Source: Scatophagus argus
Taxonomy: Eukaryota > Chordata > Actinopteri > Scatophagidae
Assembly: GCF_020382885.2 (NCBI RefSeq)
Contig: NC_058513.1
Coordinates: 13,479,641-13,543,640, forward strand
Length of the DNA stretch: 64,000 nt
Reading direction: 5' to 3'
How positions within the stretch are numbered: the first letter of the stretch is position 1; each line of letters opens with the position of its first letter. The position numbers and the translations under genes were made by a program. Positions 1 through 64,000 of this stretch are shown here, in pieces. Under the pieces are notes generated by a model. That model made no database searches and had not been told where the DNA came from. It worked only from the letters and a program-made list of their open reading frames with translations.

Positions 1-203
1 TGTCCACCAGTTAAATGGTGGTTTTTATTCCCACAAGGCTGTAAAACATTTTCATACATCCAGTGCTGACAGAGCTGTCCATGTCAACTCAGACGACCTA
101 CCCCCAAAAGAGGAGTCGTTTGAGTCTCTGAGCACGGTGGTGTATCTGGTCACATCACAGGCCCTTCGAAAACAAAGTGCATCCTTTAGAGGTTCATTTG
201 GTT
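1..203 (-). other. lrit1: LRIT1 3' untranslated region with poly(A) signal
   Basis: This stretch follows the LRIT1 stop codon on the minus strand. The plus-strand TTTATT at 24-29 reads AATAAA on the transcript, about 180 bases after the stop. The transcript probably ends at or just beyond the window edge. No other feature is visible. Confidence 0.6.
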
Positions 204-2944
204 TTAGCAAAAGTACTCGTTAGGTGCCCCCTCAGTCCTAGCTGTGGCCTCCGAGTCAACACTAGACCTTGCTGAAAGCAGCCTGTTGGATTCGTCAGGA
301 TTTAGTCTGGTCAGATATTCGCCCTCCATCCCTTTAGCTTTTCCCCCAGGGCCAAGGGTCTCAAACGTGACGTACGAGTCCTGCATTTCCTTGGACTGCC
401 GACCAAGCAGCTTTTGGCAGCGCTTCTTTAGAGCCCCACAGCACACAATCAGTGTCAGAGGGACAGCAATCACACATGCAACTGTTATCACCACCACATT
501 AATGAGCTTCTGAGTTCCACTAGCACTGGCTGCCTCATCTGTTGAGAAGATTACACACTGCTCCTTTTTTGGGATCAGGCCTTTGACGCAAACACAAGCA
601 ATGTACTTTGTCTTTGGTACAAGGCCATCAATGGTGATCCGGTTCTTTCCAGCACCTACATTGATCCGACGCATGTCTCTCTCGCCAAATATGGCATACA
701 GGACGCTGAATTCTGTGGTGTTTGTGGCTGTAGGGGCTCGCCAGTTCAGAGAAACAGTGTGGTCGGTGTCGCCAATCACCTTTACCGAACGCACTACTCT
801 TTTCTCTGGTGCTTGCTGTAAGGATGAAGCGTTGGCTGCTAAGTTACTCAGAGCATCCTGCCCCACCTCCGATGGCTTCTGAGGGTCTGACACCTTGCCT
901 CGTCCCTGAGAGGCATCATTAGAGATGCTGTAGCTCTCGATCTCATACTTTCCAGTCACACCTTTACCATTTAGAGGTTCAATGATGGGCTGGCCGGCAG
1001 TGGTGGTTGGCGGAGGAACATATCTGGCAATAAGCTTCTCCTGGTATGCCGCTCTTCCAATGCCACCCGGTTTCTTCCCTCTGGTTCTCTTAGAAACACC
1101 TACACCTGCTTCCTCAGACCGAAAGGAATCTGTGATCACCAAAGAGATTATGGCATCTGCTGTGCCCACGAAGTTGGTTGCTTTGCAGACATATTTCCCA
1201 GAATCTCGGTAGGAGACTGCAGGCACACTCAAAATTGACCAAATTATGCCCTCCTTTGAAATCTCTTCCTGGACTGAAAAATAAAAAAACGGAGACATCC
1301 AGAGAGTTAAGCATGATAATCTTTAATCTCATTGACACTGTGACTTGGACAGAAATAAATACTGTTCTAATTTAGGCACATCTGGGCTTAGTTCAGCAGA
1401 ACTTACCGGTGCCATTCATTCTCTTGCCATCAGCACGACTCCAGGACAGCTCAGGGATAGGGACTCCAACTGTGCCACAGCGAAGCAGGACGTTGTTGCC
1501 CAGTGAGCTTCGTACACGAGCCACGGCCGTGTGGACCCGAGGGCCCTGACACCTCTGCAGCTCTGCTTCAGTGAAAAGAACCCCTGACAGGCTCTCCGGA
1601 TCAGCGCACCTCAGCCTGGTGTCGATAAGAGCCACAGATGATGATGGGGTTTTCTGAAACTGCACCAAATCATACAGCCGGCAGTCACACAGCCACGGGT
1701 TGTCATGCAGACCTGCAGAGGAAACCAAGCAAGACAAGGGGCCTTCAGTGATTTTATTCAACTCAGTGTCCTTGTATGAACTAATGTTATTACCATCCAG
1801 TACATTTCCCCTTGCACAACACAAAGCCATTTCAAGACCAAAAACTTGTGGCTGTGAGTTAAATTAAATAGAATTAGTGAGACAACTTGACACACAATAA
1901 CTAAAATTAGACTAATCCTTAGCTTTAAATCCTTCTGGTGTCAAAGAAGTGGTCATCATGCAAGGCAGATTAAAAAGAATATGTTCCAGTATCCCAATAT
2001 ATCACAGCTTGATCCTCACCGAGAATAAGTTTGGAGGAATCGGTGTCCTGCGATGGCTTTACACTCAGCCACATTGTGAGGACGTCAGCAGGAACAGTTG
2101 TCAGACTGTTGCTGGATAAGTCCAGATAGGTGACGTTCTTTATGTACATGGTGGCTTCAGTGGGGATGCTGGAGATTTTGTTGTTGTGTAAGTCGAGGAG
2201 CCTCAGGTTTGGCATGTCAGTCAGAGACTCCCAGGGAAAGGAGGTGAGAGCGTTGCCGTCCAACCTGAGCTCATCCAGGTTGTAAAGACCCCGGAAACTG
2301 TCGACACTCAGCGAATTCAGTGAATTGAAAGACATCCACAGAAACTCCAGGCTGTTGAGGTAGTGGAAGTTGTCGGTTGAAATCCGCGTGATTGCTGTTT
2401 TTTCAATGCGCAGCTTGGATGTGTCAGTAGGAAAATTCGGAGGAATCACAGTGATCTCTGGATCATTGCAAAGTACACTCCTGCAAGAAAAAAAATTAAA
2501 TATAATTATCTGTAACTGACATTTAAGGGAAACAATAAAAAAACTACTTATAACTTACTCTGAATTGGTGGTAAAACAAACAAAATATATTTTTTGCATC
2601 CTTTCTATTTCACAAAATAATACAGTGCAACTTTAAGTTGAGAAAATGTGGAAACCTATTGTTCACTAACAAGCAAAGGAGATTAAAGGGCAACTCCAAG
2701 TTAATCCTCCCCTAGTGACTGGACAGAAGAAAGCTGCGGTGAAAATCAATTTTGCACGCAAGAAAAAACTAAAACACGCATACTGGAAATAAACAGGAAC
2801 ATTTCCCAGTTGTCGTATTTACCTCGCTTTTGATCCGTCACTTAATTTGTGGAAGAAGCAGCTGCATTGTGCAGGACATGAAGTGCTCAGCAGAGGAAGA
2901 AAAACTAAAGCCAAACAAAAGGCAGCAGCAAAATGTCGATTCAT
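204..2944 (-). CDS. lrit1: LRIT1, leucine-rich repeat / Ig / fibronectin III transmembrane protein
   Basis: The gene has four coding exons on the minus strand: 2823-2944, 2020-2480, 1407-1712 and 204-1273. All three introns are GT-AG and reading phase is kept, giving 652 aa (the human protein is about 620). Exon 1 encodes a hydrophobic signal peptide (residues 1-22) and the start of a cysteine-rich LRR N-cap (CPAQCSC). Exon 2 holds the leucine-rich repeats (LRLLDLHNNKI, VTYLDLSSNSL). Exon 3 holds the LRR C-cap (NPWLCDCRLYDL) and the first half of an Ig domain, whose second cysteine (DSGKYVCKA) is in exon 4. Exon 4 continues with a fibronectin III domain, a membrane span at about 552-575, and a cytoplasmic tail ending NEYFC, as in mammalian LRIT1. 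The start was chosen for the signal peptide that follows it directly. Family knowledge: LRIT1 is a photoreceptor protein acting at cone/rod synapses. Head-to-head placement with RGR matches the mammalian order. LRIT2 is the closest alternative, but the C-terminal tail and the neighbour favour LRIT1; the a/b paralogue cannot be decided. Confidence 0.95.
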
Positions 2945-3894
2945 TTTTTCTCCAAGCTACTAAAAGCTATGCGGCTAAAACTACAGTGAAAGACAACAGG
3001 CGCTGCAGCTCGGTCTAACGGGACATCGGATGCATCGCGGTGTTGTGCAGGCTCACAGCTCCATACTGCGCCGCCTGCTCTGAATCCTGTGATAAAAAGG
3101 ATAGGCGGGGATTAGTGAGGGACTTGGGTTATTTTCATTCACACGATTAGGCTGTTGCTTCCTGGACGCTGATAGGCTGCGTGGTTTTCACTTTTAGTCT
3201 TTCCAATAGTTTACTGGATGGTTAATTATGGATGCAGCAAAGTGTACAGCACTTATGTGAAGCGGAGGCTGCAGGTAGATAAAAATGCATCTGGACGTAG
3301 TCATTTATGGAGAAATACCTTTTTAACAGTTTTGAAATATGTCGTTCTAATGCCTTCATTAATCAAATATGTCTTGTCAGGTGTCATATCGTATACTGCC
3401 AAATGCTGGAGAAACCCTGGAAGCGACAGGCCTCCTATTCTACATTATGTGGACAATTAGTCACCACTAACAGGTCACAGTTCTGATATGAGAGCACAGT
3501 GATGTCCTGCAGGTTCAGCGCATCTTCCTCAGCTCATGCACTTCTTACACAGATTTTCCTGCTCTTAAATGGAGGTAATTTTTGTTAATACAGTAACAAA
3601 TTGTAGTTTATTATTATGATGGTTAGAGCTTCGCAAGAAATGACCACTAGATGGCAGTGGAGAGATTCTACCAGTATTTGCTGTGTTATGTGACTCACCT
3701 TCTTGTTGTTAGACCCAAACTTCAAACCAGACGATCACTGATGAAACTGTGCGACGTATCAAAGCTTTTCTGCATTACTTACTGCGCAAATAAAGATTTT
3801 TTTTCATTTGACATTGTCTTCATCTTTTATATTTATGAATTTTAAATTACGAGGAAAACTCACTCGTCCTATAAACACCACTACATCATAAGCA

Positions 3895-4500
3895 GCAATG
3901 TAACTGAGTACATTTACTGAAAGTACAAACAAGGTACTTGTACTCTAGTAGTTTAATAATATTTTGTACTTTTGATGCACTATGTTTATTTTCAAATATT
4001 ATTATTATTACAGGTTAAACCACCTGGCAGTATATGAAGTATTTCAAATTAGCCACACTTTTGCCAACTGCAACATTAAAAGGATACAAACATTAATGCT
4101 TCAATTATTATAATCCATAATACCAGTATATTTTATTCTGAAATGGGCCAGTCTGCATAATAAGTACTTTCACATTTGGCTACTTTTAAGAGTATTTTGA
4201 TGCTACTTTTGTACTTTAATTCATATAATAATGAATGATTTTCATGTGTAACAGAGTATTACTGTGGTACCTCAGGCTCTGAGGTTTTTTCACAGGTGCA
4301 GAGTTTTAAACAAATATTTCTGACAGGATTTCAAATCCCTTAATCCTTTGTTTTATCACTATTTATTAGTACATCTTTATTCTATTTCTCTCAGGAGGAT
4401 TGACCTCCTTACTCATTGGAAATGTAGAGAACATATTCAAGTAAAAGTAGTAGTATCTCAAATTGTACTTAAGTACAGTACTTTGCTCTTTATTACTTTT
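3895..4500. repeat. Degenerate dispersed repeat rich in 'gtactt' words
   Basis: Short words such as gtacttttac, tttaagta and gtacttaagtac recur at irregular intervals, with a weaker continuation to about 4,690. Related wording appears at 7,640-7,830 and 30,960-31,060. I infer old copies of a common fish interspersed repeat. No terminal repeats or target duplication could be defined, so class and ends are uncertain. Confidence 0.4.
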
Positions 4501-6769
4501 AACCACTGCATTTAGCTTCATCATATGAGATGTAAAAATTAGCATATAGTATCACATAAGTGCAGTAGAATAACCATTTAGTAGAATCAAAGTCATCCTC
4601 TGAATTGTTGAAAAGGCAGAAAGTCTCCTGAAAATTCTATTTAAGTACAGTAAAGATACTTATTTACTTTTTATTTCTGCTGTTACCATTTCATACTTTT
4701 ACTGCAACAAACAAAAAAAACATTAAGTTTTTCATCTTTGGTCCTGCTGTTCAGTCTGTCGGTACAAATGCAGTCCAACACTGAAACCTTTGTTTCATTG
4801 CAAAATCAGCAGATTATGATGGTGTAATTAACTGTTGGCCAATGCATTAATGTGCAACCACTGCAAGAGTGCAGGCACTTGGGAAAAAATATTACAGACA
4901 GAGTATTCAGGTCAGTTACAGTCATGGGTTTTATTCTAAGTAAATGTGAGGTTAAATGAGATGCTGCGTCCATCCTGATTTCTTCTGTAGTAGTGACCTT
5001 TGAGAGGGATGTGGTTTATTGGTCCACTGTCCCTCAATATACGTCTTTGAAACAGATTATTAATGTGTTGCACAGTGCTTGAACTTGCAAATGTTGTTGG
5101 GCTAAAAGTTTGTCATATTTAAACCAGTTTTTCATTTCTTTCTGTCATTATTTCAGTGCTCATTGTTTAGCTTTTGATCAAAAACTGGCACTTACATATC
5201 AAGAAACCAGATAGTGTGGAGTTCATCAAACCTCAAAACAAACTTCCTAAAGATTACAATTTCTACCAGTTGATCAAACCACTACAGTCTGTTCCCACTC
5301 ACTCTCAGCTGCTGTAGATTAACAGCTTGTTAAATTTTAGCACTGCAGAATTAGCACTCTGCTGCTCTATGTTCTTCATCTTCTGACTAACACATTTATA
5401 GGCGTCCTGTTGAGATTTAAGGGAGCAGACTTATTCTGATATGCACCTCAGATTCTCCATATTGTCGATCTGACTGAATCGACCTAAACAGAGTAGACTG
5501 TATGGGAAGACTACAACTGCATGGCACAGTATGGGCAGTTTGACAAAAGGCTGTTTAAGTCCATTGGGACACATCATTACTTCATAGTTAATGAGTTTGT
5601 GTTAATCTGTGAACAGATTAGTGGTGCAATCAGACTCCGTCCAAATGTTATATTTTAAAAAGATTCAGGCTGCTGCGAGAGCCAAAGGTTACTTTTCAGC
5701 TGTCCTCGTTTTGTCACGGTTATTTTGGCCAACAGCTTATGACATGAAATGAGTAAATGAAAAAGGACCTGATGTTTTCACAGACTCTTTAATTAACCTT
5801 TTACATGTAATGTGGCCAGTAAGAGAGAACCACCAGTTTTTGCATGTGTGGTCAGGACAAAAGAGTTATGATTTGTCAGTTTGGCCCTTGAAAAAGAAAA
5901 ATAATGCACAGTGAAACTGATTTGTTTATTGAGCTCCGAGGTGATGGAAATTTGGCTTATAAGTAAAATCATATAATTTGCACACGAAATCTTCTGTACA
6001 GACTCTGTAAATATTTTAAAATGTCTTTTCTGATATCAAAACTCTTATGTTTCCTCAGTAAAAACAGGCACTGCTGGGGCTTCTTGTACACAGACTTTCT
6101 GAAGGCCCCCACCTGCTCCACAACCCATCTGTTACTTCAGTCAAACAATAATGTGATTTGCTCTAAAAGTTTTCCTGAGCCGAGTCAAGTTGATTTTATT
6201 TACCACAAAAATCACAAATTTTCCCAAGGTGTTTACAATCTGTACAGTGCATGAACCATAAGACTCTTGTTTCAGATAAGGGAAAACCTTCTGATGGAGA
6301 AACACATGACAGCAGGAGTGCTCTTATTCCACCCATCCAGACATAAAGTTTTAAGGATTTTAAGATGAAGCTATATATTACCTCAACTGTAGCATGGCAG
6401 AGCTTTGAGTTGCCATACTACAGTCGCTTTGTGGGGCTACGGAGAGCATCTGAAATGCATCCCATCAAATCACTTCCGTTAAAAACACAATTTCCCATAC
6501 TCCCCCTCTCTTTTCTCAACACAAAAGCATAACGAGCGTCAGCTGAGTGGAGTCAACGAGTTTAGGGTGAAAGTTCATCCCCCACATAGATTGTTGCCTG
6601 TGAAATTTCGATCGACTAACTTTTAGATCAAAAAGCTGCGCAGCAAACGTGCAAAGTTTTGGCGGTCCCAAACTCGCAGGAAGTTTGGAGGAGGTCTGCT
6701 CGTTAGGGCATTCCTCGGGGGATTGTGAAAGGGGTTTATTAAGATTAGTCTCTTTATGCTTTTTCACGT

Positions 6770-6873
6770 GAAAGAGCCTTTATAAGGCGACATTTTCTTG
6801 TAGACGGTGGCGCGCTACACGACAGGAACAGGACTTGTCTTATTGTGCAGAGTTTCAGTTTGTGCGTTTCAGC
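6770..6873 (+). promoter_or_regulatory. rgr: Candidate RGR core promoter and 5' UTR
   Basis: A TATA-like TATAAGG lies at 6781-6787, 87 bases before the RGR start codon. Upstream, 'aagattagtc' near 6741-6750 contains TAATCT on the other strand, a form that CRX/OTX retinal factors can bind. The transcription start is inferred, not seen. Confidence 0.4.
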
Positions 6874-9800
6874 ATGGCAGCGTATACGTTACCGGAGGGA
6901 TTCACGGACTTCGACATGTTTACATTCGGCTCAGCGCTGCTTGTCGGCGGTAAGTGGACCCAGCTCACAGGAAGACATGTGTCTACAAGGGTTAAAGCCA
7001 CGGTTCACTCTGAAAACAGCTGCTTTGCTAACAAATTCACCCTAAGTTCTGAAAAGACCCAACCAGTGCCAATGCATTATCTTATTGTTTACACTGTGAT
7101 GTTGGTTTTTGAGTTGCCAATCAAAATCAGTCAACTCAAAGGTCCAACAAACTGTTTGCAAATTTTGCAAAGGGGCCTCACGTTTGGGATCAGCAGTGGC
7201 AGAAATATTTGACTCCTCTTCTTTAGTAAAAGTGCTAATGTAGTGATCTAAAAATGTTCCCTTACAATCAGGCTGAAAGTCCTGAATGAAAAATCCATCT
7301 TAAGTTAAAGTACATTAGTATTAGCAAGAGCAGTTAAAGTACTGTATTTACAAGTATAAAAAAGTACAGTTTGGGCCTCTCTGACAGATTTACTGTTATG
7401 ACATTATTAGATTATTAATACTGAAGCATCAGTGTGTGAGCAGAATTGCTTGAGCTGGTTTGAACTTCTTTATATACAGATTTTGGATCATCAGAACTTT
7501 TATAGAAATGGATTTCATGTGAAAAGCACACACTATACACTGACTATACGACACACTGTTTTTTGTCAGATGTCAGAAGCCAAAAAGGTTGGAATACCAC
7601 TGGTTTAAATTTTAAGTGTGTTGTCTCTTAAAAGTTTAAAAGTAACTGAAGTTGATGACTAAATGTGGAGAAATAGAAAGTAATGTATGGTATTTCTGTC
7701 TGAAATCTAGTGGAGTGCAAGTATAAAGTAGCATAAAACATAAAATCTTGGCAGGTTACAAGCTCAGTTACATTGTGCTTAACTGCAGTACTTCACTGCA
7801 GTGAATGTACTTAATTACTTACCACCACTGATTAGAATAAAATCAGAGTGATGCAGCTGTGCTGATAAATCCAGACTCAATGTGATGCCAGGAGTTAAAG
7901 GTACATTACACTTTCTTTTGTTTTTCACTTTCAGGCATGCTCGGATTCTTCCTCAACGCCATCAGCATCGTGTCTTTCCTCACAGTGAAGGAGATGCGGA
8001 CTCCCAGTAACTTCTTTGTGTTCAATCTGGCTGTGGCTGACATCAGTTTGAATATTAACGGACTCACAGCCGCGTATGCAAGCTACATCAGGTACAGTAG
8101 ACACTTTCTTTTTTCCTAAAGTGTAATTATTTTGCTTCCACAGACCCTTTTATATCATGGTTTGGTGTACTAAATGTCTCTCCGCAAGCAATAACAGGCT
8201 AAATAGTATTTAATATTAGCCAATGGGCAAAAGCTAAATAAGCCTTGTGGGTTCATAATCCAATCCACTTTATTCTATGTGGAAAGTTCATGTATTGCAA
8301 ACCTGTTGTGAATTACTTAACGGGATTTTAATTGAAATGTAGCAGTCACTAAATCAATCTTTTATGTCCTGTTTAAACCTCTTATATATATTTCATCCCA
8401 TGGTTCCCTGGGTGTCAGCAGGACCGGATTAACACACTAGGGGTCCCTTATTGATTGCCATATCTGAGCCTTCATACCCCCGTGCAGTAGCTTGTTTTGG
8501 AAATCGAGCCTTTGACTTTGGGAGGATAAGTCTGAACGGTTGCAAGGTGATTAACAAGTTTATTTTTCTAATTTTTTGGTGACATACTGGAGAGTTGGGC
8601 GGCACGGTGGTGCTGTGGTTAGCACTGTCGCCTCATAGCAAGAGGGTTCCGGGTTCAAATCCCGGTCTGGGCCCTTCTGGTGGATCGCTGGTTCGATTCC
8701 CCGTACCGGTGTCCATGGCTGAGGTACCCTTGAGCAAGGCACCTAACCCCCACTGCTCCCCGGGCGCTGCACGCGGTCGCCCACTGCCCCGGGTTTGCTG
8801 TGTGTGTGTGCACGTCACTTGGGTGGGTTAAATGCAGAGCACGAATTTCATTGGAGTGAGTTCCCTCCAATGACGAAATATGTCACTTTCATCATCTTCA
8901 TCTTTCATGTGGAGTTTGCATGTTCTCCCTGTGCCTGCGCGGGTTTTCTCCGGGTACTCCGTCTTCCTTCCACAATACCAAAAACATGCACATTAGGTTA
9001 ACTGGCTACTCTACATTGCCCCTATAGGTGTGAATGTGAGAGTGTGTGGTTGTCTGTCTTTGTGCGATTGACTGGCGACCAGTCCAGGGTGTACCCTGCC
9101 TCTCGCCCGTAGTCAGCTGGGATAGGCTCCAGCTCCCCCGCGACCCTGATGGATAAGCGGTATAGAAAATGGATGGGTACTGGAGAGTTGTTGCTCTTCA
9201 GAACAACAACCTGAAGAAGGCACATCAGTCTTTGGTTTAACTGCTCACAGCTCATACGCAGTCTGTGATGAGGGGTTGCGAGTAGGCCTTGCTTGACTAC
9301 TAAGGTTCATGTACCAGAAAGGTTGGAAGGCAGTGAGGTCATCTTAATCAGCTGTGTAAAATCTTAGAGTTATGTTGTGACCACCATGTTTTCAAAATGT
9401 TTTTACAGCCTGATGTGGTGGTATAATTAATACTGTTTGTGTTGTGTTGTGTCCAGGCAACATTTTATTAGCATGCTGGGGTAATTCAAGTGTCATTGTC
9501 TTTTCTAGATATTGGCCATTTGGTCAAGATGGATGTGCATACCATGGTTTTCAGGGGATGATATCGGTCCTGGCATCCATTAGTTTCATGGCAGCCATTG
9601 CTTGGGACAGATATCACCAATACTGTACCAGTGAGTACAACACACCACTATCACTACACCAGTGAGGCCAGATGAGCAAAATATAATACATTTTAGATCA
9701 ATAATAACACCTGGAAAAAAAAAATAAAATTACAAATAATATATATCACATGATGGTAAGATCCACACTTAAAACACTGATTTTTGTGTTATTAAATTTA

Positions 9801-11188
9801 AGCTGCTCTAAGCAGTATGTTTCTATCAGCAATGGGCCAATACACTGTGTGTATTATGAAAGACAAACAAACAAATTTTAATTTCTTAGAGAGAGAATAT
9901 CATTTTGGTAATGTGGTGCGCATTAATCAGTTTAAGAGCCAGATATTTTCCCAGCTGGTGGAGACCAGAAACAGAGCTAAAAGCAAAGAAGCAGAAACAA
10001 AAGAAAATGTCAACACATGATTAAATGAATACATTAACCTTTTAATCTCTTTAAATCATAATCGAATGTTGACTCACATCCAAATAACATTACGCATGTT
10101 TTCATTCTGTAGGACAGAAGCTCTTTTGGAGCACAACTTTGACCATGAGTGGCATCATCTGGATTCTTTCTATCTTCTGGGCTGCTGTTCCTCTCATGGG
10201 ATGGGGTGTCTATGACTTTGAGCCTATGAGGACTTGCTGCACGCTGGACTACACCAGAGGGGACAGGTAGAGATGCAAGTGTCCATAGCATTGTGACTTT
10301 TATTTACCATGTTAGTCTACATGCTATTTTCCTATTCATCTCTTTTCAACAGGGACTATGTGACCTACATGCTAACACTGGTGCTGCTCTACCTGATGTT
10401 CCCAGCTGTCACAATGTTGTCATGTTATGATTCCATCCATAAACACTTCAAGAAGGTCCATCATCACAGGGTAAATGTGCTGCAGTAATCTCAAAATCCC
10501 TTTGAATGAAGCTCTCTGCTTCTTTTTTCTTTTCTCTTAATGTTCAGTCAGATTTGCGAGAGAAAATGCACTTTTCTTCTTAACTGGCTTGTTTCAGCTG
10601 TTTCTGTGGTACACAGTGTCTTTTTGTTATTTTGACTGTGATAAATAGCGACAGGGGTTGCTGTTTTAGCATGCTAACGTATGTTGCTAAGGTCAGAATT
10701 GTTATTCTTGATACCTGACTAATGTGCAAAAGACTCAACTGTGATCAGTGGTCATGTGGGGGGGGGACTTAACTTACTTAACTAACTTAACTTAAATGTT
10801 AAAAGAATATTTTGACATTTTCTGGAAAGTTGTTGGCTTTCTTGACAAGAGTTACAAGCTCAGTACCACTCTGGTCTAAATCTGAAGCTGCAGCCAGTAG
10901 ACAGTGGGCTAAGACTGAACTCACATTGTTAGGCTAAACTGAAATATTGATTGATTCAATTCAGTTTATTTATATAGCGCCAATTCACAACAAAAGTTAT
11001 CTCATGACACTTTCCAATTTGAGCAGGTCTAGACCAAACTCTTTAATTGAACTGTAAATACAGAGAGCCCAACATTCCCCCTTGAGCAAGCACTTGGCGA
11101 CAGTGATGAGGAAAAACTGCCTTTTAGAAGGCAGAAACCTCGGAGCAGACCCCGGCTCAAGATGGGCGGCCATCTGCCTTGACCTGGT

Positions 11189-11230
<42 letters not shown>

Positions 11231-12269
11231 AGAGCAAGGGAGAGAGGGTGGGGTGTGAGAGAAGGAGCACACAAGCAGAGATGCATAGCAGCAATAATAA
11301 TACCAGAAGTATCGGAAATGTAAATAATGATAATGACAATGAAGTATACAGAAGGTATTAGGGTGATTTTGATAACAGTAGTAACAATAATGGTAGTAGC
11401 TGTACTGAGTCGTAACAGAATTAAATCAGATTATGACTAAACAGTAGTAATCGCAGTAGGTTTTGATTAGGACGACAGCAGGACTGCAGCAGGAGGTCCA
11501 GTCATGATCGATAGGAATCTGTGGGACAAGAAAGCACAGGGACTCCAGGGAAGAAGTTGAGTTAGTAATATGCATTAATGGGACATAGATGTGTGCAGAA
11601 GGAGAGGGAGAGGAAGAAAGAGCTCAGTGCGTCATGGGAGGGCCCACGGTAGTCTAAGCCTATAGCAGCATAACTAGGGGCCGATAACTTGATAACTAAC
11701 TAAAGTTAGTTATCAAGTTATCAAATATTGCTTTCTTATTTCTAGCTGAATACTGTTAACACTAAACCATCAAGGTTCTAAATCCTCTGCACTGCATCTG
11801 TAATATCCACAGTAACACAATGAACTTTGTTTTCTAGTTTAACACCAGTTTGCCCCTGAGGGTAATGCTGATGTGCTGGGGCCCTTATGTCCTCATGTGC
11901 ATTTATGCCTGCTTCGAGAATGTGAAGGTCGTGTCTCCAAAACTAAGGATGGTGAGCACTTATTCAGTTTAATTCAGTTTAACAATTTACAGTCGAGATG
12001 ATAAAGAAGGAAGGAATTCATGTAACTGCTGTTTGAAGGATAATTGTAGCCAATGTGTTTTGAATAATTGGACTAAACTCTAAATCGAGTGCTTGATAAA
12101 TGATGTAAGTACTTGTTTCTGCTCGCAGGTGCTTCCAGTTGTGGCAAAAACTAATCCCATCTTCAATGCTCTCCTCTACTCATTTGGAAATGAGTTCTAC
12201 CGGGGTGGCGTGTGGCACTTCCTCACCGGACAGAAAATTGTTGATCCGGTTATTAAGAAGTCAAAATGA
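6874..12269 (+). CDS. rgr: RGR, retinal G protein-coupled receptor (RPE-retinal opsin)
   Basis: The gene has seven coding exons: 6874-6949, 7935-8091, 9509-9630, 10113-10266, 10353-10470, 11838-11951 and 12129-12269. All introns are GT-AG with phase kept, giving 293 aa (human RGR is 291-295). Seven-helix opsin features are visible: helix 2 with FNLAVADISLN, the cysteine pair (C87 with the ECL2 C160/C161), a DRYH motif at 111-114 ending helix 3, and helix 7 with VAKTNP. K254 in that last motif is the retinal Schiff-base lysine (human K255). It is followed by NPxxNALLY-type sequence. Family knowledge: RGR binds all-trans-retinal and photoisomerises it to the 11-cis form in RPE and Muller cells. 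The start ATG has a good context (cagcATGG), and exon 1 is short, as in other RGR genes. Fish carry more than one rgr paralogue; which one this is cannot be decided here. Confidence 0.96.
7640..7830 (-). repeat. Dispersed fish repeat fragment in RGR intron 1
   Basis: Reverse-complement reading gives 'cagtggtggtaagtaattaa' followed by tract words such as 'tatgctactttatacttgca'. These resemble the gtactt-type repeat at 3,895-4,500. It sits inside RGR intron 1. Ends and family are not resolved. Confidence 0.4.
8598..9177 (+). mobile_element. tRNA-derived SINE with 13-bp target duplication, itself interrupted by a second SINE
   Basis: The left end has a tRNA-like head with a B-box-like GGGTTCAAATCCC at 8651-8663. 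The body ('gagtttgcatgttctccctg', then 'gggataggctccagctcccc') matches a SINE body very common in fish genomes. A perfect 13-bp direct duplication, tactggagagttg, flanks it at 8585-8597 and 9178-9190. The body breaks at about 8677 and resumes at about 8910, where another SINE has inserted. It lies in RGR intron 2, plus orientation. Confidence 0.85.
8677..8910 (+). mobile_element. Younger SINE nested in the 8598-9177 SINE
   Basis: This insert carries its own B-box-like GGTTCGATTCC at 8690-8700, a 'cccttgagcaaggcacctaa' block, 'gggttaaatgcagagcacga', and a simple tail of atc/ttc repeats. It replaces what should be continuous body sequence of the host SINE. Related fragments occur at 23,394-23,550 (minus) and 53,001-53,165 (plus). 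A target duplication is not clear. Confidence 0.7.
10945..11640. repeat. High-copy teleost interspersed repeat in RGR intron 5
   Basis: The sequence starts 'ttcaattcagtttatttata' and contains 'gagcaagcacttggcgacag' and 'ggaaaaactgccttttagaa', all recognisable from a very abundant fish repeat. It includes a GA microsatellite at 11,191-11,225. Precise ends and class are uncertain. Confidence 0.55.
11191..11225. repeat. (GA)n microsatellite
   Basis: An uninterrupted run of about 35 bases of alternating GA lies inside the larger repeat, followed by impure gaggga units. Confidence 0.95.
11683..11722. repeat. Perfect 40-bp palindrome with 19-bp arms
   Basis: The arm gataacttgataactaact (11683-11701) is followed by a 2-base AA spacer and the exact reverse complement (11704-11722). 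It lies 115 bases before RGR exon 6, and a cruciform or RNA hairpin is possible. Confidence 0.9.
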
Positions 12270-12940
12270 AAGGAAACCGGCAAGAAAACAAACAAACAAA
12301 CAAACCACCATTTGCTCTTACGATAGGTTCCTCATTCCTAATTGGTAAAGTTTTATGAAACCTGCTGATCCATTTAAGTTCCTATACAATTGTAATATTT
12401 TCACATACAGTTGCTCAAAACTCAGGACAACCTCGTTGGAGCCACCACAGTAGCCTCATGCTGGATTTGTGTAAATCTACAAGGTGGTGCTGCAGGTAAT
12501 TCACCCAGTTTAAAGTCACTGTATTCTTTCAACAGCAATTTGTACTTAACATGCACTGCTCATCCATCTCTCATACAATAAACACGCTGTGTTGCTGCTC
12601 TCCTACTGCATGCTCTACTCTGAAGTGCTTTTCAACCTGAATGACTGAGCAGTTGTAAGTAAGAGGCCTAATTTTGACAGCTGACCAGTATACAGAGCTG
12701 CCCTCTCAAGGCACGGCTGTCTCTAGCCCTTACACTAAGCAGATTAATCAGTTGTGTTTTTTGTTAGGAAGACAGTTTGAGGTGATGTAACTTCTATACA
12801 TAGTAAAGAAGCATTCACTGTGTTAAGACTGTATTATGCAATTACACTACAGTCGATAACTAGGGAACTCATTTCTCAGTAGCTTGTTATTTAAGTGCAC
12901 AAATGGACAAATAAAGAATCGGATGTGGTAGACTTTCTTG
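12270..12940 (+). other. rgr: RGR 3' untranslated region
   Basis: AATAAA hexamers lie at 12,577-12,582 and 12,910-12,915, about 310 and 640 bases after the stop. Either could end the transcript. An (AAAC)n run follows the stop at about 12,286-12,304. No other ORF is supported. Confidence 0.55.
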
Positions 12941-12945
12941 GCTCA

Positions 12946-14114
12946 ATCAGAATCAGAATTCCTTTATTTATCCCTGAAGGGAAATTCTTTAAATCAGACT
13001 TGAAGTGAACTTGATTGAACTGTTGAATGTCTCCAACACTTCAATCCCGACTAGTCATGGCAGCCACAGTAACAACATCAGAACCAAAATGTATTTTGCT
13101 CTGTCATACCCACTTCCTTGGAATAAATGCATGCCAATGTCTCTTTTCTAAACACAAGCCAAGTGTTCTTCAGGGCACAGACAAGAAAAGACTGCAGCAT
13201 TCTGATCTTTGAGCTGCTAAATCCAGAAATAAGACACAGTGCGACAAACCGTGTCACACTAACCCCATAGGCGACTGACGTTCGTGCCAGGCAGTCGTCA
13301 GCAGGTGAAATCCTCTCACAGTCTATGACAGCCGTTAATGGAGTAAGAGGAGTTGGCCCTAATGAGAAAGTCGCACAGGTTCAGTGCTATCCAGATATAG
13401 CCCTGTTGACTGCTTACATTAGACATAAACACATTGCATTTAACTCTTGAATGGCAGTGTTGTCAAATTAAAGACACTGTGGAATCAGAAATCATCTCTT
13501 CTTCAGTGTACAGAAAGATTTTTACTAGTCATACTAGCTGCGCTGCTCCAGGGATGCTAAAGTCAATCAGTTGGTCCAACACTTTAGTCTCGACTGAAAT
13601 ATTTCTACAACGATCAAATGGATTCTGACTGTTGCCCAGACTTTAAAGGTTCACAGAGGATGAATCCTACTGACTTTGATGATCACCTCATCTTTCCTCT
13701 TGTGCAAACATAAGGCTGGCATTCGGTGGTTTTGATTTACAAGTCTCAAGAACTGTTGGGTGGATTAATAAGAAATTTCGTACACACGATTCCTTCTCTT
13801 TTTGCTGATCCTCTGTTCTTCCATTTAGCACTATCATCAGATCAAAGTACTAAATCATCAAGTAGTTTAGTTTATGACCAAACACCTGCAAAATTAATGA
13901 TAATTAATGTTACTGCTAATTAGTAAATGCTAGCATACTAACATACTAACACAGCTTGACTGTAGATTCTAGGTGTTACTTTTAAGAACTTTTGCATTTA
14001 GTTGAAATCTTTGGATTTTACATTGCCATGTTTCTGAAAAAAACAAAAAAAAACCAAAAAAAAAAAAAACAAGAATTTCCCTCCAGGGATTAATAAAGGA
14101 ATTCTGATTCTGAT
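12946..14114. repeat. Inverted pair of a short fish repeat flanking about 1.1 kb
   Basis: A unit of about 45 bp at 12,946-12,990 (atcagaatcagaattccttt onward) recurs as its reverse complement at 14,071-14,114, with a poly-A tract beside the second copy. The unit is a common fish motif. The copies may be termini of one element or two independent insertions. The 1.1 kb between them shows no coding signature. Confidence 0.5.
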
Positions 14115-15616
14115 GTGCATTATTTCTTCTTTTAAAAACTCAAAGACAAGCTGAAAGTATGAGTAAATGGAAAGAAATGACTCCATTAATCAGAAGGTGT
14201 CATGCAGACGACTCTTAAGCGTCAAGTGTCCTTCCAGCACATGAACAAACTCTTCCAATTAGCAGGTGTTAAATGTTGGACATCATGTACTTCCTCTTAA
14301 ACTCTACTGATCAGGATTTTTCTCAGGAAAGACTGAGGAGTCCAACAGATTAGCATCAATTTCTTGGAAAATGTCCCTCCTTTGACTGACAGCTGATTAC
14401 CCGACAAGTGAGACAGTGGACTAGTGATCTAATTCAGTCCAAGCTGTAGATACAAGCAGCAGTAATAGCAACAAGCTCACAAGAAGAAGGGAACACGACT
14501 TATCACAGCTTCCAACACATCGTGCAAACAACTAAATCTGACTGTAACCCTTTATATTTAGCAGAGTCAGAACTGGGATCACCATCCACCCACAAGGTGA
14601 GGTGAAGGTAAGTGTGTTAAATCTAATGCTATTCACAGGCAGATGGTGTAAGAGAAAAGGAAAAACATCTGTCATGAAAACCCTGACGCAGCACCAACAG
14701 TAGCCCCTCCACACATGGGCACACATGTGACATGTCCAGAGAGATTTAGTTAATCAGTCAGATTTTGACCTTAGGAGCACCAGATCTCCAAGGCTGTAGC
14801 CAGAAATTTAGAAATACTGAGGTCATGGGTTCACCCTCTGCAAACCCAACTCAACCAGAAATCTTATCTATCAGGCCGAAATGTTTCCATCCTTTTGATC
14901 ATCTCATCACCAGTTTTCTCAGTTATTCTCTTCTCGCCCCACCAGTGTTACAGTACATACCATAAAACTCTCAAGGCAAAGAAGCACCTTCTGCAGCACC
15001 ACAGGCAGAGGCATTCAAAGATTTGGATGTCGTCAGTCCTCATTTGGCACGAGCGCTGATGGAACATATGAGGACATGAATGAAGACACACATTACAAAT
15101 TAAATTTCTTCAAAATAACATAAAAGCACAACTTCTGTTTATCATTCCGAAATTCTTAAAGTTATTGACTTTATAGTAAGCGTGCAACATAAAAGCTGTC
15201 ACCTGCAGCCCAATTAGAGTTCTACAAACGTCAAAACTTGTAAGGATTTTTTAAAATGTGGATTACGGTTGAAGAGCACTTTATCTTGCATTAGCTAATG
15301 ATCTGCTGAGTTACAGTTTGGGAAAGAAAAACAAACAGCACAACAGACTTTAGTGAGCTAGAGCTGAGGGTCAACTCAGGATGTCTTCTCACCTGCATGT
15401 AAAAGACTGTCCAGGTCAAAGGTGAGAACTACTTATCAGAAAAAAAAACAAGCAAAGGTCAAAGTAACATTAAACATTACGCGTTTCGTTCCACAGGTCA
15501 GATTAGATCGGGGTGTCAAACAAAGCACACTTTAGATCACAGGCTGATCTAAAGTGAACACTTTGAACACATTTTTAAACATACAGAATAAAACCAGACA
15601 GGAATATCATTCCAAA

Positions 15617-15619
<3 letters not shown>

Positions 15620-15700
<81 letters not shown>
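15620..15700. repeat. (AT)n microsatellite
   Basis: About 80 bases of uninterrupted alternating AT lie inside the hAT-type element. Confidence 0.97.
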
Positions 15701-15703
<3 letters not shown>

Positions 15704-15755
15704 CAATGATGCAAGGTTAATTGAAGAAAATGCATTTATATGTATATAAAACCTC

Positions 15756-15957
15756 CTGTCAAAACAAGTTAGAAATACAAACATGCTGCAAAAAACAGTT
15801 TATTACAAACATTTTTGTGAGAAAAGGTTTTTTGCAGCATGTTCGTATTTCTAACTTGTTTTGACAGTTTTTTTAATTAAAAATAATAAAATACGAACAT
15901 GCTGCAAAAAAACCTTGAAAAAAGGGCTTTTCCCACATGAATGTTTGTAATAAACTG
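15756..15957. repeat. Nested inverted repeat with competing hairpins
   Basis: A 41-base arm at 15,756-15,796 pairs with 15,827-15,867 with one mismatch. The intervening loop plus the right arm (about 15,796-15,850) also pairs with a third segment (about 15,889-15,957). The three segments therefore allow two alternative foldings. The structure starts about 55 bases after the (AT)n run. Confidence 0.85.
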
Positions 15958-16993
15958 AAAAGACTTTAAAACAGTAAGTGTTCAGACATTACTGCTTGAG
16001 TAAATGGCACATGGTTTCACAGAGGACTTCTTATGGCTCAATTAAAGTAGTTGGAATACAGTTTCATATATTGCTAGTGAACTACAGTATTTATTATCAC
16101 CATTAGAGATACTTTTATTAACTTTCTTTGTAAAGTGTAGGCCTGGTGTTTGTCGCCATGTGAGCAAGTAGCAGATGAGGAGATTTTCCTGTGCCTGACA
16201 TAACAATAACATGTTAAGGATAAACAGAAATAAGCAGCCATTCATTTCATTTTCAGAAAAACACCACCAACACCAGTGTGAACATGCCGTGAACACACCA
16301 ACATGTGTCGGCTGATTGTGCTGAAAGTGATGTTAGGTCGACTCACGGCTGCTCTCCAGGCCATTCGGCGTCTCTGGGTTTGCGTGCACGTAGGAAATGA
16401 GACAAAAACTCACCCGATCGTTTGTTTTACCGAAGCGATCATGTGAACGATTGTGTCAGTTAACGACACAGCACGCTGGCACCATGTTTTAACTTGTTGA
16501 AGCAAAACAACAGAACACAAGAGCAGCATCGCGCATGCAGCCGGCGTTTCAGTTGCCTGCAAAGCCCACAATGCATTGCGGTTTTCCCACTCCGTGACAT
16601 CACCCTTTCGAGCCCGGGGCGGCACGGATGGGCGTGTCGTGACCGCTTTCCGACCGGAGGGAGCAGTGCGCTAATTGCGCAAGTAGAGACGTTGTTGTTG
16701 TGTTGAAAACAATAATAAAAGAGCAAACTAGGCCAACTAAATCAACAGCCTCGGTTGTATACGGCAACAGAGCTCGACTTGATTGACGCGGGAATGTTCC
16801 CAGGTAGCCAATAGTAAGGCAAGGCGGCAGTTGCGCTGCATTATGGGATCTGTAGTTTGTGTGTTATCAGCGCTTCATATTGGCGGCCCATTAGTAACAA
16901 TAATAATAGATTTATATGAAATGAGCTCGCGAGCCGGATATAATTATACGTCGGGCCGGATGTGGCCCGCGGGCCGTGAGTTTGACACATATG

Positions 16994-17736
16994 GATTAGA
17001 TGTTGCAGTGGTAGGAGACACCGACAAAAACAAAGCTATTATGTAACACTGCATGTGTTTATAAGCCATACTGATGTTGATTAACACAACCAGAAATGCT
17101 GTTAAAGACATCTTGAAATCATTTAATAAGACTTTTGCCAGAGCATAATGTGGATTACATGACATTTGGGTCACAGCTGTCTCATATCGTCCTCCCTTCA
17201 GAAGCTAAGAGGACAAACTTACAACCCTACAGATGCTGCCAGGTTACTAGAGTGAGTTAGCAGAGATGGTCCATGCATTCGAATGACTGTAGCATCACTG
17301 CTGCATGAAACCGTAATATGAAAAGTGTTTATGCAACGGCTGCTGCTGTGTCAGGCCTCGCTCATTAGTGAAATTGGGCAGTTATATCCTGTGGTGTGTT
17401 AATCCTCTTGTTGGTGTATTAATGTTGCCATTTCTGCATCAAATCATCCACTGAACAGACTGGAAACACCCCAATGTCACTCTAATCATTCTAACTGCTA
17501 TTATCAACAGGTAGAAAAAAAAAAGAGCATACAATAATAACATCTATAAATAAGTACTACAACACACGTCATATTCGATAGAAAACATATAAATAAAGAT
17601 ATAAATTAAAAATATACTGTGACACAGAGTAAGGCCACATAATGTAGGAAAATGTGCAAAGAACATGCATGATATCTGATTGCTATTGTTACCTCACTTA
17701 TTTAAACCTTAAAGGTCCAAACAATTGTTTACTTAT
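16994..17736. other. Unremarkable spacer between hAT and Tc1 remnants
   Basis: No coding signature, repeat family or regulatory motif could be recognised in this stretch. Confidence 0.5.
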
Positions 17737-17965
17737 ATACACTATATAGGCGTAAGTATTGGGACATCTGACCATGGCACAAACAGGGACTTTAATGACG
17801 TCACATTCTAAATACATATCCAGCTTTGCAGCTATAACAGCTTCCACTCTTTCGGAAAGACTTTCCACAAGATTTTGGTTTGTCTCTGTGGGATTTTTTG
17901 CCCATTCATGCAGTAGAGCAATAATGACTGCAGGCACTGATGTGGGACCAAAAGGCCTGGCTGAG
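17737..17965 (-). mobile_element. Truncated Tc1/mariner-family element
   Basis: It starts with tacactatatagg and 'agtattgggacat', the familiar terminal sequence of fish Tc1-like elements. It continues with minus-strand reading of the transposase C-terminus (HEWAKNPTETNQNLVESL, then RVEAVIAAK, 17,820-17,910). Homology stops near 17,965, so only one end of the element survives. An imperfect hairpin around ttattatttg/caaataataa follows at about 17,992-18,036. Confidence 0.8.
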
Positions 17966-19798
17966 CACCACCCTGTGCTCTACAGTCGGGTTATTATTTG
18001 TAAGCCTTTACTGCCCTCTACTTGCAAATAATAATATAACTAGTTTTAAAAAAATAAAACAATGAAAATATGAAAATAAACAAGACTTTTATACTTTTAA
18101 CATGATTCTGAAAATATTTTTTTTTTAAATAAACCAATCTGAATAAACCAGCCTAAAATATGAATGTTGTAAAAGTCAAAAAAGAATAATAAATAAACTT
18201 AAACCAATAGAAAAGTTATTATAGCCTAATTCTGAAATGTCAGTGGGGAATGCCATTAGGTTGCAATGATTAAGCCTGAATAATCGAGTTGTTTTTTAAC
18301 TTTCTGGTTGCTACCACGGAGAGGAGGTAATGACGTGATTTGTTGTGTGTACTTGTAGATTTCCACCACAAGGCGGCGCCCGTGTGTTAAATTTAAAAAG
18401 TGTCTTCCACGTTCCCTGGTCTGTTCGGCGCGGATACGTCAGGACAGAAGAGCAGCACACAATCGCTTTCATCTTAACGCTAAGTTTTATTGGCACGTTT
18501 AGGCTCATTCGCGACATTTTAACGAAGTGAACAGTTTTCATTCACGCAGAAGAAGAAAGTCCCTCGTGCTGGCGTGAGGTTGGGACTGGACCTGTCCATC
18601 AGCCTCGTGGTGCTGAAATCCCCTCAGCTCCTGCAGCGTTTGGGACACCTTTGTTTCTGCACGTACGAATTAAAAAAAAAACCTCATATAATAAGCTGTG
18701 AACTTTGGATGATTATAATTATGATTTTAATGAGAATTAGTGAATGCACTGACTATAAAGCTACAAAGAATATCAGAGTTTTTCTCCCAAAAATCTGTAA
18801 TTATAGATTCTGTCGTTCTTTTAACTATTGTGGTGTTTAAAATATTCTTTAGATGGATGTATAGGCTAAGTACCCCTGTGCACCGTGTGCGTGTGTGTGT
18901 GTGTGTGTGTGTTTGTGCGCACGCCTGCTAATGTTTGGTATTGATGTCTAATTTTGACATCATATAGATTTTCTTTACTAAAGTTTATCATTGCAGTGCT
19001 GTGAGTCTATTAATTCATATTAGAATACTGAATAATGTCTTCCTTAACGTCAGAGTCAAGAGTCTCATACTGGACATTAGGACTAAAAAAAAAGGCTTTT
19101 CTTTCCTCCAGGCTCTTGTGAGGGGGTCGTGATGTGGTGCTCACTGGTTCTTATTGGTTGAAGTGATTGCTGCCATGGTTGGAAATTAACATAAAAGAGG
19201 CAAGTGGCGAAGGGATCCACTTGGGGGCAAGCTGGTGATGCGTCATAGCTCTTGGTGAAAAGGAGAGACAAAAAAAGGGGACTAAAATAGCGCCAAAGCT
19301 CCGGGTTAATGTGCACCAATGGCCACGAAGTCACTTGTGGTTTCAGAGCTGCGCGCAAAAGTGCCACAGGTGATAGGAGGTATGGACACAGAGATGAGAA
19401 GGCTTGAGCGTCCGAGGTGTTGCAAATAAGTAACAAAAAAAATCGCTCCAAACTAACTTTGCCATGTAATACCAGCGGCCGAAAGCTCTGCACGGTGCAG
19501 AAACCCTACGATTTCACCACGTCACTTCTCGGGAGATCATGAAACAACATCGGATGTGGCTGAGGAGAGGACAAGTTGAGGAAGCTGAGGAAAGCCATCT
19601 TCACCGATGAAGCAGCCAAGTTCCTCTTCGCCTCTCCCTTTACGCACAGGCGAGGTGAGGACGGGGAGCATCACATCAATGTAGAGAAAACACCAATGAG
19701 CCATCCCGGGTGTTGAAAAATCGACAACAGACGAGTGAAGCACAACTACATTTTTTAAAAAATTAAAAGTTATTTTAAACAACAAAAAAAAGCACACC
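17966..19798 (+). other. Upstream region of SLC18A3
   Basis: This 1.8 kb between the Tc1 remnant and the transporter start must hold its promoter and 5' UTR. The sequence just before the ATG is A-rich. A (TG)n microsatellite sits at 18,890-18,912. I could not identify a TATA box or a certain donor site for the shared 5' exon known in the mammalian locus. Confidence 0.5.
18890..18912. repeat. (GT)n microsatellite
   Basis: About 23 bases of alternating GT lie upstream of SLC18A3. Confidence 0.9.
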
Positions 19799-21367
19799 AT
19801 GGATGGAGGAGGAGGATCATCCGGGCTGGCCAAATCAGCCGCCGTGAAACTGTCCGAGATGGGCGAAAGAACGAAACAGTTAGGCACCGCGATGAAGGAT
19901 CCCCACCAGCAAAGACGGATCATATTAGTGATTGTTTGCGTGGCTCTCTTGCTGGACAATATGCTCTACATGGTAATCGTGCCAATTATTCCAGACTATC
20001 TCGCTGAGCTGGAGAGTGAGCAGTCAGAGCACGTCCACGTAGTGATGCACCCTAACACTTCAGCCAACAGCACAAGCCAAGACAAAAGCATCAAGGACAA
20101 TTTAGATATCCAGATAGGAGTACTTTTTGCATCTAAAGCCATCCTGCAGCTGTTAGTTAACCCGCTGTCGGGAACTTTCATAGACCGGGTTGGATATGAC
20201 ATTCCACTTTTAATTGGACTGACTGTTATGTTCGTGTCCACCTGCATATTTGCATTTGGTGAGAACTACGCGACGCTCTTTGTGGCCAGAAGTTTGCAGG
20301 GTCTGGGGTCTGCTTTCGCGGACACCTCCGGAATCGCGATGATAGCTGACAAATACACGGAGGAGTCGGAAAGAAGCAAGGCGCTGGGCATCGCTCTGGC
20401 GTTCATCTCTTTCGGGAGTCTGGTGGCGCCTCCTTTCGGGGGTGTCCTGTACGAGTTCGTGGGCAAGCGAGTGCCCTTCATTGTGCTCGCCTGCATTTGC
20501 CTGGCGGACGGCTTTCTGCTGCTGACAGTGATCAAGCCGTTCTCCAACAGGACTAGAGAGAACATGCCAGTCGGCACTCCCATATACAGACTCATGATTG
20601 ATCCGTACATAGCTGTGGTGGCCGGGGCGCTGACGGTGTGCAACATCCCGCTGGCCTTTCTAGAGCCCACCATAGCCAACTGGATGGAGACCACCATGCA
20701 CTCCTCTCAGTGGGAGATGGGGCTCACCTGGCTCCCAGCCTTCTTCCCTCACGTCTTCGGTGTGTACATAACAGTTAAACTGGCAGCGAAGAATCCAAAT
20801 TTGCAGTGGTTCTACGGAGCTTTAGGTATGGTTATCATAGGAGCGAGCTCCTGCACAGTCCCTGCATGCAAAACTTTTGGGCAGCTCATCGCCCCGCTGT
20901 GCGGTATTTGTTTTGGCATCGCACTGGTAGACACCGCCCTGCTGCCGACACTTGCGTTTTTAGTCGATGTGCGTCATGTTTCGGTGTATGGTAGTGTTTA
21001 TGCTATAGCGGATATTTCATATTCTGTCGCATATGCTATGGGTCCTATAGTGGCGGGTCAGATAGTGCACAGCCTCGGGTTTGTACAGCTTAATCTCGGT
21101 ATGGGCCTCGTCAATGTGCTTTACGCGCCAGCCCTGCTTCTGCTGCGCAACGTGTGCCAAATGAAACCGTCCTACTCAGAGAGAGATAACCTGTTAGAGG
21201 AGGCTCCGCAGGGGTTGTACGATACTATCAAGATGGAGGAGAGGAGGGCTAAAAAGAAGGGCTACAGTTCGGCGGGGAACTGCTTGTCAGTAGATGAGAA
21301 TGGATTTGACCCCTTCAGAGCACAGCGGTCCTTGTCAGAAGAGTCGTCCGGTCAGGAGTACACTTAG
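19799..21367 (+). CDS. slc18a3: SLC18A3, vesicular acetylcholine transporter (VAChT)
   Basis: A single uninterrupted frame of 522 aa; human VAChT is 532 aa and also intronless. It is a proton/acetylcholine antiporter of the major facilitator superfamily with about 12 membrane spans, loading acetylcholine into synaptic vesicles. Span 1 carries the conserved aspartate (D53 in [19 protein letters not shown]). A luminal loop follows with two N-glycosylation sequons (N86, N90). Span 10 contains D405 in [12 protein letters not shown], matching the functionally essential D398 of rat VAChT. The cytoplasmic tail has a dileucine sorting signal, ERDNLLEE (L465-L466), used for vesicle targeting. The start has a strong context (caccATGG). 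Its position upstream of CHAT on the same strand is the conserved 'cholinergic gene locus'. The VMAT family (SLC18A1/2) is the alternative, but the intronless frame and CHAT linkage settle it. Confidence 0.98.
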
Positions 21368-22170
21368 ACCGGCTACAATCTGACCTTCCCCCGCCCCCAA
21401 ACATTCCCCTGGAGAGAGGCAGGAAGGTTATAGTCTAGCAATTTAAACTTTTATGTAAGTACCGATGTGCAATATAAACAGCCAGTCACCAGAATCATGA
21501 CTGCGTGACTCGATTTCCAAAGTTTCTGTTCTTTTTTCTTTCTTTCTTTCTGTTTTCTTTCTTTTCGACTGTACTTTCATTGTGTCGAATTCAAGTCTGC
21601 GTAGCGTTTGTCATGGAGTTTTGTGAAAGATCTATCAGCTACTGTTGAATCTGTGTGTATCAACGAGTATTGTAAAAAGATATAAATAGATTAATGTGCG
21701 TACAAGATTATATGGGACCAAATATAAGCAGCACACTCCACCCGTCCCACCTTACATAAAATAACCTATATTTTTAGTCTCTGAGGAAACTTTTTTACTT
21801 GCACATCAAGGGCCCGATTTTCTTTTTCTTTTTTGTGGTTCTTAAAAACAATCGTGAATTTCAATTTGTAACCCGCGGGCCTGTTCGTTATTTATTTTTA
21901 TTTCAAACTTTTTTTTGTTGTTGTTGTTGTTGAAATTAAATGTATCATAATAAATGGATTTTGTACATATGTGGATATATGCACAATGTAAATTGTTAAA
22001 ACATATGTGGACCTCTACAAAATGTGTGTATGTGTGTGTTTGCGTGCGCGTTTGTATGAAACATTTTGTCAAAACGTGTAGGTAAAGAAGTCAGTCTCCT
22101 TAAGACGACCCGATGTGTATTCATTTATCAGTTGTCGTTTTAATAAATCTGTTTGAACCTGCGTGACGGC
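21368..22170 (+). other. slc18a3: SLC18A3 3' untranslated region
   Basis: AATAAA hexamers occur at 21,949-21,954 and 22,142-22,147. The region also contains a tttc-rich tract (21,531-21,570), a (TTG)n run (about 21,911-21,931) and T-rich stretches, consistent with UTR sequence. No ORF is supported. Confidence 0.55.
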
Positions 22171-22510
22171 GCTGATCTCGTTATTATTTCCAAATTCAAA
22201 TGATTAAAAGAACAAAAGAAGTGTGGAGCACATTTGGTTTGAAATAGGATGAGTTTAGGCTATGAAAGCCAGCGATTCAGATTAAATATTAAAGCATCAT
22301 GGTTTTCTTAAAAAAAAAAACAAAAACAAAGGACAAATCTCAATTTCATTACGAGTGAAAAGCGAGAAAAATATGAAACGTCCTGAAAAATAATGATTTG
22401 AAAGTTTGATTCAGATATTTGACTCCCACATGTTACAGTTTTCTCATTGCAAGTCATGCAAATGACAGAGGCAGCGCACAGACGCCACAAAGTGAAAGCA
22501 ACAACAATAA

Positions 22511-22513
22511 CAC

Positions 22514-22544
<31 letters not shown>
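22511..22544. repeat. (CA)n microsatellite
   Basis: About 34 bases of near-pure CA lie between SLC18A3 and the putative CHAT 5' exon. Confidence 0.95.
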
Positions 22545-22830
22545 ACCTCATAAGTGAACAGAGCCAATTGCACAATAGTTTTGACAATTGGGCTACAGCT
22601 CATAAATTACAGATTCAAATGGTGCCAAATTTACAGATTTGGCACAAGCACATCCGTATCATCTAAAATCAGGCTGGCAAACTCTGCAGGAGACGCAGGA
22701 CTTAAATCTAAAGAGCAAAAGCGCCATCACTGTCATGCGTGTCCACCGGCAGGACCTTCACAGGACCCGTGAATGACACACCGAAAAACCGACGCTCGCT
22801 CCCTTTTTTCTGTATCAAAATTATAATCGG

Positions 22831-23123
22831 ATGTGGGCGGGTGGGGGTGAAGCGAGCCGTTATAATATGTTCCGCGAATAGATTTCGATGGGAGGAGTTT
22901 CTTGCCTCAAGGGGGTAGGTAGACGTAAACACCTTCAGCATCTTTTCCAAGGCGCGCTTTAATGTGGACTCACAGCCGTATGGCGAGGCGAGGGAACGGG
23001 GGAGCAGTCCGGCGCCTGCACGGAGCTTTACACTGATACAGGATTTCACGGCGTGGACGTGGGAGGCAATGTGAACCTCCACAAACTTTTCTGACCTCTC
23101 GAGTGGTGGGCTGATCAAGCAAG
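22831..23123 (+). promoter_or_regulatory. chat: Candidate CHAT promoter and 5' non-coding exon
   Basis: A G-rich block with gtgggcgggtggggg (about 22,834-22,848), suited to Sp1-type factors, is followed by TATAATA at 22,861-22,867. A relatively GC-rich stretch then ends in the donor-like caag|gtaacg at 23,123/23,124. This layout fits an M- or N-type non-coding first exon of CHAT, spliced to the exon that starts near 30,597. It is inferred from sequence form and position only. Confidence 0.4.
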
Positions 23124-23393
23124 GTAACGTATTTCCTCTTTTAAATAGTAAAAAAAAAAAGAGAGAAGGTTTTCTATTTATTAAGAACTTCTCATCTAAT
23201 GTATGAGTCTTTAGCGAGGGTTCATCTTATTTAAACTTATTCAAGCGGCTTTAAAACCAATTCTGCTCTGAAAAGAAAGTCTGAAAAGTTTTCTAGTCCG
23301 TATCAATAAATTCCCTTGTTTTTAATCAAGCCAATTAGCATCCAATGATGCAGGATCATCAAGAAATGTCTTTGGAAAGTGAAACGTTCAACT

Positions 23394-23550
23394 TCAGCTT
23401 TATTTTGTCAGTATATTTTTTACATACACCGAAATTATTTCTCTGCATTTAATCCACTACTGATTGAAACCCACACACATGCAACATGCAGTGAAACACA
23501 CACAGGAGCAGTTGGGGTTTAAGTGCCTTGCTCAAGGGCACACAAACATG
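23394..23550 (-). mobile_element. SINE fragment, same family as 8677-8910
   Basis: The reverse complement contains 'cccttgagcaaggcacttaa' and 'ggattaaatgcagagaaata', shared with the copies at 8,677-8,910 and 53,001-53,165. The tRNA-like head is not recognisable. Confidence 0.6.
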
Positions 23551-23665
23551 TAACTGGTTGGACAACGTTAGTTTCCTGCACAAGAAGGGACAAAGTCGCC
23601 TACACCTGCTGTGGTTCTTTGCAGTGTGCAGGACACTACTGAGGACTTTATATGACACTGCATTA
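23551..23665 (+). mobile_element. LINE reverse-transcriptase fragment (copy 1)
   Basis: The forward frame reads WLDNVSFLHKKGQSRLHLL and then CRTLLRTLYD, resembling the region downstream of the catalytic core in fish LINE polyproteins. A near-identical stretch occurs at 26,178-26,292. It is a decayed remnant with no intact frame. Confidence 0.55.
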
Positions 23666-25918
23666 ACTCTCTACTTTGACAGCATCGATCAATCACTTCA
23701 CCACACCCAAACCTTTCCTGGAATCAAACTGGCAACCCTCTGGTCACAAGCAGCTTCTACAACCTCTAGGCCACGGATGCCATTCATGCTATGCAAACAG
23801 TTTGAGTAAATACCACTTTGTTCAATCACAAATTGTTTTATTGCATTACTTAAACAGTATGAGTATATAAAGAGTGTACACTGTAAAAATCTAAGTGGTT
23901 GACCTTACTTTAAAAAAAGTATGCAAACTCGTTGCCTCAAAAAAATTGAGCAAAGTAATCTTAAGATTAGTGAGTTGGGAAAGCTCGCTTTTTTTAAAAG
24001 TGTGCGGTACTAAATCAAGTAGTGCAACTAAAAAGAAATAAAATTAAGTTCATGTAACTCAATAGCCATGCTTAGTGTTAACTTAAATTTTTCATTTTGT
24101 GTGGACTGCTTGATCCAGATTTAACCCCACTTAGAATTACTAAACACCCACAACTTACTACTCACTCATTTTTCAAGTTCACTTAAATTAAACAAAATTA
24201 ATTTCCTTGAATGAGTCCTTGTCCTTCTTCCCTCTCTTTCTTCTCCTCCATCCTCTTGTCATATTTAATATGTATTTTAAAGCCAATTGTAAAATTGCTC
24301 ATAGTGTGATCTATGTCTGTTAGGCTATTGTAATAACAATATGCATTAAATCTATGATTCAGTCTCAAGTATCACTTTCTTGTACATTCAAGTACAAACC
24401 AGCAGTTAAACAACAAACTTGTGGTTTGATTTGACCGTAGAACATGACATGGACAAGGCAAAAATAAAACCACACTCTTGTGAGCTAATTCTATGCATGT
24501 AACAGTCTCATAATATGAAACAGGTAAACACCTGATAACTACAGGACTTTACAACAACAACTCTTTGCAATACAAATTGGAGCTATTTCCACCATTAGCA
24601 TACCAGCACAACATGGTACAGACTTTAATGGCATATTTTTTAAAAAAAATTGAGATCATACACAAGCCAGCTTAGTTGCATGAAAGCATCAAACTTTCTC
24701 TGATAACAGAACATTAATGGCTGCATAACGTAAAGTGCTTTCTGACAGCTGATGGCACTTTACTGGTCTAACCCAGCAGACTGTTCTTCAGAGTTAACAG
24801 TTTTGGTGGGAGGTTTTTCTTTCCCAGTCAAAGCATCACAGTCTGAATGAAGCTGAGTGTCTTTGCCATGCATTTTGGGTAATCCAAATGCAAAGCATAT
24901 GTAAGCCCAAATAACAGACAAACTGCCTGAGGCAAGTTTTTAACACGATCCATGACAATACCTCCCTCCAGAATGAAGGCAGTGGAGATGGGCTGGAGGT
25001 CTGGTCATGTCTGGTGTCTAATACACAGAGAGAGACTCTATAAGTCTAACCCACAGTATCTATAGACAGTCCAGAAATACTAATTACATCCAATGTTTGA
25101 AATTCAAAATATGCACAAAAAATATTCTGTATGATGAAATATACTATAATGATGAATTAATTTTAACACTCATGAGATAGATTCATTTTGATTTTCTTAA
25201 ACTGATTTGCTTTTGTTTTAATTCAGTTGCTCTGATGTTAACATTACTTTTACTTTACATGCAATGTGTAGACAGTTGTTAGGTGAAAATACCTTTTACT
25301 GCTGGGATTATGGAATGCATGGATTGATCACCATCTGCCCGAGCCTGGAAGAGGACAGTTAAAAAGAATACAACAGTTTAACACAACCAAAGCTCACCAC
25401 GACTCACAAACATCTTGTGTCCAGTACAAGACAGTATTATAATGTACATATTCTAGACAAGATGACCTTAAAGAAAAACACTGAACATGCCAGCAAATAC
25501 GTTCCCTATGGTAACAGGCTATGATAAACTGAGTGTAAAGGTCTTTTCAGACAGGGTAACACTCTTGTCTGATCCTCGTGTGAACAGACAAGCACTGCGC
25601 GAGGAAACAGTGGGCGCGCTCATTGTTCGCGCTACACATGGTAACCATGAAAACGGCACTGCTACGGATATCAACTAGTGTTAAGTGAGGATAAACAAAA
25701 TAACAGTTAGTTGACTGTGGTGATAACCCGAATCACAGGTCGGCACACATTGGTAGTCCTGTCTTTGACAAGCACAGCCTGTTATTGTTGGTAGCTAAAG
25801 TTAGCTTAGACTTGTTCTGATGTTCTGCCATGTAAATGCCCTCCTGTGCATGGAAACACACAAACCACCGGGATCAATCTCTCATCTTGACAGTCTCAAT
25901 AAATCAATGGGCTCAGAA

Positions 25919-25950
25919 AACAAACAAACAAACAAACAAACAAACAAAAT
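25919..25950. repeat. (AAAC)n microsatellite
   Basis: About 30 bases of caaa repeats, then aaaat units, lie inside the CACTA-like element. Confidence 0.9.
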
Positions 25951-26177
25951 AAAATAAAATCAACTCCGGCGACAGGTGTACACTAAAGTTTCTCCTCAAT
26001 TTTAACGTGACAAAAGTCTTTAATGTTTCCTATTTTCAACACAGAGGAAGTCGTGGGTTGAATAAAAATAATAAAGTATTGACCAAGTTTCATCAAAATG
26101 TAGCCATGTTATGTCCATAATACAGTTCAGCTATGCGATCAAGTCCAGGGAACTAGCGCCTTTTCAAGAGTAAACTT

Positions 26178-26292
26178 GCATGTAACTGGTTGGACAACAC
26201 TAGTTCCCTGTACAAGAAGGGACAAAGTCGCCTACACCTGCTGAGGAGACTGTGCAGGACACTACTGAGGACTTTTTATGACACTGCATCAG
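26178..26292 (+). mobile_element. LINE reverse-transcriptase fragment (copy 2)
   Basis: It shares long identical words with 23,551-23,665, such as 'gggacaaagtcgcctacacc' and 'tgtgcaggacactactgagg'. It lies inside the CACTA-like element, whereas copy 1 lies outside its left end. Confidence 0.55.
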
Positions 26293-26739
26293 TAACTGCT
26301 TGTCCGTTGGAGGTTACAGAGAAAGTTGCGCCATTTTCTAAGTTTCACAGAGCAATTTAAAGTCTTTGCACTTTGCATGCTCCTTGGACGATACATTTTC
26401 TGGCCGCATTTTTCTGTTTTTAGCAAGTCTGGATGCTTTTAAAGGACATTTGCCTGCGTAAAGAGGTTACCATTTTCTGCCTGAATGAGGTGAGTTGTTT
26501 TCTCTATTCAAGTATTAGAAACTGCTGGAACATTTCTTAGTTAGTTATTTCTTATTAGTTTGAAACATGTACATCTGAATGTGTGTAAATTTGAGGTTGA
26601 GTTAGTTAAATTTTGAACATTGGACCATTGCAGCACTGTGATTTTTGAGTAGCTCTCTCTAGTTGTGTGTTTTCTACATACAGTTTTGCAACAGTAGTGT
26701 AAAATTCAAATTATTCGATGTAGTTTTGAAAAGAATTCA

Positions 26740-29108
26740 ATGCCCACTTTTAACATTAGCCTCATTTGCCCTACTATTTTTGTTCAAATTTATGCAAAAA
26801 CTGAGCCCTTTCCATGCTTGCATCAGGAATGTATGTGTATATTCAAGTCTCTCAATGCACTCCGTAGCCATTTATCCCGCTTTCACACCAGAAGCGTGGC
26901 TCAACCGCAAACTGTAGACTCTCAAGTGAAGTTTCGCTGTTTGTCATGTGAATTTCTTGAACCTTGCACTGAAACTGAATACTTCCACTCAGCTGAGGAA
27001 TATTCACTTAAAAGTAAAACACAACGTTGATTGTCCTTATAAAGACTGTACGTTTCTGAGTAGTGTATACTCCACTTTCAATGCACACAAAAGTAAAACA
27101 CATAAAGAGCATACTTGGAAGAATTTCAAATCTGAAATAATTGTCAGTATAACCAATGATGCTCGTGATGAAGCAGCCCATGAAAGCCAGGGTGAGCTAG
27201 AGCAACTGGCAACTTCTGACACAGAAGACCTAGAGGTCATGGAAGAAGCCTGCAATGATCTTTGTGGTTTAGGAAAACAGCTTGAACATAATCTAGCATC
27301 TCTGTTACTGAAAACGCAAATTATTCTGCATATCCCAGAGAGAGCTGTGCAAGAAGTGATACAACACCTTTGCCAAATACATGACCTGTCATAACCATAC
27401 TGTACAGTAATGTCAAGACGGTACTTAAGAAACTTTATTCCAATGTGGATGAATTAGTTGTAAAAGAAAGTATCTGCGCTGTTTCAGAAAGTAACGTGAT
27501 GACATCATTGTGCGGCAAACATGGATATCTTGGAACTGTAAAAAAGCGGGCAGCCTATGTGAGGAATAAGTTTCCCCTGGTGATGCCTATAGAATATGTT
27601 GTTGAAAAAGGCACAAAAACAGTTGCATACGTCCCCATACAACACATGCTACAGAAACTATTAAACAAAACTGACATTTTAGATAAACCAATGTCAGAAG
27701 AGGTGCATGTTCCACATGAATGTAGTTCACATGCCGATGGAGAGCACTTGAAGGAAAATTGCCTTCTTTCAGTGGATGAGTTCACAGTTGCACTGATACT
27801 ATATGTTGATGACTTTGAAGCAGCCAATCCTTTGGGAACATCAAAGCAGAAACACAAAAAATGTGCAGTGTATTGGGTTATTGTTAATGTCTGCCAAATA
27901 CGATCAATGCTACACTCTATTCAGCTCGCTCTACCTCCACAATCAAACAGTGTGGTTATGAGAAAGTTCTGCAACCTCTTATCCGTGATCTTGTCTCATT
28001 AGAACAGCCTGGTGTTTATGTAGAGCAGCTAGGCACAAGTGTGAAGGGAACAGTTTTGTTCGTAGCAGCTGATAACCTTGCCACACATTTAATTGCAGGT
28101 TTCCATGAGTTCTTCACAGCAAACAAATTTTGCAGAGTCTGCATTGCATCCAGAGGTGACATTCAGCAACAAGAGGTAAGTTCTGGTTTGTTTCATCTCT
28201 GAGATAAAAACTGTCATGACAGGCATGTGCAAGAGGTGAAGACTCAAGCTTAAGTCAAAACTCTGGGGTGAAAGGACAGTGTCCTCTCACTAAAAGTCTG
28301 AAACACTTCCATGTGGTCATGGGTTACCCTCCGGGCATTTTACATGATGTCCAGGAAGGAATTGTCCCCATTGAGGTGTCTCTGTGTCTGACAGACCTGA
28401 TTGGCAAGAACTTATACTGTAGATATGCCAAATGAGGCTATCAGATCCTTTAATTACACGTTTACAGACAAGACTGATCAGCCTCAGAAAATTGGCAAAG
28501 CATTTTCAACCAAAGGGACCATTGGTGGAAATGGTCACAAGAACTGGTCCATCATTAGGCATCTTGCACTTTTTATTGGTCACTGTGTCTCTGAGGGAAA
28601 TAACTCTTGAGAAATTCTCATGCTCCTCAAAGATATTGTGGAGCTTGTTGTGGCACCTAAGCACAGGCCACTGATGACACGCTGCACTTTCTGGAATGCA
28701 AGGTGGCAGAGCACAGAGAGCTGCTGCAGTCAACATTTCCAAATTTAAGGTTCCGACCAAAAGATCACTATGTGGAACATTACCCAAACTTTTCCACACC
28801 ACAAAAGTCCACAGACTTTGCGCTCTTTGCAACCACGCTCCTCAGCATCTTTCTCGCGCTAAACAAAACGCATCACCTGACCGCATGCCTGAACCCGGCC
28901 CGAGTCCGCGTATAATGATGGAAACTAACCGATCCAGCCCATCGGGTCCCGTCAGGCTCGGACAAAGATCTTCAGCTCTAGCCCTGACTCTTGCTACTAA
29001 ACACCAGAAAGCACTCAGCTACTATTTGGACTGTAGCTCATTTTGGTTGCAATGGTCTTGGTCACATCTTTTCCCAGTGATTTTCAGAGATTACTCCCTC
29101 AAAACATA
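26740..29108 (+). pseudogene. Broken transposase-like gene with two C2H2 zinc fingers
   Basis: The coding relic is spread over several frames. A C2H2-like finger spans about 26,815-26,886 (C-x4-C, HLSRFH) and a second, in another frame, spans about 27,032-27,105 (CPYKDC, HKSKTH). An acidic linker follows to 27,394. A core in frame 1 (27,445-27,950) contains LILYVDDFEAANPLG. It shifts frame at about 27,951 and continues through LFVAADNLATHLIAGFHEFF and KFCRVCIASRGD to about 28,170, ending at a donor-like gag|gtaagt. Near 28,327-28,360 lies PPGILHDVQEG, which resembles the His-Asp...Glu-Gly motif of CACTA-type transposases. The family is widespread in fish as uncharacterised zinc-finger proteins. 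Multiple frameshifts and stops show it is not functional as read. Confidence 0.6.
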
Positions 29109-30596
29109 ACCACTCCTGGGTCAGTGCTTGTTGCATCATCTGTCTGCATTAGTGGAAGTATAACACAGATATGATGCTCTGTATTGGTTCCTGTTCAGAT
29201 CTCCCTGAATTTGGTTAGATTACACAGATTGTTGCAGCTAATCCAGACATTTTGTTTGTCTGCAAAGAAATGACAGCATGGTAGCATGAGCACTTTCGGT
29301 CCTAACAGCTATGCTACACTGATGGCCCTTCTATGTGTGCAGTTAATCTGTCTGATTTAAATGATGTCTTTCCACTGTCGGCATACAAAGTACAAGGGGA
29401 GCTTATGGTAACTCTCAATCGATTTCTTATTTGCTAAAAGTGTCCATGTTTCTTTTTTTTTGCTCAGATGGCTACACAACAGAAGCTGATGATGATAGTT
29501 ATTTTTTGTGAGGGGGACATACGAAAAATGACAATGACTCCTGGTCCAAATGGAACAAATATTCTTGCATTTGCTCATTTTGTATGTATTCTACAGAGGA
29601 CACGTTAGAAAGCTGCAGTTTTTTAAAGCGAGTCTGGTCCTCACTGCATAGTTGTTCTTAATACCCGCTTTGTCGTGTGGCACACAAAGCATACAGTATT
29701 TCCTTTTGTCAGTGTTGTTGTTTTTTTTCAGACTTGAAAATTGTTCACAGAACAAACAATTAAAAAACGGTGCTGTGATTGTATATGGAAGGAAATGGTT
29801 TCATAATTCAATACACAGGTTCTGTATTAAACAGTAAGCAAAAAGTAAGAATATACTGCTGTAATTGTTGGCCCATTTTTTACTGTTATTTTGGATTTGC
29901 ATCTGATATTTCACACAGCATCATTGTTAACACAAAATTGTTGCTTTGTTATGTGTCTAAATAAAATAAATAAAATGTACTGTGTTGTGTGGTCATTAAT
30001 AGAAGAAGATTTTAATTGGAATTTTCTTATCCCAAATATAATATTTTAACAAAACTTGAATTTTAAGTGTATCTGATTTATAATATTAGGTTCTGATTGC
30101 GCTACATTTAAGTTGACTCAGTTTTTTTCTATTATTATGTAAACCATTTAAGTGTATATAATTTAAAAATGTTAAATGGCTATTGCACATTTAACGTGAC
30201 TGTACTTGAACAAATTAATTTTCTCTACTGTCAGTTACTTAAACCATTTGAGGCAATCATTTAATACAAATGGTTTAAGTACAATCAACTTATCCGGGTT
30301 TACAGTATACTCTGAAAATAAGTACAAATAATCTTAGTGTATTGGTCAAAATGTTTTAGGCATATCTTTAGGAAAAATGAAACAAGTTTTCAAGATGCAC
30401 ATCTCTTTCCAGCCGTTAGTGATGAGGCGCAGCTGGAATTAGGAAGAAAAATGTTGAACAACGGAAGCCTTGTTGGTTCACTTTCAGACGGTGCTGTGAT
30501 GTAGAGTCACTGCTCAGCAGGCCTAATTTTATTTACTTTCCCCCCCTTTTACATCTCTGCTCTTTTTCCTCAAATGTCTTCACATGCTTCATGCAG

Positions 30597-30670
30597 GGGG
30601 AGGCTGCACTCAAACCGTCTCTACGGGATTTCACAGTATTTTCCCCCCTTGAATGGACTAGAATTCAGAG
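30597..30670 (+). other. chat: CHAT 5' UTR portion of the start exon
   Basis: A pyrimidine-rich tract ending in tcatgcag precedes 30,597, so the start exon probably begins here by splicing from an upstream non-coding exon. The segment contains the in-frame stop at 30,659-30,661. Confidence 0.5.
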
Positions 30671-33600
30671 ATGCCAATCTTGGAGAAAGAGACGACCACA
30701 GACCGAGACAGCCAAGTATGAAAACATTTTTTTTAACATCCTTACACGATATTTTCACCTTTTCAGAAGGTCATAACACAGAGTGCTGTCGCTGTCCACG
30801 GTCCTGAAGTGAATTTCAGCACCTCGGACAGCGGCAGCTTCACTTCAGCTATTTGACCGCTAGCGGCAAAAACACTGACAGGCCATTCTCAACCACTCAA
30901 GTTCTGTAGTTCTGTACGAATGTGAGATTCTTGTACTTCACACAAGTGTTTCCATTTCAAGCAGCTTGATACCGCAATGAGTATTTTTACTTTTGGATAC
31001 TGTAATAAGCGCTTCATTCCTTTTACTTATAGTGGAGTATTTTTATCATATATATGTTATAATGTCCACAAAGGAAGTAGCAGAAGCAGCACTCAAACAA
31101 CCACTGACCAAGCTGAACTAAGATTTATTTGCAAAAAATTATAAAAAAAAAGTCTTAACTGAGAGTCCGTAATATCCGTAATATGAGTCCAAGCAAGTGA
31201 ACACTGAGTCCAGAGAAGGTGGAATCATGGTCTGCTTGGCAGGTGAGTCCAGTGTGGTCTGGTAGCTGATGAGGAACAGGAAGGGAACTGTCCAGGAAAC
31301 TCACAGGGGAGGCTTAATAGAAGCGGTAACACCAGGGGATTTCAGGAGACAGAGCAGTGAACCTGTGACACAGGAAAAAGAGGATTAGCCACTGGAAACA
31401 ACAACCTTTCATTGAGAAATAAGAAACAGATACTAATAAAATCAGTCACACCATACAGATATACAAACAGGGGTAAGGAACTACTGAAGCTGAGGCTTTC
31501 CAAACGAAAGGTAGGCTGCCGAGGGAAGATATCCCAAAGAAGAGCCACCCTGAAGCAGAAAGTTCACACACTTCCACACGCTCGCACAATGTCGCGAGGC
31601 CAACTAGGAGTGCACAGATGAACAGAGCAAACAAGAAGGAGATACGACCACCCAAGATGCCACCCAGCCACTGTTGGTCCTCTGCTCTTAAAGGAGACAA
31701 AGAAGTGAACATAAGCTTTGGGGGAAAGAAAACCAGCAAAATAAAGAAACGCTCTGCACAGAAATAAATTAAGAGAAGGTGACTGAGCACATAACCTACA
31801 ATGCAGGAAGAACTGAATACCACCAATCAATGCAAAATACATCACCAATGGGGGATCATGAGCAGGTCACTTCAGAGGGAGGAAAGTCACTACAGAGGAA
31901 CCTATGAAAAATCATAAATGTCAATATGACTGTAGTTTAGGGGAATAATCTGGAGAACAAACAACACAGACATTGTCCCCATACCCACAACAATTAGAGA
32001 GGTTTACAGAACAGGAGAGTGGGTCGGGTTTTCAGCAGGAGAGAAAGAGAGAGTTGGACAACGGTTAGCTGCATTTAAAGGATTCCCACACCCTATGACT
32101 GGCTAGTGATCACCAGCTAAGCAGGAAAAAGGAAATCATACAGGCCTGCAGGGGCCACATTGAGTTGCTAATGGCGGCATTATGCAACTGATCAAACATA
32201 AGAGATAATCAATTTGCATGTTCCATTCTTTAACAAGAGTGTTTTCAAGTTGTACAAGAATGTGGGACTTGAAAACACTCCAAGCACCGAAGATGAATCA
32301 TTAACTCGGGTTCTAATAATAAAATTGTAAAGAAAACTAACTTTAACTAATGAACAGTCAGTGAATCACAGCAAGAACAGCTGCTGCCCTTTCATTACAC
32401 GTTATGACTATTTACACCAATGTGTTGTTTTTGTGACATCAGGTGTTGCCAAAGGTCCCTGTGCCACCACTGAAACAAACCCTTGACACATACTTGAAGT
32501 GTGTCCAACACCTGATTAAGGAGGATCAGTTTAAGAAGACAAAGACCATCGTGGAGAAGTTTGGGGCTCCTGGAGGTGTGGGAGAAGTTCTCCAGAAGAA
32601 GCTCTTAGAGAGGAGGGACAAGACGACCAACTGGGTAAACAAAAAAAAAACCCAAAAAATAAGAATGATCTTTGCTGTAGACGCATGAACTGGAGAAAAA
32701 GAACAAATCCTGCTCGATTTTCCCTTGTGTCAATAAAAATTTGTTTGGACTTATTAGTCATTAAGCATAGCTGCATGTGTTTTTCCCTTGTACCTTTTCT
32801 AGTTCATCAAACACTACTTTGGAAAACTCAGTACAGTCACTGTAAAATCATTAATGAACTCCCTTCAGTTACTATATTTTTGCTTTATTATTATCATTTT
32901 AATTCAGTTTATTGAATTTGACCTTTCAAAACACAATATGTGTAATTAGCATGAGTTTTGCTTGCAGTGTTTTGTAACAATAACACATAAAACTGTGCAT
33001 ATGCTCTATTAAGTCTGAGGATAAAACTGAAAACTGGCCCAGATTTTGTCTAAAATATGACATAATTCCTAAAATAACATATAACCCATTCATAAAGGAA
33101 ATGAAAAATAGTGAATCACCTGACGCTGAAGATTTATCGGAGCCTCTGCTCGTCCTTTGTTGCTTCAATCTGTCCTCCTGCCTCCCGTCTGGGTGATCGG
33201 TCAGTCCACAGCTCATCCAGCTCAGTGAAATCTATCAGGCGCCCACTCACACGCCGACTCTCTCCCTCTCTTTCCATCTGGCAGTGATACACTGTAATGG
33301 TCTTTTACTCCACTGCACACAGGTCTGAACACTGAAAGTAATAACTTGAGTCCAAAACGCTTAACGAGGCAACATTTCTCAAAGAAAAGTGTCTGTGCTT
33401 GTCTGTGACTGTGGTTTTATTCAGGTCTATGACTACTGGCTGGAGGACATGTACCTGAACAACAGGTTGGCCTTGCCAGTCAACTCCAGTCCTGTCATGG
33501 TGTTCCCTAAGCAGACATTCAGAGACCACAAAGATGCCCTCAGGTATGTGCTGGAGTTTTATTTCTGATTTTATTCAGACTGTAAAATGTTTATCCACTC

Positions 33601-36600
33601 ACCTTTTTTAGCTGTTACAATGCATAACTATTAACTACTAGATCATTGCAGATGGCTTGAGAATATCCACGTGTCAGGTTCTCTTGAAAACTACTGAAAA
33701 CAACATCCTCTAAACTGCATAGGTTTCGTTTTCCAACTACAATACAATCTATGACTCACTTTTGCAGCCACTGACAGGGTTTTTGTTCTTGTCAGCAGGC
33801 ACAAACTCAGATTAAGATCTGAGTTACAGAAACGGACAAAAAAAAAAAAAAAAAAAATCACTGGCGTTGTCTCCTGGCCAAAGCTCTACTCGTTATTCAA
33901 TGGGCCATGCGCCCACCAGACATCACACCAGTCCATCCAGCCCTGTAACTCAACATTAGCTTTTGTCAGCTCGTGCCGCACTAACTGAATATTTCCAGAG
34001 CACCCCCGAGCTGGTAATCCACTCACACAGACACTCATTAGATTGGGAGTGACAGGACCAAGCTCTCCACAGAGACTGCTAGTCAGGCCTCATTTAAGGG
34101 TGTGGTGCTCTGCGGCCGCCTCCTTTGTATTGATCTGGCTTTGAACGTAATAACGCTGAGACAAATGACACACAGCATAAGACCTGACAGGGCTCTGTGT
34201 TTTCCCTATTTGCCCACACCGCCCACTCACACATACAGACTGTCTCTCTCACTAACACAGATAAACACACACAGCTCGCCCACTGTATCCTAGTAATTTA
34301 CCATAATGTTATTACTGTTAGCCCTTTGAGAGATGGGAGTACATCTAATTCTAAACTGTTTGCTGTGTATGGTCACCTCAAATTCTGCACCCTATTTTCT
34401 TTTTTAATTTCAAACTTTTTACTCTTTCAAGATTTGCGGCTCATCTGATCAGAGGAGTGCTGGACTACAAGGCTCTCGTTGATACGTAAGTTTCACCTGT
34501 AATGGATTACCTGCCAACCTGCACGTCTCAGACCTCATCTGTGAATTTAAGATGAAAATAAAACGAAGTACAAGCGCGAGAGTCATCTGAGGTAGTCTGA
34601 TGTGTGTAATAATGTCTCGCAGGCGAGCGCTGAAAGTGGATTTTGCTCGAGGCCAGCTAGCTGGGACCCCCATGTGCATGGAGCAGTACTACCGCCTCTT
34701 CACCTCCTACCGCTACCCGGCACTAAAGACAGACATGCTGAAGGTCCAGATGAATGCAGCCTCCTCAGCGCCGGAGCACATCATTGTAGCGTGCAAGAAC
34801 CAGGTCAGGACGCCGGCCTCTGAGGACACTTTTCACACTCCATCACACTTCTGACTGAAGACAACACAAGTATAATGTTATAAGAGTGTATTAAGTTTAT
34901 TGATGGATGGAGAAAGGTGACATTCTTTTTTATATGAATGTTATTTTCTTACCATGAGAGACATGGTGTACGTGCTGCTGTAATGGCCTCTAATGCAGAT
35001 ACGTGATTCCTTCATCAGATTTCAAACTACAGGACCACTGAGAGCACCTAAATTGCAACGGATTTCAAAGAGGATGAGCACAACGTCACAAAAATCACAT
35101 CACTCTATTACATCACAAAAAATGATGTAATAGACAAACAAAATACAAAATACAAAATGCTAAACTGAAAAAGTATAGTACAACATGTTCACTTCAAGTA
35201 CCCAGTACTATTACTCCTCACCATCTGGCAGATGGCTAATCATTTGACCGATTTTATCTATAATTTGAATTTCAAATGGTTTAGGAGAGTTAGAGCTGAG
35301 CACAGATGCATTTTGTAGCTCCACTTTCTTCATAAAATTATTGATTCTATGTAGGAATGTTAAAATGTCCATTTGTGTCTCTTTTTGAGCTACAGCCAAG
35401 AGCGGCAGGAGCTGAGAGCCTAAAGGTTTTGGGTAGACTCACATACACTACATGGTTCAAATTATACATGCAAAAGCTGCATTTTGTGTATTTCTCAACT
35501 GATGCAGGTCCAAAGCAACTATTTTGGTAGCTCATGGATTGTGGCCTTAAATTAACACAAACAAAGTCACAGCAGGAGCTTCCACCTGGAAATGGTTCTG
35601 GGAACTATCAGTCTGTGGCACATAAGGGCCTGTCCCTATGGAGATACAGACAGTTAACTAAATTATTGCTGATTGAATCTGACACTTTGCCTCCTTAAGT
35701 CATATGTTTAACTGATAGCTGCACAGTAGAGGAGCCATATTTGAGGTAGCAATTTAGGCACTATCATTATCAGCACTATCAGTGTCCTATTTATCTTATT
35801 TTTCTTTATTTCTTAGATATAAATAATTATTAGCAGGCAAGGACACAGCTAAACACAAGTATTCACTATCAGATGACACAGAAGAAGAGTTAAGAAACAC
35901 ATGATTTCTGTACTGTTTTTCTCACTAGTTTTTCGTATTGGATGTAATTGCAAACAACAAACAGCTCAATGAGACGGAGCTGTTATCCCAGCTGGAGAAA
36001 ATCATGAAAATGTCAGAAAATGCTGAAGAGAGACTTCCTCCTATTGGTATCCTAACATCTGACGGGAGAACCGAATGGGCACAGGCCAGGGAAGCATTAA
36101 CAAAAGGTCTCAGCTCTAATTTTTCTCACTTTCAGATGTTTCAAACAAAAGTAAACACTTTCCAGACAAGTAAACCAAGACACATCTCACCTCCTTTCCT
36201 CTCCTGTCCAGATCAAACCAACAGGGACTCTCTGGCTCTGATCGAGAGCTGCCTATGCTTGGTGTGTCTGGATGAGCCCAGTGGAGTAAAGCCCAGGGAC
36301 ACTACCAGGGCCCTACTGTTGCTGCACGGTGGCGGCCGTGACAAGAATGGGGCAAACCGCTGGTATGACAAGTCACTGCAGGTAGGTCTACATTCAAGGC
36401 ACTTCAAATCCTCCACGAATGTCTGGTTTGTTAGCTAATCCATCCTCTCTCAGTTTGTTGTAGGAATGGACGGAGTCTGCGGAGTCGTGTGTGAGCATTC
36501 GCCATTTGAAGGAATAGTTCTGGTGCAGTGCTCTGAACACGTGATGAAATACATGTAAGACATCACTCAATATTATGCTCTCAATGAATGTGGCTGAGGC

Positions 36601-39600
36601 CAACAATAAAGGAAGGGTTGTTGTTGTGCCGCACAGAACAGGAAGTCCGTCCAAGATGGCGAGGACCTCCAGCATCAGGGAGCTTCCCCCTCCAAGGAAG
36701 CTGCTCTGGAAATGTAACCCACACATCCAGGGACTCTTAGCAGCATCTGGAGACAGACTGCAGAGGCAAGACCAACATAACAAACACGTAAACATGTCCA
36801 TGATTAAGTCTTTCTACGGATGTCTGGTTACATGTTTTCTGTGCTTTCTCCTTCAGGCTGGTGAATAATCTTGATATGGATGTTCTTACATTCAAAGCCT
36901 ATGGGAAAGATTTCATCAAAAAACAGAAGATGAGCCCAGATGCATTCATACAAGTTGCCTTACAACTTGCATTTTACAAGTAAAGCACATTCATAATATG
37001 TATTGTCAAGTTTGATGAAACAACTCCTAATTTGCCCTTCCAAACATTCTGACATCGCCATGATCATGTCGGTCATATACTCAGGTGCAATGGAAGGCTC
37101 GTGTCTACTTATGAGAGTGCATCCATTCGGCGTTTCCAAGAAGGTCGGGTTGATAACATTCGCTCGGCCACCCCTGAGGCCCTGGCCTTTGTGAATGCCA
37201 TGACAGATGGGATGGCCACTTTAACTGTGAGTCATTTTTCTCACTTTGACCCCTCAATTACCGAGTAACTCCCACATTACTGGTCATCACACCTGCTTAA
37301 ATGAAACAGGTGCGACCAGCCGCCTCGGCACTCCAAACTCAATCCCCCACTCCTTCATTCAAATAGATGATCTCCCTGCAGATATAACGGGTCTGTGAAA
37401 AATGAATTTAATGGCTATATTTCTCTCTTTTTGTACATTGTGTAAAATGATTTTTTCAACAGGATGCAGATAAAATTAAACGACTGAGGGATGCAGTTAA
37501 TGCTCAGACAAATTACACCATTGCTGTAAGTATTTCAAACCACTTTTAACATTATTGTGATAGCCAGAATTTAAATTTGTAAACTAAACAACCACACATG
37601 ACGTAAAAATGTTGCTCTATTTCATTTATGAGTATGAAATACTCACTCTCTGAAGACCTATAGGAACAGTTCGAGAAATGCGCTTCAGCATTTTATTGCT
37701 GAAGGGCAGATTAAGTTGCCATGATATAACATGTTAACTGGTGAACTTGGTTACAACTTAGGTGCTTGTAGGGCTCTTTTTGTATAACTTAAAGAAGACG
37801 GGCTAACCTTCAAACTCTTTCAAGGTATAGTCCAGCAGCAGCCCAGGTAATTCTGGAAACATGGTCAACAATATAATCTGACATCACAGACTGGAAAATG
37901 TGCTGTACACAAAGCAAGGACTTCCACTGTCAAATTGAGGTACTAACTGAAAATATTTCATTAGCGTTAAGCAATGAAGAAATATCTTTCAGGCTATTAC
38001 GGGAATGGCAATAGACAATCATCTCCTCGGGCTTCTGAGGATCGCAAAGGATCTTAACATGGAGAAGCCAGAGATCTTCTGTGATGAGACGTATCTGATC
38101 AGTAACCAATTCATCCTTTCAACCAGTCAGGTAACCTGAGGTCTGATTATTCTCTAACAAACAATGTTTTAACACTTAAAATTATTTAAGTATACGTGCA
38201 TATTCATCTACCTTCCTAGAACCCTAGGAGTCATCATATTCCTCATCACACAGGGATTCTTCTGTTGAGGAAATACTGGTGCTGTTATTAAGTTGCTGCT
38301 TTGTATATCATCCATTCTAACTTCCTCCTCTGTTGAGCAGACGCACAGTAAAACACCCAAAGTCACTCCAACAAAATTAGATTCATATACACACACAGAG
38401 ACTCCTATTTGAGCCTCATTAAGCTGTGAAGGGAAATTCAGTTCTTGAAACCCAGAAACATCATCTGCCTTATCAAGGTGGAAATGGTGGTGATCAACCA
38501 TTTTCTCTTGGAAGTCCATACTGACCTTTACCAGTCACAAAAGATAACTGCCATTGGCAAATTTGATCAAGCCTGTTAATGCTGTGTTGTCTCACCTTGA
38601 TGTCAAGGTGAGAAAACCCAACCCAACCCTCCAGCAGAAGGGAAACCAAGCACAAATACGTGACGAAGAGGGACTTCAAAAATAGTCCCTGTAGTCATTT
38701 TAAAAGGAACTGAGACTCCAAAGGTGCATTGGCAGCACAACCAAATTTCACAAAATGCACAGGACTAATTAAAAATATTTTGTTTATGTTGCTGTTCGGC
38801 ATCCTCACCAAGGGCTTGGTACTTCCTGATGTAGTCTCTTTAATTGGAGACTCTGCCAGACTTAAGTACTACCCTCAGCATTGAGTTTATTCCCTTAGAC
38901 CAACTCTGTGTGTAGCATTAGTTCTCTTGACAACACTTGAACCCCACACACAAATAATATTTTATGTTGCTGCATTATTATACAACTTACTGAGACATGT
39001 TGTCTAAGTGTATTAAGTGACTATGGTATGACTTTTCCAATTTCTGGTAGCAAAACAAAGAACGTCTACCGTTTATCAAAGCAGTAACTTGTCAAATTCA
39101 CACCACTGATGTGTAATCATTTGAAATTATCCATGCCAGAAAAAATATGTTCATTTTTCTACACTATTGCCACTAAATAAAGGTGACTGGATAATGCTAT
39201 ATTCATCAAAACTTTGCTGTTTTACACATTTTGTGACTACTGACTGTATCTTTTAGGTCATTGTCAAGAAAAATACAAAAACATTTAATGGTTTCAACTT
39301 GTCAAATGTTGAAATTTTCATTGCAAAGACAATGTTTTTGGATTCTGGACTGTTGGTTGGACAAAATAAGCTTTTTGAAGATGTCATGCTAGGCTCTGGG
39401 AATGTGCAATGAGCTTTTTTCTTCATTCTATTACAGTTTATGGTATAAATTAATAATTGAAAACAGAATCAGCCAATAAAATCAATAGTACTTATCAGCT
39501 TGTTCTCTTGATTGGCTAAACTGATCTAACCCAGACTTTCCTTTCGTATCCAGGTCCCTACCACAGTGGAAATGTTCTGTTGCTACGGCCCAGTGGTGCC

Positions 39601-39820
39601 CAACGGCTACGGCGTCTGCTACAACCCGCAGTCAGACCACATCATCTTCTGTGTGTCTAGTTTCTGGGAGAACACAGAGACGAGTTCGGCCGTTTTTGTC
39701 AAAGCCCTGACTGAGGGCCTGCTGGAAATCAGGGACCTGTGCAATGTAAGCAGCGCCATGGCTACCAAAGCGCCTGAGAGCAGCCAAGGAGCCGGCCAGC
39801 CTCATAAATCAGGGAAGTAA
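30671..39820 (+). CDS. chat: CHAT, choline O-acetyltransferase
   Basis: There are 14 coding exons: 30671-30715, 32443-32634, 33425-33543, 34432-34485, 34623-34803, 35929-36106, 36212-36381, 36454-36554, 36637-36765, 36857-36979, 37085-37226, 37463-37525, 37993-38130 and 39554-39820. They sum to 1,902 bp, 633 aa (mammalian short form 630). CHAT transfers acetyl from acetyl-CoA to choline in cholinergic nerve terminals. The start exon encodes only 15 residues; an in-frame TAG four codons upstream (30,659-30,661) fixes the ATG. The catalytic histidine is H328 in CEHSPFEG (exon 8; rat H324). Also visible are the LHGGG and [11 protein letters not shown] block, the CoA-binding region [10 protein letters not shown] (exon 10), and the choline-pocket region STSQ|VPTT across the last junction. 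All introns are GT-AG except intron 9 (36,766-36,856), which begins GC. Intron 6 (105 bp) is stop-free and a multiple of three. Carnitine acyltransferases are relatives, but length and SLC18A3 linkage identify CHAT. Confidence 0.98.
30788..30808 (-). promoter_or_regulatory. RE1/NRSE-like REST site, minus strand
   Basis: Read on the minus strand this 21-mer starts TTCAGGACC and ends GGACAGCGAC. By my count it matches 17 of 21 positions of the RE1 consensus, including both half-sites (TTCAG and GGACAGCG). REST/NRSF represses neuronal genes outside neurons and is known to act on the mammalian cholinergic locus. It sits 73 bases after the CHAT start exon, in intron 1. Confidence 0.65.
30815..30835 (+). 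promoter_or_regulatory. RE1/NRSE-like REST site, plus strand
   Basis: This 21-mer starts TTCAGCACC and ends GGACAGCGGC, matching 19 of 21 consensus positions by my count. It lies 6 bases from the minus-strand site in the opposite orientation, forming a double element in CHAT intron 1. Confidence 0.8.
31060..32170. repeat. Probable dispersed repeat in CHAT intron 1
   Basis: The low-complexity, purine-rich style, many short direct words (gagtcca, ggaac, cagag) and absence of any coding signature resemble non-autonomous fish repeats. Ends, terminal repeats and family are not defined. A gtactt-type fragment lies just upstream (about 30,930-31,060). Confidence 0.3.
32237..32280. repeat. Hairpin with 14-bp perfect arms
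   Basis: gagtgttttcaagt (32,237-32,250) is followed after 16 bases by its exact reverse complement (32,267-32,280), in CHAT intron 1, 163 bases before exon 2. Confidence 0.85.
35104..35134. repeat. Hairpin with 12-bp perfect arms
   Basis: tctattacatca and its exact reverse complement are separated by a 7-base loop, caaaaaa, in CHAT intron 5. Confidence 0.85.
38590..38613. repeat. 24-bp palindrome with 11-bp arms
   Basis: tctcaccttga, then tg, then tcaaggtgaga: perfect arms with a 2-base centre, in the last CHAT intron (38,131-39,553). That intron is otherwise without recognisable elements. Confidence 0.85.
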
Positions 39821-41830
39821 GCCATATTGGGAGAGCACGCTCATGCAGCTGCTCCACTCAACAATCGCAGACTTAGATTTTAGCTTTAGACTCAGTAGTT
39901 CAAAGGCCTTCGTGTGTCTTTGTTGTATGTGCAATAGTGTTCCTTCAACAACAAAACACAAAGCCTTAAAGTTCATATATAGTAAGTAAATGTTAAAAAA
40001 TAGGAACTGAAACTGGTTTGCTTGTTTGTTTGTTTTTGTCGATGTGTGTAGACATTAGAATGATTTCAGGTCCAACAGTGACCGACTCGGTAGACAGAGA
40101 TTAACTGGTCTGCTGCCTTTAGGAAACTGAAGCCATGCCCACTTTGTAGCATTGATGTGAGGGGCAACTCCTCTATTAAAGAGTGAATCAACTGAGTGAT
40201 CCCAATGTGGACATAATAGTAATGTAATATACAGGGCAGGATTCTGTTTAAAAAGGAAAAAGGAAAAAAAAAAAAACAAAACAAAAAATATTTAAGAGAC
40301 TCATAACAAACATGACATCCTGAAAAAACTGCCACCAACCTAACCGGTTTCATTTTGTGTGTCCAATAAACTGGATCAGTTATACTATCAGATACATTTT
40401 AATGTGCTAAAATTGTTTTACTATTGCACTCTAGTTATGTAATTTTTTTTGATTCCACTGATGCCATAAGGTTGCCAAAGAAGTTGTGTGTATCTGATGA
40501 GGCACTTTAAGATATTTCTATAACCTGGTTATAAATCATGTGTGGGGAGGGAAAGCATGTGATATGGTTTCAGTGGCACATTTGAGGTCATCTAGTTGTG
40601 CTGTATGTGAGTGTTCAATATTATAGCGATATTTACTAAGTGTAATTAACTGTGCTTCTTAATACAGTCCAGTGGTGACTGAGGCAAACCACTGTGTTCC
40701 TGTGTACATAAATGCTTTTATTTGCACTTAGAGGTAGAATATGGGTGGGGGTGTATTCTTATACTGTAGGTACTTTGTGCAATAACACTATAGCAAGTGC
40801 AGTGAGGCAATGTATAATTTACCAAATGAGAAGTTCATTAGATGCATGGAGTTTATGTAAAATTAAATAAAATATTGTTGCTATTTTTGATATTCAGAAA
40901 CATCTGCCATCCGTAACACCAGAATGAATTGTGGTAATCTACATCACGCATGCAGTTTTGGTCAGAAATGTTCATTTAAAGTGTAGTGTGACATGGATTC
41001 TTCTGCAAATGTATATTTATATGGATCTTGTTTCAACCTGTGGTGGCTCATGTTACAGCCAATCAGTAAAAACATAAGGGTATTTGTCTTGTGTCGAGAT
41101 GAGCCATGTTTGTTACATATCTATCTATTCTCATCAGCCAAAGTGAATGTGTACCATGTAGATGAAGAGAAAAAAACTACAGGTGACACACAAGCATGTT
41201 TATTCTTACATACATATATAAATGTATTTTTATATGCTCACACAGAGAGCTTATATGGTGAATTAGTAAAATACTGGTAAATGTACACAAAAAATGCCTT
41301 AAAATAAAGTGATGCAAACTGGTTTCCAGGATTCCTGCCAGATATAATATCCGATAAGTGTTCAATGTTTTACCTCTGATGTGTTCCTACTTGACGTTTG
41401 CTCTCTAATCTAACTGTGAAAGAATGTAAAATTTGTCACGTGTTATTCAGTGAGTTTTCCCTTCGTCTCATAAAAAGGAACTAATAATCCCTATGAGTAA
41501 ATCTGACTGTTACTGTACTAGTGTTGTATTGATGTGGTCTGATAATTTAATGTTACACCCATCACCCAATGACATTTTAGTGAATGGTTAATTGCTGTGT
41601 AACATATCAGTGACAGGGAATATATAGTTTTATTAAGTTGTTCAACAATCAATGAATGTTCAGTGAAAATGTTAATCATCATGAATTAAAAAAAAAGAAA
41701 AAAGGAAAGACTCATTTATTTTTTTAGACCATGACAATATTTTGTTGATGGAAGACACTGCCAATGTAAGCTGTAATAAAACTGTCCTGTGGCAAAAGTG
41801 ATACTCAGCTGGAGAAATAAAATGAACTTC
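39821..41830 (+). other. chat: CHAT 3' untranslated region and tail
   Basis: Several AATAAA signals follow the stop, including 40,365-40,370, about 40,865, about 41,303 and about 41,815. The transcript may use more than one end. No reading frame with a family signature is present. Confidence 0.5.
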
Positions 41831-44800
41831 TGACTATCTATTAGTGTTGGTGTTTTCTGTTAAAACTGAAGCCATGTCTTGCTAATTTTCTTTGCAAAAT
41901 GCTCAAATTAGTCTACTGAAAACAGTGTGACAGCAGCTGAGGCCGTTGCAATAAAAATCAAATGTGTTGCTGTCAGGGTCTTCAGAGTTACAGCACACTG
42001 AGTCTCAGTAAAAACAGAACAAACCTGATATGCTTTACCTGATATGCTGGAAACAAATCCATGGTTTAAGTGTAGTACAGGCTAAGGACACCTTGAGTTA
42101 TCCTGAATTTGGTTAGAGATACAGCTTTAAATTCCACAATATCTAGTATTGCCACAATGAACACAACCATCTTGTATGTTGCTTAGCTTTTGTCACTTTT
42201 TCAGTGTGACTACACTACATACTACAAACCTACAAAGCAGGGTAAAATTCCTGTTAAGTATGCAGTCGGGATGCAGCTTATTACTGCTTCTAATTAAACA
42301 CAAATTTTCAGTGGCAGAACGTATGTTTGGAGATGCACCATGAACTGGTACTTTTCAATACTTAGACTACATAGTGACAACAATTACTTTTGTAACAATG
42401 CAGATGTTGAGGGGTGATTCAGTCACATATTGCTGGCTTGAATATCTCAATAAAATGGTAAACATAAATAACACAGTCACATGTTTACACAATTCAGAAG
42501 TGGTGATTTCACTCGTCAAGTGCTGATCCGAATGCCCGGCAATCCAAATTAATTGATCAGTTTCAGCTGAATAAAACACTGGATAAGAACTACTGCAAAT
42601 CAAAATTGCTGAGGTTTTCTAATGCTGTGAAAGGATTGTTTACACAGTGGTTTTTAACACCAGTAACATCAAAGTCACAACTCTGACTAGTTTATCAAAA
42701 CCCTAGAAAATCCTAACCATGATGATCAGTCTGGAGTAAAACTGAACTCATTTGCATTGGGTTGTCTGTTTGCAGTATTGCCACTTCACCAACACACTCC
42801 CAACAGATGGCCTCGTTTCAGCTGGCATCTGAAAAGGTCTTTGGGGAGAGACCCAAATTTAATTCTCCATTGGTTAAACCACTGAACCAGGTCGACCAAG
42901 TGCCCAAAAAGCATTTAACATTTAGTCAAGCTTCCCTGAACTGGTCCAATTATATCTGGAATAAAAACTGATGAAATCACGTAGACTCACACGGATTACA
43001 CAAACACATCAGTGTGTCAGTGGTAACAAGCACAAAACTATTTAATCTCTGTGCATTCGGTGTGTATTTGGTGGGTGTGCGGTTTAGTATAATATCGCCG
43101 CTGGTGTTTTCACTAAATTTGCATTAATTTTTATTAATTATTATTTTTACAAATTATTTTATTGCAATACTTCAGCCAATTCATCTGCATGCACATATGA
43201 AAGATGTTGCCAACATGCAAGCATGTAGTTATTTGCTCTCCATAACGCGTGCAGAGTCCATTTCATGCAGTTGTGGAGGCAGCCAGCTAAGCAATGTAGG
43301 AAAACAGCAATGGGGACATGCCACCCATCTAGAAACTTGGCGGATTTAAGATGATCTTTGGCCACAAGTCATATGTAATCCAAAGAAGTGTGAAACACTG
43401 AAATTTGGACCACATATCCAATCTCTTTTTAAAAACAACAGACACGCTCATTTGCCAGTCCAAACACTGTACTCCATTAACACTGAAGACACTGAATATT
43501 AAATATTATTATCCACTGCCTTCAGCATGTCACGGTGAATATCATCTAATGTGCAAATTGTGCCTTGCCATTGAGGTTTTTTCCCCCTACAGATAAATGG
43601 GCAAAGCTCCCTATGCGTCTTTTACACGCTCCCTCCACCACCCAACAATGGCCCCATTTGCAGTCAGCAGTTCTCTTCCCCTTGCAAGATAACACCCATA
43701 GACAGGATTTTAAAACTAAATAAAGCTATCAGGGTAATACATGTATTTGACTGTCCAAAGAAGTACTTTACTGAATCTGTTCAATTGCACCGCAGTAAAA
43801 GCTGCAGTGACCTGGTATTATATTGCATTGTTTTCCCTCTGAATTGACTCCTTTCATATAAATGAGAGGACAGTTTTTTCAGACAGATCTACCACTGGTC
43901 TGAACATGGCCTCAGAATCACACAAGAATTTTACTGTATTACAAGAGTCCTGGTTACTAACTGAAAGAGAATAAAGATGAAAATTCTTCTATTGAGTTAT
44001 GCTGAATATGATTATAGGAGATTAATATGTCAGATTTTGAAAAATTCTGTGCCTCATTGTGTTTGTCTAGGCTGAACAGACCACAGTGGGGGAAACATGT
44101 CACACTGCTGTGCAAGTTCTAATACTGGTTATGCAGCCACAAGTCTATTGACAGAACATTAAGCTGGGTCATCTAAAGCCAGAGCTGCCGGCGACTGGTG
44201 CTTTCACTGTGTGAAGAACAGGTCGTGACAAGCCTTGGCGTTGAGATCAATGGCGGAAGCCCACCTGGAGATGGATGATGGGAGTACATTACCGCTAATA
44301 AGTGTCTGCCACGCTGCAGACAGAGACAGAACCTTACCTGCTGACTGTTATCGACTCGAGAGGGGAGCTGAGCTGTCCATCCAGATTCCCTCCTCTCTGC
44401 TTAGGGGCCTGCCATATTCCGAGAGAAATGAAAGGCTCCCAGGGCAGGGTTTCTACCTCAACTGAGAATGACAAAAGTAAAGTGGGGGCACTGTACATGC
44501 AAAGAAAATTTCCCCTCAATAAGTAGAATGTCTAATAGGGTGAGCTGCAGGGAGATACACCGCTGAACATTGAAGTTTAACTTAACAGGAACAGGTAGTG
44601 ATTATAATAATTAGCAGTTTCAAGGTCATGACTTTTATAAATAAAAAACAAATATCTTTAAACAATGACAAAAGTGGCAAAGTAGATTTGTTAAAAAAAA
44701 ATTAAAATCTTAGCTTCCTGTGCTTACAACTGACCAGTGGACATGCTCCAAAACCCACGAGCAGGCACGTCAGCGCTCTCAAATCATGTCAGGTGCTGCG

Positions 44801-47147
44801 TTCACTAATCACCATGTCGTCGTAATGAGCCTCTCTAACTGAACATGTGCACATGAATCAAAAATAACAGCTCCAAGATTAAAATCTGACTCCATTAAAC
44901 AGCCAATTAGTTATACTGAACCCGTCATCCAAATGTGTTCCCAGCACTATTAATATATTAGGTAATTCAAAAGCCACAATGATGCAGCCATCTTTGAGAG
45001 TGAAACTGAGCTTGACATTTTCCCTCCTAAATGAAACAGGGGAGAAAAAAAAAAGTCCCATTGTCTTGTGTTTCAGGTATTGACATTTAAGAGGGATTTC
45101 AAAGGTAGTACTGCTGCCATTCCTACAATCTTTCAATTAAGGCTGAGTCTATATTATAGCTGTCTCTTTTCACTCACAGAGGAATTCTGATAATGGCCAT
45201 TCTGGCATTTATGAGGAAACTGCTCGCAGGGCAGAAGCTACATTTACACACCGTCTTGGAGCTTAATTGGGCAAGAAGTGAAGCCCCATTAAAAATTTGC
45301 CACAATATAGTATATGCCAAGAGCTGAAATGAAGTACTTTCCTGGAGCCTGTCCCATTTAACTTAGATGTGGATAAAAACACTGATACCGCTGTGACAGA
45401 ACCCTGTGCATTTCAACGTTATATAGTAACTGAGCGGCTTCCATTATGGCTTTTCATACAGAGATCAAGTCAGATTTAAGAAGTGTGAGAAGAATTTGTT
45501 TCCATCGCATAAAATGATGAATTGCCAAAATACAGCACAAACAGTTCATACTCTCTGAAGAACTGCAGTATAATATTATCATTGGCACTGCAATTATTCT
45601 TGACAGAAAATATTAAAATGATTGCAAGCATAATCACACACTGTTGCATGTCACCACAGCAGAAAAGCTACCGTGGTGAATAGCTAGAATAGCAACTTCA
45701 AGCTCTTCACTCCAGTGACTGTCAACAGCTTCTTCTGCTACTTTGATATGGTATAATGAGGCTCTGCTGGATGACAACATGACACCTATTCATCTCATGG
45801 TAGACCGCTTCTAATTTCTTTTCCTATTTACTACCTTTTCAGGTACTTGTTCTCTCATGGTTTCAAAAACAATAATCCATCCCCAGGCTGCACATCATTC
45901 GTAACACAAGCTACGGTACTGTAAGCGTAGTACCTAAACAGTGCTGGCAACGTATGATTCATTTTATGATTGGAGGATCAATAACCAATTTGAAGATGAC
46001 CTGGTGGAGAGGATCCAGATTCCTTGTGCTTCGATGTGCAGCGTAAATCTCAGGTGGTGGATGTGCGTCTGGGCCTGCCACATCTCGGGGGAATGATTTA
46101 TGCCTCGGACCCGCAACATGCCCTGTAGTGGTTGGGCTCTCACCAAGCTAATTTGAGTGGCCTCAGTGAAAAAGGTTGCTGAGTAAATAGTGAGAATGGT
46201 GAGCCAAAGGGTCAGGGTTTTAGTTAGTGCAGACAGTAATGACTAGAGTCGAGGAGAAACAGCTGAATAGTCATTAATCATTAGTTTTATGATCATAATC
46301 ATGATTATAAGCACACTGCTCAGGTCATAGCATTATAATGTCTAGACTTCACTGAAGCACACACATTCACTAGATCTGAGCAAGATAAACAAAGCAAAAA
46401 GGAGGGAGAAATTGAGAGTTCACCACTCAGTGTGAGTTGAGAAGGTAAATGGTTGTGCCAGGCCATCATCTCAAGACCGGAGTCAATCATCCACGAAAGC
46501 ACTGCGAGGAGACAAGCGCTTAAATGCTCTCCTCACATCAGAATAACAACCATTCGCCTGCCTGGGTGGCCTCACAGTTCAGCATGAGAGCAGCTCTGAG
46601 AGCTGGTTGCATAAGTGCCAGATATGAATGGATCCAAGGTGACAGGAGGGAGAAAAGTTAGATGGAGAGAACTCATTAGGAGTACAGCACCCTCCTCACA
46701 AACCCTATCTCAGCAATGCAGAGAAATTTGTGAACTGGCCATGAGTTCTGAAGGATATCTCATAATACTTGACAAGTGAAAACAACTACCAGGCATCTAA
46801 TAGCTATATTGTCTATGAAGACAAATAAAAAGGCATGAGTTGCATGCATGTAAGCTTTGTGACTCTGGTCATGTGAGACACATGCTTTGAAAAAGGCAAT
46901 TCCCTCACTCCCCAAGTTCCCCAACAGATCGGTTCTGCTGCCAGGCCAGATGTGAGATGGAGGGACCGTTGGTGTTGGGAAAAGGGGGGTCGACTAAGGA
47001 GAAGAGGAGTAAAAAAAACAAAAAACGTGAGCTTCATTAAGTGCTCAGCTCCCAGGTGGCCATCTGTCCCAGTAGCATTGTCCCCGTGGAGCAGAGCTGT
47101 GTGGAGTGCAGAGGAGATGATCAGAGGCCTGCAATGAGGAGCAGGAA

Positions 47148-47150
<3 letters not shown>

Positions 47151-47179
<29 letters not shown>
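47151..47179. repeat. (CAG)n trinucleotide repeat
   Basis: Nearly ten uninterrupted CAG units. On the minus strand they read as poly-alanine in a 148-codon frame that has no family signature. Confidence 0.95.
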
Positions 47180-49196
47180 TTCTCCTCAAGCCCACAGCTG
47201 CCATTGCCTCCATCACGCTCACGGCTCCAGTAATTTAACCACACGCCATGGAGCAGCACCCGCGTCCTGACTCCACCAATTACAATGACCCATTAAGAAG
47301 CATGAACGTAGCTTCAACAGATGGGAGAACAGAGGTGTGTTCATTCTCTTGTTTGGTGGGAGAAGAGACAAACACTGTTAATGCTTATGTTTTTTCCTGG
47401 ATCTGGTCTAAAAGGACAAAACACACTTTTGAAAGTTTCCATATAACACAATATTTACCACACTAACTGTTAATAAATTTCTTTAGATAAAAGAAATCGA
47501 AACTATGAGATGTTACTGATATTTGCAGGTTCTACCTTTCCATAAATATTTGAGAGTCAACCTAGAACATACACCACAGTCATTTTCTTAATGCATGGTA
47601 TTCGGACACTATTTTCCACAACTATCAATGAAAAGGACTGGTGTATCACCTGATCACAAAACTGGACATTGGTAGCCACAAAGTCAAGCAACTGATCGAA
47701 ATAAACAAACAACCTAAACTATCAGATATGAACAAATGAGCTCTGTGACTGTCGTGCTGGTGAAGCAAATAGCACAGCTGAAATGCAAAGAACGCCTTGG
47801 GGAACGTGCACACCAAGATCAATGAACACATTACGTTGCACAGTTCACAGGGGAGTTTGTTCTGAAATAAACTTAATCCAAGCAGTAAGAGATGTTATGA
47901 GAAATGTGATTAGAGGCATTAGGAACTTAATGGGCCACACAGCTGTGAAGTGATACTGTATGGCCGCCTTTCACAGCTGTGGTTCACGCACTTTCTGTAC
48001 ATTCCTGAGCTCATTTGTGTTTACTTACTTCCAGAGGGCTGTGAGGGCTGATGGAGGAGGAGCGAAAAGAACCCAAGCTGGAGCTATAAAGTAATGGTTT
48101 CATCTATAATGAGCGGCTGGGGACGGCAATATCTGGTGACAGAGAGGGTCCCTCTGATGGGCCTCTGTCACAGTGGAAATGCTCATCCTAAATCTCACTC
48201 TTATTTCTACGTGTAGCGCAACAATATCTCACTCCAGAGACAGAGCTTCAGGTTTTTATGGGGTGCAGGGGTAATTGAACACCAAGAGGCAAAAAGAGTC
48301 TGATCTACTTATCCATAAAAGAAGTGTATCCAATCTAAATGACTGGTGAATTGCTATTGGTATTCTCTCTCTAGCTCCTGTCTGTTGCCTTTCATTCACA
48401 GCAGTTTGTCAATGAGATATGTTTGTGAACCAGCAGCATTTGGCACTGGAGCGATGGTATCATCTAAGCTGCATGCGTCCTGGTGCAAATAAGCCTGTCA
48501 GTTCATCCACTATTCATAGGTAACAGAGGGCAGGACTGAGAAATGGTGGCAGTGCTGCTTTATGGCCCTTCACACCACACCTGTCAGGCAAACTGGCCCA
48601 TTGGACAGCTGCAACGGGGATGACAAATAGACTTTGTCTCTGTAGTTTACAATTACCCAACAAAAAGACAGACTATACAGTACTTTCAGGCTTTAATCTG
48701 ACTCAGAGAAAAATCAGCTGACACTGAATTTTGCACACATTGCATGATGTTTGAATATTTTGTATGTGAATACAGAAAAAAATCTAAATGTTATCCCAAA
48801 CAAAGCAATTAGAACCCGTAAATGCAAATATTTTCACCCAGGCCATGCCACCATATCATTTACTCTATATCAATACATCCTCTCAGTCCCAAATTAAATA
48901 CATGATGATATGATGTTAAGCAGAGAGCAAAGATAAAAGAATCTAAGCACTTCTCATCTCAATTAGAAGTCCTAAATCCCCCTGGATTATGATACTTGCA
49001 ATCACTTTAGCATGTCTCATTTATGTTTTGATTAAAAAGGATGTCTCTGTAAGGACTGGAGGGCTTTCACAGATGAAATCCAATTAACATTCAGTAAAAA
49101 GGCCCAGCAGGGATTCACTCTCTAACCAGGAAATCCTCAACCCCCCGTGCACCCTGGCCGCTAAATCAACTGGCTCTCAAAACACTCGCATTCAAA

Positions 49197-49214
49197 ACAC
49201 TGTAATTACAGTGT
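49197..49214. repeat. Perfect 18-bp palindrome
   Basis: acactgtaattacagtgt equals its own reverse complement. It contains TAATTA, a homeodomain-type core, but function is unknown. Confidence 0.8.
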
Positions 49215-52200
49215 CTTTTTTTCATAGAAACAGACAAATGCTGGATGGTTCCTTCATTTATCTGTGAACAAGAGGCAAGGAAGCACAAGCAGTGGTCTTA
49301 ACAGAAGTCATTTCTTTTACACTCCATATAAATCCAGTCCAACTTGCTGGGAAGAAGGTCATTGCATTATGTGTGACAGTTCCATAACAAGCCCAGTGCA
49401 CAGCAGGAGCCTCGAGGTCCACTCTGTCAAACTACTCTGAAAAGCACTAAAGGCACATGCAGACGGATCCCTCCTCTCTATGGACACAGAGCGTCAACCT
49501 GCGACACGTGACAGGCCCTCACCCCAAGCCGCTCGGTTCTGCTATTCCCCACAGTCCACTGTCACAGAGTCCTCACATACATGCAGCACACAACATATCA
49601 AGAGCTCTGAGATTTGAGGTTCCTGTTCTCCAAGTACTGACCACAAAATAATAGGACTGCAGTTAATGATAAGTTAAATCATTAATTGAAACTTATTTTT
49701 TAAGATTAATTGATTAGTCGGGTGTCGAGTTATTGATTCCAGAAATTCAAAAACGCAAGGTAAGGCTTTCAAATTGTTTGTTCAAACAGCAACTGAAACC
49801 TGAAATGCACTGATGTAAAACCGAGGAAGGCAGCTGGAAACAGTCACTGTTTGGTGTTTCCGCTGGATTAACAATTTAAGCAATTAATGTGCATTCAAAA
49901 CAGTAATTTTCTGACACTTGACCAATTGTTTCAGCACTGCATCTAAGAAAGTAAAACTCTAACTTCTTCTCTTTACTTTTGTTTTTCTCTCAGTTAATAA
50001 CTGTTGACATGTGTTGGAACCTAATAATATGCTGAAAATGATCAAGGAGAAAAGCCAGTGAAACATCTCCTTTGAAATGTGTGGGAAACATCTGTCTCTG
50101 GCACCTTTGAAACCCAGACAGACATCTGTCGGATAACGTGCCCAAAGTACTCTAAGATCAATGTATACATGTACATTTAAGCATCTCATTCTAATATGTC
50201 ACACTGTGCAAATGAAGGTGTAATTTAAAACAGTTTTAAAAGCAAAAGCACAACACGCGTTTCATCTTCCCTAATAAGCTTCCTGTAAACGCTGTGAAAT
50301 CTTTGCCAGGGAACAGAATATATTTTTCTCTTTTTGAAATTATGATTGCTCCTGTGTGGACACAGAGCAGATGGTGTTATTCTCCTCGTGGGTGAAGGGA
50401 GCAACAAGTGTGCAATTAAAGGCCTGAAGAGATGCCTTCAAGTTCAAAACAGATAAAATCTGGAAAGTAAACCAAGTTGGCCATATACTGCAAAATAAAA
50501 AGTTCATACCTGATGCGTTTAAAGTTAAATTTGACTGCTGGAATGCTAATATATGGTAAAATGAAACCGGCAAGCATACATGAAAGCTAATGAATAGTTC
50601 AGGCCATCTGAAGTGGTCAGCAATATGTGGACTGTGCCTAACAGCATTGCCATTGGAGGTAATCATCCTCCCATAATTGTCTATCTAGCTGCTTTTTTCA
50701 TTAAACATGCTGAGGCTGTAGGTTTTATGAGGGAAAACTGAGGCGGATTTTAAATGTGGAGTTTAAATAAGAAGTGAAACCTATGGTAAGCTGGTCATTT
50801 CTACACAAGTTGCACCGGCGATCAGGTCACTTTCCTTAGCCTACTCTCTTCCTTACTCAGTGGCCTTGCTCCATCTTTCATTCAAGCTGAGTCAGTATCA
50901 ATCACACAACACTCCAATGATAGATAGGCAATCTAATAACACGAGAAGCTAAAATAACTTCACTCACTCAATCCTTGACCTTAAGGAGGGAGCAGTCAGT
51001 TTGGTTAAAAGCTAAAGCTATCACATAAAAATGGATTTTTTTCTTTTGGATCAATTGCAGTGGAAACATTTGAACTAAAATGGCCATAGAAAGCTGTCAC
51101 TAATAAATAATTGCTGTTGCGCTGGATTTATATGCCGCCTCCACCTCCTCCAGAGCAGCACATATTTAAGAGGGGTTTTGACCGGAGGCTATTTAGACCG
51201 AGTAAAAAGACAATGCAAGCAGGTTTTTTCAGAGCAGTGAAGGAACTGCCTTCGGACGAGGAACCATCTCAGCATGTGTAGAGCCGGAGGAGAGACGCAA
51301 TTACCATCAAACGACGGTGGCTATGACACAAGGCTGAGGCGTCACACAGGACCGAGTGGAAGTGGTGAAACATTAAAGTCACATCGAGTTCAAACATGCT
51401 CACAGCTACAGCATTGAGAGTTGAGGACATTTACAGACGCAGCATGATCTGTTAATGGTGATGGTGCAAAACTGATTTAGCAGATGAGCAACGTTTAAAG
51501 AACATGAGCATGACGAGGCAAAGATCCCATCTGCAAAAAAATATTAGGGATACTGATGGGCATGTAGCAGAAAATTGTCTTTTACCCCTTCAGTTGTAAT
51601 TTGGTCCAATAATGATGATTAGTGTTTGTCAGTCTGGATCCTGTAATTGTTTTGTTCTACAATCACATGGTCATTTTATGTGTCTTGCTTAAAGTGTGTA
51701 TCTACAAATAAGAGCTTCTGATTCTTAGATATTCTTTACATATCGACCAGCTGCACTAGTACCAATAGTACAAAATGGTAATAATTCATGATGTTCCAAG
51801 ATTAGAATTAATTGCAAATAAGTTACGTCCCACAAGCACTCCAATGCCCCAGGTGTACTTTATAAGCAGCATCCATGTTTTTTTTAAATAAGATTTTTAT
51901 CATGGAAAGGACAAAGTATGAATAATTAGCAAAAAGGAGCTCATGACAACGAATCCTATTTTTGTCTTATATCTTCAGTCCAAACAAATGTAAGCCACAG
52001 CTCCCAGGGTTTCATCAAACATATCAATATTCAGCTGATAATCCCTTTAATCTGCAGCCAAGAGAACCTCTCATAACTCATCCAAAGACCACAGGGAGTT
52101 TCCATTAATGATCAAAAATGGTCAGGGAGTGTGAAGTAAATAGCTTGTGATGAATTTAAATAGATCTCCCCATTTATAATACAGCATCCTACATTACTGG

Positions 52201-53000
52201 AGTTGACCTTCTTGGATGGAAACAAAGCAAAAGTGGAAAGATTATACGGCAATGTTGTTCCAGCTTCAAAAAGAATCTAATGATGAACTGTTTGATGGAT
52301 TTTATTTGTTCTCTGGAATTCACTAATAATTAATATAACAGAATAAAGAAAACTTGGCATTACTGTAGTGCTGTGTGTGTATGACAACTCATTTAAACAG
52401 TATGAGCACCCTACACCAGTTGCCTGATCTCTTGATTCCCCACACAGAACTCAAACCCAAATTTGCCCCTTTGCAATGGAGTTAAACTTACTTATTCATA
52501 CTGCAACACAATCCTCAAAAATCAGAAATCTATCAATCTGGCAGCAGTCCAGCATATCCTGCTTCCCCCTCCCCATTTAACATTTTTAATCACACCATTA
52601 GGAGACGTCACTGCCAAAGCACCAGTAGTAAAGCCTCAACACAACGTAGAGAGCTCTGTTCAGATTACAATACATGTATTATTATCTGTTATTTAAGTAA
52701 GTTCTGAGTGGTGAGTGAGAAAAAAATTCTGTTGATCCATTTTCTAGGTTGCTTATTTCATCTCTGAAAATATGAAAATTAGAATGATTGCTTCGGGGTC
52801 ACGTGCCTCCTCCAACCAGTCATACATATCACTATTAACATGCATGATGATGCATGGTTCCCGGGAATAATTTTCAGTGAGAAGCATTCTGTCCAGCCCA
52901 GTCAGAGTTATAAAAACAAGCTCTGAAAGGTGAAAAACTTTTATTCTTGTCAGAATCCCTGTGTGAATAATCAACGTTTTCCCTCCTCTGTTATTAACGG

Positions 53001-53165
53001 CTGATGCCCTTGAGCAAGGCGCCCAATCCCCTAACTGCTCCCCGGGCGCCTGACATGGCAGCCCACTGCATGTAATATGCTGGGTGTTGTATGTCTGTTC
53101 AACCAAGGATGGGTTAAATGCAGAGGAAAAATTCAGTGCATGTAAAAAATACACTGTCGATAAAG
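53001..53165 (+). mobile_element. SINE fragment, same family as 8677-8910
   Basis: It contains 'cccttgagcaaggcgcccaa', 'ctgctccccgggcgcctgac' and 'gggttaaatgcagaggaaaa' in the same order as the copy at 8,677-8,910. The 5' head is missing or degraded. Confidence 0.65.
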
Positions 53166-53716
53166 CAGATTGTTCTTCTTCATAACATAGTTCTTCAACA
53201 GGGAAAAGTTAATTTTTTGAGAGAAACTGAATACTCACGGAAGATGGGGTTCAAAGTCTTGTCTGTAAACTGCATTATTTACCAAACTTTTCCATCCCTG
53301 CAGTCATATGTCAAAGTGTGATCATATTTAAAAGACTAAACACTGTTCGTGACAGATGGCAGCCAAAAGGTCAAAGAGACACATGGGGCTCACTGCAGAG
53401 GGATCAATCCAGTAGGATACCCCTGTGTGTCTATGGTGGATCCCCTCGGGAGAGACGCCACCAAAGGCTTTTATTGAACTCAGCAAGTCACAGAGAGAGA
53501 CCCCCTGCTTCAGGTCCTGATTCCATGAAGGCAGACAGCACCAAGTTTAGAGACGCCTACACCTCATTCATTCACTTACAGGCTCCCAGGAGTCCATTCA
53601 GTACAGCATGCTCCGGGGACAAACCTAATTTAACATTCAACTAAAAATATTTAGTCAATAAACTCCTGCTGACTGGGTAATCTTTAAACTGACAAACAGC
53701 AGCCTATTAGCCATGT

Positions 53717-53834
53717 ACGGTGGCCGACAAGTACAAAAGCGCTACATATACAGACAAATACAGAAACGTGCTGCACGTTTCCTTTTGCATCTGTTTTATT
53801 ATACGCAGCGTTTTTGTACTTGTCGGTCACTGCA
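53717..53834. mobile_element. Short foldback (MITE-like) element
   Basis: The outer arms (ggccgacaagtacaaaagcg at about 53,722-53,741 and cgtttttgtacttgtcggtc at about 53,809-53,828) are inverted partners with two mismatches. The homology continues imperfectly inward to a centre at aaacgtgc/gcacgttt near 53,772. The whole unit of about 118 bp can fold on itself. No target duplication is clear. Confidence 0.65.
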
Positions 53835-54661
53835 GACCATGTAACTAGACAACACACCGTAAGTCAGAAAATGAATCGCTACAATACTAAGAAATGTGAC
53901 TACAATCAACAAACCATTTTTTAAATTCATTTAAAGGCCAAAACACTCAGCATCAAACAGGGTGTTATAACTTTCTCTCCTCTTTCATCAAATCTGTAGT
54001 CTAGACACTTCAAAAAAATCACTATTTTTTCAAGCAAAAATGGCTGCTGGCTTTTAAATGGCTTCTTAAATATAATAATATGCTGCTTTTTTGCCATTTA
54101 TGAAAGTAAATGAAGAGTCTTTGGGGTGTTTTTTGGACCGTTGGTTGGGGAAAGAAAGCTTTTTTCAATTTATTGTGAAAATAATCAGCACATTACTCTA
54201 TCAAGAAAATCATCATAGGCTGCGAGCATAGTGCAAATGTGATTTTTACATGTTAACAAATACCAGAAAATACGCACGTAACTTAAAACAAATTTCATGC
54301 CATCAAACCCGAATACAAAGTGCCAAAGGTCAAAAACAGGTTTTTGTCAATGCAAATGAGTTTCATCCCACAGACAGTCACCCAGGAGCCACACTGCCCG
54401 AGGCTTGGCTCTGATTGGACGTTCTATGATCTACTCTTTAGTTAACGAGGTGTCATGTACAGTTTATATAAAAGGTATGACCTTATTAAACTGTGAGTGA
54501 AAGGGTGAAGCAATAGCTGAAGATAAATGGCAAGGCTGTGTAAAAACTCATTTTGCTTATGGGACAAGAAGCTCTAATTCTTCATTCTTCATAGTTGTAT
54601 TACTGTTATTTGTGGCTCCATTCAAATGGTGGATTCAAATATTAAAAATCTGAATATTACA

Positions 54662-55456
54662 TTTATTTAAAATGGATTTTATTTAGGAAAAACTAAATCT
54701 GTCAGGAAAAAATATCTCATTTCTAACTGAAGCATGGCTATACAACAATTAAATAGTTCTACAAATAACAAATTTATATTGAAATCAGTTGCAAAATACA
54801 GGAAGAAATAAACCAAATTCATTAAGTACAAATGGGTTCTTTGGTGCATGTGCAACATACAGCAAAGAATCCAAAAAAATGTATTCATGGATCCACAGTT
54901 GTAACTACAATTTAGCTATAAATGCAGAAGATAAGAGATTATTTCCCAAAGAGCCTGTGTGCTCTTTAAATCAAACCGCTTTCCTGAGGACCACTCGAAG
55001 CTTTCTAAACCCCGTCCTTGTTATTCTTTTCCTTTAACTTGATTTCTGACAGCCAATTCAATTAGGCTGGATATGTGTGGGTGTAAAAAAGGCAACATGA
55101 CAAACTGAGAAGATGGATGGCAACCTTTGCTTCACCATTAAAATCACGATTGCAGCATATTGAAGCTCAATCCATTGGCGTATTACCAGCAGCAGCAAAA
55201 TGAACACAGCTTGGACTGCAGAGCCAGACGGGGTCATAACTAATCACCTTCTGCTGTTCAGTTGTTCTTGATCTGCATGCTTGGTTTTCATGGAGATTTA
55301 CAGCTGCCAGTGGTGGAAACCACATTTAGTATATCCGAAGCTGTTAATTAAACGTCTTCATGACAAACAAAATTGAAATAACAATAATAATGTGTCAATT
55401 CGGTATGTGTTTCATTTTCCAACAATAAGGCACGGTGACTCATGAGCCACCTGACC
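54662..55456 (-). other. parg: PARG 3' untranslated region
   Basis: On the minus strand AATAAA hexamers lie at 54,678-54,683 and 54,662-54,667, about 780 bases past the stop codon. They mark plausible transcript ends. No other feature is visible. Confidence 0.45.

Positions 55457-64000
<8,544 letters not shown>

What the first reader, a model, noticed from the sequence alone, without database searches (positions are those of the whole stretch)
30788..30835. Back-to-back double RE1/NRSE just after the CHAT start exon
Two 21-bp RE1-like sites in opposite orientation are separated by 6 bases; by my count one matches the consensus at 19 of 21 positions, the other at 17. In mammals the described RE1 of the cholinergic locus is in the 5' flank. 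Here the pair is inside CHAT intron 1, about 9.4 kb downstream of the SLC18A3 stop. A paired, convergent arrangement could bind REST more strongly and silence both genes.
Basis: partly seen in the sequence, partly recalled or inferred. Interest (0 to 1): 0.7.

Follow-up and report, generated by a model that had tools for sequence, protein, structure and literature searches.

The report
Head-to-head REST silencer pair in CHAT
A fish gene for making acetylcholine carries, just after its start exon, two mirror-image copies of the DNA switch that keeps nerve genes off outside the nervous system; the switch is well known, the tight mirror-image pairing is unusual, and whether it works has not been tested.

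Summary
Two canonical-gap RE1 sites lie at 30788-30808 (-, 17/21; 19/21 with linker free) and 30815-30835 (+, 19/21; 20/21), 6 bp apart and 72 bp after the CHAT start-exon donor; 0 of 100 shuffles matched. Correction: the TTCAG ends face each other, so the sites are head-to-head, not convergent. The minus-strand site has G at position 6, a variant found 89 times in this 571-Mb genome against 5 for the reversed control, so it looks real too. An exact head-to-head search (core gap 0-30) returns only this locus; tail-to-tail returns two. RE1 clusters as such are not rare: 4 of 53 sampled loci. The 5' flank has no canonical RE1 but one atypical candidate (11-bp gap, 17/19) at 18588-18617, 1.2 kb before VAChT. 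The pair is absent from the duplicate CHAT locus. Other fish and REST binding could not be tested. Best reading: an intronic REST silencer of CHAT, perhaps acting with the 5' candidate on VAChT. Bold reading: the palindrome, the most stable 60-nt plus-strand fold sampled, would put an RE1 duplex into CHAT pre-mRNA.

The parts
30788..30808 (-). RE1/NRSE site A, TTCAGGACCGTGGACAGCGAC (G at position 6)
   Evidence: variant enriched genome-wide
30809..30814 (.). 6-bp gap GTGAAT between the two sites
30815..30835 (+). RE1/NRSE site B, TTCAGCACCTCGGACAGCGGC (fits the degenerate consensus)
30785..30838 (.). 24-nt inverted repeat, 83% complementary, 6-nt loop; inside the most stable 60-nt plus-strand fold sampled in the window
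30804..30848 (.). second, perfect 10-nt inverted repeat CTGAAGTGAA / TTCACTTCAG bracketing site B
18588..18617 (-). atypical RE1 candidate, TTCAGCACC, 11-bp gap, GGACAGGTCC, about 1.2 kb 5' of the VAChT ATG
   Evidence: gap-11 class 13 to 1 over control genome-wide
30597..30715 (+). CHAT start exon as inferred (ATG at 30671, [15 protein letters not shown]; donor GT at 30716; acceptor-like CAG ending at 30596)
32446..39802 (+). remaining CHAT coding exons (span of tblastn matches to human CHAT)
   Evidence: Pfam PF00755 on one exon
19799..21367 (+). SLC18A3 (VAChT) single-exon open reading frame, 522 aa; MFS_1 domain
   Evidence: the gene name is recalled

Best explanation
It is an intronic REST silencer made of two RE1 sites in head-to-head arrangement. 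Shown: two RE1 sequences 6 bp apart, 72 bp after the CHAT start exon, each of a class strongly enriched in this genome. Inferred: REST binds both, one molecule per site, B probably more strongly than A. In non-neuronal cells and progenitors it recruits corepressors and keeps CHAT shut; loss of REST in neurons releases it. VAChT, 9.4 kb upstream in the same nested locus, may be covered by the pair, by the atypical RE1 candidate 1.2 kb before its ATG, or by both together. Zinc fingers 7-8 read the left half-site and 3-5 the right (PMC8096226), so head-to-head sites turn the C-terminal sides of two REST molecules (CoREST-binding, recalled) towards each other; the site centres are 27 bp or 2.6 helix turns apart, so the proteins would sit on roughly opposite faces.
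For: Sites and shuffles. Genome-wide excess over reversed control: consensus 1080 to 72, G-at-6 variant 89 to 5. Position after the CHAT start exon. CHAT is a listed REST target, bound in at least 14 human cell types (PMC4055426, passage), and among genes with an NRSE within 100 kb shared by frog, mouse and human that human REST ChIP-seq supports (PMC4430910, section 9 and passages). Two REST molecules can bind one multi-NRSE probe (PMC8096226, section 22). Double NRSEs restrict reporters to the nervous system in zebrafish (PMC3531662; PMC3529185, passages). Other close RE1 clusters exist in this genome, one beside a T-type calcium-channel exon.
Against: No binding, expression or cross-species data. 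The duplicate CHAT/VAChT locus has no canonical RE1 of 17/21 or better (linker free) in 70 kb except an 18/21 match in a coding exon of a neighbouring LRR gene, so a CHAT-intron RE1 is not needed at every CHAT copy. The 5' candidate could be the main silencer. Two sites 6 bp apart may hinder each other. Tandem NRSEs placed only at a UAS reporter did not restrict it.
Confidence: 0.75

Rival explanations
1. Only site B is a working RE1; site A is a weak copy, and the pairing has no special function.
For: Site A has G at position 6, outside the degenerate consensus. [quoted passage not shown]
Against: The G-at-6 core TCAGGACCNNGGACAG occurs 89 times against 5 in the reversed control, so it is a used variant. 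Confidence was lowered from 0.35 to 0.25 after that call.
Confidence: 0.25
2. The main silencer of the locus is the 5' atypical-gap RE1 (18588-18617), as in mammals; the intronic pair is an accessory or lineage-specific addition.
For: TTCAGCACC plus an 11-bp gap and GGACAGGTCC, 17 of 19 bases; 0.002 expected per 64 kb by base composition over 11 gap sizes. The gap-11 pattern occurs 13 times genome-wide against 1 in the control. Human CELSR3 has left-11bp-right motifs under a REST peak. The duplicate locus has its only TTCAGCACC in 70 kb also about 1.2 kb before VAChT. Mammalian repression maps to about 4 kb upstream of the R exon (PMC3053374, passage).
Against: ChIP-nexus gaps in human were 2 or 7-9 bp (PMC8096226, passage), and MPRA silencing beyond the canonical gap was seen at 8-9 bp (PMC9903721, passage). 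In the duplicate locus the partner half-site is weak (7/10, gap 6), 2 of 5 shuffles of that sequence gave 2 hits at 15/19 or better and 1 gave one, and the flanks of the two places do not align beyond 10 bases.
Confidence: 0.2
3. The palindrome acts as RNA: transcribed with CHAT pre-mRNA it folds into a hairpin whose stem is an RE1 duplex, which captures REST (like the reported NRSE dsRNA) or is processed to a small RNA.
For: Fold -39.8 kcal/mol, z -5.2; best 60-nt plus-strand window sampled, -35.9 against -27.0 for the next. An NRSE double-stranded RNA binding REST more tightly than the DNA has been reported (reviewed in PMC4753637, section 9 passages; PMC12839409, passages).
Against: Any inverted GC-rich pair folds well, so the z-score follows from the DNA layout. 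No Rfam match in the window. The stem has a 2x2 and a 1x1 internal loop. The same review says that effects of NRSE-RNA expression vectors were probably due to plasmid DNA. No transcript data.
Confidence: 0.05
4. Chance: two RE1-like strings without function.
For: No conservation evidence; the duplicate locus lacks the pair.
Against: 0 of 100 shuffles match; by base composition about 1.7 sites of 19/21 or better and 0.05 of 20/21 or better (linker free) are expected in the whole genome; and the two sit together at a known REST target.
Confidence: 0.05

Closest known systems
RE1/NRSE of the mammalian cholinergic gene locus
   Same: REST silencer element of the same nested CHAT/VAChT locus
   Different: In mammals the region repressing in non-neuronal cells is within about 4 kb upstream of the R exon (PMC3053374, passage citing Lonnerberg 1996; the 1996 paper is not held). 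Here two canonical sites are in the first coding intron; the 5' side has only an atypical-gap candidate.
Multi-NRSE REST peaks of human CELSR3 and PCDH gamma
   Same: Several NRSE motifs within a few bases; two REST molecules per probe by EMSA (PMC8096226, section 22)
   Different: Those are tandem, CELSR3 with left-11bp-right half-sites; here two canonical 2-bp-gap sites are inverted. The 5' candidate at 18588 does share the 11-bp gap.
Dual RE1 of KCC2 (SLC12A5)
   Same: Two RE1 sites serving one neuronal gene
   Different: The KCC2 sites flank the transcription start (PMC7730145, passage; the primary paper is not held).
Zebrafish double-NRSE transgene elements (REx2, 2xNRSE)
   Same: Two NRSEs close together bias expression to the nervous system in fish
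   Different: Artificial; REx2 has a 27-bp spacer with both sites on one strand (PMC3531662), 2xNRSE is a tandem repeat (PMC3529185, passages).
NRSE dsRNA / small modulatory RNA
   Same: RE1 sequence as an RNA duplex, which this palindrome could form if transcribed
   Different: No RNA evidence here; the passages read name no genomic source of this kind.

Membership tests
Canonical RE1/NRSE | Left half-site TTCAGCACC and right half-site GGACAGCGCC with a 2-bp gap | tested here: met
   Site B 19/21 (20/21 linker free); site A 17/21 (19/21 linker free)
Canonical RE1/NRSE | Fits NTYAGMRCCNNRGMSAG, site B | tested here: met
   No deviating position
Canonical RE1/NRSE | Fits NTYAGMRCCNNRGMSAG, site A | tested here: not met
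   G at position 6. A is therefore called a near-consensus variant; the variant class is enriched 89 to 5
Canonical RE1/NRSE | More than chance | tested here: met
   0 of 100 shuffles; 1080 to 72 genome-wide
Functional REST silencer | Bound by REST in vivo | not testable with these tools
   No ChIP data at hand
Functional REST silencer | Conserved across species | not testable with these tools
   No other fish genome searchable; the tool says G000 has no relatives here
Functional REST silencer | Present in the duplicate CHAT locus of the same genome (supporting, not required) | tested here: not met
   Best half-sites 7/9 and 7/10 in the 2,295 bp between VAChT stop and CHAT exon 2 on C10
Atypical-gap NRSE (18588-18617) | Both half-sites with a gap used by REST (7-9 bp in ChIP-nexus; 11 bp in CELSR3) | tested here: inconclusive
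   9/9 and 8/10 with gap 11; gap-11 pattern 13 to 1 over control; gap 11 is outside the 7-9 bp class but described at CELSR3
Rfam RNA family | Match to a curated RNA family | tested here: not met
   No match in the window at gathering scores

The most novel reading that the evidence does not exclude
The head-to-head pair is a two-way switch: as DNA it holds two REST molecules and silences CHAT; once CHAT is transcribed, the same 48 bp leaves the polymerase as an RE1-duplex hairpin that captures residual REST and locks the cholinergic locus open. It would be a gene-borne source for an NRSE-type double-stranded RNA.
Probability: 0.03. Interest if true: 0.85.

Novelty: new variant of a known kind. 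Interest (0 to 1): 0.42.

Why it matters
CHAT is a textbook REST target, but the described mammalian silencer is upstream of the locus. A tight head-to-head RE1 pair in the first coding intron, the only one of its kind found in this genome, is a natural test of whether mirrored RE1s act cooperatively. Together with the atypical 5' candidate it suggests REST elements at both ends of the VAChT-to-CHAT interval. That NRSE positions move between vertebrates is already known (PMC4430910, passage). The duplicate locus without the pair is a built-in control: the two copies should differ in leakage outside neurons.

Tried and rejected
Canonical 5'-flank RE1: none of 17/21 or better (linker free) in the window outside the pair; three 16/21 strings (14992, 19697, 35028) against 0.54 expected by composition were not followed. 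In the 20 kb upstream the best, 16/21 at C21:13476240, and its partner in the duplicate locus, 18/21 at C10:10804910, lie in an LRR-gene coding exon and were rejected as regulatory evidence. That scan's other extra window hit at its cut-off, 15/19 with gap 6 at 1429, is no better than shuffles give.

Duplicate-locus conservation: negative for the pair. No start exon of the ATG-CCN-ATH-YTN type was found between VAChT and exon 2 on C10, so the introns may not be strictly equivalent.

Known RNA or tRNA at the hairpin: none. Gene identity of RE1 clusters: the 94-aa frame of L075 had no match, its 33-residue core matched T-type calcium channels; L074 and L076 gave no host gene recognisable by eye; L077 was fetched but not examined.

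Not answered: the count of direct RE1 repeats. Literature on paired RE1s: searches (3 papers; 7; 41, 15 listed) showed no head-to-head intronic pair in CHAT; they cover open-licence PMC only, and only listings and the cited passages were read.

Full report
What is there. The window lies on contig C21 of a 571-Mb, 48-contig genome. An acceptor-like pyrimidine tract and CAG end at 30596, so the start exon is probably internal, as expected for the nested cholinergic locus.

The pair. Site A reads TTCAGGACCGTGGACAGCGAC on the minus strand at 30788-30808; site B reads TTCAGCACCTCGGACAGCGGC on the plus strand at 30815-30835; the gap is GTGAAT. Against TTCAGCACCACGGACAGCGCC they score 17 and 19 of 21, and 19 and 20 with the two linker bases free. 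With up to 3 mismatches no other place in the window matches, and none of 100 dinucleotide shuffles matches. Site B fits the degenerate consensus; site A departs at position 6 only. That variant, TCAGGACCNNGGACAG, occurs 89 times in the genome against 5 for the reversed control (at least 11 lie in local clusters on C15 and C23), so it is a class in use. Their departure at position 20 is not a defect: among 56 canonical sites sampled it is C in 19, A in 17, G in 11 and T in 9.

Orientation. The TTCAG ends face each other, so the sites diverge. 'Back-to-back' fits, 'convergent' does not. The centres are 27 bp or 2.6 helix turns apart. The layout is a 24-nt inverted repeat (83%) with a 6-nt loop, and a second perfect 10-nt inverted repeat brackets site B.

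How unusual. The degenerate 16-mer occurs 1080 times against 72 for the control; random placement would give about 0.10 pairs at gaps up to 30 bp. An exact-pattern search that allows A, C or G at position 6, requires GGACAG and spans core gaps of 0-30 returns one head-to-head place, this one, and two tail-to-tail places, C2:6707762 and C24:7032817; both controls were 0. Weaker pairs are outside that pattern, and direct repeats could not be counted. In 53 sampled canonical loci 4 have a second site of at least 17/21 within 55 bp, two tail-to-tail and two direct; two more have only a 16/21 string; in composition shuffles 2 of 2650 loci had a hit of at least 17. One cluster lies about 600 bp past an exon matching T-type calcium channels. 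Close RE1 clusters are recurrent here; the head-to-head form is rare. Zebrafish work also noted NRSEs within 30 bp of another (PMC3531662, section 13).

Elsewhere in the locus. Canonical sites: besides the pair the best in the window are three 16/21 strings against 0.54 expected; in 20 kb further upstream one 16/21 inside an LRR coding exon, with an 18/21 at the equivalent coding place of the duplicate locus. Atypical gaps: a scan with gaps of 2-12 bp finds TTCAGCACC-11-GGACAGGTCC at 18588-18617 on the minus strand, about 1.2 kb before the VAChT ATG, 17 of 19 bases. Composition predicts 0.002 such matches per 64 kb over 11 gap sizes, and 1 of 40 Markov sequences reached even 16. TTCAGCACC with an 11-bp gap and GGACAG occurs 13 times in the genome against 1 for the control. 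The 11-bp gap is described at human CELSR3 but lies outside the 7-9 bp class of ChIP-nexus and the 8-9 bp silencing class of an MPRA (PMC9903721, passage).

The duplicate locus. C10 carries a second VAChT (80% identical protein) and CHAT, with flanking genes in the same order. The 2,295 bp between its VAChT stop and CHAT exon 2 hold no half-site better than 7 of 9 or 7 of 10. The pair was thus either gained after the duplication or lost from one copy. Its only TTCAGCACC in 70 kb is also about 1.2 kb before VAChT, but on the other strand, with a weak right half (gap 6, 16/19 in all); 2 of 5 shuffles gave two hits at 15/19 or better and 1 gave one, and the two places share no more than 10 aligned bases, so this is only suggestive.

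What it most likely does. CHAT is an established REST target (PMC4055426, passage; PMC4430910, section 9). In mammals the region repressing in non-neuronal cells is upstream of the R exon (PMC3053374, passage). The simplest reading is a REST silencer with one REST per site, relieved in neurons, possibly sharing the work with the 5' candidate. That REST binds, that both sites are used, and that VAChT is also controlled are inferences. Support for two sites acting better than one is indirect and mixed: two-NRSE elements worked best in one zebrafish study, in which four copies also cut brain expression; tandem NRSEs restricted driver but not UAS-reporter transgenes in another; multi-NRSE probes gave two EMSA bands. 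The fingers that read each half-site would place the C-terminal sides of the two REST molecules face to face; that these sides carry CoREST binding is recalled.

The RNA reading. The transcript would fold into a hairpin of -39.8 kcal/mol (z -5.2), and 30781-30840 is the most stable of the 60-nt plus-strand windows sampled every 10 nt, -35.9 against -27.0 for the next. This follows from two mirrored GC-rich sites and is no evidence of function by itself. It is kept as the boldest reading because an RE1-sequence RNA duplex that binds REST has been reported, with disputed expression-vector data (PMC4753637, section 9 passages).

Verdict. A real, well-scoring double RE1 in a fitting place, of a known kind, in an unusual geometry, with a possible atypical partner before VAChT. 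Function, conservation and cooperativity are open and easy to test.

Noticed in passing
window 7938-8043, 9591-9639, 10174-10272, 12111-12270: Stretches 5' of VAChT that align with the duplicate locus on C10 (68-84% identity, same order): candidate conserved enhancers or an R-like noncoding exon of the cholinergic locus.
   Followed up: no
C21:13476240 and C10:10804910 (outside the window): RE1-like 16/21 and 18/21 strings (linker free) in the same coding exon of a leucine-rich-repeat gene in both duplicate loci; conserved as protein (SVPWTAF), so a coding look-alike of RE1.
   Followed up: partly
window 26948-28002: Two ORFs without a Pfam match between VAChT and CHAT; the VAChT-to-CHAT-exon-2 interval is about 11 kb here and 2.3 kb in the duplicate locus, so insertion of a mobile-type gene is possible.
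   Followed up: partly
window 12943-12999 and 14070-14114: Two short stretches 91% and 100% identical to C10:10841519-10841573, on opposite strands: likely a dispersed repeat.
   Followed up: no
C24:7032817-7032864; C2:6707762-6707813: The two tail-to-tail RE1 pairs found genome-wide; the C24 pair is an almost perfect palindrome.
   Followed up: no
G000 genome-wide, 13 places incl. C21:13498232-13498257: TTCAGCACC with an 11-bp gap and GGACAG occurs 13 times against 1 for the reversed control, hinting that REST in this fish uses an 11-bp gap.
   Followed up: no
window 204-2449: Minus-strand gene with fibronectin type III (Pfam) and leucine-rich/immunoglobulin-like parts, LRIT-like by recall, next to a related LRR gene upstream; both also lie beside the duplicate VAChT locus.
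   Followed up: partly
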